Shown here in pieces: positions 1 to 64,000 of a stretch of 64,000 nucleotides of DNA (positions are counted from its first letter, which is position 1; the number at the start of each line of letters is the position of its first letter). The DNA comes from an uncultured Lachnospiraceae bacterium. GTDB lineage: Bacteria; Bacillota; Clostridia; Lachnospirales; Lachnospiraceae. The translations under genes were made by a program, and so were the position numbers. Below the pieces are notes generated by a model. That model ran no database searches. It had not been told where the DNA came from and worked only from the letters and a program-made list of their open reading frames with translations. The stretch spans positions 62,001-126,000 of the forward strand of contig CANRFJ010000005.1 in the NCBI GenBank assembly GCA_947629865.1. The letters run 5' to 3'.

Positions 1-413
1 GTCTTCTCGCCCTTATTCCGTATCAGCTCGATGCCGGCGCGCACAATGCCCTCCGCGTCAATGCCGTTGTGACTGTAGAACTTTTTGTCCTCCGTGACAA
101 TCATCGCGTCTTTCGCATATTCCGGAATCGACTCAATATCCAGATAGTACGCATCTTTGTCGCCCCGCAGAACGGCAATCTGCTTGCCCTTGCTGTTGTA
201 GGCAATGGACGTCTCCGAGGTGCGGAATGTCTCCGCCGAGGACGCCTGCACCAGCGCCTTTGCCTCCGCCTGCATGGCAAAAATGTCCCTGCCGTATTTA
301 AAATAGAACACCAGCCCGCCGACCAGAATCGTCAACAGAAGCAGCAAAATGATAACTTTAACAACCAGCCAGAATTTTCTATGCTTTTTTTGTCTTTTTG
401 CTTTCTTAGCCAT
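1..413 (-). CDS. Class A penicillin-binding protein, N-terminal part (runs off the window)
   Basis: Bifunctional peptidoglycan synthase; only the first 137 residues are inside the window. A Lys/Arg-rich cytoplasmic tail (residues 1-13) is followed by one membrane anchor (about 15-37) rich in Leu and Val. The start of the family 51 glycosyltransferase domain is visible, with the hallmark EDKKFYSHNGID near residues 108-119; the Glu is the expected catalytic base that polymerises lipid II outside the membrane. The ATG at 413 has AAGGGAGG five bases upstream. The gene lies 19 bases below the PAS protein gene and may share its transcript. The transpeptidase domain is not visible, so class A membership rests on the glycosyltransferase motif and the topology. 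Confidence 0.88.
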   Translation of the reverse strand, partial: MAKKAKRQKKHRKFWLVVKVIILLLLLTILVGGLVFYFKYGRDIFAMQAEAKALVQASSAETFRTSETSIAYNSKGKQIAVLRGDKDAYYLDIESIPEYAKDAMIVTEDKKFYSHNGIDAEGIVRAGIELIRNKGEK

Positions 414-432
414 TGTTACCTCCCTTTTCAAG

Positions 433-1728
433 TCACACCCGTATATATTGTTCGCCTCTGGTTATCTTCGCGATGTGCAGAGCCTCCTCCGTCTCCCGAT
501 AAAACATATGGAAATCCACGGCTCCCTCTCTCAACGCCGCCCCGATGCAGCATGACAGGGATAAATCCGCGACCTTATTTTCTTCACATTCCACCATAGA
601 AATAATATGCTCCATAACGGAATCTAACTCCCCGTCGGAAACATTTTTCATATACAGCAGGATTTTTCCATCCTCTATCCGGCCTAAAAGGGCATGTCCC
701 TCTGTGGCCTCCCGTATAATCTCCGTCGTCTTGAACAGCACGGCGTCCCCACAGGCCACACCGTTTTGCTCCACAATCTTTCTGAACGCATCTATCTCGA
801 CCAGCGCCATTGCGTGGGCGTCCTCCAAATCCGCGTCGTCCAGGCTCTCCTGGATTCTCCTCTGTATGCCGCCCTGGGCTGACATCTTATCCTCCCACTC
901 CGAATTTTCCTTCTGATGGCGGAGCATTTCGTCGTGTATATTTTTGATTCGGCCGATGATCCGCGTCACATTCCCCGTCTCGTCTTCGATGCTGGAATAG
1001 TACAGCCAGTGCCACTCATAGCCGTGTCCGGATATCTTGCTCAGATATTCCATCTGCCCCTCCGTCTTTTTGCTGGCGGCTATGGACAGATGCCGCTGAA
1101 ACATCTCCATGTGATCCGGGTGAACCAGCGGATTCTCCCGCAGTGTCCGCGAGTAGTGGGATATCCGGCGCCGTATCACGCCGCCGTCTACCTCCTTATA
1201 GGAATAAGACATCACGTCTTCCGGCAGATTCACCTCAAACAGGATCTCGTCCGACGTCTCCTCCAGCAGGCGGTAGCGCTCATTCTGCACCGCCAGCTCC
1301 CGCTCCAGTTTCTTCTGCTTCGTGACGTCCAGAATCAGAGCGATAAAAATATTTCTCCTGCTGTAGCGCTTGAGAATCCGTCCGCGCACCCACACCCAGC
1401 CGCTCTTTTTCGGCGTTCTGTGATAGCGCAGCGAGGTATCCATCAGTCTGCCCGTCTCCGCCGCCTCCTGCATTTCCCCGCGGAGGCGCAGTGCATCTTT
1501 CTCAACCAGGAGAACCTCCGTATTCTTACCGGCCTCCTCATAGAAATCCTCCTCGAAGCCCTCGCACAGCTGGAGCACGCCGGGGCTCAAATAAAGCGGT
1601 TTCAGCCTGTCGCTGAATTCATACAGGCCAATCCCTCCCGGCAAAATACTTCCAAAGGATTCCCGAAATATATTCCAGGCCTTGATCTGCTCTTTCAGGC
1701 TGCTGTTTTTCTTATTCGTCTTCTCCAA
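433..1728 (-). CDS. PAS-domain signalling protein with degenerate GGDEF domain
   Basis: Soluble protein of 431 residues with no membrane segment. Two PAS/PAC-like sensor domains can be read: about 20-130, ending in FIALILDVTKQKKLERE, and about 140-260, with HPDHMEMF and the PAC-like GNVTRIIGRIKNIHDE. A C-terminal domain has the fold spacing of GGDEF cyclases (ALVEIDAFRKIVEQNG resembles the DIDxFKxxND block), but the active-site loop reads GRIEDGKILLY in place of RxGGDEF. It is therefore probably not a cyclase and may bind nucleotide or act as a regulator. I chose the TTG at 1728 because GGGAGGTG lies eight bases upstream; a longer frame reaches 1770 without a good ribosome site. An active cyclase lies 2.8 kb upstream on the same strand. 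Confidence 0.72.
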   Translation of the reverse strand: MEKTNKKNSSLKEQIKAWNIFRESFGSILPGGIGLYEFSDRLKPLYLSPGVLQLCEGFEEDFYEEAGKNTEVLLVEKDALRLRGEMQEAAETGRLMDTSLRYHRTPKKSGWVWVRGRILKRYSRRNIFIALILDVTKQKKLERELAVQNERYRLLEETSDEILFEVNLPEDVMSYSYKEVDGGVIRRRISHYSRTLRENPLVHPDHMEMFQRHLSIAASKKTEGQMEYLSKISGHGYEWHWLYYSSIEDETGNVTRIIGRIKNIHDEMLRHQKENSEWEDKMSAQGGIQRRIQESLDDADLEDAHAMALVEIDAFRKIVEQNGVACGDAVLFKTTEIIREATEGHALLGRIEDGKILLYMKNVSDGELDSVMEHIISMVECEENKVADLSLSCCIGAALREGAVDFHMFYRETEEALHIAKITRGEQYIRV

Positions 1729-1788
1729 AAAAGCACCTCCCGGTAAAATCACAGAGCAACAATACCACATGATATATTATACCCTATT

Positions 1789-2976
1789 TTACAGTGTCTT
1801 GCAAAGTATTTCTTCATGTATGCGTCGGGCCCTGGCCGCCCAGGTGTGCCGTTCGGACGCCGTCCTGAAGCCCCGGCGCGAGATCTCCTCCCAGCGCTCC
1901 CTGTCTCCCAACAGCGCCCTCGTCTCCTCTGCCAGCGCCTCCCTCTCATTCAGCTCATAAAAAAGGAGATCCTCTCCCGCCTCTAATTCCTCCTCCAGAT
2001 AGCGGCTCCAGTCCGTAATACACACGGCGCCGTTCAGCATGGAATTAAATACCCGATCATGCGCTCCCTCCTTAAACCACGGCAGGACGTTCAGCGAAAT
2101 TTTGGCCCGGCTGATCTGCCGGAGGCAGTCCAGAGATGAGAGCGGCTCTCCCCGAATGAGCATGTCCGGCCGGGCACATTCCAGATGCTCCCAGCCCGCG
2201 CCGTAACAGGTGACGGGAATCCCCGCCTCCGCCAGACTCTTTACAACCTCGCCGCGGAAATAATTCCTCACATACAGATCGATCATTATCATATCCGGCA
2301 TAATTTCCTTTATGCCCGCCTCGCTTATGTCCTCCACCTCCCGCTCCAGGTGACGGATAATCCCCGTCCCCATTCCCAGGTGGGGGTGCTCGATAAAATC
2401 CTGTATGATACCGTAGTAAAATTCCGTATACTCGTCGTTGATGCGGGTGAGGGCGGGTTCAAAATGCGACAGCGGCGTGTAATTACCGGTAAAAACCACA
2501 TCGATCGGGCGCTCGTCCCAGCCCGGCGGCCCGTCCGTCCCCCACAGGGAAGTCCCTGCCAGCGGGAGAAAGGGCCCCCGCTTGATCTCCGGGAAAAAAC
2601 GCTCCAGATACGCCCCGTGCTCCCTGTCAATGTAAATCTGGGTGTAATCCTCCGGCAGATAGGGCAGGAACTTATGATAGTAAAAGGGGTGATCCACCAC
2701 GATATTTATAAGGGGAATTCCGCGCGCCTCGAAAAAATTCACGCCCTTTGCATCTGTCAGATAGCTCTCGCCCCGACAGCCGTCAAAATTAAAACTAACC
2801 GCCGCCGTCACGCCCGGCTCGCTGAACCAGACAAGCCTGGCGAGGCTGTCATACTCCGCGCACTGGTCGAAGTAAAACACCTCATATCCCAGTTTCTCAA
2901 ACGCCTCTCCCAGCTGTTCACTGAAAAAACTCAGCGTCTCAATCCCCTTTGTAAACAATACCAGCTTCCGTATCAT
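1789..2976 (-). CDS. Glycosyltransferase of the CgeB/DUF3880 type
   Basis: A cytoplasmic protein of 395 residues resembling the two-part CgeB-like glycosyltransferases. The N-terminal half (about 1-190) has the DUF3880-like features: VLFTKGIE, then FEKLGYEVFYFD, then the INIVVDHPFYYH block. The C-terminal half (about 200-390) resembles glycosyltransferase group 1, with GAGWEHLE, a region ending in LNVLPWFKEGAHDRVFN and the VCITDW block that normally contacts the nucleotide sugar. Relatives glycosylate spore, flagellar or surface proteins, but the acceptor here cannot be read. Start at 2976 because AGGAGTGCCC precedes this ATG directly; an earlier in-frame Met at 3015 lies in the hairpin-bearing gap. 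No signal peptide. Confidence 0.72.
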   Translation of the reverse strand: MIRKLVLFTKGIETLSFFSEQLGEAFEKLGYEVFYFDQCAEYDSLARLVWFSEPGVTAAVSFNFDGCRGESYLTDAKGVNFFEARGIPLINIVVDHPFYYHKFLPYLPEDYTQIYIDREHGAYLERFFPEIKRGPFLPLAGTSLWGTDGPPGWDERPIDVVFTGNYTPLSHFEPALTRINDEYTEFYYGIIQDFIEHPHLGMGTGIIRHLEREVEDISEAGIKEIMPDMIMIDLYVRNYFRGEVVKSLAEAGIPVTCYGAGWEHLECARPDMLIRGEPLSSLDCLRQISRAKISLNVLPWFKEGAHDRVFNSMLNGAVCITDWSRYLEEELEAGEDLLFYELNEREALAEETRALLGDRERWEEISRRGFRTASERHTWAARARRIHEEILCKTL

Positions 2977-3002
2977 GGGCACTCCTCTTTTCCATAGTAA
3001 GA

Positions 3003-3028
3003 GCCGCATACCCACGGGGTAGTGCGGC
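3003..3028 (-). other. Hairpin between hydrogenase and glycosyltransferase genes
   Basis: GCCGCA at 3003-3008 pairs with TGCGGC at 3023-3028, and the intervening TACCC and GGGTA-like bases extend the stem. No T-run follows on the minus strand, so this is a weak terminator or an mRNA-stability hairpin between two genes of the same strand. Confidence 0.35.
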
Positions 3029-3044
3029 CCATTTCACGCAATAT

Positions 3045-4544
3045 TTAAGGAAGTTCTATTTTGGAATACTCCTTCGGGGGCAGCGCCGTAGTGGAATCCT
3101 TCACGAATTTGCGCACCGCCTGGGAAGCCTTGGAAACGGCGATATTCGTGCCGGCCCCGGCCACACAGCCGCCCGGACAGCCCATGCCCTCGATCAGGCA
3201 CCCGTCCTTTTTGCCCGCCTTGGCTAACAAAAGCATCTTCTGGCACTCGTCCAGCCCCTCGGCGTGTTCGATATACACATCTGTGTCCGGATAGTATTCG
3301 TTAATACATTTTTCAATGGCATTGGCCACACCGCCCGCGACTGCATAGCCACGTCCGGCTCCGGTAGCGTCGTGAATCGGCTCCTCGCAGTCGTAGGTCT
3401 CCATGTCGATGCCCTTCGCCGCAAAAATAGCCTCCAACTCCTCAAAGGTGATAACAAAATCCACATCGCTCCGCACCGTACGCCGGGACGCCTCCAGTTT
3501 CTTGGCGGCGCAGGGGCCCACAAATACGATCTTCGACTCCGGGTGCCGCTGCTTAATCGTGCGGGCAGTAGCCACCATCGGAGTCAGCGCGCTGGACACA
3601 GTCTCCACCATGTCCGGCAGCGTTCTCTTGGCTAACATCGACCAGGCCGGACAGCAGGAAGTCAGAAGGAACGGCAGCTTGCCCGTCTTCACCTCATGCA
3701 CATAGTGTCTGGCCTCGGTAATGGCGCCGATATCCGCTCCCAGCGCCACCTCGTACACATCTGAAAAACCGATTTCCCTCAGCGCGGACTTAATCTTCCA
3801 TAGCCGCACATCATCGCCAAACTGACCGATTACCGCCGGAGCCAGCTCGACGATCACCGAGCCCTGCTTCATCGCCTGAATCAGCTGGAATATCTGCGAT
3901 TTGTCCGCAATCGCACTGAACGGACAGCTCACCATACACTGGCCGCAGGAAACACACTTGTCATTGTCGATTTTGGCGCGGCCATGCTCGTCGCTACCAA
4001 TGGCGCGGACGCCGCAGGCTGCGGCACAGGGACGCATTTTCCTTGCAATGGCGTCGTATGGACAGATGGCCTTGCACTTTCCGCACTTGATACACTTTGA
4101 CTTGTCAATGTGGGACTTGCCATTCTCAAAGGTAATCGCTCCCTTCGGGCACACCTCCACGCAGGGGTGGGCGATACAGCCGCGGCACTGATCCGATACC
4201 TCGTAGACATTGTCCTCGCACATATCGCACGCCGATGGGATCACCTGCATGAGCGGCGGCTCATAGTATTTTTCCGCCACATTGCTGGCGTCCAGCCCGC
4301 TTGTGACGTGAACCGGCTCGTCGTCCGGACGCAGGGAAAGCCCCATGGCGAGGCGCACGCGCTCCGAACAGATGGCGCGCTCGCGGTAGATGCTCTCACG
4401 GTACAGCGGTACGTCGCCCGGTGTGATCTTGTACGGAATCGCCTCAATGTCATTGTTGATGTCCTTTGACTCAAAGGCAACCCTCGCCACTTCTGTAAAC
4501 ACCTGTTTTCTCAGTTTCTTGATGGGTGTCTGAATACCTCTCAC
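3045..4544 (-). CDS. Monomeric [FeFe] hydrogenase, group B-like
   Basis: Reversible proton reduction with ferredoxin as likely partner, in the cytoplasm; 499 residues. The N-terminal half has three ferredoxin-type cluster motifs: CRGCIAHPCVEVCP (120-133), CIKCGKCKAICP (151-162) and CVSCGQCMVSCP (197-208). The H-cluster domain shows the L1 motif TSCCPAW (295-301), the L2 motif PCAAKKLE (344-351) and the L3 motif EGMGCPGGCVAGAG (452-465). All cysteines needed for the H-cluster are present. L2 has AAKK and L3 has MGC and GAG where the best-studied group A enzymes have PCxxKxxE, MAC and GGG, which points to the poorly studied group B. Maturases HydE, HydF and HydG are not in the window. The diguanylate cyclase stop lies 13 bases upstream. 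Confidence 0.85.
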   Translation of the reverse strand: MRGIQTPIKKLRKQVFTEVARVAFESKDINNDIEAIPYKITPGDVPLYRESIYRERAICSERVRLAMGLSLRPDDEPVHVTSGLDASNVAEKYYEPPLMQVIPSACDMCEDNVYEVSDQCRGCIAHPCVEVCPKGAITFENGKSHIDKSKCIKCGKCKAICPYDAIARKMRPCAAACGVRAIGSDEHGRAKIDNDKCVSCGQCMVSCPFSAIADKSQIFQLIQAMKQGSVIVELAPAVIGQFGDDVRLWKIKSALREIGFSDVYEVALGADIGAITEARHYVHEVKTGKLPFLLTSCCPAWSMLAKRTLPDMVETVSSALTPMVATARTIKQRHPESKIVFVGPCAAKKLEASRRTVRSDVDFVITFEELEAIFAAKGIDMETYDCEEPIHDATGAGRGYAVAGGVANAIEKCINEYYPDTDVYIEHAEGLDECQKMLLLAKAGKKDGCLIEGMGCPGGCVAGAGTNIAVSKASQAVRKFVKDSTTALPPKEYSKIELP

Positions 4545-4557
4545 CTTAATTCCTCCT

Positions 4558-5832
4558 CTATTTTTTTATTGAATCCGGCACGATGCAGCTTCTGCCGCTC
4601 TTTTTCCCCTGATACAGCAGTTCATCTGCACGGCGGACTAATTCATCAATCGATTCTCCCTTCCGGTACAACGCCACGCCAAAAGTCATGGAAATCGTAA
4701 AGTGGTCGTCGCTCTCCCCGAACTGCCGCTCGGATATGCGGTCGCTCGTCGTCCGCAGCCGTTCTTCCAGACTGCTGAGTTCGCCCCGGAATCCGATCAG
4801 AAATTCCTCGCCGCCCCAGCGGGACACAAACCCTTCCCCGCTCTCCACGGTCTGTCCCAGACACTCTGCCACATAGCGGAGTACGTCGTCGCCCATCTCA
4901 TGACCGTACCGGTCGTTTACTTTCTTAAAGAAGTCAATGTCTCCCATGGCGACAGTCAGGGGCTCCGTCTCCCAGATATCCTGAATCTTCGCCAGAAATG
5001 CCCGCCGGTTCAAAAGCCCTGTCAGCGGATCCTTCTGCACCATATCCTCCAGGGAGCGGCTCACGCGCACCGCGTACTCGCCCATATCCGCCAGCTGATC
5101 CTTCCGCCTCAGAACCTCCGGCGACATTTCCTGGGAAAAATTACCACCGGCCAGGCGCCCCAGAAACTGCTTGATGCAGGAAATCGTCCGCACCATGCGC
5201 TGCGCCAGCATATTGCAGATAAAGCCGGCCAGCAGAATGATAAAGATACAGATAATGATATTTCCGCCCACCATGAACTGTATCGTATCGTTTACCGATT
5301 CCATGGGCTTTCCCGCGAAGCTGATCCCGATTACTTTGCCCTCGTCGTTCCGTATCGGCACATAATATCCGGAGTAGGGAACCCCGTTGACGTCTATGGA
5401 GGGAGAAAAGAACTCCTGTCCCTCCTCCAGAACCGTCCGGATTACTCTGGGCGAAGCCTTCGTCCCCGTCTGCCGCTTGCCGGACTCGTCCACCAGCGTA
5501 GTCAGACGCCTCACGTCCCCGATAAAAATCGTCACGTCGGCTCCGGTATCATTTTTCATGTCGTCCAGTATCCGGTAATCCGAAGTCAGATCCGTATTTC
5601 CCTTCATGACCTTTCCGTCCTTGTAGGAAAACTCACCGGCGTCTATCATATTGTAGATACTGATCAGATTGTGCGCCAGTCCGGATAGGCTTCTCTCCAC
5701 CTCAAAGCTCATTCCCTCCCGAACCGAACTCTGACCGTACGCAGTCAGTATGATTCCCAGAATCAGCAGCGGTATTACTGACATCTTGAGAACCGACATG
5801 ATCAGGCTCTTTCTCTTTTTCTCCTTTTCCAT
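4558..5832 (-). CDS. Membrane diguanylate cyclase with extracytoplasmic Cache-like sensor
   Basis: Predicted to make cyclic di-GMP from two GTP. A basic N-terminus and transmembrane helix (about 12-31) are followed by a periplasm-side sensor of the single-Cache type (about 32-180), including DVTIFIGDVRRLTT and GYYVPIRNDEGKVIGISF. A second membrane helix (about 188-210) and a HAMP-like linker come next. The C-terminal cyclase domain opens with DPLTGLLNRRAF, continues with GDIDFFKKVNDRYGHEMGDD, and carries an intact RWGGEEF active site. No EAL domain is present. I placed the start at the ATG at 5832, preceded by GGGGTG; a GTG at 5841 is an alternative. It sits 28 bases after the symporter gene, so a shared transcript is likely. 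Confidence 0.88.
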   Translation of the reverse strand: MEKEKKRKSLIMSVLKMSVIPLLILGIILTAYGQSSVREGMSFEVERSLSGLAHNLISIYNMIDAGEFSYKDGKVMKGNTDLTSDYRILDDMKNDTGADVTIFIGDVRRLTTLVDESGKRQTGTKASPRVIRTVLEEGQEFFSPSIDVNGVPYSGYYVPIRNDEGKVIGISFAGKPMESVNDTIQFMVGGNIIICIFIILLAGFICNMLAQRMVRTISCIKQFLGRLAGGNFSQEMSPEVLRRKDQLADMGEYAVRVSRSLEDMVQKDPLTGLLNRRAFLAKIQDIWETEPLTVAMGDIDFFKKVNDRYGHEMGDDVLRYVAECLGQTVESGEGFVSRWGGEEFLIGFRGELSSLEERLRTTSDRISERQFGESDDHFTISMTFGVALYRKGESIDELVRRADELLYQGKKSGRSCIVPDSIKK

Positions 5833-5860
5833 TGCTGTCACCCCGCATCGAGTACGTTAT

Positions 5861-7375
5861 CTAGTCGTTTTCTTCTTTTGGCAAAGCCACCTTTTGCTCT
5901 ACTGTCACCTTTTCCTCCAGGCACTCAAATATGCCGTCAACCTTCTGCCTCTCCATCTTCGGGGTGAGCAAGCTGACAACCGGCACAACTATCAGTCCGG
6001 CTATCATACAGATTGCACCGGCATTGATCGGCGAATTAATATAATTCAGAAACATATTTGAAACGGTTATGCCGATTCCACAAACAAAGCTTGCCCATAC
6101 AGCCGCCTTCGTCACGCCCTTCCAGTACAGGCCGTAGAGGAACGGCGCCAGGAAAGCGCCCGCCAGAGCGCCCCAGGAAATACCCATCAGCTGCGCGATA
6201 AACGCCGGCGGATCCAGCGCGATCACAACCGATATGATAATGAAAAATGCTAACAGGACGCGCATCCAAATCAGCTGTTTTTTCTCGTCCATATCCTTTA
6301 CAAATAACGGTTTGATGAAGTCCAGGGTAAGGGTGGAACTGGAAGTCAGAACCAGGCTGGACAACGTGGACATGGAGGCCGACAAAACCAGCACAATAAC
6401 GATTCCGATGAGAATATCCGGCAGAGACGAGAGCATCATCGGGATAATCGTATCATAGGCCACTGTGCCGTCCGCCGCCGGCTGCACACCGGATATCTGG
6501 CTGAAGCCACCCAGGAAGTAGCAGCCGCCCGCAACCACCACCGCAAAAAGCGTCGAGATAATCGTACCTGTACGGACTGCCTTCTCACTCTTGATCGCAT
6601 AGAACTTCTGAACCATCTGGGGCAATCCCCAGGTTCCCAGAGAAGTCAGAATCACGACGCCCAACAGGTTCAGCGGATCCGGCCCGAAAAAGGAAGCATA
6701 GGCTCCCGGCATCACGTCGCTCGGCACACCCGCCAGTTCCTTGACTGCCGCCATAAAACCGCCGTGTCCGCTCAGCACTGCCGCGATGACTGCCACGATT
6801 CCAAACAGCATGATAATTCCCTGCACCAGATCGTTTAAGGCCGTAGCCATGTAGCCGCCCACGATTACATACAGGCCCGTCAGCAGCGCCATGACAATGA
6901 CGCATACCCGGTAATCCACATCAAAGGCCATGCCAAACAGATTGGAGAGGCCGTTATATACAGAAGCCGTATAGGGGATCAGAAAGACAAAGGCAATCAT
7001 GGAGGCGGCCACCCGCAGGCTCTTGCTTTCATAGCGTTTTCCAAAGAAATCCGGCATCGTCATGGACTTCAGATGCTTCGTCATAATCCGCGTCCTTCTG
7101 CCCAGCACAACCCATGCAATCAGGGAGCCGAGAAGCGCGTTACCAATTCCAATCCAGGTGGACGCAAGCCCGTACTTATATCCGAACTGACCGGCATATC
7201 CGACAAAGACCACGGCGGAAAAATACGATGTTCCGTAGGCAAAAGCCGTGAGCCACGGCCCCACCGATCGGCCTCCCAGAACAAATCCGTCCACATCTGC
7301 CGCATGTTTACGGGAATAGAATCCAATCCCAATCATGACGGCAAAAAATATTATCAGCAGAGCAACTTTAATCAT
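5861..7375 (-). CDS. Sodium:solute symporter (SSS family)
   Basis: A polytopic membrane transporter of 504 residues, the usual size for sodium/solute symporters of the PutP/SglT fold, coupling sodium entry to solute uptake. About 13 hydrophobic helices can be counted. The first block GFYSRKHAADVDGFVLGGR is typical of family N-termini, followed by the TAFAYGTSYFSAVVFVGYAG helix. The helix with SMSTLSSLVLTSSSTLTLD matches the serine-rich region that holds the sodium site in the family. Substrate cannot be told; proline, pantothenate and sugars are all possible. The start at 7375 (the second of two adjacent ATG codons) has GGAGG six bases upstream. A structured palindromic element lies in its 5' region (7453-7516), with bases complementary to its main loop just ahead of the ribosome site. 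Confidence 0.87.
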   Translation of the reverse strand: MIKVALLIIFFAVMIGIGFYSRKHAADVDGFVLGGRSVGPWLTAFAYGTSYFSAVVFVGYAGQFGYKYGLASTWIGIGNALLGSLIAWVVLGRRTRIMTKHLKSMTMPDFFGKRYESKSLRVAASMIAFVFLIPYTASVYNGLSNLFGMAFDVDYRVCVIVMALLTGLYVIVGGYMATALNDLVQGIIMLFGIVAVIAAVLSGHGGFMAAVKELAGVPSDVMPGAYASFFGPDPLNLLGVVILTSLGTWGLPQMVQKFYAIKSEKAVRTGTIISTLFAVVVAGGCYFLGGFSQISGVQPAADGTVAYDTIIPMMLSSLPDILIGIVIVLVLSASMSTLSSLVLTSSSTLTLDFIKPLFVKDMDEKKQLIWMRVLLAFFIIISVVIALDPPAFIAQLMGISWGALAGAFLAPFLYGLYWKGVTKAAVWASFVCGIGITVSNMFLNYINSPINAGAICMIAGLIVVPVVSLLTPKMERQKVDGIFECLEEKVTVEQKVALPKEEND

Positions 7376-7452
7376 CATAATCCTCCATTCCGGAGCGCGG
7401 TGGCAAAAGTACGGGCAAAAAGCAGCACGCTGTTTCTGCACGGTACATCATA

Positions 7453-7516
7453 GCGAACTGCGTTCGCTTTACTATTTGTGGCGCTCCAGCACAAATAGCA
7501 GACAAATACATTCGTC
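7453..7516 (-). repeat. Dispersed multi-hairpin element, copy 1 (before the symporter gene)
   Basis: Read on the minus strand the element holds, in order, GACGAATGTATTTGTC (7516-7501), CTATTTGTG and CACAAATAG arms (7498-7472) around the loop ctggagcgc, and GCGAACgcaGTTCGC (7467-7453). Further down, GCGCTCC (about 7397-7391) can pair with GGAGCGC of the loop, right before the symporter ribosome site GGAGG. The same order of parts, with different bases but kept pairing, occurs at 38000-38115 ahead of the XRE gene. That conservation of shape across two unrelated loci is the evidence for one repeat family. Confidence 0.7.
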
Positions 7517-7583
7517 TTTTTCAATACTTCAAACCATATATGAAAATTTGACATATATCTTTTTTATTTTACCACAAAAAGAG

Positions 7584-7601
7584 CGCCTCTGTAAAGAGGC
7601 G
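7584..7601 (-). terminator. Hairpin with T-run, possible back-up terminator for the toxin transcript
   Basis: CGCCTCT (7584-7590) and AGAGGCG (7595-7601) form a 7-bp stem with a GTAA loop. On the minus strand it is followed by CTCTTTTTG. It lies between the toxin locus and the symporter gene. A promoter-like TTTACA-N18-TAAAAT overlaps it and could serve the symporter, but this is weak. Confidence 0.4.
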
Positions 7602-7690
7602 TATTCCTACGCCCGGCGTAATTCTACGTCCGGCGTATTTTTCTTGCCTGGCGGTATTGCAGCTACTTGTCAGGACATATTAAATTTATG

Positions 7691-7719
7691 TTGAATATAT
7701 GTGAAAAGTGTGGTATAGT
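7691..7719 (+). promoter_or_regulatory. SigA promoter of the antisense RNA
   Basis: TTGAAT at 7691-7696 and TATAGT at 7714-7719 are separated by 17 bases. Transcription would start near 7726 and run towards the 3' end of the toxin gene. Confidence 0.7.
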
Positions 7720-7725
7720 TTTATC

Positions 7726-7828
7726 AGAAAAGGAAAGCACCCATTCCAAAATGGATGCTCCCAGTGGTTCAATGTCCTTACGGACACCGCCTATCCTGTG
7801 GATCAGACAGGATAGGCATTTTTATTTT
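7726..7828 (+). ncRNA. Candidate antitoxin RNA, antisense to the toxin mRNA 3' end
   Basis: A transcript of about 100 nt is bounded by a good promoter (7691-7719) and an intrinsic terminator. The terminator stem is GCCTATCCTGT (7789-7799) with ACAGGATAGGC (7807-7817), 11 perfect pairs, followed by ATTTTTATTTT. Inside are two smaller hairpins, one with AATGG/CCATT arms and one GTCCttacGGAC. The toxin mRNA runs the other way and appears to end near 7730 at the minus-strand hairpin GCATCCATT/AATGGGTGC followed by TTTCCTTTTC. The two RNAs would therefore overlap over nearly the whole antitoxin length at their 3' ends, as in Bacillus subtilis txpA/RatA. An open frame runs through this stretch on plus but has no family resemblance. 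Confidence 0.68.
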
Positions 7829-7941
7829 CGCCTTTTCTTTCTCTTTTGGAGAAAGGCAAGCAACGCTACAATCAGGCTACCAAAGGCACATAACAAAGTT
7901 AATATACCGATGAAAATCGAAATGATTTCAAAAACTGTCAT
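7822..7941 (-). CDS. Type I toxin, putative holin-like membrane peptide
   Basis: A 39-residue peptide starting MTVFEIISIFIGIL, with one hydrophobic helix (about 4-30) and a strongly basic tail LQKRKKRRK. This plan matches the small holin-like toxins of Firmicutes (TxpA/Hol_Tox kind), which damage the membrane when over-made. GGGAGG lies about nine bases before the ATG at 7941. A sigA promoter at 8096-8124 gives a leader of about 148 nt, long for such a short gene. In that leader CCTCCC (in TAGCCTCCCAAT) can pair with the ribosome site GGGAGG, which would hold translation off. Several hairpins occur in the leader, for example TGGCgaaaGCCA at its 5' end and AACGTACataGTACGTT just before the ribosome site. 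The stop codon touches the antisense RNA terminator. Confidence 0.8.
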   Translation of the reverse strand: MTVFEIISIFIGILTLLCAFGSLIVALLAFLQKRKKRRK

Positions 7942-8095
7942 ATAACGCCACCTCCCCTCTAACGTACTATGTACGTTTTGTATTACCGGCAAGCCGGTCA
8001 TCAGGCATTGGGAGGCTACCTCTACGCTTCGCTCCAATCGGAGTTAAACAAGCGTCCTGTCATGGGCACTTTCCTATGGCTTTCGCCACGTCACT

Positions 8096-8124
8096 AATAT
8101 ACCATTTCCAGCATCATATTTCAA
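8096..8124 (-). promoter_or_regulatory. SigA promoter of the toxin gene
   Basis: On minus, TTGAAA (8124-8119) and TATATT (8101-8096) are separated by 17 bases. The predicted start near 8089 leaves a structured leader before the toxin ATG at 7941. Apart from this promoter, 7942-8188 holds no gene. Confidence 0.72.
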
Positions 8125-8188
8125 CCGTTTTCCACAATTCTTTCTCTCTGTTTACCTCTGTTTTTGATTCCTTTCCACCCGATACAAT

Positions 8189-9676
8189 TTAATATATAAA
8201 CACGGCTTCCCGGTACTTAATCATATTGTAGAGTTTCTCTGCATCCTGCAAGGAGAGATTCAGACAGCCATGGGAACCGTGCGTCTTATACAGCGTCTTT
8301 GTCCAGCGGCTCCAGGGCTGCCATGTGGCGGCGTGCAATCCGGTGCCCGTCCATGTAATACGGATCCAGTACTTGGTAAAAGTCTTGTAATCCTCTCCCA
8401 CCATCGTGTAGTTGGTGCGGTGCTCCTTGATATAGTACACTCCTTTGTGCGTCTCCCGTCCCTGCACCGGACGCCCGGATATACAGCGGCACGAATAGGC
8501 CACTTTTCCCTTCCGGAACACATAGACCATCTGGTCTTTCAGGGAAATCTCCACATAGTTTTTCTGATCCCAGTCCTTGATCTTCCCCTCAAAATCCAAC
8601 GTGTGCGCAACCGTCAGATAGGCCGGTTTATTGTCAATGACCTGCGGGCCCCCCGTCTCCCCGGCAGTCTCCTTCGTTTCCTTTTTCAGCGACTTCTTCA
8701 GCTGCTTGAGCGTCTCCTCCTCGCTGATCTGCCAGCCGTAATCGCCGCCGCCCAGCGATACCTTCTTTCCGGTATGCGTCTTGAATTTCCGCGTCTTACC
8801 TACCGTGCAATATTTACTGCAAAATTTATGTACCCATTTTTCCATTTTTTTCTTTTTGAAAACAACGGCGCCGTCCCTGTAGGAAATCCAACGGGCAATC
8901 TGTTCCGGATTGACCGTCTCTATGTGATCCTTGTCCAGTTTCCAGCGGATCTGGCGGTTCACCGTGCTGTCGAGGGCATTGACCTCCTGCTGCAATTCCC
9001 GGCTGCCGGAAGTAACGGCCGGAGCCTCGTATACATCGGGGTGATTCTCCTGGTCTGTGAGATCCAGCGTCTTTTCTCCCTGCCGGAGCGCCTTCTCCAC
9101 CTCTGAGAGCAGAACGGCCGTCTGCACTGTGTTTCCCTCCTGCTCCGGCACACATACATACCGCCCGGACGCTTTGTCGTACTTCGCATACGCGGACACC
9201 GGCTTCCTGATAATGTGCTTTTCATCTCCCTGAACGATGGCAGAGCCGCGGATTATCTCCGCAAGCAACTCCGCATCATAGGATACATCCAGTCCCACAT
9301 TGAGCTGCTCGTCCTGTGAAAAAAGCCCCACTCCATCGGAGTGCTGTTCATCAAACGCCTCGCTCCACCGGTCGTCCGTCTTCGCCTGATAGCCAATCTG
9401 ATCGCCCGGAATCATGAGGCTCACATTGTCGCGCCCTTTCACTGTCAGCGTGTAACCGCGAAAATACTCCGTCAGTTTTTCGCGGGAATCCTCCAATGTA
9501 CAGCCCGCCACCGGAATGGCGTTCACCGTCGTCCCCGGATACCAGCGGTTTCCGTAATACAGATGCCGGATCAGGCCAAAGGCGCCAAATCCCAGCAGAA
9601 AACAAGCCGCCGCTATTCCGGCTATCCACAGTGTAATATGTAATTTTTTCTTCTCTGTCTCTGTCTGTGTCTCCAT
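8189..9676 (-). CDS. L,D-transpeptidase (YkuD domain) with peptidoglycan-binding region
   Basis: Cell-wall enzyme of 495 residues expected to form 3-3 cross-links or attach proteins to peptidoglycan outside the membrane. After a short charged start, one membrane helix (about 12-34) anchors it. The middle (about 40-320) resembles the PG_binding_4 modules that precede YkuD domains: WYPGTTVNAIPVAGCTLEDS opens the first. The C-terminal catalytic domain starts near KDQMVYVFRKGKVAYSC, with a conserved His in GLHAATW and the active-site SHGCLNL near residue 470, where Cys is the nucleophile. The start has AGAGGAT upstream. It is the last gene of the dlt-like operon, 35 bases after the transglutaminase gene. 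Confidence 0.9.
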   Translation of the reverse strand: METQTETEKKKLHITLWIAGIAAACFLLGFGAFGLIRHLYYGNRWYPGTTVNAIPVAGCTLEDSREKLTEYFRGYTLTVKGRDNVSLMIPGDQIGYQAKTDDRWSEAFDEQHSDGVGLFSQDEQLNVGLDVSYDAELLAEIIRGSAIVQGDEKHIIRKPVSAYAKYDKASGRYVCVPEQEGNTVQTAVLLSEVEKALRQGEKTLDLTDQENHPDVYEAPAVTSGSRELQQEVNALDSTVNRQIRWKLDKDHIETVNPEQIARWISYRDGAVVFKKKKMEKWVHKFCSKYCTVGKTRKFKTHTGKKVSLGGGDYGWQISEEETLKQLKKSLKKETKETAGETGGPQVIDNKPAYLTVAHTLDFEGKIKDWDQKNYVEISLKDQMVYVFRKGKVAYSCRCISGRPVQGRETHKGVYYIKEHRTNYTMVGEDYKTFTKYWIRITWTGTGLHAATWQPWSRWTKTLYKTHGSHGCLNLSLQDAEKLYNMIKYREAVFIY

Positions 9677-9711
9677 ATCCTCTTACCTCTTGTGTCACAA
9701 AATCTCTGCTT

Positions 9712-11259
9712 CTATAATCGCTTTGACGCCCGTTTCGGAAAAATATTCCGCTTAAACTGGAACACATATCCCGTAGAGTAACTCCACAGCTGCGCATCCG
9801 TCCACAGGCAGAAATTGGCATTGCGCGACCGCGGCGTCGTGTCAAAATGATACCACCCTCCGCGCACATATGTCAGATTCCAGTAATGTGTCATACCTCC
9901 CGGAACCGGATACCGCTTTACTATAATATTCGGAATTCCCGCTCTTGTCAAGAGCAGACGGCTCATTGCGTAAAAGATATAGCAATCCCCCGAATGATAA
10001 CGAAGTCCATGGAGCGCCGACGTGCGCCAATGTCCATGTGCCGTATGTGAAATATAGGAGCAGTGTCCCCGTATATAACGGTAAATGGCTCTTGCCTTCT
10101 GCTCATCAGACCAGTTCTTCCGGGTAATCGAGCGCAGGATCGAATCCGCCGCCGACTCCGCTGTGCCGGGCACATAGACGCGCACCTTCGCCCATGTCCT
10201 CGATTTGTTCCCCGCCCGGTCACTGGCAGAGAACCACAACTTATAGACGCCTGATTTCTTCCAGTTGATCTTACTGGTATCGGCCTTCACCTTCACCCTG
10301 CCGTCCCGGTCATCCTCCGCCTTTACAAACCGCGTAAAATTGTACTGCTTCTTTCGATCCGAATAATAGACGCGGAGAATGTCATTGTATCCAAGGGCGC
10401 TCTTTTTCCTGACATAGCCCGTGATGACCGGCGCCTTTTTGTCTTTTGTCCCCCACTTAAACTGATAACTTCCCTCAGCTGCGTCATAGATATACAGCGC
10501 CTTTCCGGTATACAGTTTTATCTCCGTAAGCTTTGCCTGCGAAAAGCCGGGATAAATCGCGCCATCCTCCGCCCCGGAGCAGACGGCTCCTGCCGTCTCT
10601 CCCGCCTTGATATCCCTCGCAGTCAGCGTCACCTCCCGGTTTACCGTCTCATACTGCTGCTCCGCGTTCCCCGCATCAGCTGCCCCCGGAGAGACTGCCT
10701 GCCCGGAAGCGGCCGTCCCCGGCTGTTGCGACGGATTTGCCGGTTCCGATGGATTTACCTCCATGGGAATTTTTACCGGCACGCTGTAGGAGTAGATGAT
10801 GCGCTTTACCGTCCCCTTTTTGGCATGGTTGCTAATATCCATCTGCCAGGGAAATCCCTCTGCGCTTCCCTCCTCCGCCTTCTCAAGGGCGATTTCCGAG
10901 AACGTTACGGGGAGGCTCTCCGGCTTACGAGCCCTTTTTTTCACTGCAACTGTGTATTTCTTTGTCTTCTTTCCCTGCCGGATAACCGATATTTTAACTC
11001 CGCCCTTCTTCTTTCCCGTCACCACGCCTTTTTCGTCCACACTGGCCACCACGCTGTTGCTGCTCTTAAATGAAGCTCCCGTTATCCCTTTTTTAATCCG
11101 GAAGCGCTGTCCGACTTTTATGGTCTTTGACACGCTTTTTGACGCTGCCGTTTTCTTTTTGGCCCGAATCTGCGCGGCCTCCGGATTTGTCAGAACCACA
11201 CCGCAAAGCAACAATCCCGCCACCGTCCGGGCCACAATCTTTTTCTTTTCTGTCTTCAT
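9712..11259 (-). CDS. Secreted transglutaminase-like protein with N-terminal Ig-like domain
   Basis: A 515-residue exported protein. A signal peptide (1-about 33) is followed by a bacterial Ig-like (Big2) domain, about 43-108, with FKSSNSVVASVDEKGVVTGKKKG. A Pro/Ser/Ala linker lies near 170-200. An Ig-like cadherin-type segment (about 270-365) contains DRAGNKSRTWAKVRVYVPG. The C-terminal transglutaminase core has SGDCYIFYAMSRLLL (Cys), MTHYWNLTYV (His) and WYHFDTTPRS (Asp), the complete papain-like triad. Members act as proteases or amide-forming enzymes; which applies here cannot be told. Placement between a small secreted protein and an L,D-transpeptidase suggests wall assembly. Confidence 0.86.
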   Translation of the reverse strand: MKTEKKKIVARTVAGLLLCGVVLTNPEAAQIRAKKKTAASKSVSKTIKVGQRFRIKKGITGASFKSSNSVVASVDEKGVVTGKKKGGVKISVIRQGKKTKKYTVAVKKRARKPESLPVTFSEIALEKAEEGSAEGFPWQMDISNHAKKGTVKRIIYSYSVPVKIPMEVNPSEPANPSQQPGTAASGQAVSPGAADAGNAEQQYETVNREVTLTARDIKAGETAGAVCSGAEDGAIYPGFSQAKLTEIKLYTGKALYIYDAAEGSYQFKWGTKDKKAPVITGYVRKKSALGYNDILRVYYSDRKKQYNFTRFVKAEDDRDGRVKVKADTSKINWKKSGVYKLWFSASDRAGNKSRTWAKVRVYVPGTAESAADSILRSITRKNWSDEQKARAIYRYIRGHCSYISHTAHGHWRTSALHGLRYHSGDCYIFYAMSRLLLTRAGIPNIIVKRYPVPGGMTHYWNLTYVRGGWYHFDTTPRSRNANFCLWTDAQLWSYSTGYVFQFKRNIFPKRASKRL

Positions 11260-11276
11260 CTTCCTTCTGTCCTCTC

Positions 11277-11780
11277 TTATGCCTTAATATAGCGTATATT
11301 AGTCACTATATCGTCTGTCACTTCAATCTGGAGTTTAGAACCCCCTTTTTTGTAGGTATACACTCCGAGATAATCCTTTTTGTTTCCGTATTTTTTCTTC
11401 ACCTTGCTGTACGGGCTGCCGATTTTAATTTTCTCCTTTGTCGCCGCTTTTTTTGTCAGAAAAGTAATGCCGCTCACATATTCCGGGCCGTTGTCCGTCA
11501 TGGAATAGGTATAGAGGATAAAGTCCTTATACTTATAGGTTCTGTCCTTTCCGTCGTAGGCGCAGCTCTTGACCGCCTTCACTTTCTTTGGCTTCCCTGC
11601 CTTCTTAATCAGCTTTTTAGCCGGGCCGCCCATGTATACCGTCACTTTTTTCCATGTGAATTTGTACCCCTTGGCCTTCGCCTGAGCCGTGGCGCTTCCC
11701 CCGGCAGGAATCCCGCCTGTGAGGACGGCCGCCAGTGCAGCCGCCAAAATCAGCATCCGCAACATCTTCTTCTGTCTCAT
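11277..11780 (-). CDS. Small secreted basic protein of unknown function
   Basis: I do not recognise the family. It has 167 residues with a signal peptide (1-about 34, ending near GSATAQA) and a lysine-rich mature part. The end of the protein, with GSPYSKVKKKYGNKK and the LQIEVTDDIVTNIRYI strand pair, recalls small beta-rich secreted domains in which a YG-K/N-P/K motif precedes a two-strand tail, but no name can be given. Its ATG overlaps the stop of the adenylation gene (ATGA, 11777-11780). Its translation is thus probably coupled to that enzyme, which ties it to the acylation module. Confidence 0.7.
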   Translation of the reverse strand: MRQKKMLRMLILAAALAAVLTGGIPAGGSATAQAKAKGYKFTWKKVTVYMGGPAKKLIKKAGKPKKVKAVKSCAYDGKDRTYKYKDFILYTYSMTDNGPEYVSGITFLTKKAATKEKIKIGSPYSKVKKKYGNKKDYLGVYTYKKGGSKLQIEVTDDIVTNIRYIKA

Positions 11781-13309
11781 TTGTCAGTACCTCCTAAATA
11801 TTGTTGTTTTAAATATTTCCTGTCTATCTTCCCGTTATCATTGTGGGGAAATTCTGACAGGAGGATATAGCGCCCCGGCATCATATACTGGGGCAGGATC
11901 TTCATGAGCCGCCTCCGTATCTCTCTCTCAGAGACCATATCCTTTCCCTCGCAGAAAGCGACGATTACGCTGTCCTTTTCATCATAGATACAACAGGCAT
12001 TTTCTATCTCCGACTGACCAAGAATGGCCGTCTCTATCTCTCCGAGTTCAATCCGGTACCCCTTGTGCTTGATCTGGAAATCCTTTCGCCCGTCAAACAT
12101 CAGCTCCCCGCGCTCATTGTAGTGAGCCAGATCGCCGGTGCGGTATATCTTTTCCTCATAGTGGGGATTCAGCGGATTCTGCACAAACGCCTCTGCCGTC
12201 TTGTCCGGATTGTTATAATATCCAACCGATATACCCGTTCCTCTCACATAAATCTCCCCCATGACATCCGGCTCACAGATACGCCGATTCTTCCCGTCAA
12301 GCAGAAGAACCTGCATATTCCTGCACGGCTCACCGATAGGCAGGGGCTCGTCGTCCCGGAACGCCCTATCGAGTCGGTAAAAGGTGCACACATCGGTAAT
12401 CTCCGTGGGCCCGTACAGATTGGCATAGACCGCCTCCGGCAATACCCGCCGCCAGCAGTTCAGATGTCTACTCGGCATTATCTCCCCCGCAAATAAAACC
12501 TTCCGGATACTGGAACCCTTCATCTGCTCCAGCAGCCCGCTGTTTGCCACGGCAATCAATGCGGAGGGCACCCAGAAAATAAAATTTATCTTATTTTCCC
12601 GGAGATATTTCAGCAGACTCTCCGTCATAGCGAAATAACTCTCCGGCATTACAAACAGGTGTGCCCCTCTGCTCATGCAAAGGTAAATGTCCAAAACGGA
12701 ATTATCAAAGTAAAAGGGAGCTTGATTCGCAATCCGTTCCTCTGCCGTAATCTCAAATTCCTCCCCCGCCCAGTCTATGTAATCTATAATTCCCCTGTGT
12801 GTTATTGACACTCCCTTAGGCACTCCGGTCGAACCGGAAGTAAAAAGCACATAGGCGAGATCTGTGTCAATCGCCTCTCGCAGATACTCCCCGGCGTCTT
12901 TTGTCCGTTCCGAAAAATCAATGTCTTCCAGAAAGATCATCTTCTCCTCCGGCACACCGTTTTTCAACAGTTTTTCTCCGTTTTTCCTATCCGTGATAAT
13001 AAGGCGCGGCGAGAGACACTGCATAATGGAATTTACCTTCTCAAAGGGGAAGCGCACATCTGTGGGCGTATAATAGCCGCCGCTATACAAAACGCCCGCG
13101 AAGGAAACCAGCGCCATCGCCGATTTGGGAAGATAAATCAAAATGGGAATCTGCCGTTCTTTCACCTTGGCACGGATAGCATCTGCCAGACAGAGCGCCC
13201 GTTCCCTCCACTGTCCAAAAGTTATCTCCTCCCGTGAATCAGTCATCGCCACTCTGTCCGGCAGCTGTGTCGCCGTCTCCTCCAGATAGCATAATACTGA
13301 ATTTCTCAT
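11777..13309 (-). CDS. DltA-like amino acid adenylation enzyme
   Basis: Cytoplasmic ligase of 510 residues that would activate an amino acid with ATP and load it on the carrier protein encoded at 16037-16285. Core motifs are complete: FTSGSTGVPKG (156-166), FDNSVLDIY (201-209), NLYGPTEIT (297-305), YRTGDLAHY (389-397), GRKDFQIKHKGYRIELGEIE (407-426) and NGKIDRK, with the catalytic Lys at 493. The overall look is closest to DltA (D-alanine:carrier ligase). The segment that reads FLFCGE in Bacillus DltA reads VLFAGE here (Ala274). In B. cereus DltA that Cys (269) helps select D-alanine over L-alanine, so the substrate may differ. Ribosome site GAGAGGTG. No condensation or other NRPS domains. 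Confidence 0.85.
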   Translation of the reverse strand: MRNSVLCYLEETATQLPDRVAMTDSREEITFGQWRERALCLADAIRAKVKERQIPILIYLPKSAMALVSFAGVLYSGGYYTPTDVRFPFEKVNSIMQCLSPRLIITDRKNGEKLLKNGVPEEKMIFLEDIDFSERTKDAGEYLREAIDTDLAYVLFTSGSTGVPKGVSITHRGIIDYIDWAGEEFEITAEERIANQAPFYFDNSVLDIYLCMSRGAHLFVMPESYFAMTESLLKYLRENKINFIFWVPSALIAVANSGLLEQMKGSSIRKVLFAGEIMPSRHLNCWRRVLPEAVYANLYGPTEITDVCTFYRLDRAFRDDEPLPIGEPCRNMQVLLLDGKNRRICEPDVMGEIYVRGTGISVGYYNNPDKTAEAFVQNPLNPHYEEKIYRTGDLAHYNERGELMFDGRKDFQIKHKGYRIELGEIETAILGQSEIENACCIYDEKDSVIVAFCEGKDMVSEREIRRRLMKILPQYMMPGRYILLSEFPHNDNGKIDRKYLKQQYLGGTDK

Positions 13310-13323
13310 TCAATCACCTCTCT

Positions 13324-14496
13324 CTAATAACTGCGAATCTCCCCATATTTTTGTAATTCTTCCTTCTGCCCCTGTATCATTTCCTCATAAAATCTCTCCT
13401 TTTCGCGATAGACGTCCTGATACTCACCCTCTCCCCGACGGTCAGGAATTCCATATTGTTTTGACAGCATATTCCCCAGATATTCGGACAGCTTGTCCGC
13501 TCCGCTCCGGTTCATATGAAGTCCCCCGTCATAGGTGTCCGTCTCATAATCAATGCCTGTCTCCTCCAGATGTTCATAAAAATTGATATACGGAAGACGG
13601 TGCTCTCTTGCATACTCCTGCACCTGGTTCTCATCTGAGTCATACCAGATGGGAGCCAGACTCGGCGCTTTCATGAGAATCAACTGTATATCGTGAACCT
13701 CGCACAACTTGCGAATACGCTCCATGTATTCCATGGGGAGCACGCCAAATGGTTCGCCCTGCTCCCTCTCCTCAGGGACATCGGCCTCCTCATCCGCCCC
13801 TTCGATCTCCGCCCAGGGATCCTCTATCTCCTCCTCTTTTTCCTCCTCTCCAAAAAGCCAGGAGGGATCCGCCACATCCGATTCGCTGACAGGCAGCACG
13901 TCCACCCGCATATAATAGCCATTGTGCGTAACCTTTTTCCTTTTCCGGAAATACCGCAGGTCGTCTGTGGACAAATCCAGAATCCGGCTGTGATACCGCA
14001 GAAGGGGAAATATGTATTCCATCATGTGCTCCCCTCCGCACCGGGAGGCCTGGATGGCATGAATTTTTGATTCCGACCACCGCATACCGTCCAGAGCCAT
14101 TCGGTTGTACTCCTCTTTGTGAGGCTCTTTGCAGGTCAACGCCTGTACGTTATAAATGACAGCCTTCGGCGTCTCATAGCGCAACGCATCTTCCAGCATA
14201 TAATAGGAATGCCATGCCAATTGCTCCGCATTGCCCCTGATATAACCGGTAATCCCATACCGTCTCCACAGATAGATCGGATCAATATTTTCATAGACTT
14301 CGCAGTCCCCAATCATCAGCACATCATGGGGCAGTGTCTCGTCATAATATTCCGCCGTAAAGTTACCCTCCGGCACATCTATGTATTTGGGCTGCACAAG
14401 CCGCTGTAATCCGGCTGCCACCAGAATAAAAAACCCCGCAGAGAGCAGACCGACCGCCGCTTTTTTCACAGCCTTTCCTGATTTTTGTAACCGCAC
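13324..14496 (-). CDS. DltD-like SGNH-fold protein with Cys in the Ser position
   Basis: A membrane-anchored extracellular protein of 390 residues. The anchor helix spans about 11-30. The first SGNH block reads MIGDCEVYENI, so Cys65 sits where hydrolases and DltD carry Ser. The last block reads DGGLHMNRSG, giving Asp323 and His327. A glutamate-rich, low-complexity insertion (about 216-250) contains EEEKEEEIEDPW. By analogy with DltD it would take part in passing the acyl group to the final acceptor outside the membrane. The start is GTG at 14496 with AAGGAGG upstream. It lies 14 bases before the adenylation gene and 15 after the MBOAT gene. Confidence 0.75.
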   Translation of the reverse strand: MRLQKSGKAVKKAAVGLLSAGFFILVAAGLQRLVQPKYIDVPEGNFTAEYYDETLPHDVLMIGDCEVYENIDPIYLWRRYGITGYIRGNAEQLAWHSYYMLEDALRYETPKAVIYNVQALTCKEPHKEEYNRMALDGMRWSESKIHAIQASRCGGEHMMEYIFPLLRYHSRILDLSTDDLRYFRKRKKVTHNGYYMRVDVLPVSESDVADPSWLFGEEEKEEEIEDPWAEIEGADEEADVPEEREQGEPFGVLPMEYMERIRKLCEVHDIQLILMKAPSLAPIWYDSDENQVQEYAREHRLPYINFYEHLEETGIDYETDTYDGGLHMNRSGADKLSEYLGNMLSKQYGIPDRRGEGEYQDVYREKERFYEEMIQGQKEELQKYGEIRSY

Positions 14497-14511
14497 TTTT
14501 CCGCCTCCTTC

Positions 14512-16020
14512 TCAGAACTGATTGTAAATAAACTGCTGCACATCATATCCCTGTCCATAGGTTCCAAAGAGGAGTACGCAGAAAAACATGCCCACAACTA
14601 CCGCATAGCGCAATATGTATGGCTTTTCATTTATTCTCTCCCTGACACTCCCCTTTCTCTCGCACATACTCACGCCAAAGAGAAGAAGCACACCCAGAAC
14701 AAGCACGGCGTAATCTCCCGGCGTAAGTCCCAACCCCAGCAGTTCCTCCCCCGTCAGGGCGCGCCTGCCCCACTGGGTAAACATATGCGCAAACTGTCGG
14801 AACGTCCTCCTGACACTGCCATAGACGTCGAACAGGTTCAGGGCGCTCGTCAGAAGAAACGTCCGGACTACCTGTAATCCCCGGTAAAATACAGTAGCGG
14901 AAAGTCGGGAGAAACGTCTGTGGAAACGCTTATACAGTGGTATGCACTCCTCGGACGCGAGAAGGATAAAACCGTTCAGCAGCCCCCACACGACAAAACG
15001 CCACTCTGCACCATGCCAGATACCCGTTGACAGCCAGACAACCACCGTGGATATATAGAGCACGCTCCTCCTCGCAACGGCCCGCCCAAAGTGCCTTTTG
15101 CAAAAAGAGTTAATCTTTCGGACAGGACGGCTCGTGGCACATGGGAAAAACACATAGTCCTTAAACCATGCTCCCATGGAAATATGCCATCTCCGCCAAT
15201 ACTCCGCAAGATTTTTGGAAAAATAAGGGCGGATAAAATTTTCCCTCACGCGGACGCCAAACACCTGGGCAATCCCTATAGTGATGTCGATTCCGCCGCT
15301 GAAATCTGCATAGATCTGCACGGCGTAAAACAGCATATTTACCAGGACATACACCCCTGTATAATAGCGGGGAGAATCCGACAGAGCCGCCACCGCCACG
15401 CCAATCCGGTCGGCAATGACAAGTTTTTTCAGATAGCCCCACAAAATTCTCTCCAGACCAGCCAGCACCTGACGCCCGTTAAAATCGTGTCGCTGATACA
15501 GCGTTTCCGACAAATGGTCATAGCGGCTGATCGGGCCCTGGATCAACTGCGGAAAGAAAGAGATAAACAGCAAAAAGCGGAAATAATTTTTCTCTGCCGC
15601 ATATTTCCCGCGATATACATCGATTAGATATCCCACCGCCTGAAAGGTGTAAAAGGAGATACCCATAGGGACAATCAGATTCACAAGAGCCAACGGCTCT
15701 CCCCCTGCGCTCTCCCGTATGTAATTCAGATTCTGCAACACAAAATTTGTATATTTGACAACCGCCAGGATTCCGATGTTTACAATCAGACAGGAAATCA
15801 CTATCGCCCTCTTTCGGGATCGTTTCTGTCCAAGCCCCCGCGCCGCCCCATAAACGGTAATCGATGTGAGAACGATAAAAACGAGATAACGCACGTCCGC
15901 CGATCCGTAAAACAGGAGGCTGGCAGCCAGCAGAAACGCCCACTGCCCGCCCTTCGGTATGAGGTAATACAATACAAAAAGGATTGCCAGAAATACTATA
16001 AATGTATACGATACAAACAT
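14512..16020 (-). CDS. MBOAT family membrane acyltransferase (DltB/AlgI-like)
   Basis: Polytopic membrane protein of 502 residues. The N-terminus FLAILFVLYYLIPKGGQWAF and LLFYGSADVRYL resemble AlgI-type MBOAT proteins. The cytoplasm-side signature NLAEYWRRWHISMGAWFKDY is clear, and the likely catalytic His is in STGIWHGAEWRF. DltB enzymes are usually about 100 residues shorter, and this length fits the AlgI branch better. With an adjacent carrier protein and adenylation enzyme, the likely job is to move an aminoacyl or acyl group from the carrier protein across the membrane to a polymer or protein. Ribosome site GGAGAGAG, 16 bases below the carrier-protein gene. Confidence 0.87.
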   Translation of the reverse strand: MFVSYTFIVFLAILFVLYYLIPKGGQWAFLLAASLLFYGSADVRYLVFIVLTSITVYGAARGLGQKRSRKRAIVISCLIVNIGILAVVKYTNFVLQNLNYIRESAGGEPLALVNLIVPMGISFYTFQAVGYLIDVYRGKYAAEKNYFRFLLFISFFPQLIQGPISRYDHLSETLYQRHDFNGRQVLAGLERILWGYLKKLVIADRIGVAVAALSDSPRYYTGVYVLVNMLFYAVQIYADFSGGIDITIGIAQVFGVRVRENFIRPYFSKNLAEYWRRWHISMGAWFKDYVFFPCATSRPVRKINSFCKRHFGRAVARRSVLYISTVVVWLSTGIWHGAEWRFVVWGLLNGFILLASEECIPLYKRFHRRFSRLSATVFYRGLQVVRTFLLTSALNLFDVYGSVRRTFRQFAHMFTQWGRRALTGEELLGLGLTPGDYAVLVLGVLLLFGVSMCERKGSVRERINEKPYILRYAVVVGMFFCVLLFGTYGQGYDVQQFIYNQF

Positions 16021-16036
16021 GGTCTCTCTCCTTTTG

Positions 16037-16285
16037 TTACTGTTTTTCCCTCAGACGGAGAATCATGTCTGTCAGCCCATCCAACGAGTTGAAATTCTCC
16101 GCCACAAATTCCTTCGCCGTGATATCCACGTCGAACTCCTCCGACAGTTCCGCCGCAAGGGAGACCAAATCAAAAGAATACAGAAGATTATCGTCTACTA
16201 ATTTTTTCTCCTTTTCAAAATCAATGTCATCATGAAGTTCCTCTAATATTGCCAATATTTTTTTTCTGACTGATGTAGTGTCCAT
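16037..16285 (-). CDS. Acyl/peptidyl carrier protein (DltC-like)
   Basis: An 82-residue acidic helical protein, the normal carrier-protein size. The phosphopantetheine site is the Ser of LLYSFDLVSLAAEL (about residue 38), placed before helix 2 as expected, with DVDITAKEFVAENF matching helix 3. The usual DSL or GSD triplet is replaced by YSFDL, a variant seen in outlying carrier proteins. It is the first gene of the operon, behind GGAGAGAG and a TATAAT promoter (16348-16375). It would carry the aminoacyl group made by the adenylation enzyme four genes on and hand it to the MBOAT protein. Confidence 0.85.
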   Translation of the reverse strand: MDTTSVRKKILAILEELHDDIDFEKEKKLVDDNLLYSFDLVSLAAELSEEFDVDITAKEFVAENFNSLDGLTDMILRLREKQ

Positions 16286-16347
16286 TTTCTCTCTCCTTGT
16301 AATGTGATAACTCCCACCGCCAAAATCCGCTCTGACATTCAGCAGAC

Positions 16348-16375
16348 ATTATAGCATTGCGCCGGACTGCAACAA
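16348..16375 (-). promoter_or_regulatory. SigA promoter of the dlt-like operon
   Basis: On minus, TTGTTG (16375-16370) and a perfect TATAAT (16353-16348) are separated by 16 bases. It lies 62 bases before the carrier-protein ATG. Gaps between the seven following genes are 35 bases or less, so one transcript from 16341 to 8189 is likely. Confidence 0.65.
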
Positions 16376-16462
16376 AGCGATTACCCATAAATTGTCGCAT
16401 AATAATCTCCATTCCGAAACACATTCGCGTGATTCTTCAATCCAGCTTTTTCCTGTGCTTTG

Positions 16463-19400
16463 CTATTTCTTAATCTTTACCTTCTTTATTTTACTCCACT
16501 TGCCGTAAAGTTTTTTACCGGATTTTTTCCGATATGCCCGCACGCGGACGTAATACTTCTTTCCTTTTTTCAGTTTGGAAATGGTCTTGGCGGATTTCCA
16601 CTTTCCGGCCCATTTGCTCTTTTTCTTTTTCGTAAATTTTTTGTTGAGCGCATACTGGATCTGGTATCCGGCCACGTTCGTCTTCCAACTCCAGCTCACG
16701 ACCATTTTTTTCTTTTTCTTGTTGTAGACAGATACACCGGTTACTCGGCCTGGTTTTTTGACCTTGGCCTTCTTCACTGTAGATGGCTCCGTTTTGGAAG
16801 GTTTAACTGTGGAAGGCTTAGTTGTGGAAGACGGCTTATTTAATTCTCCGCTGTCCTGCTTATATAAGATGCCATAACATACATTATCATCTTCCCAATA
16901 ATCCCCCTCGGATACTTCTGCTACCGTAGTCAAGTATGCCGCATTGGATGTGTTATATTTTATAAGGTTTTTCCCGATAGAAATTGTTTTTGTTATTTCC
17001 TGATTTGCAGCTAGCATAAAACTCGGTACAGTAGCTATTTCTTTTTCTTTCTCCGGACTACTATATACATGCAGTGTAGTATGAACTACTCGTCCACTAA
17101 TATTTTTCACTGCAACCTGAAGTAATACTTTGTCTTCCATCTCTGTTATGGAATTATCTACTTTTACATCTCCCTGCCCCACTGAAACAGAAACCTCATT
17201 TTGGGCCGTATTTTTTTGCGCCTCTGCATAAATTTGCACCTTTGCCGTGGCAGGGCTTTTTATATCTGACAAATCAATATATGTTTTATCTGAAAAAACT
17301 GCCCCCGGCTCAATAGAAACATCTAAATCCTTTTCCATTGTTACTCCATTTTCTGTGGTAAACACCAGATGCAAGTTGGTTATTTTATCCAGACTTGAAT
17401 TTGTCACATAATAATTTACAGCTGTTTTTCCTTCCTCGTCCTTATCTCTCTCGTCTACAGAAACGCCGTCTAAGGTAATTCCCTCATCGCTTTCTTTTTC
17501 AAGATATACGATTGAATTAAGTTGCGTACTGTAATTCTGCATATTAGCCATTATCCGCCACGTACCATCTTCTTCCATAAGCGGTGAAATCACTTGGAAC
17601 GCACTTTCGTCATTTTCGCATAACACAACGGGATCGGAATACCCTTCTTCGCCTTCTATACACCCTTTCACTATACCCTTATGTGATTCCGAATCATTGA
17701 TTATCCATGTCCAGCCCTTTTTCCCTCCATTTTCACAAAGTATGGCATTGCTTGGAATTTCCTGCGTGCCCGCTGTAATTTCTCTGGAGTTTCCTGTTTC
17801 CTCATCATATTCATAGGTAATCCCAGCACAATTATAATATAATTTATTATCCTGACACTGAAGATTTGCACACACATCTTCTGATTCCTCTGGTTCAAAT
17901 ATAATAGAACCATCACTGTTGTAAATACCTGTTATACCAGTGTCATCCTCGCCTAAATATACTATCTTGTCTTTTCCTTCCACCTGACAGAGAACATAAT
18001 CACATATGCCTTTTTGTGTCTCGCATATTTTTTCGGTATCAGACACTCCCCCTAATGTTTTTGCATATATACTGTTTTTGCCTGTCTGCTGCATTAAATC
18101 CCTGTCTGAATTCGTAACCCAGCTAACCACTGGTCCGTTTGTTCCTTCAAATATTCTCGGCTCGCCATCTGCTTCTGAATCTTCTGTTAATCTTGTCACA
18201 CCGGTAAATGAATCCGTAGCCGTATCAAATACTGCGCACCAAATCTCAGAAGCCTCTGACAAGTCAGACAAAACCTCTGTAATATCTTCCTCCACATTTC
18301 CCTGTATTTGTCGATTCATTTTCTGCCATGCCACAACGAGTTTACCGTTCACTACTTTCATATCAGCATACAAATCTGCATTGCCATCATCCTTTATTGC
18401 CTTAGGCTCACTCCACACACCATTTTCACAAACACTGTATTTTAAAATTGTCTGATTTAACTGTGAACGGCTGGCATCAAAATCTTGAAAAACCATAACC
18501 TGTTTCCCATCAATTTCGCAAAGAATCGGATTTGTTGTTGTCAACACCCCGCTCTGTAATGTTGTGGTGTTACCTGAAATTTCGTCCGCTGTCAATTTTT
18601 TTTGCAGTTTTTTCATATCTTTTGTCTTTGGCGAGTTCCAATCACTCGTTTTTTTGGCAAAAGATGTGTCAATGTACCTAACACGCCACGCATTTTTATT
18701 TTGATTTAATTCAAAATCTGGCACTTTCTTATTTTTTAACTTTATTTGTTTATTCCATAACGTCTTCTTATAATCCGCCATATCATATGACCAGTCAATC
18801 ACACAGGCCAAATATAAATGCAGGTAAGCAGCCGCCTCAAATTCTCCAGTTGTAGTTGTCTTTCCCTTTTCTCTTTTTACGCTTGTATTCAGACTGGCCT
18901 TTCCACCCACACCAACTGTTGCGCATTTATTAATTCCATATCCACCTTCCAGCGAAACTTCCGGTTTTAAGGAGAGACTGCCTGACGGATAAATAATTCC
19001 TTCACCATCAGATAATAAACCGAGTTTTCCCCCTAACTTTACAGAACCCGCCAATGAAATATACGTCGGCCCAATTGGAGTGGCAAACTGCCAGTCAGCG
19101 CTCCCACTCCATTTTAAATCTGGCGCAAGCATACCGCTTGACGAAATCAGCACACCATTTTTGTCATACTTATCCTCCATATAGCCCATCACAGATAATT
19201 TGGGCAATGCTTTAAATTTACTTACATCAAACGTTGATACCTTCTTCCCTTTATATTTTGTAAGCAATGAATCATAATGGGCAAATTTATTTGCATCATC
19301 ACATTTCTTTTTATAACTATCCCATGTGGTATCACTATCAAATATATCTGTTCTCCCTATTCCAATGGCATATTTTATCTTATATGAACCATCGGTTGAA

Positions 19401-20434
19401 TCTGTTGTTTTCGAATAAGTAATTGGGAAAATCGGATTTTTCATTTCCCATGTAGACGGAAAAAACGACTTAGCTTTTCCATCTATCGATCCGCCCGTTT
19501 CTGCTAAAACACTTAGCCCTTCCCCTGTCTGAACATTGTCACCTGAAGAAATTTCCTTTGCCTTTGGCTCTTTTACATACAAATATTCTGAATTCTTTTT
19601 TACTCGAATAACAGGTCTAACTCCATGTGCATAATTCCCGCCAGCTTGTCCATCCCAGACGCTACTCTGAACATGAATTCCCCCATTTTTGTATATATAC
19701 TGGCCCACATATGAATTATAATAATACCAATACGGATCACCTCTCAAATACCATGTGCCTGCAGATTCTTCATCGCTTAAATATTGTGTGTTATACGCAA
19801 CTCTTGTGTCAGATGCATCAGAAGAAGCAGAAAAACCATATTTTTCTGAAGTAACATCATCCTCATCTAACAACCATACATAGTCCTTTGATTCAATTGT
19901 TTCATGCGTATATATTGGATTATTGCAAAGACAATCATTATCCAATGTTTCTTCAATAAGATCGTTTTTTTCTTCATTTGTAAACGCTTCATTGTAAAAT
20001 GTATCGTTACACCATTTTCTTATTCCAGAATCGGGCCATCCTGTAGAACTTGAATAAGTTTTTGAATCTAAAATTTTATCAGAAAGCAATAAATAGGAAT
20101 CCCCATCGTCTGATAAAACTTTCCATTTTATTGGCGCAGACTTATAATATCTAAACCCATCATATTCAATAATATTAGATTTACGTTTAACCGTAATTCC
20201 GTTTATGACTGCCGTGTTATTTTTGTCAAACTTCCCTATATCCCAAATAGTTTTAATTTCGTCTTGATTAGTAACTTCTTTTTGGCAGTAATTTCCAAAA
20301 TATACATATTGATTTGATTCTGCTGCTTTAGATGTTGATTTCTCAACCTGTAACCCTGCCAAAAGTGACAGCGCCATTGAACAACACAGCACAACAGATA
20401 AAAACTTCCTTGATAATGCTATTCCTGTTTTCAT
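16463..20434 (-). CDS. Large secreted protein with DUF6273-like domain and Fn3-like C-terminus
   Basis: A 1323-residue exported protein. Signal peptide 1-about 37. A DUF6273-like domain (about 42-285) opens with YVYFGNY, has PIKWKVLS and LLLSDKILD, and ends in GVRPVIRVK; this fold is common in secreted proteins of gut Firmicutes and has no assigned function. The central part (about 300-1000) is beta-rich with propeller-like strands such as LKYSVCENGVWSEP. A CARDB-like segment (about 1000-1190) follows. A Thr/Pro/Ser linker then leads to the last 90 residues, an Fn3-like domain ending in a cationic tail with YYVRVRAYRKKSG and KWSKIKKVKIKK. The whole plan resembles the lipoprotein gene at 22995-27053. 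Nearest genes are unrelated, and the role is unknown. Confidence 0.8.
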   Translation of the reverse strand: MKTGIALSRKFLSVVLCCSMALSLLAGLQVEKSTSKAAESNQYVYFGNYCQKEVTNQDEIKTIWDIGKFDKNNTAVINGITVKRKSNIIEYDGFRYYKSAPIKWKVLSDDGDSYLLLSDKILDSKTYSSSTGWPDSGIRKWCNDTFYNEAFTNEEKNDLIEETLDNDCLCNNPIYTHETIESKDYVWLLDEDDVTSEKYGFSASSDASDTRVAYNTQYLSDEESAGTWYLRGDPYWYYYNSYVGQYIYKNGGIHVQSSVWDGQAGGNYAHGVRPVIRVKKNSEYLYVKEPKAKEISSGDNVQTGEGLSVLAETGGSIDGKAKSFFPSTWEMKNPIFPITYSKTTDSTDGSYKIKYAIGIGRTDIFDSDTTWDSYKKKCDDANKFAHYDSLLTKYKGKKVSTFDVSKFKALPKLSVMGYMEDKYDKNGVLISSSGMLAPDLKWSGSADWQFATPIGPTYISLAGSVKLGGKLGLLSDGEGIIYPSGSLSLKPEVSLEGGYGINKCATVGVGGKASLNTSVKREKGKTTTTGEFEAAAYLHLYLACVIDWSYDMADYKKTLWNKQIKLKNKKVPDFELNQNKNAWRVRYIDTSFAKKTSDWNSPKTKDMKKLQKKLTADEISGNTTTLQSGVLTTTNPILCEIDGKQVMVFQDFDASRSQLNQTILKYSVCENGVWSEPKAIKDDGNADLYADMKVVNGKLVVAWQKMNRQIQGNVEEDITEVLSDLSEASEIWCAVFDTATDSFTGVTRLTEDSEADGEPRIFEGTNGPVVSWVTNSDRDLMQQTGKNSIYAKTLGGVSDTEKICETQKGICDYVLCQVEGKDKIVYLGEDDTGITGIYNSDGSIIFEPEESEDVCANLQCQDNKLYYNCAGITYEYDEETGNSREITAGTQEIPSNAILCENGGKKGWTWIINDSESHKGIVKGCIEGEEGYSDPVVLCENDESAFQVISPLMEEDGTWRIMANMQNYSTQLNSIVYLEKESDEGITLDGVSVDERDKDEEGKTAVNYYVTNSSLDKITNLHLVFTTENGVTMEKDLDVSIEPGAVFSDKTYIDLSDIKSPATAKVQIYAEAQKNTAQNEVSVSVGQGDVKVDNSITEMEDKVLLQVAVKNISGRVVHTTLHVYSSPEKEKEIATVPSFMLAANQEITKTISIGKNLIKYNTSNAAYLTTVAEVSEGDYWEDDNVCYGILYKQDSGELNKPSSTTKPSTVKPSKTEPSTVKKAKVKKPGRVTGVSVYNKKKKKMVVSWSWKTNVAGYQIQYALNKKFTKKKKSKWAGKWKSAKTISKLKKGKKYYVRVRAYRKKSGKKLYGKWSKIKKVKIKK
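16466..16762 (-). repeat. Long direct repeat, copy A (Fn3-like module DNA)
   Basis: About 297 bases coding the Fn3-like cationic module. By eye it is roughly nine-tenths identical to 32884-33181 in the same orientation, including long runs without a change. The level is much higher than between the other modules of this family in the window, so a recent duplication or gene conversion is likely. Confidence 0.75.
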
Positions 20435-20537
20435 GCCTGTATCCTCCTTTACAATAAAACTTAGTTTCGGTTCTCTCTGTCGCTTACTTTAATTTTGCCT
20501 TCTGTTAGTAACAGTTATCTTTAATATAGATAAATGC

Positions 20538-21260
20538 TTAGGCTGATCGCTTACAGATTACAAGGTGTTTTATTTTATGTCCGCTCAATACAATCTCAAG
20601 TTTGTTTTTATTTATATTGGCATTTCTGATTGCCCTTGTTTTATTTCTTTTGTTTTTTATTTTTACTACCTCTCCCCCATCATCTGTATATTTATAAATT
20701 TTTGTACTTGATGTTATATTGAAGGTTCTTTTTTTAGCGCCTTTGTACTTGATAACACCGTTTGTGTCATAACAAATAAGGGGGCCGCTTGTCACTAACC
20801 GTTTTGTATTGATAGAATATTTTTCTAACGCTTCATGCCATATACATCCAACAGGTATATCAGATGAATTGATATATCTTTCGGGCGGATAATACCAAAT
20901 TACAACTTCTTTTAACTCATTGTTGCTTACCAGAATTTCAAGTTTATTTTTATCCATATTTGCGCTTCTAATTGCTACTAGTTTATCTTTCTTCTTTTTT
21001 AATAACTTCTGCGCGCTATATTGATAAAACTTTGTCTTTGATGTTATCCGCCAATTCCTTTTTTTAGCCTTTTTTTCCTTACCTCCACTTTTGGTAAGAT
21101 AGGTCAGAGAACCTCTTGTCACTAATTGTCTTGTATTAATGGTATAATCACCTAATACCGTGTAGCATATTTCTTTAGCTGATGCTGGTTTAACATTCTG
21201 AAATGATACGCTGCACACTAACATTACCATCATTAAAATAATGCTTAATATCTTTTTCAT
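20538..21260 (-). CDS. Secreted protein with two internal repeats, unknown function
   Basis: A 240-residue exported protein; signal peptide 1-about 26 (MKKILSIILMMVMLVCSVSF then a site near PASA). The mature part is two copies of a unit of about 90-100 residues. Both open with INTRQLVTRG or INTKRLVTSG, continue with KKRNWRITSKTKFYQY or KKRTFNITSSTKIYKY, and end with NKLEILVSN or NKLEIVLSG. The repeats look like beta-rich units, each with an isoleucine-alanine-arginine turn (AIRSANMDK, AIRNANINK). I do not recognise the family. Start at 21260 after GGGAGA; a Met at 21293 has no ribosome site. Confidence 0.7.
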   Translation of the reverse strand: MKKILSIILMMVMLVCSVSFQNVKPASAKEICYTVLGDYTINTRQLVTRGSLTYLTKSGGKEKKAKKRNWRITSKTKFYQYSAQKLLKKKKDKLVAIRSANMDKNKLEILVSNNELKEVVIWYYPPERYINSSDIPVGCIWHEALEKYSINTKRLVTSGPLICYDTNGVIKYKGAKKRTFNITSSTKIYKYTDDGGEVVKIKNKRNKTRAIRNANINKNKLEIVLSGHKIKHLVICKRSA

Positions 21261-21308
21261 ATGAATCTCCCTTTTTGGTACTAATTTTTTCACATAAATA
21301 TATATGAA

Positions 21309-22922
21309 TTATTTCTTAATCTTTACCTTCTTCACCTTACTCCACTTGCCGTAGAGTTTTTTGCCGGATTTTTTCCGATATGCCCGCACGCGGACGTAAT
21401 AGGTCTTTTTCTTTGTTACATTAAAGTACCACATACGTTTACTCGACGTCGTATTGTTTAATTTCTCTTTGGTAAAAGCGCGGTTTTTGGCAATCTGAGT
21501 CTGATATCTGCAATTTTTTCCTGCCGATTTCCACGTTACCTTGATTATCCTTCCCTTTATATTCTTTGCCTTGACCTTCTTTACTTTCCCCGGCTTTTTT
21601 ACAGTGGCGGAAACCTTCTCGGATTTTACAACTCCCCCATCTTCATCTGCATCCCACTCCGGCTCCTCCTCGTCAGGTTCTTCTGCCGCTATCACTGCCG
21701 GGCGTACTGTTGGCTGTATGGTCGGTTGTGCTGTCGGCTGCACAGTTGGTTTCGTCGTCGGCTGCACTACCGACTGCACTTTTACTGCGCTTAGGCCATA
21801 GCAAGCTGAATTTCCCGCCTTATCAAAGGCATAAATATGTGTAATATACTCGCCAAGTTCATAATTGTGGTCGCTGATATTCACGCGATATGTGTAATAA
21901 CCGTCTGTTCCCAGAGTTCCCGAAGCGGCGCGGTTACTGCCCCAATCTTTCTGAATGTCGTCCTGTCCGTTTGCCACTGTCCATGTTGGGAACTGCACTC
22001 TGTCCACACCGATATTATCACTTGCTTTACACCGGACGGTATATCCTGTTTCGCTTACTTCCACAACGCTTGCATCACTTATAACAGGTTTCACGTTTTC
22101 TGTAGTCGTAAAACTCCGCATGACATCACGGTATTCTTTCCCATTTACAACCCCATACAGAACAAACTTGTATGTCGTTCCCGGCTGAAGCGTATACTTC
22201 ATATCGTTATTGATATTACAGTTATAATTTACATAAGAAGTGCTCAAACCACACTGCTCTGAATAGGATTTTAACAAGGCGCCGTTGCTGTCATATAGAT
22301 AACATCCTACAGATGAAACAACCGCCCTCCCCGGATTCATGATCTTTGTATACATCTCCGCATTGGTGTCCCAGACAGCGTTCTGGCTGAAGTCTGCAAA
22401 AGAGACCGAGGCCGCCGGCTGCGGTGCAGAAGTATAGGCCGGCCGAATCGCACAGGCCAACACTGAGAGACTAAACCAATTTTCTGTGCAATAGGGTTGA
22501 TTACTATAATTCTGATTTACTGCATTAAAGCCTACGCTGTCTGCAGATGTAATAATCCCCACATGTCCATATATACCGGTACCGCCATAATTCACTTTCC
22601 ATACTCCAATGTCTCCGGCCTTGTAACCTCCATACACCCTTGTCCATCCCGGTGGCAGATCATTTGTAATATAGGCATTTGCATTACCCTTGGCATAACT
22701 CGCCACGCCAAAATAACTATAATAATACTTAATTAAATCGACGCATTGATTTCCATATTCTCCATCATAATCCAGTCCTTTGCTAATCTGCGCCCTTGCC
22801 CATGCCACGGCATCGTTCTGCGTCACCGCCTCAGCCACAGATACATTGTCCACTACTGTGGAAAACAAAACAGCAAGCATCAAAATAATACATAAACTTC
22901 GTTTTTTTGTTTTAATCAGCAT
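21309..22922 (-). CDS. CHAP-domain wall amidase with Fn3-like cationic C-terminus
   Basis: A 537-residue secreted enzyme predicted to cut peptidoglycan. Signal peptide 1-about 33. The CHAP domain (about 35-165) has the Cys in YGNQCVDLIKYYYSYFG and the His in YGHVGIITSAD, with KAGDIGVW between them. Next (about 175-275) is a beta-sandwich, FADFSQNAVWDTNAEMY, then a GBS_Bsp-like repeat (about 278-385) with VSETGYTVRCKASDNIGV. A linker of PT repeats (about 390-420) and an acidic stretch EEPDEEEPEWDADEDG follow. The last 90 residues form the Fn3-like module with YYVRVRAYRKKSG and KWSKVKKVKIKK. GAGGAGGG precedes the ATG at 22922. Confidence 0.87.
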   Translation of the reverse strand: MLIKTKKRSLCIILMLAVLFSTVVDNVSVAEAVTQNDAVAWARAQISKGLDYDGEYGNQCVDLIKYYYSYFGVASYAKGNANAYITNDLPPGWTRVYGGYKAGDIGVWKVNYGGTGIYGHVGIITSADSVGFNAVNQNYSNQPYCTENWFSLSVLACAIRPAYTSAPQPAASVSFADFSQNAVWDTNAEMYTKIMNPGRAVVSSVGCYLYDSNGALLKSYSEQCGLSTSYVNYNCNINNDMKYTLQPGTTYKFVLYGVVNGKEYRDVMRSFTTTENVKPVISDASVVEVSETGYTVRCKASDNIGVDRVQFPTWTVANGQDDIQKDWGSNRAASGTLGTDGYYTYRVNISDHNYELGEYITHIYAFDKAGNSACYGLSAVKVQSVVQPTTKPTVQPTAQPTIQPTVRPAVIAAEEPDEEEPEWDADEDGGVVKSEKVSATVKKPGKVKKVKAKNIKGRIIKVTWKSAGKNCRYQTQIAKNRAFTKEKLNNTTSSKRMWYFNVTKKKTYYVRVRAYRKKSGKKLYGKWSKVKKVKIKK

Positions 22923-22994
22923 GTGTGGTCCCTCCTCGCACATTAACTCAACATTACTGTTTGCATAAACCTAAATACTTCAAACAGATATTTA

Positions 22995-25900
22995 TCACTT
23001 CTTGATCTTCACCCGTTTGACCTTACTCCACTTGCCATAGATTTTTTTACCGGATTTTTTCCGATATGCCCGCACGCGGATGTAATATGTTTTACCCTTC
23101 TTCAATTTCTTAATACTAATTTTTGTCTTTTTACAATACCTTATTTTTGTCTTTTTTTTGTTGAATTTCCTGCTCCGTGAGTATTGTAATTTATATCCTT
23201 TAGCTCCTTTTATCTTTGACCATGTGATACTCACTTTACCTTTCTTTTTACTATTTACTGATTTTATTTTTACTTTTCCGATCTTTTTCTTTGTTGTCTT
23301 TTTAACTGTTTTATTCTTCGAGTTTTTACTCCATTTTGCATACAATGTTGTATCCCCCGCAGAACCCGTAGCAATCCGTACACACTGTGTATCTGCGTCA
23401 AAGCCAGGTGTTGTATACCACCCCACAAATGTATACCCATTCCGACTCGGATTTTTTAAATCTATTTGCTGGGTTGTCAGATAACTGCTTGGGTTGGACG
23501 TATGATTTTTTCCTCCGTTAAGCACATATTTGATATTGTATTTCCCATAATTTAAAGTTGCATATTCATAACTGAAATTGTTGTATGTATAAATTTCATT
23601 TTCAGTTTCTCCCGCTTTAATGAGCATAGCAACTTTCCCTTTACTGTCTGCCCATTTGCTATTTATATTTATCTTGTATAATTTCGTGCTTCCAACCGCT
23701 ATATTGCCTGTATTCTCCGAGCAAAACTCCTTGTTAACGCTATTTGCATCAAGAACCTTTAACGTTGTTGAACCTTCAACTGTTCCATTATTCTTTACCT
23801 CAACTATCAAATAAGAATATGCGCCCGCATTACACAGTGTACTTTTTACAATAAAATCACTATAACCGGTTTTAATCTTATATGTATTATCATCCATAGT
23901 GCGTTCTTCATATACTGTTTTTTCTTCTGATTCCTCTGGATTTTCAATACTGCCCTCCAGTTTCCATTCAGAAAAAGAAACTTGTTCTGTTGTTGTTACG
24001 GAAATTTCCATATCTACGCTCTCACCTGGCTTAATTTCCTGTGAGTAATCCGCATTTTGAATTGGTAAAACAGTTCCCTTACCATCTTTTATAACAAATT
24101 TTTCACCAGGTATCGTAAGATTACCTGTATTTTTTACAACAATATGAACTGGCATGGTTCCATAATCAAATGTGTTTTCATAATCAATATAAGCCTCATC
24201 CAGTGTCAGGTCATAATATCTGCCAATTTGATATGAAACCAGATTCGTATGTCTTTTTGAACCATTCTCAAAAATGTCTTCCATGCCCATTACTAGTTCA
24301 TTCCCACCCGAAGTACAAATCGCTGTCTCCCTAAGCCAGTTCCCTTCTTGCGTAATCTGGACTGGTTCTGACAATGCGCCATCTTTCAAGCTATAGCATC
24401 CGAATAACTCCGAATCATTTTCTGACTGTACTTCAAAATAAACCGCATTATCTGTAATTGAATATTTATCATCATAACTTGCTGTATTCTCCAAAACAGG
24501 TTCCCATTTTCCGTTTGAATATGAATACAGCCCCTTGCTGTCAGAAACCAAAAAGCTTTCTTCTGTATTACCGGGAATTTTCTTAAACTGTAACTGTTTT
24601 ATTACGCCCGTTCTTATCTTTTCAGCCTTACCTTCTTTATAAAGATAGGTGTTTAAGTCTTCTCCCGTACTTATATCCCCATCCTCATCAACTGTATAGA
24701 CACAAGCTAGTACGCCATTGTATTTGCCAATTTCCAAGTTTGATATATTCTTTACATTATTTTTTATAGCATTAACAGATGTCCATGCTCCATCTACATA
24801 AGACGTGGCGTAAATATCATTATCAGTTGCTGCGTCTGTTCCAAATACATCTCCTTTTTTATTATTTGCCCAATACACATATAATGTTCCATTATACATA
24901 TAAAGACTTGCATTATAATCGTATGAATTTGATGTTTTTATGGTTCCGAGGTCGGTAAATGTGTTTGTTGAAAAATCATATCTTTTAACTCTCAAATCTA
25001 CACTTTTCCAAAATGAGCGCATCAAATCCAATTTTTCTTCTTTTGTCTTTTCCTCAAATTTGTCAAAACGCGTAAAATCATACTTTGATTCTTGATAGAC
25101 AATATAAACACTGTCTCCTGAACGATACATAACCGGATTCATCTGGTTACATATCTCACTATCTAATGCGTTACTATCCGACCACGCTCCATCCTTATAA
25201 ACAGAATAGCACAATTTACTGTAAGTATAATCGGCCTTTCCTAGTTTTTGTTGTGCACAAAACATTGCCAGGGCTCCGCTACCATTTGCTTCCATTATTG
25301 GTCTTGCACCTTCATTTATATCTGCGCACAAAATGGAATGTTTTAAATCACTTTCGACATTTGTAACATTTTTCGCCGATATATTATCCGCTTTTTTTAT
25401 TGGAGAGTAGTTTGACATATCATATAAACTACGCCACAGATTTTTACCCACGTTATTTTTTGACAATATATTCTTTTTGGAAGCCTTTTTATATTTATCT
25501 TTATCTAAGCGCTTCCACAAATTAATAGTACCACTCCAAAAATCCATTTTGGGATCAAAAACTCCAATTTTTGCGTACACTCCCAGTGAACTTATCAAAT
25601 CAACATAATCAAATCCTTTTTTTTCTTTAAAACTTGCAATAACCAATTTTGTCTCCAGCGCTGCAGAACCATAAATACCTGCGGATAAATTCTCAAATCC
25701 AGGACCTGCACTTACTTCTAGCCCAGGCTTTATCACCAATGCAATTTCTGCATCTTCAAATTCGTTTTTCTGAAAATTGTAGCAAACAGTTCCGGCAAAA
25801 TCAGCAGTTACTTCTCCCTTTACGTTGACCGTTACCGGAACAATCCATACTACAAACTGCCAGCCAAACTCCGCACTTCCTTCCAGAGTAAAACAAAGGT

Positions 25901-27053
25901 ATCCTGTCCCCTTTGAAATCACTCCCGCACTATCATATCCTGCTTCTACATATCCCGTCGCAGAAAAATCAACTCCTTTGTCAAATTTACTTATACTCAT
26001 GAGCCCCTCTTTTTTCTGATGTCTTTTTATGCTTTTCATAATACTTTTATAATCAGAAGCATACTGTTTGGCATGACGGATTGAATCCAAACATTTTTTA
26101 TATTCATCCATCTTTTCTTTGTCATTCATTGTTTCTTCTTTTATATTGAATCCCATGCGGGCATACGATTCGCCATCGTCATTAATACCTGTTTTATATG
26201 TAATAGGTAGTTCGGGCACATCCAGTTTCATCTTATTCCCACCAAAAATAGGCACCTTGTCTGATACTTCAAATTCAATCCCTTCTCCCAATGAAAGAGA
26301 AGTGGCCGTATTTGCATTCGGATCTTCACCCACCTCAAGATACAACGAGGTTGATGTATGATGATTCTTTTTATCCCATACCATCACATATATACCAACA
26401 CCTGTATTGAAATCTTTTTGATTCAGTCTCTCAAATTTGCCATCCTTGGATGTCGCGATTAGCTTATCCGACTTACCTGTTTCTTGGTGCAATTCATACC
26501 TTGAAACATTCTCTTTGTTTTCTGTAACACTTGTTTCAATCGAAAAATTTGAATATGCATCGTTTTTATATATCATTTTACATTCTTTTAATATGTCTAC
26601 CTTTAGGCTTACACCTTTATTATTAGAATAAATGGCTTCTTTTAACCTGTGTTTTGACAATTCATAAGATCTTATTACAACCTGCACGCAGGAATTTTCA
26701 TCTCTAATTTCATGATTTGGAATTTCCTTGGCGTAATATCCCTTACATGTTACAACCAATTTAACTTTGGATTTTGCGGGCCTGTTAAAAGTTGCGTGCC
26801 CTGTATTACCAGTCGTTTTCTTAACGCCGTCCAAAGTAACAGTCGCACCCGATATTGCTTCTCCCTTTTCATTTACAACCAATATAGCATATTGGCTTGT
26901 TTTTTTACTTGTATTGCCAGTACCTCCCAATCTACTGCCTTCAATCGTTGCACTACCATTTCCGGTTCTGTCTCCATCGCTACAGGCAGTCAGAAACATG
27001 GAAACAATTAAAAGCATAGCCATTCCTGTTTTTAAGTATTTTCTTTTTTTCAT
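22995..27053 (-). CDS. Very large lipoprotein with InlB-type repeat and Fn3-like cationic C-terminus
   Basis: A 1352-residue lipoprotein: MLLIVSMFLTACSDGD gives a lipobox LTAC, so the N-terminus is likely anchored in the outer leaflet. A carboxypeptidase-regulatory-like domain (about 55-125; NEKGEAISGATVTLDG) is followed by a long unknown region. A beta-propeller-like segment (about 560-940) contains LCYSVYKDGAWSDSN, and CARDB-like segments (about 945-1175) contain IVVKNTGNLTIPGEKF. An InlB-type Flg_new repeat (about 1190-1255) contains GYTFVGWYTTPGFD and LYAKWSK. The last 90 residues are the Fn3-like module. The gene is visibly more AT-rich than the flanking operons. Its architecture matches the 1323-residue protein encoded downstream at 16463-20434. 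Confidence 0.8.
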   Translation of the reverse strand: MKKRKYLKTGMAMLLIVSMFLTACSDGDRTGNGSATIEGSRLGGTGNTSKKTSQYAILVVNEKGEAISGATVTLDGVKKTTGNTGHATFNRPAKSKVKLVVTCKGYYAKEIPNHEIRDENSCVQVVIRSYELSKHRLKEAIYSNNKGVSLKVDILKECKMIYKNDAYSNFSIETSVTENKENVSRYELHQETGKSDKLIATSKDGKFERLNQKDFNTGVGIYVMVWDKKNHHTSTSLYLEVGEDPNANTATSLSLGEGIEFEVSDKVPIFGGNKMKLDVPELPITYKTGINDDGESYARMGFNIKEETMNDKEKMDEYKKCLDSIRHAKQYASDYKSIMKSIKRHQKKEGLMSISKFDKGVDFSATGYVEAGYDSAGVISKGTGYLCFTLEGSAEFGWQFVVWIVPVTVNVKGEVTADFAGTVCYNFQKNEFEDAEIALVIKPGLEVSAGPGFENLSAGIYGSAALETKLVIASFKEKKGFDYVDLISSLGVYAKIGVFDPKMDFWSGTINLWKRLDKDKYKKASKKNILSKNNVGKNLWRSLYDMSNYSPIKKADNISAKNVTNVESDLKHSILCADINEGARPIMEANGSGALAMFCAQQKLGKADYTYSKLCYSVYKDGAWSDSNALDSEICNQMNPVMYRSGDSVYIVYQESKYDFTRFDKFEEKTKEEKLDLMRSFWKSVDLRVKRYDFSTNTFTDLGTIKTSNSYDYNASLYMYNGTLYVYWANNKKGDVFGTDAATDNDIYATSYVDGAWTSVNAIKNNVKNISNLEIGKYNGVLACVYTVDEDGDISTGEDLNTYLYKEGKAEKIRTGVIKQLQFKKIPGNTEESFLVSDSKGLYSYSNGKWEPVLENTASYDDKYSITDNAVYFEVQSENDSELFGCYSLKDGALSEPVQITQEGNWLRETAICTSGGNELVMGMEDIFENGSKRHTNLVSYQIGRYYDLTLDEAYIDYENTFDYGTMPVHIVVKNTGNLTIPGEKFVIKDGKGTVLPIQNADYSQEIKPGESVDMEISVTTTEQVSFSEWKLEGSIENPEESEEKTVYEERTMDDNTYKIKTGYSDFIVKSTLCNAGAYSYLIVEVKNNGTVEGSTTLKVLDANSVNKEFCSENTGNIAVGSTKLYKININSKWADSKGKVAMLIKAGETENEIYTYNNFSYEYATLNYGKYNIKYVLNGGKNHTSNPSSYLTTQQIDLKNPSRNGYTFVGWYTTPGFDADTQCVRIATGSAGDTTLYAKWSKNSKNKTVKKTTKKKIGKVKIKSVNSKKKGKVSITWSKIKGAKGYKLQYSRSRKFNKKKTKIRYCKKTKISIKKLKKGKTYYIRVRAYRKKSGKKIYGKWSKVKRVKIKK

Positions 27054-27108
27054 TTTCGTTCCTCCTCCACTTATGCTCTTTAACAATTTTTTAATTGTCT
27101 GCTATTTT

Positions 27109-28713
27109 CTACTTCCTAACCCTTACCTTTTTCACCTTACTCCACTTACCAAAATACTTTATTCCTGAATAACTGTTATAGGCTCGTATCCTAACATAAT
27201 ATGTCTTTCTTGGCTTCAATTTCTTAAAGGTCTTGCTTTCCCTGACTCCTTTTAAGGTACAGCCTTTTTTATTCCTTGTAAAATACCGGTTAGTGGCGCA
27301 CTGCACCTGGAAACCGTCCTGTCCATTCCACGTCCAGTTCACGGTCAGTTTTTTCTTTCCCGCCCGCACAGACTGAACCTTCATTTTTGCCGGTTTTTCA
27401 ATCCGCAGCGCTGTATATCCGGAATCGCCCCCTGTCTGTGATGGTTGTTTCGTTGGACTGACTATCGGTTTAATTGATGGTTTAACTGTAGGTTTTACTG
27501 TCGGTTTGACTGTCGGCCACGCGGTCGGTTTTTTCGTCGGCTGCACGGTCGGGCTGGCAGTAGGCTTTACTTCCGGACGGGGCGTTGCTGTCGGGGCGAT
27601 TGCTTTTGCTATGCTGACTGTCTTGTGCCCTAATTCCCAATTTCCACCGCTCCCGGTATTGATTACATATAGGTATACGTCCTGATTACCGGTTTTGCTC
27701 GTCTGTACCATCTCGTCAATTCCGTGATACTTGCCGGTTCCGTAGGCTGCATTGACGTCTGTTCTTTCCTTATCGGCTTTGATGATATGCTGCTCTGCGC
27801 CGGAACCAGCCGGGCCGCCGATATAGACGTGGATTTCTACAGCGGATCCGGCAGTGTCTCTGTCAAAGGCCCAGCCACGTACCCAGACCGCCCCTGTCTT
27901 TCCCTCAAGAAAATCCAGACAGCCAACCAAATCATTTTTAATGGTGACGGATTTATGTCCCAGACAGGGATTTTCACTGCCGCCTCCCACATTGATAGCA
28001 TATATGTATACTTCCTGCGTCCCTGTCCGCTCTGTTGTTATCGTATCGTCGAATCCATGATAATTTCCCGTTCCATAAGCTGCATTGACATCTTTTCTCT
28101 CTTTATTTGCCTTAATGACATGTCCCTCTGCACCGGAACCGGCCGGGCCGCCGATATAGACGTGGATATCCAGACCGGCCCCGGTGTTGTCCCTATCGAA
28201 GGCCCACCCATGTACCCGGACAGAATGTTCTCCGCCCTCTGTTCCGTCAAAACAGCCCTGTGGATTGTTCCCAGTATTTAAATTTGCCGGATACCAGTAC
28301 CCCAGTATCCCCTGCTCGCTTTCTGTCCCCGTGATTCGCACTATGTGACCGCTCAGGCCAGATCCGCTAAAACCTCCATTCAGTGTCACGACATTAGCGC
28401 CACTGACAGATTCCACATATGCCACATGTCCCGCCGATGAATTTCCCCGCGTAATCGCTATGGAGCCCGGAGCGGCCGTATGGGAATTGATGATATTGAT
28501 TTTGTCCTGCAAAGTATTGAGCCCTCCGGGAAGCGACGGAACTTTGTATCTGGCAAAGAAAACACAATTTCCAATTTTATCTGCGCCTATGCCGTCATAT
28601 TCCCTCGCTGCTGTGTAAGAGGCCGCCTTTACAGTTATGTAGTCACTCTCCAGCCCCGCAAAAGAAAATAGTAACGCCATAATAACAATGAGACTTCCTA
28701 ATCGCATTTTCAT
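27109..28713 (-). CDS. CHAP-like amidase with two tandem beta domains, PT linker and Fn3-like tail
   Basis: A 534-residue secreted protein. Signal peptide 1-about 31. A CHAP-like domain (about 35-150) has KIGNCVFFARYKVP (Cys) and SAGHVAYVESVSG (His), with PGSIAITRG between. Two tandem domains of about 105 residues follow (about 155-262 and 265-370), each with VRGWAFDRD or VHGWAFDRD, IHVYIGGPAGSGAE, DVNAAYGTG and YHG, the second probably a duplicate of the first. A Thr/Pro linker (about 372-430) contains PTVKPTVKPT. The C-terminal Fn3-like module is a more diverged member: YYVRIRAYNSYSG and KWSKVKKVRVRK. Strongly charged tail as in its neighbours. Confidence 0.84.
   Translation of the reverse strand: MKMRLGSLIVIMALLFSFAGLESDYITVKAASYTAAREYDGIGADKIGNCVFFARYKVPSLPGGLNTLQDKINIINSHTAAPGSIAITRGNSSAGHVAYVESVSGANVVTLNGGFSGSGLSGHIVRITGTESEQGILGYWYPANLNTGNNPQGCFDGTEGGEHSVRVHGWAFDRDNTGAGLDIHVYIGGPAGSGAEGHVIKANKERKDVNAAYGTGNYHGFDDTITTERTGTQEVYIYAINVGGGSENPCLGHKSVTIKNDLVGCLDFLEGKTGAVWVRGWAFDRDTAGSAVEIHVYIGGPAGSGAEQHIIKADKERTDVNAAYGTGKYHGIDEMVQTSKTGNQDVYLYVINTGSGGNWELGHKTVSIAKAIAPTATPRPEVKPTASPTVQPTKKPTAWPTVKPTVKPTVKPSIKPIVSPTKQPSQTGGDSGYTALRIEKPAKMKVQSVRAGKKKLTVNWTWNGQDGFQVQCATNRYFTRNKKGCTLKGVRESKTFKKLKPRKTYYVRIRAYNSYSGIKYFGKWSKVKKVRVRK
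27430..27605 (-). repeat. Coding microrepeat, PT-rich linker
   Basis: Within the CHAP gene a 12-base unit coding P-T-V-K or close variants recurs many times. Such runs change length easily by slippage and are common spacers between wall-exposed domains. A shorter run of the same kind lies at about 21700-21775 in the gene coding the GBS_Bsp-like protein. Confidence 0.6.
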
Positions 28714-28747
28714 CTTCGTTTCCTCCTATCTCTGGTATTTCTCCCCT

Positions 28748-30058
28748 TCACGGTCTTGCCATCATGCCGCCAAAATAATAGTTGGCCGGCCTTGCCGCCC
28801 AGAGGCAGTCCACAATCGGTTTATTGCCATAGAAACCTCTCCATCGATAACCAATGAACATCTCCACATGATAAATGCCCTTATAACGGCCATTGTGCTC
28901 GCCGCCTTCAAAAAACAGATCACCCGGTCGAAGTTTCATTTTATTAACATTGTCATCACTCAAGCCGCCTTTGATTCGCTTTTTCTTTCCAAAGCACCAT
29001 TTTGCAATATTGGCGGCCACCGGTGCATAATTTTTGTCGCCAAAGTATTTCCCCGCCTTTTTATAGGAGCGCCAGACAAGGGAGCTGCAATCATAATATC
29101 CCTTTTGCATTCTCTTTTCCTGACTGTAGACGCCCTTTGCTATTTTTTTCGCCTCGCTGACAACCCTCTTTTTGGCCGGCGTCACGACCGATACGATACA
29201 GCCTACACGCTTCCCATCATGCGTGGCGTAAATCGCTGTATTTCCCGTTTTTCTGGCCTTTACGACACCCTTGGAGGACACACGCGCCACCTTCTTTCGC
29301 GTGGAGCCCCACTTCACTTTCCCAGGGTATCCCTTCAGCTTTAACACTATTTTTTTCTTTTGCGCCAGAACAACAGACTTTTTTGCCATCTTGACCTCTG
29401 TCACCTTTAATTCCAGCTGAAAGACCTTTCCATTAATCGTAAAGGTAAGCGTCGTACTGCCAGCAGACTCTGACTGAATCTGAACCGCTTTCTCATCCGA
29501 ATCGAAGTAGCAATATACTTTCATCCTTTTATTGGAGGAGGTATAGTCAAATGTATAATATTCTATTTTGGGTGCATTTTTCAGCGGAACCGATGTATCC
29601 GTCCCTCCGCAGGTCTCCCACAGATACTGCTTCACATAGGTTTTGCCCAGTCCTGCCCCTGAGAGGTCTGCGCACACCCGAAACTCATAGGACTCCTCAA
29701 AAACACGTTCCTGGTCTGCCGTATAGCCGTTTACCATTACTTCCGCACTGCCGCTCCCGACCACGCGATAGTTTCCCTGCGCATCCACCAGGACAACATT
29801 CTCCGCATTGGATATGTACTCCAGCCTCACTATGTCCTGATTCCAGAAATTATTGTAAACAACTTCAATATGGCCTGTATCTCCTATGTAAAAATAATCG
29901 CTGTCATTCTCGTCTTCATACCAGTCATCCGTAAACCAGTCATCGCGCAGGACAATATTTCTCTCCCGCGCATAAGTTTGTTTGGCTTCCGGAATGACGA
30001 AGACTGCTGCCAGCAGGAATAACCCTGCCAGCAGAAACCTTGTCTTCTCTTCTTTCAT
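28748..30058 (-). CDS. NlpC/P60-like endopeptidase with Big2 domain
   Basis: A 436-residue secreted enzyme. Signal peptide 1-about 29. The N-terminal part (about 30-225) is beta-rich and unassigned. A Big2-like domain (about 226-295) has VKWGSTRKKVARVSSKGVVK. The catalytic domain (about 300-436) carries the Cys in GYYDCSSLVWRSYKKAG and the His in IYHVEMFIGY, with KLRPGDLFFE between them, the normal order for NlpC/P60 peptidases that cut the peptide stem. The C-terminus ends just after this domain, without the cationic Fn3-like tail of its neighbours. The ribosome site is weak (AAAGG), so expression may depend on coupling or be low. Confidence 0.86.
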   Translation of the reverse strand: MKEEKTRFLLAGLFLLAAVFVIPEAKQTYARERNIVLRDDWFTDDWYEDENDSDYFYIGDTGHIEVVYNNFWNQDIVRLEYISNAENVVLVDAQGNYRVVGSGSAEVMVNGYTADQERVFEESYEFRVCADLSGAGLGKTYVKQYLWETCGGTDTSVPLKNAPKIEYYTFDYTSSNKRMKVYCYFDSDEKAVQIQSESAGSTTLTFTINGKVFQLELKVTEVKMAKKSVVLAQKKKIVLKLKGYPGKVKWGSTRKKVARVSSKGVVKARKTGNTAIYATHDGKRVGCIVSVVTPAKKRVVSEAKKIAKGVYSQEKRMQKGYYDCSSLVWRSYKKAGKYFGDKNYAPVAANIAKWCFGKKKRIKGGLSDDNVNKMKLRPGDLFFEGGEHNGRYKGIYHVEMFIGYRWRGFYGNKPIVDCLWAARPANYYFGGMMARP

Positions 30059-30104
30059 TCTGCAGTTTGCCTTTCTGTGCTTTACTTCTTAGTCTTCCTT
30101 TTTC

Positions 30105-31598
30105 CTATTTTGCCGTTACGGTTCCGGCCAACGACCACTGTTTTGCATCGGACAGATTTACTTTAAGAGCCGGACGTATATAATAGGGACTCTCCGATGC
30201 ATAAGCAAGTTGCTTAATCATACCGTTATCCATGAATACACCGGTCGCCATTGATGCTGCGGACATATTGCGAATATACCAGCATGTATTTTTTGTCTGT
30301 TCCAGTTTAGATTTGGCATAAGCTGTGGCAGAAAGTTTTCTATTTACATCATTATCTGACCTCAGCCATTCTACTAAATCCTCATTATAAATTGAGTGAA
30401 AACCATATTTTCTATTTTTTATATCATCGTATGACAGCAGAAAAATTTTATCCGTTGTGCTCTCGCCATTCTCTGCCCAAGTGCTGACCTGCACATTTGG
30501 AGACGTCTTGAGTTCCGGCACCAGCGTTGCCATGGACTTATTTTCAAGAGTCGTATTTTGAAGCATTGCCTTTTGAGCCTCTGTAAACGCTGTGTCAATA
30601 AAATTATTGCTGGAATAATCTAACTGATCGATATTTTGAGTCGCACCATAACCATTCAGCCATGAGCGCAACGTACAGTTTTTCCATGTTATTGCATAAT
30701 GTGACTTCTCCGAATATCGCCTTGCATCCAAGGCAGAATCAGAGACCAACAATGCTTCTTTCCCCTTGATTGACAGAACGCGCCATTTGATTTTTTCCTT
30801 GGCTGTCGTACTTCCCTGATAATAACTGCCGAAGTAGATACAATCCCATGTGCTTCCTCCAGAGTCATAGGAAGGCGCCTTCAGAGTAGCAACCGGATTC
30901 GTCAGTTTCCAATGGGCATACAAGGTTTTCTTTTTGTATTTTGTCTTGGCTTTTACACGTTTCCCCCCCGACTTCTTTGTATACCAGCCCAAAAATTTAT
31001 ACCCAGCCCGCTTTGCCTTTGGCAACTTCCCATATTTTCCTTTTTTCTTTACCAGTTTAAATACAGTCGAGCATTTCCCGCCGTTTGGCTTAAAATACAG
31101 CGGCCCCTTTTTACTTGTCCTGACTTTTAATTTCTGATGCGAAAAACTTTTCCGGCAAACGCGGAACGCCTTGCTTCCCTTCACACAGGAAATAGTAATC
31201 ACAGGCGCTTCCGATGCCTCTGAATAATATCCTATGCCACATAATTTGCTCATACTCCGAACACTTTGTGGAAAAGAAATTTTCCTCAGATTCGGCATGG
31301 AAGAAAAACTCCAGTCTTCAATTTCCAAAATCCCTTCCGGTATAATAAGCGTTTTGACTCTGGTATTAAGATAAAATGTCTGTTCAGCAATCCGTGTTAC
31401 CTTCTTTCCCTTAATTTTCTTTGGTATCTTTACTTTTCTGCTGAATCCACTTGCACCATAACCATCAATTGTCAACGTACCATCATCATTTGTGTAATAA
31501 CTAAAATCTCTTGCAGCCGCATGTGCCTGGGTGCAATTCACCCCGATAAATACCGACGCCAACACAAACATCCATACAAATATGCCTAATCTTTTCAT
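30105..31598 (-). CDS. Secreted BspA-type LRR protein with InlB repeat and DUF6273-like domain
   Basis: A 497-residue exported protein; signal peptide 1-about 28 ending in AHAA. The LRR region of the BspA kind (about 30-145) shows KVKIPKKIKGKKVTRIAEQTF and NLRKISFPQSVRSM. An InlB-type repeat (about 160-235) contains GYKFLGWYTKKSGG and LYAHWKL. A DUF6273-like domain (about 245-497) starts WDCIYFGSYYQG, has IKWRVLSIKGKEALLVSD and ends with YYIRPALKVNLS. BspA-type repeats bind host or bacterial surface partners in characterised proteins, but no ligand can be read here. AAGGAGGATC precedes the ATG, and a promoter lies at 31630-31657. Confidence 0.83.
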   Translation of the reverse strand: MKRLGIFVWMFVLASVFIGVNCTQAHAAARDFSYYTNDDGTLTIDGYGASGFSRKVKIPKKIKGKKVTRIAEQTFYLNTRVKTLIIPEGILEIEDWSFSSMPNLRKISFPQSVRSMSKLCGIGYYSEASEAPVITISCVKGSKAFRVCRKSFSHQKLKVRTSKKGPLYFKPNGGKCSTVFKLVKKKGKYGKLPKAKRAGYKFLGWYTKKSGGKRVKAKTKYKKKTLYAHWKLTNPVATLKAPSYDSGGSTWDCIYFGSYYQGSTTAKEKIKWRVLSIKGKEALLVSDSALDARRYSEKSHYAITWKNCTLRSWLNGYGATQNIDQLDYSSNNFIDTAFTEAQKAMLQNTTLENKSMATLVPELKTSPNVQVSTWAENGESTTDKIFLLSYDDIKNRKYGFHSIYNEDLVEWLRSDNDVNRKLSATAYAKSKLEQTKNTCWYIRNMSAASMATGVFMDNGMIKQLAYASESPYYIRPALKVNLSDAKQWSLAGTVTAK

Positions 31599-31629
31599 AT
31601 GATCCTCCTTGTTATATTATTTTCACATC

Positions 31630-31657
31630 ATTATAATTGCCTCCGGACACCCTGTAA
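31630..31657 (-). promoter_or_regulatory. Promoter inside the secreted-protein island
   Basis: On minus, TTACAG (31657-31652) and a perfect TATAAT (31635-31630) are separated by 16 bases, 32 bases before the LRR gene. It suggests the island is more than one transcript. Confidence 0.55.
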
Positions 31658-31744
31658 CTATACATCTGCTGGGCTTTATCCATATAAAAGATGAATTTAC
31701 TTTGTCATTGTTTCTTACATCATTAAGTCTCTTTATCTTGCGTT

Positions 31745-32749
31745 TCAGTTATGATAGACACTGCTGGCCACATAATAATCCACCTTATAAGTTGAATATG
31801 TCAGAAAACGATCCCCGTCATCATCATATTCATATGGTGCGTAGAAAGTGGAGGAGTTTTGCTCATTTGCCGCCATATAAATAGAGCTTTCATCTGCGGA
31901 TACAATATTTCCGGAACCATCGTAAAAATATACAATTGCGTATCCATCTACCTCTACCTGCGCATTATTTTTGATTGTAACAACAATGTCCCCATCAACA
32001 TTTTTTTCATGGGTTACTGATACATTTGACTTCTGATTCGTGTATGTTCTGTATGAAGCCGCAGCTGTCACTGTTTTACTTATGACTGTTTTCCCTATAT
32101 CTACTGATGCGGCACTCTCTGATGATAGGTATATATACCTTTCACACGATGCACCTGGCGCCAAATAAGGAAAGCCAAGATTACCTGTATCACTTGATAC
32201 ACCCTCCGATGTCTTTAGATTATAATTGACATACAGGCTATCAATCCACTGGTTATTGTTATTTGTTGCCTTTATCAATACACCGTCCGAAGTCTTTGTC
32301 AGATTTATAGCGACATTCTCTGCCAACACATCGGTAGATACTGACGTAACATTTGATGACGTCGGATTTTTTACAACTGGCGGTGTTGGTGTCGCTGTGG
32401 TTGTTGATGGCTTCTTTGTCGAAGTTTTGCCACTCGTTTTCTTCACTGTCACCTTGCATACATACTTCTTTTTGCCGACCTTGGCAGTGATTTTTGCCTT
32501 TCCGGCTTTTTTCCCTTTTACAACACCTTTTTTTGAAACAGTAGCAACTTTCTTTTTGTTAGAACTCCATTTTGCCTTCTTTTTCGTTCCTTTTACTTTC
32601 AATTTGTACGTTTTTCCTACTTGAAGTGAAATACTTTTTTTATTGAGTTTAACCTTGGCTGCTAAACTTGATGTTGATGTTAATTGAATTCCGCCAATCA
32701 TAAGAACCAGCGCCATCAGTATCGCAATTCTTTTTTTACAACTACTCAT
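31745..32749 (-). CDS. Secreted Big2-domain protein
   Basis: A 334-residue exported protein. Signal peptide 1-about 31 (KRIAILMALVLMIGG). A Big2 domain (about 32-105) has the family shape: LNKKSISLQVGKTYKLKVKG then KAKWSSNKKKVATVSKKGVV and KAKITAKVGKKKY. A Thr/Pro-rich linker (about 106-130) leads to a second, acidic beta-sandwich part (about 135-334) with VTHEKNVDGDIVVTIKNNA, similar in look to CARDB or FxLYD domains. It lacks the cationic C-terminal module. AGGAGGAAGC precedes the ATG at 32749. Confidence 0.78.
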   Translation of the reverse strand: MSSCKKRIAILMALVLMIGGIQLTSTSSLAAKVKLNKKSISLQVGKTYKLKVKGTKKKAKWSSNKKKVATVSKKGVVKGKKAGKAKITAKVGKKKYVCKVTVKKTSGKTSTKKPSTTTATPTPPVVKNPTSSNVTSVSTDVLAENVAINLTKTSDGVLIKATNNNNQWIDSLYVNYNLKTSEGVSSDTGNLGFPYLAPGASCERYIYLSSESAASVDIGKTVISKTVTAAASYRTYTNQKSNVSVTHEKNVDGDIVVTIKNNAQVEVDGYAIVYFYDGSGNIVSADESSIYMAANEQNSSTFYAPYEYDDDGDRFLTYSTYKVDYYVASSVYHN

Positions 32750-32880
32750 TTTATGCTTCCTCCTGCTATTTCCCAATTTGAACAAAGTAAATCCATCTTC
32801 TATATGGATAAAGCCCTTTTCACCTTCAAAAGCGTCCCTTCCTCAAAAAGGTTACTCTGTTTTTTTAATACCATGCGGTA

Positions 32881-35800
32881 TCATTTCTTAATCTTTACCT
32901 TCTTCACCTTGCTCCACTTGCCGTAGAGTTTTTTGCCGGATTTATTTCTGTATGCCCGCACGCGGACGTAATACTTCTTTCCTTTTTTCAGTTTGGAAAT
33001 GGTCTTAGCGGATTTCCATTTTCCTGCCCATTTGCTCTTTTTCTTATTAGTAAATTTTTTGTTGAGCGCATACTGAATCTGGTATCCGGACACGTTCATC
33101 TTCCAACTCCAGCTCACGACCATTTTTTTCTTTTTCTTGTTGTATACAGATACGCCGGTTACTCTGCCTGGTTTTTTGACACTGTAATATACGGTCTTAC
33201 TACTACTACTGCTGCTACTGTTTACAGATTGCTTATCCGCTTGCTGCGTCGGTTTCTTTCCTGAACTGCCTGAACCGCCGGAACTGTTCTGCCCGTTATC
33301 AACGCTACCCTGGCTTTCACTTCCGTCGTTTTTCCCCACAATCTGAAATGATTTTTCCACTGTTCCCTGAAAGATTCCCTGACCGCTGAGGAGCACAGAA
33401 GCCGTCCCAACGGTATTATTTTTATCATACTGCAGTGTATAATCTGTTCCCTCCTTCAGCGTATATCCGCCATAGGTAACGGTTACTGCCGGCTCATAGG
33501 CGCCTGCTCCCTGATATTCCACCTTCTCTGTTTCTAATGTAACCTGACAGTTTTTTATATTTATTCTCCCTTCAAACTCATACTCGTCCATTTTGTCCGG
33601 GGAGATATGGTAGAAGACCGGCGTTCCCTGCTGAGTCACATACCATACCATCTCTCCCTCAGATGTATAGATTGGCGCGCAGTCAGAGAGTCTGGCATAG
33701 AGAGTATGTACCGTTCCCTGTGTTTCGCCTTCTGCATTGACACAGGCAGCCTTCAGCGTGACAAATCCATCTACGTCTGTTTCTTCCCATAGTACATACA
33801 GTTGCTGATCCGATACTTTTACTAAATGTGGATTCCCCACCTTAACTTCGTCTTCAGCCGCATAGTTTGTCAGCTGGACTGTATTCTGACTATTCAGATT
33901 TTTATCGACGGATATCAGGAATATATTTCTGCTGTTATAAAAGGAAAATCCCAACTTCTGATCCATTGTGTTTCCGGCAATCAGCAACCGGTCTCCCGCC
34001 AGTTCAAAGCCACCCACTTCTACTCCGGTATCATTATCTCCTGTTTCGCCGGAAATCGGCAGGATCTCTTTCGATCTGCAGGAAGTGATTGAACCGGTTC
34101 CTGCCCTTGTCACTACTACGGATCTGGGATAGGCGTCTCCGTGATCCACACGGTACAGGTATGTCCCGTCTGTTTTTATAAATTGATTAAACGAATGGCT
34201 CACATACCCATATTGAATGTTCATGATGCCGCTATAACTCTGGCTGATCCCCATCGTATCTTCCTTTAACACAAACGTCATGTTAGCCTGATGGTTCAGC
34301 CCATCTTCACTCATATACATGCTATGGCATGTATGGATATAGAGCATCCCACCATTCTCTGCCATGCGCAGACTTCCCGCTTTGAATGGAATATAAGTAT
34401 TGGCTCCATATACCGCCTTACTGTCAAGACGGTTCCAGTCTTTATCGTATTTGACAATGCGCATGACTTCCACATCATCGCTCTCAAGCGGATTTTTCTG
34501 TCCAAATACAAGGAAATTGTATTTGTCCCCCTGATAACAGCCGCCAAAGAGCGGTAATTCCTGTTCTATCTTTTTCTGACCTGTCAACTGAAATGTGTCG
34601 GAATACTGTTCTGCCACAACAAAGTCCTGCCCTGCCTCAACCCTTTCGAATCCTTCGCTTGTCTCCTTCAGATACGATTTGACCGGCGTCGACCATCGAT
34701 CACTACCTGTATATTCATGATTAGATACATTCGTTGAGCGCTCTCCCCCATCCGTATATTCCATAAACTTCAGATGGTTCAGCGGAATTGACTGATCCAC
34801 TGGTTCTTCCACGTCAGAATCCCCGCCGTCTGACGACGTATCCCCGTCCTCACCCGGCTCCTCTGGTATGATTGGAACGTCTTCTGCGCCGTTTCCCTCC
34901 GGATTGATGTCACCCTCATTCGGCAGTACCTCTGCCTCGGCTGTCCCGGCATCTGACCACAGAGATGTATTCGACAGATCCACATATACGGCCGGACGGA
35001 TTCCTGCACTAGCCTCCTCCGGCATATAGCACAAATCTCCCATTGGAAGGATATACGCCGAAGCGCCCGAATTCTGACTATTCCCGCCTCCACCGCAAGG
35101 CCCTCTGAGCCACTGGGCATCCGCTGTATATGTATTGTTATACATATGCGGTTTTGTCGCTGCATAGGCAGTGTTGGTCGTCAGAATACTGTAATTGTCC
35201 TCGGTCTTTCCCAAAAAACCATAGTGGGGATTCACAACGTCTTCCCGTGACAGGAGAAATACCTTATCCTGCGTCGAGCTTTTTTCATTTGTGAACACGT
35301 TTGCTGTTTCTATCCGCTTTTTTTGCACAAGCGCCTGTTCATTTGCATTAAATGCGGTTTTGTAAAATGTATTATTCAACCACTTGCGCATGTCGCTGCC
35401 TTCCCATGTGCACATATTCTCCTTACTCGCATTATTATTGTATTTTCCTGCGTCCAGAATTTTGTCGGAGAGTAGCAAAGCAATTTTCCCTGTGCGGGAC
35501 AGAACGCGCCACCGTATCGGCTCCTTTTCATCTGACAGATTCACCTTTCCATCGCCATTGGTATCATTCTGGTAATAATTTCCAAAATAAATACAATCCC
35601 ATTTCCCCACTTCACTTCCGGAACCATTGAAGACGCTGTCGTCCTCTGAGTCGCTGACGAGATCCTGCACTCCTGTCAGGACGTTCTGCACCTGATCATT
35701 TTCATCGATTTCGACGCTCAAGGGCAGTGTAATTCCTCCTTCAATCCCTGCCGCCTCTGCATAACTCCACATCATCCCGTTTATACCAAGGTAAAAAGCC

Positions 35801-36222
35801 TCACGTTTTCCACTGTTGCAGAAATCCATATGCTCATTTCCATAGACAGACGCAAACTCCCGTACAGCTTCTTCCGACTCCTCATCAATATCTGCATATA
35901 TCACATGAACCTTACCATTTTGTACCTGTTCGCTTTGGGCCAGACGGGATAATGTAGTCTGTGTATTTCCACAGGTCGTTCTCCCAAATATGAGAATTGT
36001 TGGTCTCCCCCCATTGGAACTGGTAGTGACCTCCTTCCCATCTATAGTCAAAAGCGTATAGTTGAAATTTGAGAAGTTTCCACTACTTCCCTTTGCCATT
36101 CCTTGTGCTGTTTTCTTTTCACTGGCCCTCGCCGCTGCACCATCTCCGCACCATGAAGCGGACGTTATACTCATTGCGGCTATAAGTGCAAAAACGATTG
36201 CTCTTTTTCTAAATTTTTTCAT
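32881..36222 (-). CDS. Large secreted protein: thioredoxin-like domain, DUF6273-like domain, Fn3-like cationic C-terminus
   Basis: A 1113-residue exported protein. Signal peptide 1-about 33. A thioredoxin-like domain (about 50-195) has RPTILIFGRTTCGNTQ with one Cys at 84 and GGITLPLSVEIDEND; the second Cys of a redox CxxC is absent. A DUF6273-like domain (about 205-425) starts WDCIYFGNYYQ and ends AGIRPAVYVDLS. An acidic linker follows, then a large beta region (about 490-880), and an MBG-like repeat (about 885-970; YGGYTLKEGTDYTL). The last 95 residues, after a Ser run, are almost the same as those of the 16463-20434 protein, with YYVRVRAYRNKSG and KWSKVKKVKIKK. Start at 36222 after GGAGGG. 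Confidence 0.82.
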   Translation of the reverse strand: MKKFRKRAIVFALIAAMSITSASWCGDGAAARASEKKTAQGMAKGSSGNFSNFNYTLLTIDGKEVTTSSNGGRPTILIFGRTTCGNTQTTLSRLAQSEQVQNGKVHVIYADIDEESEEAVREFASVYGNEHMDFCNSGKREAFYLGINGMMWSYAEAAGIEGGITLPLSVEIDENDQVQNVLTGVQDLVSDSEDDSVFNGSGSEVGKWDCIYFGNYYQNDTNGDGKVNLSDEKEPIRWRVLSRTGKIALLLSDKILDAGKYNNNASKENMCTWEGSDMRKWLNNTFYKTAFNANEQALVQKKRIETANVFTNEKSSTQDKVFLLSREDVVNPHYGFLGKTEDNYSILTTNTAYAATKPHMYNNTYTADAQWLRGPCGGGGNSQNSGASAYILPMGDLCYMPEEASAGIRPAVYVDLSNTSLWSDAGTAEAEVLPNEGDINPEGNGAEDVPIIPEEPGEDGDTSSDGGDSDVEEPVDQSIPLNHLKFMEYTDGGERSTNVSNHEYTGSDRWSTPVKSYLKETSEGFERVEAGQDFVVAEQYSDTFQLTGQKKIEQELPLFGGCYQGDKYNFLVFGQKNPLESDDVEVMRIVKYDKDWNRLDSKAVYGANTYIPFKAGSLRMAENGGMLYIHTCHSMYMSEDGLNHQANMTFVLKEDTMGISQSYSGIMNIQYGYVSHSFNQFIKTDGTYLYRVDHGDAYPRSVVVTRAGTGSITSCRSKEILPISGETGDNDTGVEVGGFELAGDRLLIAGNTMDQKLGFSFYNSRNIFLISVDKNLNSQNTVQLTNYAAEDEVKVGNPHLVKVSDQQLYVLWEETDVDGFVTLKAACVNAEGETQGTVHTLYARLSDCAPIYTSEGEMVWYVTQQGTPVFYHISPDKMDEYEFEGRINIKNCQVTLETEKVEYQGAGAYEPAVTVTYGGYTLKEGTDYTLQYDKNNTVGTASVLLSGQGIFQGTVEKSFQIVGKNDGSESQGSVDNGQNSSGGSGSSGKKPTQQADKQSVNSSSSSSSKTVYYSVKKPGRVTGVSVYNKKKKKMVVSWSWKMNVSGYQIQYALNKKFTNKKKSKWAGKWKSAKTISKLKKGKKYYVRVRAYRNKSGKKLYGKWSKVKKVKIKK
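32884..33181 (-). repeat. Long direct repeat, copy B (Fn3-like module DNA)
   Basis: Second copy of the 16466-16762 repeat, same orientation and 16.4 kb away. Most differences are third-position or single-base changes; a few alter a residue, such as Asn for Lys. Confidence 0.75.
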
Positions 36223-36258
36223 AAAACCCTCCACTAATTTTTCCTGTTTCTTTTTCTG

Positions 36259-36753
36259 TTATCTGACTTTTATCTTATAGCCACGGCTGACCAGACGCTT
36301 TCTGGCATAGCGAAAGGCTTTGCTCTTTTTGTAGCATACAATAGTGGTGGGCACAAATTCCTCTGCGGCATCCGACCAGCCCAGACCACAGTTTTTTGCA
36401 ATAGACGTTACGCTTTTGGGAAGAATCAGTTTTTTCAGACAGATAAGGTTAAAGAACGCCATATCATCGATCTTTTTAATTCCCTTTGAGATTTTCAACG
36501 TCTTGATATACTTTGTGTTTGCAAATGTATAAGTGCCGATTTCCTTTACCTTTTTCCCTTTGATTTTGGCCGGAACTGTCACATTTTTCTTTTTGCCGTA
36601 ATAGCCCGTAATCTTTAGTGTGCCGTCGCCCCGCTCCGTATACATAAATCCTTTAGAAGATGCTTCTGCCCTTTTACCACCAATGGCCAGTCCTGCCATG
36701 ATCATGCAGATAACGGCTAACAGTATTCCTGTCTTTCTCATTGTTTTTCCCAT
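36259..36753 (-). CDS. Small secreted BspA-type LRR protein
   Basis: A 164-residue exported protein with signal peptide 1-about 31. The mature part carries two or three BspA-like leucine-rich units: KVKEIGTYTFANTKYIKTLKI, then IKKIDDMAFFNLICLKKLIL and PKSVTSIAKNCGLGWSDAA. It matches the LRR half of the 497-residue protein at 30105-31598, including the rare CGLGWSDAAE or CGIGYYSEAS turn and the closing YKKSKAFRYARKR. It lacks the later domains, so it is a free-standing LRR unit. AGAGGAAAA lies before the ATG. Confidence 0.78.
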   Translation of the reverse strand: MGKTMRKTGILLAVICMIMAGLAIGGKRAEASSKGFMYTERGDGTLKITGYYGKKKNVTVPAKIKGKKVKEIGTYTFANTKYIKTLKISKGIKKIDDMAFFNLICLKKLILPKSVTSIAKNCGLGWSDAAEEFVPTTIVCYKKSKAFRYARKRLVSRGYKIKVR

Positions 36754-36775
36754 TATTTTCCTCTCTTTCTGCCGC

Positions 36776-37591
36776 TCATTTAACGACCTGATATGTTACC
36801 TGTGCGTTAGCATTTTTATTTTTAGAAAAAGAATGATATCCTTTTTCATAAGAATCAATTTCCTTATCCTCTGTCAGTCTCAGATACAGATATTTGGGAA
36901 TTTTTTTCTTTGATGCGGAATCTTCATATCCTACCACCTTTACTTTACCCTGCACCTGTCCGCTTTTGATTACCTTATAGCGGATTCCCGATACGGTGAA
37001 GGTTCTACCCTTTCTGAAATTGCAGGCGCATTTTTTCCGATTTACCTGATTATATTTTTTAAAACGCCATACAGATACCTTGTCCGCCCCACCTGCCGGC
37101 CAGGTGCTCATATTCTTCCATGCCCAGAAATGCTTATCCCAGACCAGATTTCTGGAGTGGAAATTTGCCTCATACAGATACACGCCCCTGCTGTTTGATG
37201 AGAGAAAAATTGCAAAGTGGGTGTCATTATACGCCTTGCTCCACTGAATGGCGTCCCCGACCTTTGCCTTTTTGAACAGACTCCTCATCTTACCTGGACT
37301 TTTCGTGGAAGCCGCCTTTCCAATCCGCTTGTAGGCCTCAGAATATGGAACAAAGGGCGCATGGAAAATGCGCATTGTGGCAAACATTACCAGTGCGTTG
37401 CAGCCTCCTCCGCTGAATCCCTCTCCATCCGAAACATATGAATTGATTCTGGAACCGCCCGGATAATATTTTTTTACTTCTGCCAGACGTTTTTCCACAA
37501 CTGTCTTCGCCTCCGCTTTTGGAATATATACGTTTTCCATTACGCATAGGAGGGCTAAAAGCATTAAGCACCAGGACATTCGTTTCTTCAT
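36776..37591 (-). CDS. Secreted NlpC/P60-type cysteine peptidase-like protein
   Basis: A 271-residue exported protein, first gene of the island. Signal peptide 1-about 29 (KRMSWCLMLLALLCVM). A papain-like core (about 45-185) shows a Cys in SGGGCNALVMFATMRIF and a His in NDTHFAIFLSSNSRGVYL, with KKAKVGDAIQW between, the order and spacing of NlpC/P60 or CHAP domains. The C-terminal 80 residues (after VWRFKKYN) are basic and end in NANAQVTYQVVK. The family could not be named. GGGAGAGAAG precedes the ATG at 37591; a longer frame has no ribosome site. A TTGCAC-N17-TATCAT promoter lies 245 bases upstream. Confidence 0.72.
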   Translation of the reverse strand: MKKRMSWCLMLLALLCVMENVYIPKAEAKTVVEKRLAEVKKYYPGGSRINSYVSDGEGFSGGGCNALVMFATMRIFHAPFVPYSEAYKRIGKAASTKSPGKMRSLFKKAKVGDAIQWSKAYNDTHFAIFLSSNSRGVYLYEANFHSRNLVWDKHFWAWKNMSTWPAGGADKVSVWRFKKYNQVNRKKCACNFRKGRTFTVSGIRYKVIKSGQVQGKVKVVGYEDSASKKKIPKYLYLRLTEDKEIDSYEKGYHSFSKNKNANAQVTYQVVK

Positions 37592-37835
37592 AAAAAATCT
37601 TCTCTCCCTTTCTGCCTTTTTATTTCCATTTTTTGTATGGATATATGCAACTTTAACCATTGTATCACACGTATGTATTCAAAAATTTTCCGTTTTTTTC
37701 ACTTTTTGCCTTTTTTTAATAATTTTTTGCAAAAAACAACGATTTTTCGGCATTTATTTTTTTAAAATTTTTTTAAAAAAATTTTTAAAGGCGTGTTTTT
37801 CCAAGAAAATAATAGTAATACATTTATTCTTACCA

Positions 37836-37864
37836 ATGATAACACATTGTGTATAAGTGTGCAA
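37836..37864 (-). promoter_or_regulatory. Candidate promoter for the secreted-protein island
   Basis: On minus, TTGCAC (37864-37859) and TATCAT (37841-37836) are separated by 17 bases. The -35 overlaps the palindrome 37854-37870, so a protein bound there would block it. The region 37592-37835 is otherwise AT-rich and holds no gene. Confidence 0.5.
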
Positions 37865-37870
37865 CACTTA
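37854..37870. promoter_or_regulatory. Operator-like palindrome between the XRE gene and the island
   Basis: TAAGTGTgcaACACTTA is a perfect 7-bp inverted repeat with a 3-base centre. A second small ACACattGTGT lies 10 bases to the left. Position between two divergent transcription units, and overlap with a -35 box, fit a repressor site; the neighbouring XRE protein is the obvious candidate binder. Confidence 0.5.
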
Positions 37871-37999
37871 ATTAAAATAATAGTATCAATGCTAAGAGGG
37901 ATTCGTCCTGAAAATATGCCTGGCAATCATATTTTTTACGGCGCGCTCCAGAACGGAGGTTAGTGTGAAAAATCACGCCGATGCGCTGATTGTTTCACC

Positions 38000-38115
38000 G
38001 ACGAATGTATTCGTCTGGCAATTTGTTTCTGAGCGAAAACAAATTGCTGTGATGGCAGATGAGAAACTGCGTACGCAGTTTTCTCATCGCCTCCTCGCGA
38101 CAAGTCGCTCAGAAA
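38000..38115 (+). repeat. Dispersed multi-hairpin element, copy 2 (before the XRE gene)
   Basis: In order: GACGAATgtATTCGTC (38000-38015); CAATTTGTTT (38019-38028) with AAACAAATTG (38037-38046) around the loop ctgagcga; and a 15-bp stem with one bulge, GATGAGAAACTGCGT (38058-38072) with ACGCAGTTTTCTCATC (38073-38088). TTTCTGAGCGA (38026-38036), which is the loop plus a few arm bases, is complementary to TCGCTCAGAAA (38105-38115). That segment lies just before the XRE ribosome site, so pairing could be mutually exclusive. An upstream copy of the ribosome-site box, GCGCTCCAGAACGGAGG, occurs at about 37942-37958. Part order equals copy 1. Confidence 0.7.
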
Positions 38116-38126
38116 TGAGGGTTAAA

Positions 38127-38495
38127 ATGAACGGAAATAATGATAAAGAAAAACGGCGGAAGCCAAAGGAATTGAATATCCAGATTGGGGAACGGTGCCG
38201 ACAGGCCAGAGAGGCGGCCGGTTACACGCAGGAAGCGCTGGCTGAACAGATTGATGTGTCCACGCAGTTTTTGTCCGATGCGGAACGAGGCGTGACCGGA
38301 ATGTCAATTTCTACTATTATCAAACTGTGCCGCGTCCTCGGAGTCTCTGCGGATTTTATCCTGCTGGGACAGGATACGGCCGAGGCAGACAGCCCGTTTT
38401 CAATCGGCTCGCGGATTCGCCGTCTCTCACCTCAGCAGCAAAAACTGGTGGAAGATGGATTTAATTTGCTGAACAAAGCTTTCTTTACTAAATAA
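38127..38495 (+). CDS. XRE-family transcriptional regulator
   Basis: A 122-residue DNA-binding protein. A lysine-rich start is followed by a helix-turn-helix of the Cro/C1 kind (about 17-75): IGERCRQAREAAGYTQEALA, then VSTQFLSDAERGVTGMS as recognition helix region, and LGVSADFILLG closing it. The last 40 residues are helical. I chose ATG 38127 because GAGGG stands six bases before it. The frame stays open upstream to a GTG at 37965 with its own GGAGG, but those 54 codons are translated palindromic element. The gene faces away from the island and shares its upstream region. It may repress itself and the island; this is inference. Confidence 0.84.
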   Translation: MNGNNDKEKRRKPKELNIQIGERCRQAREAAGYTQEALAEQIDVSTQFLSDAERGVTGMSISTIIKLCRVLGVSADFILLGQDTAEADSPFSIGSRIRRLSPQQQKLVEDGFNLLNKAFFTK

Positions 38496-38497
38496 CT

Positions 38498-38579
38498 GCC
38501 GCCATGAAGGCGGCATATGAATGATTTCCTCTGATGATACAGACGGGCGGGCGGAGCCATGTATCCGGCTCCGCCCGCC
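38498..38579. other. Two GC-rich hairpins after the XRE gene
   Basis: TGCCGCC and GGCGGCA (38498-38516) form a 7-bp stem with loop atgaa. Then GGCGGGCGGAGCC (38546-38558) and GGCTCCGCCCGCC (38567-38579) form a perfect 13-bp stem with an 8-base loop. Neither has a T-run on either strand. They end the XRE transcript region and face the Rpn remnant, so they may act as convergent stop structures. Confidence 0.5.
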
Positions 38580-38586
38580 TGTACTG

Positions 38587-38973
38587 TCAATATAATACTT
38601 TTTCCTCTTTATGTATCCTGCTTATATATTCCTCGTGAAGTTCTCTGACATAGTCTATCGGCTGCCCTGTCAGTTTGCTGACCTCGTCCGGCGTCCGGTT
38701 CTCCTCAAACATATGGTTGACTATCTCTCCTATACCTTCCCGTTTGCCTTCTTCACGGCCTTCTTTCCGGCCCTCCTCACGCCCTTTCTCGCGGTACTCC
38801 TCACGGTATTCCTCCCGCATCATACGCATATACTTCTCCTCGTCAAAATCAAACAGTATGCTCATTCTAATCACCTCCGCGCGGTTCTTCCGCAAAAATT
38901 CCTCCAGTATCCCCTCCCGGATACACTCCGTCACGGCACGCTCCTGCTTTCTTATAATGGTTTGAATTAATTA
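38587..38973 (-). pseudogene. Truncated Rpn-family nuclease / transposase-like gene, C-terminal remnant
   Basis: The readable frame covers only the end of an Rpn (PD-(D/E)XK, recombination-promoting nuclease) protein. It gives TECIREGILEEFLRKNRAEV, a highly charged EYREEYREKGREEGRKEGRE helix, and ISRIHKEE. Intact family members are about 300 residues and carry the nuclease domain first; none of it is present. The open frame continues upstream of the GTG at 38934 for about 13 codons in the expected family sequence (about 38973), then meets a stop beside an inverted repeat TTAATTAAGCA (38967-38977). A 5' truncation by an insertion or deletion is the simplest reading. Confidence 0.6.
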
Positions 38974-39066
38974 AGCAAGAGTGTAAGACCTGTCAGATTG
39001 AATAGATCAGACGATAGATTCACGAACTTATAAATAAAGAAATTACTTATAAGTCTGCTTAATTAA
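38967..39066. repeat. Short inverted repeat bounding an AT-rich 100-bp segment
   Basis: TTAATTAAGCA (38967-38977) and TGCTTAATTAA (39056-39066) are exact 11-bp inverted copies. The left end meets the point where the Rpn remnant loses its frame. It may be a small non-autonomous insertion, but the arms are short and AT-rich. The rest of 38974-39153 holds nothing I can name. Confidence 0.3.
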
Positions 39067-39153
39067 AAGATTTGAGATGATTATAACATTACACAACTAA
39101 TTTGACAAGAGAAAATTTGAAATTTCAGATGATGATTTTTCATACAAGCAATT

Positions 39154-40452
39154 TTACACGCCGATCAGATTGCACGCTGCAACCGACAGGGCGAGCGAGA
39201 CAAGAATCATGACCAGATTTTTGCACTTTCCCCTGTAATACATAAGGAGGTTCAGTGCATAGAGAACAAAGATCATTGCCAGCACCGTAAACCACGGCAG
39301 CTGTTCGTTGCTGTTCATCTCGATGCCGGACTGGATCAGGCCCGCCATCACCGTTAGCAGGAGACCTGAGACAATCACCCGAATCACCTTCTTGATGATG
39401 ACAAAAACATTGATTCTCTCCAGCCAGCCGTAGACATGGTAAATGACAAAGAAGATACCGCAGGAGGCCGCTATGCTGCAGGCAAATCCGGCCAGCGCCA
39501 TGGCATAGCCCGTCCACACGCTGCCGCCCGCCGCTTCGCCGTATGCGTATCCGATACCGGAAAGCGTCTTGCAGAGAATAGAACCCGGCAGCACGTTGAC
39601 GATTAATACCAGATGATTATAAAATTCATTGCCGGAGATAAAATCCGGCACAAAAAGTCCGTCTGCAATCGTGAGGTAAGCATCTCCGCCCCCGAAGGAG
39701 AGCAGGGAGGAAAACAGCGCGTGAAGATCAAATATCGCCGTACCAGCCGGAATCAGCAAAAATGCGGGAATGGATAGAATGACAAAAAAGAGAAACCAGA
39801 TTCCGCTCCCGCCCACGACGGGCCTGAGGGAAATGGCCTTAATCTTCTTCTTTTTCTTTTTCGCCCCCTGGGGGCGCATACCGTACACGATGGCGCCTAA
39901 AAGCGTCACAAGCAGCACTTCGATTGTGGAAAATTTGGGCACGGTAAAACCGGCGTGGACAATCTGACAGAGTGTCTTTCCGCCTGTGAGAAGAAATACG
40001 CCGACAATGATACACCAGAGAAATACCCGGTAGCGGGACTTTCTATACAGTTTGAGCGTGCCCAGGATATATTCTGTCAGCAGACACATGATAAAAGCCG
40101 TGATGCCAATCGATGCGTACTGAATCTGCCGGAGAATGGCCTCGTCCAGAAACCGCAGGCCTGAGAGCATGAACACAGTCAGCGCTGCACCTGGAAACGC
40201 CATACAGAGGCCGCCCAGAATCATGCCGCGCTTTCCGGCACACTGATAGCCGACGCCGGACGCCACCTCCAGCGGGAGCGCCCCCGGCGTCAGCGTGGCC
40301 GCAATGATGTCCTTGTCATACTGCTCCTTACTGACCAGTTTTTTCTCCTTTACCACTTCCTGCTCGATCACAGGAATCAGTGCGTTCCCACCGCCAAATC
40401 CGATTACGCCCACCTTGAGCATGGACGTAAACAGCGATTTCATTTTTCCCAT
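39154..40452 (-). CDS. chrA: Chromate transporter family protein, two-domain
   Basis: A membrane protein of 432 residues with two homologous halves. Each half starts with the family signature: VGVIGFGGGNALIPVIEQEVV (about 15-34) and LLSFGGGDAYLTIADGLFV (about 240-260), each followed by a Pro-Gly motif (AATLTPGALPLEVA and VLPGSILCKTLSG). This is the fused CHR form; many Clostridia instead have two short genes. A basic loop (KKKKKKIK) separates the halves. Characterised members export chromate, but in gut anaerobes the physiological substrate is not known. Start at 40452 with GTGAGG six bases ahead; the alternative GTG is at 40464. It lies 70 bases after dnaJ on the same strand. Confidence 0.85.
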   Translation of the reverse strand: MGKMKSLFTSMLKVGVIGFGGGNALIPVIEQEVVKEKKLVSKEQYDKDIIAATLTPGALPLEVASGVGYQCAGKRGMILGGLCMAFPGAALTVFMLSGLRFLDEAILRQIQYASIGITAFIMCLLTEYILGTLKLYRKSRYRVFLWCIIVGVFLLTGGKTLCQIVHAGFTVPKFSTIEVLLVTLLGAIVYGMRPQGAKKKKKKIKAISLRPVVGGSGIWFLFFVILSIPAFLLIPAGTAIFDLHALFSSLLSFGGGDAYLTIADGLFVPDFISGNEFYNHLVLIVNVLPGSILCKTLSGIGYAYGEAAGGSVWTGYAMALAGFACSIAASCGIFFVIYHVYGWLERINVFVIIKKVIRVIVSGLLLTVMAGLIQSGIEMNSNEQLPWFTVLAMIFVLYALNLLMYYRGKCKNLVMILVSLALSVAACNLIGV

Positions 40453-40522
40453 GTAATACCTCACATATAAACATTTGGGACAAAGGTTACTTCTCCCTCA
40501 TACGCCGTACTCCCTTCCCGAA

Positions 40523-41632
40523 TCAGTGCTTTTTCTTCTTGTCCTTTTTATCCAATGTCTCCTCCAGCTGCTCCAGAAGTTTTTTCTGCTCTCTGGACAG
40601 GCTGGTCGGCACGTCCACAACCAGATCCACATAGTGGTTGCCGCGCATTTTTTTGTTGCGGAGGGATGGAACGCCCTTGCCGCGGAGACGCACCCGCGTA
40701 CCGGACTGTGTACCCGCCTTCACATTGTAGGCCACATCTCCGTCTATGGTCGGGATAATGACGTCGCCGCCCAGCGCCGCCTTCGGATAGGAAATATGCA
40801 CGGTTGAATAGATATCATAATCATGGCGCTGAAATTCCCTGTGCTGTTCTACATAAACCTCTACTAACAAATCGCCGCGGGAGCCGCCGTTTTTGCCCGG
40901 CTCTCCCTTGCCGCGGAGACGCACGCTCTGGCCGTGGTCGATGCCGGCCGGTATCGTCACCTGGAGTTTCTCCCGCTTGCTGATATAGCCGTTGCCATGA
41001 CAGTCCGGACATTTATCCTTGATAATCGTACCCTTGCCGCCGCAGGCCTGACAGGTAGTGACATTCTGCACCATGCCGAATAGGGACTGCTGGGTATGAA
41101 CTACCTGTCCCTTTCCGCCGCACTGTCCGCATGTGACCGGACTGGTTCCCGGTCTGGCCCCGCTTCCGCCACAGGTCTTGCACTCCACCTTGGAGGGAAT
41201 CTCAATTTCCTTTTCCGTGCCAAAGCAGGCTTCCTCGAAGGTGATCCTCACCTGAGTGCGCAGATTGGCTCCCCTCTGCGGCGCATTGGGATCGCTCCGG
41301 CGTCTCCCGCCAAATCCGCCTCCGAACAAATCGCCGAATATATCACCGAAGCTTCCGAATATATCGTCCATATCCATGTTGCTGAAGCCGCCGCCTGCGC
41401 CTCCCTCGAAGGCTGCATGGCCGAACTGGTCATACTGGCGTCTCTTGTCCGGATCGCTGAGCACCGCATAGGCCTCGGAAGCCTCCTTGAACTTTTTCTC
41501 AGCCTCCGCATCACCGGGGTTCGTGTCCGGGTGATACTTTTTGGCCAGTACGCGGTAGGCCTTTTTCAATGCGGCGTCATCGGCGTTGCGGTCTACGCCC
41601 AACACCTCATAGTAGTCTCTTTTATCTGCCAT
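40523..41632 (-). CDS. dnaJ: Chaperone protein DnaJ
   Basis: Co-chaperone that hands unfolded proteins to DnaK and stimulates its ATPase. The J domain (1-about 70) has the invariant HPD in KKYHPDTN. A Gly/Phe-rich region (about 74-115) follows. The zinc-binding domain (about 145-225) has the four repeats [24 protein letters not shown] and CPDCHGNG. C-terminal peptide-binding domains follow, with [22 protein letters not shown]. Length 369 residues is usual. AGGAGG lies four to five bases before the ATG. It is the last gene of the heat-shock operon, 94 bases after dnaK with a hairpin between. Confidence 0.97.
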
Positions 41633-41656
41633 CGCTTTCCTCCTGTAAGCGCAGAA

Positions 41657-41689
41657 GTAACCGCCTGGGAGCAGACTCCCGGCAGTTAC
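41657..41689 (-). other. Intergenic hairpin between dnaK and dnaJ
   Basis: On minus, GTAACtGCC pairs with GGCgGTTAC around GGGAG and CTCCC, giving an interrupted stem of about 13 bp. No T-run follows. Such hairpins in heat-shock operons usually stabilise or process the mRNA. Confidence 0.5.
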
Positions 41690-41726
41690 ATCTGGCCTTT
41701 AGTCATTCATCGTTACCATAATATGA

Positions 41727-43670
<1,944 letters not shown>

Positions 43671-43678
43671 TTAATGAA

Positions 43679-44377
43679 CTAGTTTAATACCTTAACCATA
43701 CTGTGTCTGACTACGCTGTCTTTATACATATACCCTTTCTGAAATTCCTCGATGACCTTGTTGGTCTCGCCGGAATCGTCCTCGTCGTGCATGACGGCAT
43801 TGTGCAGGTTCGGATCAAATTCCTGTCCCAGCGCCTCAATGGGCGTCACGCCGATTTCCTCAAGGGCTGTCAGAAGTTGTTTGTAGACCGCCTCAATTCC
43901 TTTTGCAAACGGCGTCTCCTTTTCCTCCTCGGAGAGCGCGTCAAAACCTCTCTCCAGATTATCCACCACCGGAAGGATTTTCTCCAGCACTGATTTTGCC
44001 CCTATCTCAAACATCGCTGTCTTTTCCTTCTCTGAGCGGGTGCGGAAATTCTCAAATTCCGCCAGGTTCCGCATCAGCCGGTCGTTCAGTTCTTCTATTT
44101 TCTCATCTCTTTTATCCTTTTTCCCCTTTTTCTTCGGTCCCTTTTGGGCTTCTTTTGGGGCTGCTTCTTTTGAGGCTTCTTTTTGGGTTTCCTCCTTTGA
44201 GGTCTCCTCTGTAACCTCCTCCGGCGCTTCTTCCGGACTCTCCGCCGGTATTTTCTCCGGGCGCTCCGCTCCGGCCTTCTCTGACGCTTTTCCCGTCTCT
44301 GCCGCCGTCGCCTTTTCCTCCGGCTCATTCAGCGGAGTCTCTTTCTCCGGAGCTGTCCCGCTCTTTACTTCTACCAA
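43679..44377 (-). CDS. grpE: Nucleotide exchange factor GrpE
   Basis: Releases ADP from DnaK. The first 100 residues are low-complexity and charged, with repeats of EETSKEETQKEASKEAAP and a Lys/Arg patch (KGPKKKGKKDKRDEK). The GrpE fold then starts with IEELNDRLMRNLAEFENFRTR (long dimer coiled coil) and continues to the head with GVTPIEALGQEFDPNLHNAV and EEFQKGYMYKDSVVRHSMVKV. At 232 residues it is longer than the usual 180-200 because of the acidic N-terminal extension. The start is read as TTG at 44377, following GGTGG and GAG bases; another start is possible because the extension is poorly conserved. Confidence 0.93.
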   Translation of the reverse strand: MVEVKSGTAPEKETPLNEPEEKATAAETGKASEKAGAERPEKIPAESPEEAPEEVTEETSKEETQKEASKEAAPKEAQKGPKKKGKKDKRDEKIEELNDRLMRNLAEFENFRTRSEKEKTAMFEIGAKSVLEKILPVVDNLERGFDALSEEEKETPFAKGIEAVYKQLLTALEEIGVTPIEALGQEFDPNLHNAVMHDEDDSGETNKVIEEFQKGYMYKDSVVRHSMVKVLN

Positions 44378-44405
44378 CTCTCATTCCACCTTTCCGGCCT
44401 GTTCG

Positions 44406-45440
44406 TCAGGCTTTCTTCTTGAATATATCGTCTAACTGCTGCATACAGTTTTCCAACGTGCCCACTACCTTTTCATAGTCCATTCTCTTTGGCCCCACGA
44501 TACCTATCTTGCCGTAGACGCCTTCTTTTATCTGATATGTCGCAGTCACAACCGAACAGTCCTTCATCGACTCCACCGGAGATTCCTCTCCGATATAAAC
44601 CTGTATGGAGTGCTCCTTATTGTCCTCGGCAGTCCTGTCGTTGGCCCAGGCCGCTAACATCTGCTTCTCCTCAAAGGTGGAGAGAAGTTCCGTCATTCTC
44701 TCCTTGTCTGTCAGCTCCGGATACTTTAAGATGTTGGTGGCGCCGGAAGTAAAAATCTCGGAGTCGTCTTCCTCCGTCATGACCTCGGATACACAGTCCA
44801 GAATACTGGACGCCAGATCGCCGTAGTCTCCTGCCTTTTCTTTGATCTGCTGCATAATCGCCATATTGATTTCCGTGAAGTCGAGCCCGCTCAGGGCGGC
44901 ATTCAGCATGAAGTTCAACTGGGACAGCGCCCCCTCGTCTATATCGTCCAGCAAATCAATAAATTTATTGTTGACATGATTGTTGTCCAGGACGATCAAC
45001 ACCAGAAGCTGTCTTTCCGCAATCTGGTTTAACTGTATGAACTTAATCTTTTTGTGCTCATACTTGGGCTTCGTCACCATGGAGGTGTAATTGGTATTCT
45101 GCGCTAAGAGCTTCGCCACCTGCTTCAGGAGCAAATCGATCTTGTCTGCCTTCTCGACAAGGAGCTCCTTCATTTCCTCCACTTCCTGGTCCTTGCTCGT
45201 CAACATCGTGTCCACATACAGACGGTACGCCTTGTCTGACGGAATCCGGCCCGCCGACGTGTGGGGCTGTAAAATATACCCCATCTCCTCAAGGTCTGAC
45301 ATCTCATTGCGGATCGTCGCCGAACTCAGATTCAGATCCGTATATTTGGAAACCGTCCTGGAACCTACCGGCTCGCCTGTCTCCATGTAATTCCGGATAA
45401 TGGCCTCCAGAATCTTCTGCTTGCGCTCATTCAGTTCCAA
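44406..45440 (-). CDS. hrcA: Heat-inducible transcription repressor HrcA
   Basis: Repressor of the dnaK operon that binds CIRCE. The N-terminal winged helix (about 1-75) has LNERKQKILEAIIRNYMETG, then EPVGSRTVSKYTDLNLSSAT with the recognition helix, then IRNEMSDLEEMGYILQPHTS. The central and C-terminal parts have ETASSIL-like DLASSILDCVSEVM and GPKRMDYEKVVGTLE, as usual for HrcA. Length 344 residues. I use TTG 45440, with AGGAAG upstream and the family-typical LELNERK start; a GTG at 45464 lies inside the operator. Confidence 0.94.
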   Translation of the reverse strand: MELNERKQKILEAIIRNYMETGEPVGSRTVSKYTDLNLSSATIRNEMSDLEEMGYILQPHTSAGRIPSDKAYRLYVDTMLTSKDQEVEEMKELLVEKADKIDLLLKQVAKLLAQNTNYTSMVTKPKYEHKKIKFIQLNQIAERQLLVLIVLDNNHVNNKFIDLLDDIDEGALSQLNFMLNAALSGLDFTEINMAIMQQIKEKAGDYGDLASSILDCVSEVMTEEDDSEIFTSGATNILKYPELTDKERMTELLSTFEEKQMLAAWANDRTAEDNKEHSIQVYIGEESPVESMKDCSVVTATYQIKEGVYGKIGIVGPKRMDYEKVVGTLENCMQQLDDIFKKKA

Positions 45441-45457
45441 AACATCACTTCCTTTTG

Positions 45458-45484
45458 TTAGCACTCATCAAAAGGGAGTGCTAA
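45458..45484 (-). promoter_or_regulatory. CIRCE operator
   Basis: TTAGCACTC (45458-45466), a 9-base spacer and GAGTGCTAA (45476-45484) make the consensus CIRCE inverted repeat bound by HrcA. It lies between the promoter and the hrcA start, so HrcA represses its own operon and DnaK levels feed back. Confidence 0.96.
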
Positions 45485-45499
45485 TTTCTGACTAAAATA

Positions 45500-45528
45500 A
45501 AGATACCACCTTGTCGCGGTATTGTCAA
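45500..45528 (-). promoter_or_regulatory. SigA promoter of the hrcA-grpE-dnaK-dnaJ operon
   Basis: On minus, TTGACA (45528-45523) and TATCTT (45505-45500) are separated by 17 bases. The start would fall near 45493, immediately before CIRCE. Confidence 0.82.
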
Positions 45529-45552
45529 TACTTTTTAAAAAATTTTTCCATT

Positions 45553-45583
45553 AAAAAGCGGCGGATCCTCAGCCGCCGCTTTT
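45553..45583 (-). terminator. Intrinsic terminator after the GH115 gene
   Basis: On minus, AAAAGCGGCGG (45583-45573) and CCGCCGCTTTTT (45564-45553) form an 11-bp stem followed by T-rich bases. It separates the GH115 gene from the heat-shock promoter. Confidence 0.85.
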
Positions 45584-45623
45584 AAGCATTAATCAAAGCC
45601 CCTCTCCCTGCGGAGCAAAAACG

Positions 45624-48467
45624 CTACGCGTTTTTTATATACCCGTTCTCGGACGGCCCGAAATAGGATTCCGGCAGTCCGCCCTTATACAGCACCAGTT
45701 TCTGCAATACCAGTCCCGCCTCCACGCCGTAGATGGTTATGGTGTGGGTTCCCGGCGCCAGCGATACACCGCTCTCGCCATAGTGGCAGTTGTTCAGGAC
45801 GCCCTCGCCCCAGTCGCGCTCATGCCCGTGGCCGCCGCCGATGTTGTAGTGCTCATCAGGAATCGTCTTTACCGGCTCCGGCCTGCTGCCGTCAAAGGAA
45901 ACGGCATAGCGCATGTTGCGCCCGTCCTCCAGATTGTTCGTGGGCGCTGTGATCACGCGGAGCGTGTAGTCCCCGCCCTCTCGGATAAGCACCCGATATT
46001 CCACGGCCGGAGCAATTCCGATCTCATCAAAGTTGCGCTCCAGCGGATAGATTTTCAGAGACGATACGGTTTTTCCATATTCCTCCAGACAGCGCCAGCG
46101 ATAACCGTCCCTCTCCCAGTCGGCGGCGTAATGTCCGGCCTCGATTGCCGTCACGCCATCGCGCTCCACAAAGGTCATCGGCGAAAGGGAAGCCTCGTCC
46201 ACACAGACGGCCCTGGCCTTTACTGTCACTTCGCTCCCCGCCGCGGCTACCCGAATAGAAAATTCGCTGTTCTCTGTGATCTGACTCCAGTCCATGGAGA
46301 CGGCATACACCCTCACAGACGCCACCGGAGCCAGACACTGCTCTATCTGTACGGCCGGACTGTCCCAGGAGACCTTCGCCTCCAGAGGACCCGCCCCGGC
46401 ATTTGCCACCTGTATGCGCCAGGTCTCTTTTCCCACGCTTGTAAATTCCGGAAGGATAACCGTCCCCCCGCTGACAAAGGAATCTCCGTTTTCCGCCAGG
46501 ACGAACATTCTGTCGTCTGCCGCCGGAACCGTCTGCGTCACCTCCGGGTAGTGCCAGCCCTCGTCATTCCAGTGCTCGAAGCAGACATGGGCCGACATCA
46601 TCATGCCCTTCCACTTCCCTCCGGCCATTTTTTCATTGTAGTAATCGGTCAGTTCTTTATCATAGGCGATACATTTTTCGACCTTGGCGGCATAGTCGGC
46701 CGCCGCAGATACTCCGTTTTCCGCATAAAATTTGTTTTTCGCCGCATAGAGGTTCATCAGCTGGACATTGGCTCCCGCCACCGCCGGATAGTACACAAGC
46801 CCGAAAAAGGCGTCGCGACATTCCTCCGGAATCTTATCGTCTATGTCGTCGGCCATTCTCTTGATCCTGCGGCACAGGTGAATCATATGATCCGCTTCCC
46901 CATAGTGGGTTACATGATAGGTCTCCGGACGTGTTACTTCCGGCCTGCGGTTCCCGTGCATTCGGGTATAGGCCTTCAGCACCGCGGTGATCTCCTCCTG
47001 TACCTCCTCGTCCTCAAGATAGCCCCCGAACTGCTGCGCCACCCATTTTCTGAGAAATGCGTCTGTCTCATTGGGGTGGTCGATTCCCAGACTGTCGTAA
47101 TCATAGGCTAACGCCATATAATAGGAAAGCGGCAGCTCCTGAGGGCGGATATCCCCGACATTGACAATCCACAAATCCCGTATGCCATACTCATATGCCA
47201 TTGTCAGCTGCTCCCATATCTTCGGGAGGGGGGTGGAGTTTACCCACTCATAGGAGACCGGCGCCCCGTGGTAGTCAAAATGGTAATACAGTCCCCAGCC
47301 CGCCTGACGGTTCCTGGTTTCCTCCGTCGGCAGGGTGCGCACGTTTCCAAAGTTGTCGTCAGAGAGAAGGAGCGTGGTATCTTCCAGTCCGTCCCAGTCC
47401 TTCAGTCCCTTCACGCCGTCACCGCCGTAATAGTATTCCTCCACTTCCTTATAGAGAGCCAGCATTTTCGGCATACCGTCGCAGCCCTTTTCCTTCAGGA
47501 TACGGTTCTGGTCTGTGATAATCTGCCGGAGCAGTTCCACATTTTCCTGAACGGAGGAACCCTCCGGCAGCATCGTGGTGTCCCGCTCGCCCCTCATGCC
47601 AATGGTAATCATGTGCTTGTAGTTTTTATTCCTCTCTACGCCGTCCTCCCAGTAGCGGTAAAGCCCCTGACCGTTGGTGTAGTAGTTCCAGTCCTTTCCA
47701 TAGCCCACGTTGTTGGTATCTGTCTTTACCTTGTCCCACTCCTCGCTGGAGCGCATGAGCGGCTCGTGGTGGGAATAGCCAATCGTGATCCCCAGGCTGG
47801 TAGCCAGTTTCACATTGGCAAGCGCATCGCCGTCGCCGCCGTCCAGACTAAAGGAGGCAGACCACATGGCAGGCCAGAAATAATTTCCCTTTAGGCGCAG
47901 GAGCAGGTCAAATACCCTGTCGTAAAATTTTGCATTGAAATCCCCAAATGTATTCATGACAAAATTTCCCAAAGACGGCCACTCGTCGTTCATGAAAAAT
48001 CCACGGAAGCGAACCGACGGCTCCCGTGAGGTAAACACAATGCTGTCGTCAAAGACGATTTCCGTTTTCCTGCCCGGTCTGGCGTCGGCCCAGTATGTCC
48101 AGGGCGACACGCCTATCGCCTCGGAAATATGATACAGGCCGTGGAGCGTCGCCACGGTCTCCGTCCCCGCCACGACCAGTTTCTTTCCGATAAGGCGCAG
48201 GGCATAACTCTCCCGTCTGCCCTGAATCGCGGACAAATCCAGCCCGTCCTCCGCCGCCATCTTGTCTAACATCGGCGAGCGGCCGAGCGTACCGGCCACG
48301 ATCTGATAGTCCTCCGTCAGCCGCTCCTCCAATGCCGGAGCGGCTCCGGTAACGCTCAGGACGTCCGCGCGGATCTTCTCAGCCACATGATACAGGCCGG
48401 CGTAATCCGGAGCGTCCACATCTACATAAATCCCCGCTGCCCTTCCTTCTTTTACCAGTTCAAACAT
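45624..48467 (-). CDS. Glycoside hydrolase family 115, xylan alpha-glucuronidase
   Basis: A 947-residue cytoplasmic enzyme expected to remove (4-O-methyl)glucuronic acid from xylan-derived oligomers. The N-terminal part (about 1-130) has the family's first domain, ending in LHGLYHISEAIGVSPWTYWAD. The catalytic region (about 140-520) contains FRGFFMNDEWPSLGNFV, LRLKGNYFWPAMWSASF and GYSHHEPLMRS, all typical of GH115, and NVGDIRPQELPLSYYMALAYDYDS. The C-terminal domain carries NNLEDGRNMRYAVSFDG and HTITIYGVEAGLVLQKLVLY. No signal peptide, so the substrate must be imported. Located 68 bases after uxaC, which uses the product. Confidence 0.93.
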   Translation of the reverse strand: MFELVKEGRAAGIYVDVDAPDYAGLYHVAEKIRADVLSVTGAAPALEERLTEDYQIVAGTLGRSPMLDKMAAEDGLDLSAIQGRRESYALRLIGKKLVVAGTETVATLHGLYHISEAIGVSPWTYWADARPGRKTEIVFDDSIVFTSREPSVRFRGFFMNDEWPSLGNFVMNTFGDFNAKFYDRVFDLLLRLKGNYFWPAMWSASFSLDGGDGDALANVKLATSLGITIGYSHHEPLMRSSEEWDKVKTDTNNVGYGKDWNYYTNGQGLYRYWEDGVERNKNYKHMITIGMRGERDTTMLPEGSSVQENVELLRQIITDQNRILKEKGCDGMPKMLALYKEVEEYYYGGDGVKGLKDWDGLEDTTLLLSDDNFGNVRTLPTEETRNRQAGWGLYYHFDYHGAPVSYEWVNSTPLPKIWEQLTMAYEYGIRDLWIVNVGDIRPQELPLSYYMALAYDYDSLGIDHPNETDAFLRKWVAQQFGGYLEDEEVQEEITAVLKAYTRMHGNRRPEVTRPETYHVTHYGEADHMIHLCRRIKRMADDIDDKIPEECRDAFFGLVYYPAVAGANVQLMNLYAAKNKFYAENGVSAAADYAAKVEKCIAYDKELTDYYNEKMAGGKWKGMMMSAHVCFEHWNDEGWHYPEVTQTVPAADDRMFVLAENGDSFVSGGTVILPEFTSVGKETWRIQVANAGAGPLEAKVSWDSPAVQIEQCLAPVASVRVYAVSMDWSQITENSEFSIRVAAAGSEVTVKARAVCVDEASLSPMTFVERDGVTAIEAGHYAADWERDGYRWRCLEEYGKTVSSLKIYPLERNFDEIGIAPAVEYRVLIREGGDYTLRVITAPTNNLEDGRNMRYAVSFDGSRPEPVKTIPDEHYNIGGGHGHERDWGEGVLNNCHYGESGVSLAPGTHTITIYGVEAGLVLQKLVLYKGGLPESYFGPSENGYIKNA

Positions 48468-48535
48468 ATTTACCTCATTTCCGCAGGCGGCCCGCCCGGT
48501 TCCGTGAGGCCCCCTGTCTTTGCTTTGTTGACAGA

Positions 48536-49942
48536 TTACAGATCAAAACCAAAATAATTTACTGCGTTGTAATAGGATATATCCCTCACCAGCTCCCCTA
48601 ACAGTTCATAGTCCTCCGGATACTCTCCGTTTTCCACCAGACCGCCGATATAATTGCACAGGATCCGACGGAAATACTCATGCCGCGGATAGGAGATAAA
48701 GCTGCGGGAATCGGTGAGCATACCGATGAAGTTGCCGAGCAGACTGAGAGAGGCAAGCGACTTCATGTGCTCCTCCATTCCATATTTGTGGTCGTTGAAC
48801 CACCAGGCGGCTCCCTGCTGGATCTTCCCCCGTATGCCGTCTCCCTGGAAGCAGCCGATCATCGTGCCAATCAGGGCGTTGTCGGCGGGGTTCAGGGAAT
48901 ATATAATGGTTCGCGGGAGGTTTCCGTCCCGGTTCAGCGCGTTCATGAAATCCGCCACGTCCGCCGCGAATCCCTCCGGATTGATGCAGTCGATACCGGC
49001 ATTGGCGCCCGCGCTCCGGTAGATAAGCTCATTGTTCTCCCTTTTGGCTCCGTAGTGCAGCTGCATGGCCCAGTTTCTCTTTTTGTACTCCGCTCCAAGA
49101 AACAGCATCATCATGGTCTTAAAGGAGAGCAGTTCCTCCCGTGTAAGGCTCTCGCCCGCAAGGCTCCTCCGGACAAGCCGCTCCATATCCTCCCCGCTGA
49201 CAGGACGAAACTCCGCATAGTCCAGTCCGTGGTCGGAAATGCAGCACCCTCTCTCCGCAAAATAGTCAAGCCGCTTCACCAATGCCTGCTTCAGGGTGGT
49301 AAAATCCACGATCTCTACGCCGCTCACCGCAGAGAGTCTCTCCATATAGGCCGCGTATTCTTCCTTTTCCGGACACATGGCCAGATCCGGTCGCCATGCC
49401 GGAAGCACCTTTACCCCGAATTCCCTGTCCGCCGCAATCTGCTCGTGGTAGTGCAGATCGTCCGCCGGATCGTCCGTGGTACACACGAGCGTCACATTTG
49501 ACATGCGGATAAGATTTCTGGCCGACATCTCCGGCTTCCGCAACATCTCATTGCACGAATCGTAAATCTCTTTCCAGTTCTTTTCACTCAGCGTCTCATA
49601 AATCCCAAAGTAGCGCTGCAGCTCCAGATGGCACCAGTGATACATCGGGTTGCCGATACACTTTGGGAGCGCACGGGCAAAGGCATGGAATTTTTCCTCG
49701 TCAGAGGCGTCTCCCGTTATGTATTTTTCATCAATCCCATGGGAGCGCATGACACGCCATTTGTAGTGATCGGCGCCGAGCCACAGTTCGGTCATGTTTT
49801 TAAATCGGATATCCTCTGCAATCTCCCGCGGCTCCAGGTGGCAGTGGTAATCGAGCACCGGAACCTGTTCTGCGTACTCATGATAGAGCTTCTTCGCCAC
49901 CTCGGACTGCAGTAAAAAATCTTCATTCATAAACGGCTTCAT
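48536..49942 (-). CDS. uxaC: Glucuronate isomerase (uronate isomerase)
   Basis: Converts D-glucuronate to D-fructuronate (and galacturonate to tagaturonate), the first step of hexuronate use. It has 468 residues, the family norm, with an amidohydrolase-like barrel. The metal-binding HxH is in VLDYHCHLEPREIAEDI, next to FKNMTELWLGADHYKWRVMR and RSHGIDEKYITG, which mark UxaC. The later blocks CTTDDPADDLHYHEQI and ALGTM-like ALIGTMIGCFQGDGIRGK are present, with SRSFISYPRHEYFRRILC near the end. AGAGGAGG precedes the ATG, and a promoter sits at 49976-50004. It reads into the GH115 gene, so the two form a glucuronoxylan-use operon. Confidence 0.95.
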   Translation of the reverse strand: MKPFMNEDFLLQSEVAKKLYHEYAEQVPVLDYHCHLEPREIAEDIRFKNMTELWLGADHYKWRVMRSHGIDEKYITGDASDEEKFHAFARALPKCIGNPMYHWCHLELQRYFGIYETLSEKNWKEIYDSCNEMLRKPEMSARNLIRMSNVTLVCTTDDPADDLHYHEQIAADREFGVKVLPAWRPDLAMCPEKEEYAAYMERLSAVSGVEIVDFTTLKQALVKRLDYFAERGCCISDHGLDYAEFRPVSGEDMERLVRRSLAGESLTREELLSFKTMMMLFLGAEYKKRNWAMQLHYGAKRENNELIYRSAGANAGIDCINPEGFAADVADFMNALNRDGNLPRTIIYSLNPADNALIGTMIGCFQGDGIRGKIQQGAAWWFNDHKYGMEEHMKSLASLSLLGNFIGMLTDSRSFISYPRHEYFRRILCNYIGGLVENGEYPEDYELLGELVRDISYYNAVNYFGFDL

Positions 49943-49961
49943 AAAAATCCAACCTCCTCTA

Positions 49962-49990
49962 TTGCGTTACTTTAGATTTTATCATATAAT
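49962..49990 (+). promoter_or_regulatory. SigA promoter of the FliK-like gene
   Basis: TTGCGT (49962-49967) and TATAAT (49985-49990) are separated by 17 bases. The predicted start near 49997 leaves a leader of about 39 nt. Confidence 0.6.
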
Positions 49991-50004
49991 TGAGGTATTC
50001 ACAA
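49976..50004 (-). promoter_or_regulatory. SigA promoter of the uxaC operon
   Basis: On minus, TTGTGA (50004-49999) and TAAAAT (49981-49976) are separated by 17 bases. It overlaps the divergent promoter of the FliK-like gene, so the two may compete. Confidence 0.55.
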
Positions 50005-50035
50005 CGTATATTTTGTAAGGAAAGGAGGCAGCGCC

Positions 50036-51916
50036 ATGGCGATCATCAGCAATACCGTCCAGAATAATACGAGGGGTTCTTCCTCGACCGTTCCCCCGCG
50101 CTCCCGTACCTACCGCTCCGGCAATTCCATGTTAAAACTACAGGAGGGGCAGACTTTGAAGGGCGTGATCAGCGATATACACGGAAGCGAGATCACCCTG
50201 TCCATGGAAGACGGCTCCTCCTTTACAGGCAGGCTGCCGGACGCCAGCCAGTATTCCATCGGCCAGAAGGCCGCCTTCCAGATTACCAGTCTGGATAACA
50301 ATACGATTTTTATGAAGACGCTGACCGACGCCTATCTCCTCGATATAGAGGACACGATCGAACAGGCGCTGGAGGAGGCCGGTCTGCCCAAGACTCCGAG
50401 AAACCTTGACGTTGTCCGCAGCCTTTTGCAGAACCAGCAGTCCATCAGCCGAGACAGTATTCTCTCCTCGATCCGGCTCTGCGCCCAATTTCCGGAGGCG
50501 GATGTAAATGCCGTGATCACCATGCGCCGCCTGAATCTTCCCATGACGCCGGAATCGGTGCGGCAGTTTGAAAGTTATCAGAACCAAAGCCATTCTCTGT
50601 TATATAAAATGGACGCCCTCACAGACTCTATAAGCGATATGCTCACCTCTATCGGAAACCAGGTGCCGCGCCTGGCAAAGGAGGTCGGAACAGGGCTCCT
50701 GTCCATGGCTCTGGAGGGACAGCCCTCCCTGGAGGAGACGGTTCTGGCACAGGCCGCCGCTGAGGCAGAGGGGGGCGGAGACGTTGTCTATGACGCCGAG
50801 GGCAACCCTGTAGCTCTCTCCCAGAGTGCGGAGACTGGCAGCGCGCAGATGCCCGGCGGGGAGGCGGCGGACGCCGCCGGAGCGCTTCCGGCGGATATGG
50901 CAGAGAAGGGCGTACCGGAAGACGTCGCCGCAGAGGGGGCCGCTTCCGGCAGGACTCCCGAAGGGGACGTCCCACCCGACGGGCCGCTCGCCCGCATGAA
51001 GCAGCTTTTTTCCAATCTCACAGACGGAAATGCCGCCATGAAAAATGCCGTGGCCGATTCCGGACTCGCGGAGGACTACCGCACTCCCTTTATCCACGAA
51101 CAGGCCGGATTTATCCTGCCGCCGGAGGAGCGGGAGGCTTTCGCCCGATTTTTATCGGATTTTCCTCTCCCGGAGACACTCCGGCAGGGAGTGGCGGACG
51201 GCTCTGTCACGGCCAGGGAATTTCTGACGCAGATCCGGCGCGCCTTTGCCGATATGACGGAGGCACAGGCCGGCTCTCTCCTGGCCTCCAAGCCCTTCCA
51301 TGCCTTTGTGAAGGCGCAGTTTATGTCCGGCTGGACTCTGTCGCCGGAGCAGTTAAAGCAGGAAAATGCCCTGGATACCGTCTATGACAAAATGTCCCGT
51401 CAGTTTGAAGCGCTGTCGCACTTCAGCGAGCAGACTCTGGGACGGGATCTGTTCACCCAGATGTCCGGAACCGCCTCGGATATGAGTGAAAATCTGGACT
51501 TCATGAAGACGCTGAACCAGACCTTTCAGTATATCCAGCTTCCCCTCAAGCTGCAAAACCAGAATGCCCACGGGGATTTGTACGTCATGACGCGCAAGGA
51601 AGCATTAAAAAAAGATCCCCGCAACCTGAAAGTGCTCCTCCATCTGGATATGGAGCATCTGGGGACTCTGGATATTCAGATTGCAAGGGAGAACACGGCT
51701 GTCTCCGCCCGATTTTTTGTATCCAGCAAGGAGACCAAAAATCTTCTGGAGCGGAACATGGAGCTTCTGTCTGACGCCATCAACAAACAGGGCTATGCCT
51801 TTTCTCCGGAGCTTTCCCTGAAGGAAAAGGACGTGGATATCGTCAATGACTTCATCGCCTCAGAAGCTCCGCCCGTAGGGGATTTGAAACGGTATAATTT
51901 TGATCTGAGGGCGTAA
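50036..51916 (+). CDS. FliK-like protein (flagellar hook-length control C-terminal domain)
   Basis: A 626-residue protein without signal peptide. The C-terminal part (about 480-600) looks like the Flg_hook domain of FliK: LPLKLQNQNAHGDLYVM, then VLLHLDMEHLGTLDIQI, AVSARFFVSSKETKNLLERN and LLSDAINKQGYAF. The N-terminal part (about 1-130) carries a small beta domain (LKGVISDIHGSEITLSMEDG), and an Ala/Gly/Glu-rich disordered stretch (about 240-330) follows, the usual FliK layout. In many Clostridia such a gene is next to an FlhB-type export switch gene; here it stands alone, divergent to uxaC and convergent with a PilZ gene. No flagellar gene is seen in the window. AAAGGAGG precedes the ATG. Confidence 0.72.
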   Translation: MAIISNTVQNNTRGSSSTVPPRSRTYRSGNSMLKLQEGQTLKGVISDIHGSEITLSMEDGSSFTGRLPDASQYSIGQKAAFQITSLDNNTIFMKTLTDAYLLDIEDTIEQALEEAGLPKTPRNLDVVRSLLQNQQSISRDSILSSIRLCAQFPEADVNAVITMRRLNLPMTPESVRQFESYQNQSHSLLYKMDALTDSISDMLTSIGNQVPRLAKEVGTGLLSMALEGQPSLEETVLAQAAAEAEGGGDVVYDAEGNPVALSQSAETGSAQMPGGEAADAAGALPADMAEKGVPEDVAAEGAASGRTPEGDVPPDGPLARMKQLFSNLTDGNAAMKNAVADSGLAEDYRTPFIHEQAGFILPPEEREAFARFLSDFPLPETLRQGVADGSVTAREFLTQIRRAFADMTEAQAGSLLASKPFHAFVKAQFMSGWTLSPEQLKQENALDTVYDKMSRQFEALSHFSEQTLGRDLFTQMSGTASDMSENLDFMKTLNQTFQYIQLPLKLQNQNAHGDLYVMTRKEALKKDPRNLKVLLHLDMEHLGTLDIQIARENTAVSARFFVSSKETKNLLERNMELLSDAINKQGYAFSPELSLKEKDVDIVNDFIASEAPPVGDLKRYNFDLRA

Positions 51917-51962
51917 TTTCCCGCCCCAAGGGGAGAGGTAAAAAATTTTTTGTAAAATAAAA

Positions 51963-51984
51963 GGCCGGGCTTTGCCGCCCGGCC
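51963..51984. terminator. Bidirectional intrinsic terminator between convergent genes
   Basis: GGCCGGGC (51963-51970) and GCCCGGCC (51977-51984) form an 8-bp stem with a 6-base loop. TCTTTTTTA follows on plus, and AAAA at the other side gives a T-run on minus. It can stop both the FliK-like and the PilZ transcripts. Confidence 0.85.
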
Positions 51985-52003
51985 GTCTTTTTTACCTGTC
52001 CGC

Positions 52004-52348
52004 TCACTCCTCCAGCGAAGCTGCGTAATCATTGATCACATAGTCCATAATAGATGCAACGCCCACAATCTCGCAGCCGTACACATAGCTGTCGTCCTGC
52101 TTCTGCTGACGGATAATCCGCACCACGCAGTTTAAGGCGTCCTTTTCACCCAATACCAGCCTTGCATTGAAATAGTACCCAATCGGCAGCACACTCTTTG
52201 CACGGAAGCCAATCCCCGCCTTGGAGACATCAATAACCTCGATGGGCTCGTTGATGTTTTCCACCTTGACATTGTCCTGCTTAAACAGCGAGGAAATCTC
52301 AAGCTCCAGCTTGGCCGGCCACCGCTTTTCCCTTCTCATCTCAATCAT
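52004..52348 (-). CDS. PilZ-domain cyclic di-GMP receptor
   Basis: A 114-residue single-domain protein. The RxxxR motif is RREKR (about 4-8), and the second c-di-GMP contact is DVSKAGIGF (about 48-56), in the usual place after a short strand. The rest is the PilZ beta barrel, with YYFNARLVLGEKD and YGCEIVGV. Effect on a partner cannot be told. The start at 52348 is preceded by GAGAGGAACT. The gene lies 102 bases after gatB on the same strand, with two hairpins between, and pairs in theme with the diguanylate cyclase at 4558-5832. Confidence 0.82.
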   Translation of the reverse strand: MIEMRREKRWPAKLELEISSLFKQDNVKVENINEPIEVIDVSKAGIGFRAKSVLPIGYYFNARLVLGEKDALNCVVRIIRQQKQDDSYVYGCEIVGVASIMDYVINDYAASLEE

Positions 52349-52390
52349 AGTTCCTCTCATTCCGCCGCCTCAGCGGCTATTTCATAAGTG

Positions 52391-52439
52391 GGGATTTGCA
52401 CACCGGCACAAATCCCGGATTGAAAATTTTAATTTTCAA
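52391..52439 (-). other. Two palindromes between gatB and the PilZ gene
   Basis: GGGATTTG (52391-52398) pairs with CAAATCCC (52409-52416). A palindrome of nine-base arms (TTGAAAATT and AATTTTCAA) spans 52420-52439 directly after the gatB stop. They likely close the gat transcript or fold the PilZ leader; no clean T-run follows. Confidence 0.4.
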
Positions 52440-52450
52440 CCTTTACTCCA

Positions 52451-53884
52451 TTATTGTAACAACTCCTGTAAAATTTTATTTACCATTCCCGGATCCGCTT
52501 TTCCCTGCATCGCCTTCATGGTCTGCCCAACCAGGAAACCAATGGCTTTTTTCTTGCCTGCCTTATAATCCGCTACTGACTGTGGATTATCTGCCACTAC
52601 CTTCTCTATGGTCTCCCGCAGAGCTCCTTCATCATTTACAGTTCCAAGTCCATTATCCTCTACAAATTGCTCTACGTCAATATTTTCTTCAAATATTTTT
52701 TCAAAAACTTCTTTTGCCACGGTTGAATTGATGGTTCCCTTGTCCGCCAGTTCAATCAGGCTGGCGAGGTTTTCCGGTGAAAACGTGATGTCCTCCGGCT
52801 CCATCTCCCGCTCCTTCAACAGGCGCATGGTCTCGCCCATCAGCCAGTTGGACACCTTCTTCGGCGCGGCTCCGAGCGCCACCGTCTCCTCGAATATGTC
52901 CGCCATTTTCTTGCTGGCGGTGATAATGGAGATGTCGTACTCCGGAATACCAAATTCCTCCCTGTACCGCTCTGCCTTCTCATTCTGGAATTCCGGCTGT
53001 TTTTCGCGAATCCGGTCAATCCACTCATCGCTGATTACCACAGGCGTCAGATCCGGATCCGGAAAGTAGCGGTAATCCTGGGCGTCCTCCTTGGAGCGCA
53101 TGGCGTAGGAATACTCCTTGTTGTCGTCCCAGCGCCTCGTCTCCTGAATCACTTCGCCGCCGTCCTCCAGCACCTCGATCTGGCGCTCCCTCTCATTTTC
53201 AATGGCCCTTGCAATGGCCTTAAAGGAGTTCAGGTTCTTCATCTCCGTTCGCGTACCATACTCCTCCGCTCCCACTTCCCTCACCGAGAGGTTGACGTCG
53301 GCGCGCATGGAGCCCTCGTTGAGCTTGCAGTCCGACGCTCCCAGATACTGTATCGTGGTGCGCAGTTTTTCGAGATAGGCGATCACTTCGTCGGCGCTGC
53401 GCATATCCGGCTCGGACACAATCTCGATAAGGGGCACGCCCGATCGGTTGTAATCCACGAGGGAGCAGTCCGCCCACTCGTCATGCACCAGTTTTCCGGC
53501 GTCCTCCTCCATATGAATCTCGTGGATCCCCACCTGCTTTCTGCCTCCCGCCGTATCGATCTCCACATGGCCGTCGATGCAGATCGGCAGATACAACTGG
53601 GAAATCTGATAGTTCTGGGGATTATCCGGATAAAAATAATTCTTGCGGTCAAACTTGCAGTACTGGTTGATGTTGCAGTTCAATGCCAGCCCCACCGCCA
53701 TGGCATATTCCACCACCTGTTTGTTCAGCACGGGAAGGGAACCCGGCATTCCGGTACATACCGGACAGGTGTGGGTATTCGGCGCGCCGCCGAAGGCGGT
53801 AGAACAGCCGCAGAATATTTTTGTCTTAGTTGCCAGTTCCACATGCACTTCCAGTCCGATTACGGTTTCATATTGCTTGCTCAT
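52451..53884 (-). CDS. gatB: Asp/Glu-tRNA amidotransferase subunit B
   Basis: Kinase and tRNA-binding subunit of GatCAB, which amidates misacylated Asp-tRNA(Asn) and, in many bacteria, Glu-tRNA(Gln). Starts MSKQYETVIGLEVHVELATKTK. The zinc site is CGCSTAFGGAPNTHTCPVC (about 24-42). The catalytic cradle includes FDRKNYFYPDNPQNYQISQ, GIHEIHMEEDAGKLVHD and DYNRSGVPLIEIVSEPD. The C-terminal helical and YqeY-like tail (about 330-477) has NWLMGETMRLL, LIELADKGTINSTVAKEVFE and GFLVGQTMKAMQGKADPGMV. AGGAGG stands before the ATG at 53884. Last of the aspS-gatC-gatA-gatB operon. Confidence 0.96.
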   Translation of the reverse strand: MSKQYETVIGLEVHVELATKTKIFCGCSTAFGGAPNTHTCPVCTGMPGSLPVLNKQVVEYAMAVGLALNCNINQYCKFDRKNYFYPDNPQNYQISQLYLPICIDGHVEIDTAGGRKQVGIHEIHMEEDAGKLVHDEWADCSLVDYNRSGVPLIEIVSEPDMRSADEVIAYLEKLRTTIQYLGASDCKLNEGSMRADVNLSVREVGAEEYGTRTEMKNLNSFKAIARAIENERERQIEVLEDGGEVIQETRRWDDNKEYSYAMRSKEDAQDYRYFPDPDLTPVVISDEWIDRIREKQPEFQNEKAERYREEFGIPEYDISIITASKKMADIFEETVALGAAPKKVSNWLMGETMRLLKEREMEPEDITFSPENLASLIELADKGTINSTVAKEVFEKIFEENIDVEQFVEDNGLGTVNDEGALRETIEKVVADNPQSVADYKAGKKKAIGFLVGQTMKAMQGKADPGMVNKILQELLQ

Positions 53885-53885
53885 C

Positions 53886-55337
53886 TCATCGAACCTCCTT
53901 TCCCCGGTTCTGCTCATAGGTATAGGCGGCGCGGATAATCTCTTTTTCCTTAAAGCAATCGCCAATCAGCTGCATACCAATGGGCAGCCCCTTATCGTCC
54001 ATTCCGCAGGGCACGCTGATGCCGGGCAGACCGGCCAGGTTGACGGATATGGTATAAATATCTCCCAGGTACATTTTTATCGGATCACTCAAACTGTCCC
54101 CAATCTTCGGCGCAGTCGTGGGCGCCGCCGGCGACAGGATCACATCATATTTTTCAAAGGCGCGGTCGAAGGCTTTCCGAATCAGCGCTTTCGTCCGCAG
54201 CGCCTTCAGATAGTAGGCGTCGTAGTAACCGCTGCTGAGCACGAAGGAGCCGAGCATGATCCGGCGCTTTACCTCCGGCCCAAATCCCTCGGAGCGAGTC
54301 TTCTTATACATATTGTGCAGTCCCTCGTATTGCTCCGTCCGGTATCCGTATTTTACGCCGTCAAACCGAGAGAGATTCGAACTCGCCTCCGCAGAGGCAA
54401 TGACATAGTAGGCGGGGATTGCATATTCCACCAGGCTCAGGTCAAATTCCTCCAGCACGGCTCCCCGACTCTCCAGAACCTTAGCCGCCTCCATGATCGC
54501 ATCTCTCACCTGGCCGTCCAGTCCCTCTCCAAAATAATCTCTCGGAATACCGATTTTCATTCCTTTCACGTCGTCCGTCAGAGCCGAGGTAAAATCTGTG
54601 TCCTCTCTCTCCACGGAAGTGCTGTCCTTTTTGTCATAGGAGGAAATGACCTCCAGAATCGTGGCACAGTCGGCGACGTCCCTCGCGATCGGCCCGATCT
54701 GATCCAGCGAAGATCCATAGGCGATCAGCCCGTATCGGGATACCGTCCCGTAGGTGGGCTTCATGCCCGTCACGCCACAAAAGGAACTCGGCTGGCGTAT
54801 GGAACCGCCCGTGTCAGAACCCAGCGCAAAGGAACACTCCCCAGCGGCCACGGCGGCGCAGGAACCGCCGGAGGAACCGCCCGGCACATGGTCTGTATTG
54901 TGCGGATTGCGCGTCACCCCGTATGCCGAAGTCTCCGTGGTGCTCCCCATGGCAAACTCGTCCATGTTGGTCTTGCCGAGCATGACCGCACCCGCGCGCT
55001 CCAGATTTTTCACTGCCTCCGAAGAAAAGGTAGGCTTAAAATTCGCAAGGATCCGGGAACTGCAGGTGGTGAGGATTCCCTCGGTACAGAGATTGTCCTT
55101 AATCGCCACCGGCACGCCCGCCAGCGGGCCGGTGAGGACGCCGTCCTCGATCTTCTTTTGCACTTCTTCCGCCCTCGCCATAATGGCGTCCTCCTCCAGC
55201 ACCGTCACATAACTGTGCAGAAGGCCGTCCTTTTCCTTTATTTTTTCCAGCGCTTCCCGCGCTGCCTCCATGGCCGTCACCTCGCCGGCCTTTATTTTCT
55301 TTCCCAGCTCAACAGCTGTCAGACTCATCAAACTCAT
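53886..55337 (-). CDS. gatA: Asp/Glu-tRNA amidotransferase subunit A
   Basis: Amidase subunit that frees ammonia from glutamine and passes it to GatB. 483 residues. The Ser-cisSer-Lys triad of amidase-signature enzymes is readable: Lys in VPVAIKDNLCTEG, the Gly/Ser loop NTDHVPGGSSGGSCAAVAAG and the nucleophile in GSDTGGSIRQPSSFCGVTG. KPTYGTVSRYGLIAYGSSLD follows as usual. The start has GGAGG, and the stop is one base before the gatB start codon, so translation is probably coupled. 32 bases lie between gatC and gatA. Confidence 0.97.
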   Translation of the reverse strand: MSLMSLTAVELGKKIKAGEVTAMEAAREALEKIKEKDGLLHSYVTVLEEDAIMARAEEVQKKIEDGVLTGPLAGVPVAIKDNLCTEGILTTCSSRILANFKPTFSSEAVKNLERAGAVMLGKTNMDEFAMGSTTETSAYGVTRNPHNTDHVPGGSSGGSCAAVAAGECSFALGSDTGGSIRQPSSFCGVTGMKPTYGTVSRYGLIAYGSSLDQIGPIARDVADCATILEVISSYDKKDSTSVEREDTDFTSALTDDVKGMKIGIPRDYFGEGLDGQVRDAIMEAAKVLESRGAVLEEFDLSLVEYAIPAYYVIASAEASSNLSRFDGVKYGYRTEQYEGLHNMYKKTRSEGFGPEVKRRIMLGSFVLSSGYYDAYYLKALRTKALIRKAFDRAFEKYDVILSPAAPTTAPKIGDSLSDPIKMYLGDIYTISVNLAGLPGISVPCGMDDKGLPIGMQLIGDCFKEKEIIRAAYTYEQNRGKEVR

Positions 55338-55369
55338 CTTTTTCCTCCATTCCGGCTCAGCCCTCTACA

Positions 55370-55663
55370 TCAGGCAAACGTCTTTGGAACCATATAGGCT
55401 CCCTCTTTTTTCTGCGGGGCATTTTTCAGCATGTTTTCCCTGTCGTCCCCGTTTGCCACTTCGTCCTCCCGAAACACATTGTTTACCGGAAACACATGGG
55501 ACATCGGCTCCACGCCCTCTGTATCCAGTTCATTCAGTTTGTCAATGTAATCGAGCATACTGCCCATATCCTTCTTCGCCTGTTCCTTTTCCTCGTCAGA
55601 CAATTCCAGTTTTGCCAGGATACCTACATATTCAATTGTCTCGTCAGATATCTGATTCGCCAT
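55370..55663 (-). CDS. gatC: Asp/Glu-tRNA amidotransferase subunit C
   Basis: A 97-residue stabilising subunit of GatCAB. It begins [21 protein letters not shown] and has the family features [18 protein letters not shown] and [20 protein letters not shown], ending in YMVPKTFA, the segment that clamps GatA and GatB. The Met five codons upstream lies in the ribosome site; I chose 55663 because GTGAGG stands just before it. It lies 28 bases after aspS. Confidence 0.94.
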
Positions 55664-55691
55664 GTTCTTCCTCACTTTCCCAATTTGATAT

Positions 55692-57023
55692 TTACGGTTC
55701 CAGACGGCTTAAATCCCGTGGAAACAAGGTCGTCTCCCGAACATTTTCCTCGCCCGTCAGTTTCATTGTCAGTCGCTCCAGGCCAATCCCCAGTCCGCCG
55801 TGGGGCGGCATACCGTGCTTAAACACCATCATGTACTGTTCCATTCCCTCGTCGGTCATTCCGCGGGCCTCCAGCTTATCCGCCAGCATCTGGTAGTCGT
55901 GGATCCGCTGCCCTCCCGTGGTAATCTCCAGACCGTGGAATAACAGGTCAAAGCTCAGGGTAACGGACGTATCCTCCGGATCGTCCATCGCATAAAACGG
56001 CCTTTTCTTTGACGGATAATGGGTGACGAAGACGAAATCCGCTCCCATCTCCTCTTTGAAATACTGCCCGATCAGCGCTTCCTCCTCCGGCTCCAGGTCA
56101 TGAGGATTGCGGATTTTCCGGTTGTATTTTTCCGCCACCAGTTCCTTGGCCCTGTCAAAACGGATTTGGGGGATTTTATCCGTCTCCGGCAGACTCACGC
56201 CCAGCATCTGCAGCTCGCGTCCGTACTCCTCCCTCAGAAGGGCTGTCATGTGCTGCAAAAAGCCCGTCTCCATCTCCATGATGTCCTGAAAACTGTCGAT
56301 ATAACCCATCTCAAAATCCAGCGAGGTGTACTCGTTCAGATGACGCTTGGTGTTGTGTTTTTCCGCCCGAAATACCGGCGCCACCTCGAACACCCGATCA
56401 AACACTCCCACCATCATCTGTTTATAGAACTGGGGGCTCTGCGCCAGCACAGCGTGTTTGTGGAAATATTCCAGCCGGAACAGGTTGGCGCCGCCCTCGG
56501 CGCCTCTGGCCCCAATCTTTGGCGTGTGGATCTCCGTAAATCCCTGCTCGTGGAGGAAATCGCGGAAGGCCCGCACAATGCCCTCCTGAATCCGGAACTT
56601 CGCCCGCTCCCTCACATTGCGCAACGACAGCGGCCGCAGATCCAGTTTTGTCTCCAGGGAAGTATTCATCTTCCATTTATTGACAGCAATCGGCATGGTC
56701 TCCGACGGGCGGGAGAGAATCCGTATCCCCCTCAGCCGCACTTCAAAGCCGTTGGGCGCCCTGTCCTCCTTCGCCACGTCGCCGCGCACCTCTACTGCCG
56801 CCTCCTCACACAGATCCTTCAGGGGAATGTCCACCGCCCCTTTCTCATATACCGTCTGTACCAGTCCTTCTCGCTTGCGGAGTATGATAAACGCCACGTC
56901 TCCCATATCACGGATCTTATGGATAGCTCCGTTCAGGGAAACCTCTTTTCCCTCGTATTCTCCCGTCAGAAGTTCTGAAATATCCAGCGCGTCCTTTTCT
57001 GTTTTTCCTGTCAAATAATCCAT
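55692..57023 (-). CDS. aspS: Aspartate--tRNA ligase, archaeal-type, likely non-discriminating
   Basis: Class II aminoacyl-tRNA synthetase of 443 residues, the short archaeal form lacking the bacterial insertion domain. The OB-fold (1-about 105) holds [20 protein letters not shown]. Motif 2 is in [21 protein letters not shown], and motif 3 in [13 protein letters not shown], with [14 protein letters not shown] at the C-terminus. In bacteria such AspRS genes linked to gatCAB usually charge both tRNA(Asp) and tRNA(Asn), with GatCAB making Asn-tRNA. The T-box leader (about 57070-57345) suggests the operon is sensitive to uncharged tRNA. A second AspRS elsewhere in the genome cannot be excluded. 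Confidence 0.93.
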
Positions 57024-57069
57024 TGCAATCCCTCGCTTTCCGCTTCATAAGATTATGTTCTCCGGAGAA

Positions 57070-57113
57070 CAAAAAAACGTCCCGGAAAGAGCATTTATGC
57101 TCATTCTGGGACG
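57070..57113 (-). terminator. T-box intrinsic terminator
   Basis: On minus, CGTCCC and GGGACG arms with inner GAGCAT/ATGCTC form a two-part stem (57113-57078), followed by seven T. It competes with the antiterminator built on the T-box sequence. Confidence 0.92.
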
Positions 57114-57345
57114 GGAAAATTCCATTATTAATAAACCCGCGGTACCACCCGCGTTGAGACACCCCATTGTATCTCCTCTCATTCACATATAACGGTGCGA
57201 ACCGGACAGGCCTACTCGCCTTTCAGTCTGTCAGCTCCGGAATGTTCTCCTGCCTACCGCTTCCGCGGGACGCTCTCAGTCCGTGACGCCCCTCCCTGTC
57301 GTGAGGCCGCTGCGTAAACATTCGTTTCCTTCTTCGCTTTGCCTT
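57070..57345 (-). promoter_or_regulatory. T-box riboswitch of the aspS-gatCAB operon
   Basis: On minus, the leader holds the parts of a T-box: AGGGA-like CGACAGGGAGG and ACTGAGAG in Stem I, a specifier-loop region GGAGAACATTCCGGAGC, the T-box sequence GGGTGGTACCGCGGG (57149-57135) and a terminator at 57078-57113. The GAAC (57247-57244) carries overlapping codons GAA (Glu) and AAC (Asn). Uncharged tRNA(Asn) is the natural effector of such an operon, and tRNA(Glu) is possible. Confidence 0.9.
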
Positions 57346-57347
57346 GT

Positions 57348-57377
57348 ATTGTAGCACAGACTGTTTTGTTCTGTCAA
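57348..57377 (-). promoter_or_regulatory. SigA promoter of the T-box operon
   Basis: On minus, TTGACA (57377-57372) and TACAAT (57353-57348) are separated by 18 bases. The predicted start just ahead of Stem I near 57341 fits the T-box length. Confidence 0.82.
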
Positions 57378-57514
57378 ATCTTTTTTTCGGTTGCGGAAAA
57401 TTTTGCGGGAAATTTTTCTAATTTTTTTGAAGCAAATGACACTTTCTGCAACAAAACCAAAAGTTTTATCGTTATAATTATTGGAGTGAAGAAAGAGAAA
57501 GGCGGTTTATAATA

Positions 57515-59272
57515 ATGATAAATGGAATTTCATATTTGTTTAAATTGTGTTGGAAATACAAGAAAAGCTCCATTGTATACCTGACTTTAGAATCAATCTG
57601 TAAGGCTTTTTTACCCTTGCTGCTAATCGTTTTCCCCAAGATTCTGTTAGATGAACTTTTCGGGAGCCAGCGAATGAATCTGCTTATTATATATGTGGTT
57701 ATACTTATTATCGTGACCGTTTTTGGAAACCAGCTGGCGGATTTTTTCCACACCCGGTATTTTATAAAAAAAATGGAAGTATCCAATATATTTTACTTGA
57801 AGGTTGACGAGAAACTAATGAATGTTGAATTGCGCTGTATGGAGGATCCGGATTTTCTGGATTTGAGATATAAAGCAGAACGTTTTATGAATGCAGATGG
57901 TTATGGGTTTGGGGGAATATTAGATAAAGCTGCCAATTTAATTTCTCATATTATTGTGCTTTTGGGTATTGTAGGCGTAATCGTTACATTAAGTCCTATT
58001 ATAGTTCTTGTTTTTGTCGCAATCATAGGATTAAATGCCTTTATGGATTCAAAGGTAAAAAAGATGAATATTAAACTTGATTTAGAACGCCCTAAATACG
58101 AAAGGAAGCTGGCATACGAGGAATCCATATGCGGAGAATATCGTTTTGCAAAAGAGGTCAGAATTTATGGATTAAAAAAATGGGTATTAAAAAAAATCGG
58201 AACACAGAACAAAATACTGGAAGACTTTTATGCGCACATTAATAATAATACATTAAAAACAAAAACGGTTGCTAATATAACCTCCGGAGTTCAATTGACA
58301 GTAACCTATTTGTATCTTATTCATGGTGTAATAAATAAAGTGTTTGGCATCGGAAGTTTCACAATGTATCTGAATGCTATAAATTCATTTACAGCGTCTG
58401 TAACATCCATTATGGAAACGGTCATGGAAATAAGAAATTATAGCCAATATTATACATACTTAGAGAGGTATCTGAACCTGCCGGAAATGAAAGATCTGGG
58501 AGGCAAAATAGAAGCCGCGCCAATTGAGATAGAATTTGTAAACGTAAGTTTTTGTTATCCCGGTCAGGAAAAGTATGTTCTCAAAAACTTGAATATGAAA
58601 ATTGAAAAGGGTGAAAAGGTTGCCGTAGTCGGCGAAAACGGCGCGGGGAAAACGACGTTTATTAAACTGCTATTGCATTTGTATGAACCGACAGAAGGAA
58701 AAATCTTAATAAATGGCAGGGATTTTCGCGATATATCATATGAATCTTATTACCAATTATTCAGTGTGGTTTTTCAGGACTATATGCTTTTTGCCAAAAC
58801 ATTAAAGGAAAATGTTGCATTAGACAAAGCAGAGCAAATGGAAGATGAACAAATCGTAGAAAACCTGAAGACAAGCGGATTTGGGGAACGGTTAGCCACG
58901 TTGCCAAACGGTATTCAGACGCAAATTTATAAAGAGTTTGACGAAAGCGGTTTTGAACCATCCGGCGGAGAAGGACAAAAGATCGCATTAGCACGGGCAA
59001 TTACAAAGCAGGCGCCCTTTGTGATTTTAGATGAGCCAACGGCAGCATTAGATCCCAAAGCGGAATATGAGATGTATCAAAAATTTCATGAGATTTCAAA
59101 GGGGAGAAGCGCTATATTTGTTTCTCACAGACTGGCAAGCACAAAATTCTGCGACAAAGTGTTTGTGTTTGACAATGGCGTATTGGCAGAAACGGGTACG
59201 CATGATGAATTGATGGAAAATAAAGGAAAATACTACGAGTTATTTACATTACAATCGCAATATTATATATAA
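57515..59272 (+). CDS. ABC transporter, fused membrane and ATPase domains
   Basis: A half-size exporter of 585 residues that works as a dimer. Four to six membrane helices occupy about 15-330, including LPLLLIVFPKILLDELF and IIVLLGIVGVIVTLSPIIVL. The ATPase domain (about 345-585) has Walker A GENGAGKTTF, a Q-loop in VFQDYMLFA, the signature PSGGEGQKIALARAI, Walker B FVILDEPTAALD and the H-loop in FVSHRLAST. No C39 peptidase domain, so it is not a double-glycine leader exporter of that class. The coding sequence is much more AT-rich than the operons around it and on the opposite strand, which suggests later arrival. Substrate unknown; no biosynthetic genes adjoin. Confidence 0.87.
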   Translation: MINGISYLFKLCWKYKKSSIVYLTLESICKAFLPLLLIVFPKILLDELFGSQRMNLLIIYVVILIIVTVFGNQLADFFHTRYFIKKMEVSNIFYLKVDEKLMNVELRCMEDPDFLDLRYKAERFMNADGYGFGGILDKAANLISHIIVLLGIVGVIVTLSPIIVLVFVAIIGLNAFMDSKVKKMNIKLDLERPKYERKLAYEESICGEYRFAKEVRIYGLKKWVLKKIGTQNKILEDFYAHINNNTLKTKTVANITSGVQLTVTYLYLIHGVINKVFGIGSFTMYLNAINSFTASVTSIMETVMEIRNYSQYYTYLERYLNLPEMKDLGGKIEAAPIEIEFVNVSFCYPGQEKYVLKNLNMKIEKGEKVAVVGENGAGKTTFIKLLLHLYEPTEGKILINGRDFRDISYESYYQLFSVVFQDYMLFAKTLKENVALDKAEQMEDEQIVENLKTSGFGERLATLPNGIQTQIYKEFDESGFEPSGGEGQKIALARAITKQAPFVILDEPTAALDPKAEYEMYQKFHEISKGRSAIFVSHRLASTKFCDKVFVFDNGVLAETGTHDELMENKGKYYELFTLQSQYYI

Positions 59273-59305
59273 ATAGACAGGAGATTGGCCGCTACGATAA
59301 TCACA

Positions 59306-59899
59306 TCAATTCAGATTTTTTTGATGCATGTTTGTAACACCTGTCAAAATTTTAATATCATCATAACACCAGTCTGAGCACTCATCAAAAAACATCTCGT
59401 CCTTTCTCTTTTTAAATATTCGAAATGGACTACTGTCTGAATTATCATATATATGGCAGATGTCGCAAATCTCCAGCAATTTCCTGACTAATCCCAATGC
59501 TCTGTCGTATCTTGTAATGATTTTTTCCTCTGGGACATCGTGCCCTCCAGACTCCACCCTCGCCCTCACGCGCCAGACATTAATCATGGGATCAGATGTC
59601 AGAATATAATAACAGCGTATGAAGTATCCCTTTTCTTTTGCCTTTTTTAACAATGTCAGATTTCGCTCTGTTGACAAAACCGTTTCAAAACAAAACTCTT
59701 TCATCTGTTCTATATGTTCTTCTCTCTGTCTTTCTGCCAGTTGCGCCGCTTCCAAATCCGTACAATTCAGATACTTTTTAATTTCATCTGCATTTATATA
59801 ATCCATTGCTGGCCTCAGTAACTGCGTGACTGTGCTTTTCCCTGAACCATTCGGGCCGGCAAAGACAACGATTTCAGGCTTTCTGCGAAACTTGCTCAC
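59306..59899 (-). CDS. Zeta-toxin-family kinase
   Basis: A 197-residue P-loop protein of the zeta toxin/UMPK-like kinase family, whose known members phosphorylate UDP-sugars of peptidoglycan synthesis. Walker A is FAGPNGSGKSTVT (about 13-25). The helix with INADEIKKYL resembles the substrate-side Asp, and FETVLSTERNLTLLKKAKEKG is typical, as is RVESGGHDVPEEKIITRY with the Arg pair of the lid. The C-terminal FRIFKKRKDEMFFDE looks variable. The start ATG at 59899 overlaps the upstream antitoxin gene by 26 bases in another frame, the usual arrangement in toxin-antitoxin pairs. Confidence 0.83.
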   Translation of the reverse strand: MSKFRRKPEIVVFAGPNGSGKSTVTQLLRPAMDYINADEIKKYLNCTDLEAAQLAERQREEHIEQMKEFCFETVLSTERNLTLLKKAKEKGYFIRCYYILTSDPMINVWRVRARVESGGHDVPEEKIITRYDRALGLVRKLLEICDICHIYDNSDSSPFRIFKKRKDEMFFDECSDWCYDDIKILTGVTNMHQKNLN

Positions 59900-60095
59900 T
59901 GTAACGCCCCTTTCTTAGTCGTTTCCCTACCTCTGTTCTGGTTCCATCTTCGTCTTCTCGGTATATGACCTGTTTTTCTCTGTCATATAGAACGACCGGA
60001 ATTCCCAATGCCTTATTTTTTTCCAGTTCAATTTTAACTGCCGCATTTACGCGTTTTACGACCATCTCATCTGAAATATATTCCTCTTTTTTCAT
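59874..60095 (-). CDS. Probable antitoxin partner of the zeta toxin
   Basis: A 73-residue basic protein not resembling epsilon antitoxin. It starts MKKEEYISDEMVVKRVNAAV, then KIELEKNKALGIPVVLYDRE, followed by KQVIYREDEDGTRTEVGKRL and a basic end. The family is common ahead of chromosomal zeta-like genes; a role as antitoxin is inferred from position and the 26-base overlap. GGGAGG lies 11 to 12 bases before the ATG at 60095. A palindrome and a promoter lie upstream (60130-60144, 60192-60220). Confidence 0.7.
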   Translation of the reverse strand: MKKEEYISDEMVVKRVNAAVKIELEKNKALGIPVVLYDREKQVIYREDEDGTRTEVGKRLRKGRYSEQVSQKA

Positions 60096-60129
60096 AACTG
60101 ACACCTTCCTCCCATTTTTTCTCCATACA

Positions 60130-60144
60130 TTCCCCATAGGGGAA
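60130..60144. promoter_or_regulatory. Operator-like palindrome in the zeta-locus leader
   Basis: TTCCCCataGGGGAA is a perfect 6-bp inverted repeat, and a further half-site AAGGGGAAT follows at 60147-60155. Toxin-antitoxin complexes often bind such sites to repress themselves; it lies downstream of the promoter. Confidence 0.45.
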
Positions 60145-60191
60145 AAAAGGGGAATCCTTACAAGAGATTCCCAAAATTTACAACCCGACCA

Positions 60192-60220
60192 TTTATATAC
60201 CACACATCAGTCAGTGTCAA
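60192..60220 (-). promoter_or_regulatory. SigA promoter of the zeta toxin-antitoxin operon
   Basis: On minus, TTGACA (60220-60215) and TATAAA (60197-60192) are separated by 17 bases. The rest of 60221-60366 holds no gene. Confidence 0.68.
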
Positions 60221-60366
60221 ACTTTCACCTGCATACCAAACCATCGAATCAACTATAAATCATATCATTGGCAAGTAGCAGACATATACTTCTTTTTATA
60301 GTATAGCAAAACTACAGGGAAATGCAACCGATTTTTAAATGATTCCGCCACACTCCTGGAGAATAT

Positions 60367-60978
60367 TTATACATGCAAAAACATCAAAGTTTCTAACTTC
60401 TCATATGCCCGCTCAAGGTGTTCCTGACTCCTGAGCCAGAATTTATAGGTGTAATTGTTCTTGTCCGTGACCATCAATATATAATAAATGTAAGAGGTTC
60501 CCTTGCGGATTTTGATCATGGTGCCCATATCAAATTTGACAATATCCTCCCGCCTGCAGGCATTGGCTCGCAGGAGATTTACTCCGTCTGTCCCGACGAG
60601 CCAATGTTCCGTAATAAAGAAAGCATTGTATTTGTGTTTTCTTGACACATCTGCATATACAGGGTTTCCCACTTCTTCCTCAATGGCGTCAAGTTGCGCC
60701 ACAAGCGCCTCCTTCTCCAAGCCGTAATATTTCTTTAAGTGCTTCCCCATTTTGGCATTTGCCAAAGTCACTATATTGCTGTAAAAATGATAAATCACAC
60801 AAAAAATGATAATCACATATATCAAATACCCAAGCTTTACTCCCCAGCCTATTTCCGTTTCCGGAATGAGCAATACAAAAATCCCAACACCGCATAGGAT
60901 ATGTAACAGCATTAAAAATATCAGATAGCCCTTTGGCGTTCTGTTAAAATACTTATTGATATTGGGATATTTTTCCAC
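60367..60978 (-). CDS. Membrane protein of unknown function, two helices
   Basis: A 203-residue protein I cannot assign. It has two adjacent membrane helices (about 17-37 and 47-69: LIFLMLLHILCGVGIFVLL and LGYLIYVIIIFCVIYHF). A cytoplasmic-type C-terminal half (about 80-203) looks like a PH-like beta domain: YNAFFITEHWLVGTDGVNLL, then EDIVKFDMGTMIKIRKG and YIYYILMVTDKNNYTYKFWL. The start is GTG at 60978 with AGGAGG ten bases upstream; longer versions would overlap the preceding gene. It follows the small membrane-protein gene by 29 bases, so the two may be co-translated. Confidence 0.65.
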   Translation of the reverse strand: MEKYPNINKYFNRTPKGYLIFLMLLHILCGVGIFVLLIPETEIGWGVKLGYLIYVIIIFCVIYHFYSNIVTLANAKMGKHLKKYYGLEKEALVAQLDAIEEEVGNPVYADVSRKHKYNAFFITEHWLVGTDGVNLLRANACRREDIVKFDMGTMIKIRKGTSYIYYILMVTDKNNYTYKFWLRSQEHLERAYEKLETLMFLHV

Positions 60979-61007
60979 TCCGGTTTCCTCCTTATGGTAA
61001 GCTATTC

Positions 61008-61364
61008 TCAGTGGCGCACCTTCCTGTGAAACAGCGCCGCTGACGCCACTCCCAGTATATACACCGGCAGAACAAACATAATCATAATCTGATATACCGC
61101 AATAAAAATACTTACCGGAAAACTTCCCCTCTGATTCCAAATAGCCAGATTGTAAGACGGAACCGTCAGCAGAAACACTATAAGCGCCGCGAGTAAAAGC
61201 ATCAGAACTTCTACGCCCACAAGTATCAGAATATATTTTCTATATCCGAATCTGCTTATATTATGTTTTGTCCCTGCCATGAGAATCAGGGGAGCGGCAC
61301 AGCCGGCCAGGATGATCCCATAGATTACTACTGTGATAATCCCCGCAAAAATCGTGTTTCCCAT
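61008..61364 (-). CDS. Small membrane protein of unknown function, three helices
   Basis: A 118-residue hydrophobic protein with three membrane helices (about 5-29, 45-68 and 86-109). The short loop TKHNISRFGYRKY is basic, and the positive end is ALFHRKVRH. No motif that names a family. AGGAGGTGAG precedes the ATG. Together with the gene at 60367-60978 it forms a two-gene unit. Confidence 0.65.
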   Translation of the reverse strand: MGNTIFAGIITVVIYGIILAGCAAPLILMAGTKHNISRFGYRKYILILVGVEVLMLLLAALIVFLLTVPSYNLAIWNQRGSFPVSIFIAVYQIMIMFVLPVYILGVASAALFHRKVRH

Positions 61365-61479
61365 TAAATCTCACCTCCTGTTTAACATATTGTAAAACTA
61401 AAATCTCTGTTACTCTCCTTATTTTTCTGAACAGTGAAATCTCATTGTCACTATTCTACTGTACATTTTCGGCGTCAGG

Positions 61480-63828
61480 TCACAGAACGATCTGTGCGTT
61501 TACAGTTCCGGCAGCGGCTGTCACAGTCCTGCCTCCTGCTGTAATTTGAAATGTTTTATCCGTTGCCCCATATGCAACATTGATTATATCTCCCCGCCTC
61601 TCCGCGTGAATCTCCGTCAATTTATTGGATTCACTGTCATAGATAACAGCAGAAGCGGTCTTGCCGTCTTCCAACTGGTAAATCACTGCCTCTGCAGCCT
61701 GCAGATAATCATACAACACGGTCATCCTGCCTTCTGCATCAAAATCACCATAGGTGATAATACTGTTTGGCCGGGCCAGAATCGGCATCTGGAAGTAATC
61801 ACAGGTTCTGGTATAATATTTCCCGCCTTCGTAAGTCTCTCCGGACTGGATATCCGTCCAGATTCCACAATCCGGTAAATAGAACTCGGCAATTCCTTCT
61901 TCATTCATAACCGGTACGATGCACAAATTGTCTCCCAGCATATATTGCTGATCCAGATATTTACAAGGTGTCTCGCCGGTAAAAGCGACGACCATGGCAC
62001 GCATCATCGGGACACCGACCTGATGGGTTTTATTTGCCTGCGCCCAGAGATATGGCATCATGCGCCCTTTCAATACAGTATAGTGCCGAAGGACATCACA
62101 GGCCTCATCATCATATAGCCAGGGCACACGATAAGAAGTAGAACCATGCAGACGGCTATGGGTGGACATCAGGCCAAATGCACACCATCTCTTATATACA
62201 TCTGCCGATGCCGTCGCTTCAAATCCGCCCATATCATGGGAGAAAAAGCCAAAACCGGAGGAACAAAGAGATAGTCCGCCGCGAAGCGTCTCAGCCATGG
62301 CAGAATATTCCGCATAACAATCGCCTCCCCAGTGTACCGGAAACCTCTGTCCGCCGACGGTTGCGCTGCGGGCAAAGAGACAGGCCTTGTTTTTCCCATA
62401 ATATTCCTCCAATGCTTCAAACACACACTTATTATAAAGATACGTATAATAGTTGTGCATTTTGATCGGATCCATTCCATTATAGTATTTTACCTTAGTC
62501 GGAATTCTCTCCCCAAAGTCCGTCTTGATATTATTGACGCCTATATCAAAAAGTTTCTTTAAGCAACTCTTGTACCAGTCCCAGGCCTCCGGATTGGTAA
62601 AATCCACTATCGCCATGCCGGGCTGCCACTGATCCGTCTGGAATACGCTTCCATCGGGATTTTTGATAAAATATCCCCTCTCTTTTCCTATGTCAAAAAG
62701 TCTGGACTGCTGCGCGATATAGGAATTGATCCAGACGCAAATCTCCAATCCCTTGTCGTGCAGCCTCTTTAACATACCCGCCGGATCCGGAAACATATCC
62801 CTGTTCCACTCAAAATTACACCACTCATACTCCTTCATCCAAAAACAGTCAAAATGAAATACCTGCAGAGGGATCTTGCGCTCCGCCATACCATCGACAA
62901 AACTGTTTACCGTTTCCTCATCGTAATTTGTCGAAAAGGAAGTGGACAGCCACAGGCCGAATGTATACGCCGGAGGCAGCGCCGGTTTGCCAGTCAGCGC
63001 AGTATAATTCTTCAGGACTTCTTCCAGGTATTCGCCCCCAATTACAAAATACTCCAGCTCCTCTCCCGGCTGAGTGAACGTCACTTTGGAAACGGTATCC
63101 GAATTCACTTCAAAGGATACCTTGTCAGAACTGTTGACAAAGACGCCGTATCCTTTGGAGGAAATATAAAACGGGATATTTTTATAACTCTGGTCAGAGC
63201 AAGTCCCGCCATCCGAATTCCAAATCTCAACATTCTGCCCATTCTTGACAAATGGCGTGAATTTCTCTCCGAAGCCATAAATACACTCGCCTATATCTGT
63301 CTTTAACTGCTCGCGGATATATGTGCGGTGCGGATCCTGCGGATAATTAAAAAACTCGTCGTCTTCCTGCAGTTTCATTCGGGCATTGGCAGTAAACTGA
63401 CTCTCGGAAATAATGGAAGTCGATCTCCATGTCCCTCCGGTCAATTGTTTATCTCCGTAATAAAACTGCACGTCCCAATCATCGCCAATCTTAATGACAA
63501 CTTTTGTATTGCCGGAAACCAACTCCGCCCTTCCCTCGCTCTTTGTAATCACAGGCGTGTAAGCGGCATCTTCATTCAGTTCAAAATGCGGTACATTGTC
63601 CAGTCCTCCTCTGTAATGGACAATATGTACTTTAATAATGTTTTCCAAAACGGACGAATATGTGATCTCCAGGTTCGGGCCTCCCAGCATCATGCCACGG
63701 TGCATAACGGTGTGAGGTGTAGCCAGCACTTTAATGGAATTCTCTGTCGTATCTACTTTATACGCCTGAGATACATAATCCACATCATATCCCTTTTTGT
63801 TCAGCCAGAATCCGTCTGTTACCTTCAA
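61480..63828 (-). CDS. GH31 alpha-xylosidase (YicI-like)
   Basis: A 782-residue cytoplasmic glycosidase that removes alpha-linked xylose, for example from xyloglucan oligomers. The N-terminal beta-sandwich carries GGPNLEITYSS. The catalytic barrel has the nucleophile Asp437 in NNIKTDFGERIP and the acid/base Asp503 in FPVHWGGDCYAEY; the 66-residue spacing equals that between D416 and D482 of E. coli YicI. Other family blocks: FHFDCFWMKEYEWCNFEWN and GFFSHDMGGFE. The start is TTG at 63828, with AAGGGG seven bases before it. Another gene ends 57 bases upstream on the same strand. Confidence 0.95.
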   Translation of the reverse strand: MKVTDGFWLNKKGYDVDYVSQAYKVDTTENSIKVLATPHTVMHRGMMLGGPNLEITYSSVLENIIKVHIVHYRGGLDNVPHFELNEDAAYTPVITKSEGRAELVSGNTKVVIKIGDDWDVQFYYGDKQLTGGTWRSTSIISESQFTANARMKLQEDDEFFNYPQDPHRTYIREQLKTDIGECIYGFGEKFTPFVKNGQNVEIWNSDGGTCSDQSYKNIPFYISSKGYGVFVNSSDKVSFEVNSDTVSKVTFTQPGEELEYFVIGGEYLEEVLKNYTALTGKPALPPAYTFGLWLSTSFSTNYDEETVNSFVDGMAERKIPLQVFHFDCFWMKEYEWCNFEWNRDMFPDPAGMLKRLHDKGLEICVWINSYIAQQSRLFDIGKERGYFIKNPDGSVFQTDQWQPGMAIVDFTNPEAWDWYKSCLKKLFDIGVNNIKTDFGERIPTKVKYYNGMDPIKMHNYYTYLYNKCVFEALEEYYGKNKACLFARSATVGGQRFPVHWGGDCYAEYSAMAETLRGGLSLCSSGFGFFSHDMGGFEATASADVYKRWCAFGLMSTHSRLHGSTSYRVPWLYDDEACDVLRHYTVLKGRMMPYLWAQANKTHQVGVPMMRAMVVAFTGETPCKYLDQQYMLGDNLCIVPVMNEEGIAEFYLPDCGIWTDIQSGETYEGGKYYTRTCDYFQMPILARPNSIITYGDFDAEGRMTVLYDYLQAAEAVIYQLEDGKTASAVIYDSESNKLTEIHAERRGDIINVAYGATDKTFQITAGGRTVTAAAGTVNAQIVL

Positions 63829-63885
63829 GTGTATACCCCTTTCTCACAAAGTACCATTACCAATCCTGTCGTTGCATTTATTCCT

Positions 63886-64000
63886 TTACTGAACCGTTAT
63901 CCTGAATAGCGAGATCTCATTCTCGTTCTGCACAACACAATAATAATTATCTTCATCATACTGCGCTGTATAAATCACATCTTCATACTCATCAAAAATC
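63886..64000 (-). CDS. Unidentified protein, C-terminal end only (runs off the window)
   Basis: The last 37 codons of a minus-strand gene, ending in NENEISLFRITVQ and a TAA at 63886. The stretch DEYEDVIYTAQYDEDNYYCVV is acidic with beta-type hydrophobic alternation. Too little is present to name a family. It is placed just upstream of the alpha-xylosidase gene and may be in the same operon. Confidence 0.6.
   Translation of the reverse strand, partial: IFDEYEDVIYTAQYDEDNYYCVVQNENEISLFRITVQ

Follow-up and report, generated by a model that had tools for sequence, protein, structure and literature searches.

The question raised by this locus is whether seven neighboring genes, among them a ligase, a carrier protein, an MBOAT acyltransferase and an SGNH-fold protein, form a dlt operon or an acylation system of another kind. 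Envelope acylation by MBOAT-SGNH pairs has so far been explained by an ester on the serine of the SGNH enzyme, as in DltD and PatB. Positions given here are those of the window, the whole stretch of 64,000 nt that was analysed, from an uncultured Lachnospiraceae bacterium (GCA_947629865.1, CANRFJ010000005.1 62,001-126,000). The seven genes belong to a clostridial cassette and not to a dlt operon, and a literature search found no published description of this cassette.

Table. Positions of the cassette genes, the promoter-like element and individual residues in the window
Feature	Position	Strand	Basis
Extended -10 promoter-like element TGcTATAAT, 5' of the carrier gene	16348..16356	-	read directly; TATAAT = 16353-16348
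Acyl/aminoacyl carrier protein, 82 aa	16037..16285	-	PF00550 18.3 bits, below cut-off 20.8
Carrier Ser37, expected phosphopantetheine site	16175-16177	-	sequence
Carrier Tyr36, where Asp is usual	16178-16180	-	sequence
MBOAT acyltransferase, 502 aa, His336	14512..16020	-	PF03062 2.1e-17
MBOAT C-terminal acyl-shuttle hexapeptide FIYNQF, Tyr499	14515-14532	-	sequence motif
Predicted SGNH-fold extracytoplasmic transferase, 390 aa, N-terminal hydrophobic helix, Asp323, His327	13324..14496	-	profile/alignment/fold
SGNH Cys65 at the nucleophile position	14302-14304	-	alignment
Stand-alone adenylation enzyme (ligase), 510 aa, pocket DNLFLALDV, putative captured type	11777..13309	-	profiles and alignment
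Small secreted protein (SSP), 167 aa, CAP_assoc_N/YjgB-like fold	11277..11780	-	profile/fold
SSP conserved Cys73 within S-C-A motif	11562-11564	-	alignment
Secreted transglutaminase-like protein (TG), 515 aa, Big_2 and Ig-like regions, Cys426-His458-Asp473	9712..11259	-	profile
YkuD-type L,D-transpeptidase with PG_binding_4, catalytic Cys471 in SHGC; few relatives have it	8189..9676	-	profile

The genes are co-directional and tightly spaced, with intergenic distances of 16, 15, 14, -4, 17 and 35 bases. A first-pass annotation had listed seven genes in this order on the minus strand with gaps of 35 bases or fewer; open reading frames and Pfam searches recovered all seven, and the statement about the gaps is exact. 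It also described a dlt-like operon “fused” to wall cross-linking genes, which are in fact separate genes. The single clear promoter that it proposed stands in part: an extended -10 element lies upstream of the carrier gene, but a two-hexamer -35/-10 scan listed no site there, and the same scan gave 37 promoter-like matches in positions 7500-20600, where shuffled sequence averages 20.5. The altered residues that it mentioned are present, Tyr36-Ser37 replacing Asp-Ser in the carrier and Cys65 replacing Ser in the SGNH protein. Its title named altered residues, but neither the Cys as a family trait nor the replacement of the ligase.

Each of the Dlt-like proteins was compared with the corresponding Dlt models. 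The ligase scores 305.2 bits against DltA TIGR01734 (cut-off 559.85), the MBOAT 159.1 against DltB TIGR04091 (cut-off 375) and the carrier 29.7 and 18.3 against two DltC models (cut-offs 68 and 52.35), while the SGNH protein has no DltD family match, its only profile hit being a sub-cut-off Lipase_GDSL_2 (23.3 bits), with no NCBIfam family at E <= 0.01. The D-alanine methyl cavity of DltA is formed by Leu, Met and Cys, as described in PMC8972799; these residues are found in the DltA of genome G070, whereas the window ligase aligns Asn203, Leu206 and Ala274 with them. The acyl-Tyr motif is carried by the MBOAT and not by a separate DltX microprotein, and together the length of 502 aa, the DltB score and the C-terminal FIYNQF mark the MBOAT as AlgI/PatA-like and not DltB-like, in line with the earlier preference for AlgI. 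A search of the window genome for a normal dltABCD elsewhere was negative, with no DltA and no DltB over cut-off, so the window genome does not carry the cassette in addition to a Dlt system. PF00884 (LtaS-family) has no match in the window genome, and 10 of 20 cassette genomes likewise lack one. The proposal of an acylation or aminoacylation system that is tied to wall-acting genes, and is not ordinary D-alanylation of lipoteichoic acid, agrees with these genomic absences.

A diverged Dlt operon performing ordinary D-alanylation of lipoteichoic acid or wall teichoic acid would comprise the same functional set of ligase, carrier, MBOAT and SGNH protein, and the top-scoring NCBIfam models include those for DltA, DltB and DltC. 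The window genome also has 7 matches to the TagF family (PF04464), so the acceptor there may be of a teichoic type. We nevertheless consider a diverged Dlt operon improbable, given scores far below the cut-offs, a ligase without the Dlt D-alanine pocket, a shuttle motif fused to the MBOAT, a Cys at the SGNH nucleophile position and the pattern of PF00884 absence. The acceptor in the window organism is probably not type-I lipoteichoic acid.

The grouping of the genes was examined in 38 flank-complete relatives, defined as those whose SGNH gene has flanks of 7 kb or more to either side, among the best 80 of at least 573 SGNH matches. The TG, ligase, carrier, MBOAT, SGNH protein and SSP occur all together in 34 of these 38, and this co-occurrence of six of the seven genes is more than chance. 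The last three genes had been joined to the first four in the first-pass annotation, and this holds for the TG (35/38) and the SSP (37/38) but not for the L,D-transpeptidase (3/38). The latter passes PF03734 (67.4 bits against a cut-off of 23.4) and has HGSHGCLNL in the window, but lies outside the core and is a later addition to the window cassette. Gene order differs among the relatives, so that a rearranged order does not define the cassette. In genome G029 the cassette is split over two loci (L045 and L109), each of which keeps its cassette genes together. Since the comparison covers the best-matching 80 of at least 573 relatives, more remote cassettes may look different. At L123, on a contig shared with L049, Asp replaces the SGNH Cys and the MBOAT lacks the shuttle Tyr; neither a ligase or carrier nor an SSP or TG is visible around it.

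The MBOAT and its partner have several features of PatAB-like pairs, namely a PF03062 domain (2.1e-17) with His336, a C-terminal FXYXXF motif in the form FIYNQF and an SGNH-fold protein next to it, but the catalytic Ser of PatAB-like SGNH partners is Cys65 in the window. Foldseek hits of the SGNH model include the PatB structures 7tlv, 7trr and 7tjb as well as DltD, while no DltD chain is among the 50 VIA-align rows listed for it. Among the relatives the MBOAT retains the shuttle Tyr and the His in 71 of 72 each, and the SGNH protein retains Cys in 69/70, His in 70/70 and Asp in 69/70. Other MBOAT-adjacent SGNH proteins have Ser in 7/7, in a comparison set that includes the near copies L060 and L061; at these loci a TG or SSP is found in 0/7, and a ligase with a carrier in 4/7. 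The SSP Cys is present in 69 of 70 relatives. The TG passes PF01841 (42 bits against a cut-off of 23) with C426/H458/D473, and each of these residues is kept in 60 of 61 relatives, the remaining one being a gap.

The resemblance in motif and fold to PatA/PatB-type pairs would suit an O-acylation in the PatAB/AlgI mode, in which an ester is formed on a wall polysaccharide or peptidoglycan sugar, the Cys substitutes for Ser, and the TG and SSP are accessories for binding or trimming; the similarity of the SSP to CAP_assoc_N/YjgB-like domains agrees with this. Such a role is a tentative possibility that we regard as rather unlikely, as the Cys shows no drift back to Ser and an intact Cys-His-Asp in all 60 aligned TG copies argues for a reactive role. 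The TG could be a hydrolase. Alternatively, the SGNH protein could be catalytically dead with a structural Cys65, the transfer being made directly from the MBOAT Tyr by the TG or another enzyme. Substitutions in distant members, with Asn for the catalytic Asp in L054 and L057 and Asp for the His in L058, point in this direction, but the near-invariance of all three residues in the wider set leaves it little probability.

The identity of the cargo was approached through the ligase pockets, which read DNLFLALDV in the window, DAKCAGLGM in the common cassette and DLMVLCTVA in the canonical DltA of G070. In ligases of the common type, a Lys aligns with DltA Met200, a residue that lines the alanine-methyl cavity according to PMC8972799; Herbinix hemicellulosilytica (L137) is one source of such a Lys-type ligase with its carrier. 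By profile search, 48 of the 67 Lys-type loci contain an aspartate-type racemase, against 0 of 11 loci with other ligases (Fisher p = 7e-6, with loci counted as unrelated), leaving 19 of 67 Lys-type loci with no visible racemase. Almost all of these racemases (46/48) lie within 500 bases of a cassette gene and share its strand. The Lys in the pocket and the racemase association point to an acidic D-amino acid, for instance D-aspartate, as the most likely cargo of the common form; the four racemases sampled all pass both TIGR00035 and the cysteate racemase model NF052483, which makes D-cysteate indistinguishable from D-aspartate.

The window differs from this common form. Its ligase pocket is uncharged, and profile search found no racemase in it. 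The sole PF01177 match over cut-off in the window genome looks by eye like a MurI-type glutamate racemase. In quick trees with SH-aLRT support only, the window is nested among Lys-type cassettes by MBOAT and SGNH protein, and among DNLFLCLDV ligases of other loci by ligase. The window ligase thus seems to have been replaced by a relative from other, mostly glycan-island-like loci, and with the loading enzyme exchanged its cargo is probably different, an uncharged small amino acid. Whether the carrier has D, T or Y directly in front of its phosphopantetheine Ser follows the type of ligase in all of the 76 distinct rows, which represent only two changes on the tree. The change from Asp to Tyr could weaken recognition by AcpS; the window genome has a single PF01648 match. 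There is also a third ligase type, whose pocket does not always retain the amino-binding Asp.

Taken as a whole, the cassette is to our judgment reasonably likely to be a carrier-fed MBOAT-SGNH acyl-export system, similar to Dlt and PatAB in its working but not a member of Dlt. By analogy with its family, the ligase would adenylate a small acid and load it on the carrier phosphopantetheine. The MBOAT would then carry the acyl group through the membrane and place it on its own Tyr499 in FIYNQF, with chemistry as in PatA and DltB/DltX, and the SGNH protein would accept it on the conserved Cys65 as a thioester. Together with the TG and SSP it would deliver the cargo to a cell-wall acceptor, perhaps peptidoglycan or a wall protein. 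A more specific form of this export system, which we hold to be doubtful, is an extracytoplasmic aminoacyl-thioester relay from phosphopantetheine through the Tyr ester and Cys65 to TG Cys426, ending as an amide on a peptidoglycan or wall-protein amine. The C-terminal Tyr ester of the MBOAT would serve as a reactive phenyl ester, transthioesterification would pass the cargo from Cys65 to Cys426, and the SSP, with its near-invariant Cys73, would be a docking partner or intermediate. If true, the relay would be a route for adding D-amino acids outside the cell with a logic like that of E1-E2-E3, and its loading modules (the common acidic D-amino acid type, the captured ligase of the window and the third type) would be exchangeable.

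The existence of a large family that keeps the SGNH Cys, together with a TG and often a racemase, predicts thioester chemistry and possibly amide products, and the cassette predicts modification of the wall by acidic D-amino acids in Clostridia. At least one natural exchange of loading modules has apparently taken place, and it gives a convenient way to test what determines the cargo and how the carrier adapts along with its ligase.

Of the known systems, Dlt (DltA-B-C-D-X, D-alanylation of lipoteichoic acid) shares with the cassette a ligase-loaded carrier, export of the acyl group by an MBOAT and an SGNH-fold protein, and an expected acyl-Tyr shuttle; it differs in that the cassette scores are sub-cut-off, the shuttle is on the MBOAT and not on DltX, Cys replaces Ser, the ligase lacks a D-Ala pocket, the window genome lacks PF00884, and the TG and SSP are core partners. 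Four Ser-type clostridial loci (L099, L100, L105 and L106) likewise have a ligase, a carrier, an SGNH protein and an MBOAT with a near-C-terminal Tyr (for example DFIYRGF in L100), but their nucleophile is Ser in 4/4 and a TG or SSP accompanies them in 0/4. In peptidoglycan O-acetylation by PatA/PatB, PMC12148441 describes an MBOAT with a C-terminal FXYXXF and a conserved His, a separate SGNH partner, as in the cassette, and the use of acetyl-CoA by PatA, whereas the MBOAT of the cassette is expected to receive its acyl group from a ligase and carrier, the nucleophile is Cys, and a TG and SSP are attached.

The seven consecutive genes listed in the table, recognised from gene calls and from Pfam and NCBIfam matches, begin with a carrier protein and end with an L,D-transpeptidase, are separated by 16, 15, 14, -4, 17 and 35 bases, and form a copy of an acyl-export cassette that is widespread in Clostridia and is not Dlt. 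The first-pass annotation had described this row of seven; its observation is borne out, and the case is stronger than the annotation put it. Direct reading 5' of the carrier gene gives an extended -10 and a ribosome-binding-site-like AAGGAG, and a promoter scan listed no complete -35/-10 pair there. Further upstream lie genes for large secreted proteins with a common Lys-rich C-terminus (YGKWSK.KKVKIKK), possibly wall proteins.

Coordinates and gene content of the features discussed
Feature	Location	Strand	Content
Seven-gene row	window 16285-8189	-	carrier protein, MBOAT, SGNH-like, stand-alone adenylation enzyme (ligase), small secreted protein (SSP), transglutaminase-like protein (TG), YkuD L,D-transpeptidase
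Extended -10	window 16353-16348		TATAAT
Large secreted proteins	window 16463-20434 and 21309-22943		
Divided cassette of G029, first part	L045		carrier-MBOAT-SGNH-SSP
Divided cassette of G029, second part	L109		ligase-TG-L,D-transpeptidase
Fold-III PLP genes	L105 6511-7707; L107 8942-10174		
Further MBOATs of the window genome (contig C12)	L063 4745-6148 and 9953-11365		ends FIYFNF and FLYFRF

A search with the SGNH protein gave matches at E <= 0.001 in 56 of 117 genomes (own included), many of them distant. An 18-sequence SGNH alignment that included the window sequence was then searched against a species-genome collection, where at least 598 pattern stretches were listed, at least 573 of them encoding relatives. 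The best 80 of these 573 or more were kept, and in 38 the SGNH gene is flanked by 7 kb or more on each side. Among those 38, drawn from the best 80, TG, ligase, carrier, MBOAT, SGNH and SSP occur together in 34, TG in 35, SSP in 37 and the L,D-transpeptidase in 3. The exceptions lack the ligase (L114) or TG (L165, L190), or keep MBOAT and SGNH only (L123); the last, which shares a contig with L049, is a remnant in which the SGNH Cys is Asp and the MBOAT end is without the Tyr of the acyl-shuttle motif (FIYNQF in the window). TG and SSP are core partners in the cassette. Gene order is not constant, and in one genome (G029) the cassette is divided over two loci, which argues for function and not inertia.

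With the DltA of G070 (DLMVLCTVA) as pocket reference, 42 cassette ligases of 65 aligned rows (the window among the 65) read DAKCAGLGM, with close variants. According to PMC8972799, Met200 of Bacillus cereus DltA borders the cavity that takes up the alanine methyl group; the pocket Lys aligns with this Met, so an acidic side chain is expected in the cargo. As an independent line of evidence, the commonest additional neighbour is a racemase, present by a first count in 37 of the 80 best loci (25 within the cassette span). When the two sets of loci were combined (78 distinct ligase rows), a profile search found it in 48 of 67 Lys-type loci versus 0 of 11 others (Fisher p = 7e-6, a statistic that ignores relatedness); 46 of the 48 racemases lie no more than 500 bases from a same-strand cassette gene and the other two within 1.5 kb. 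All four sampled racemases pass both TIGR00035, the model for aspartate-type amino acid racemases, and the cysteate racemase model. The best reading of the common cargo is an acidic D-amino acid, of which D-aspartate is the simplest.

The window ligase is different. Its pocket, DNLFLALDV, is shared with L111 (on one contig with L038). In quick trees with SH-aLRT support, the MBOAT and SGNH proteins of both fall at starred nodes within a clade of Lys-type cassettes, and their ligases group with DNLFLCLDV enzymes from other loci (97 and 100, starred). Six DNL/DNM-type ligases lie outside cassettes, five of them in loci that we label glycan-island-like (L095, L096, L097, L098 and L103) because, judged by eye, they contain more than one carrier besides KASIII-like and short-chain-dehydrogenase-like genes, and the sixth in different surroundings (L101 of G114). 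The conflicting placements and these free relatives indicate that the window ligase is a replacement, of a captured type. Both captured ligases have Ala where the six free ones have Cys, the residue that in DltA clashes with L-alanine according to PMC8972799. Profile searches found no racemase in the window, and the sole PF01177 match above cut-off in its genome looks by eye like glutamate racemase.

The carrier residue preceding the phosphopantetheine Ser matches the ligase type in 76 of 76 distinct rows, being Asp with Lys-type ligases (66/66), Thr with a third type (VIH/DVH, 8/8) and Tyr with both DNL ligases. The pattern is striking, but on the tree it goes back to two ligase changes, hence to two events. 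Carriers adjoining free DNL-type ligases retain Asp where read (e.g. L095, L097), so the Tyr did not arrive with the ligase. The loading enzymes of the cassette are judged exchangeable.

Other ligase types were also seen. In six loci (L129, L130, L131, L139, L158, L159) the pocket reads VIHFFIMHV, with Val in place of the Asp that in DltA binds the alpha-amino group, and the cargo may therefore be other than an alpha-amino acid; Thr precedes the carrier Ser in five of the six, all where scored. By eye, L102 and L108 are likewise glycan-island-like: as in the five loci above, several carriers and KASIII-like and short-chain-dehydrogenase-like genes accompany a ligase of the DNLFLC type or a related one. 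Sequence starts point to NeuB-like genes in L097 and L108 and to a flagellin-like gene in L110, whose ligase is of another type. In L105 and L107 a fold-III PLP decarboxylase/racemase-like gene (by eye) adjoins a DltA-like ligase and may make the loaded amino acid. The ends of two more MBOATs suggest that other acyl-shuttle systems probably coexist in the window genome.

Identity with Dlt was rejected, as the ligase (305.2 bits, cut-off 559.85), MBOAT (159.1, cut-off 375) and carrier (29.7, cut-off 68) score well under the Dlt models, and the 98%-complete window genome has no DltA or DltB above cut-off by profile search. With an E-value limit of 0.01, Pfam and NCBIfam searches of the SGNH protein listed no DltD model, and DltA passes its cut-off in 1 of the 117 genomes (own and relatives). 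The window genome has seven matches to PF04464 (TagF-family) and none to PF00884, the LTA synthase family. How the cassette works chemically, what its window copy carries and which acceptor it serves are inferred here. The SGNH protein of the cassette has a Cys in place of the catalytic Ser.
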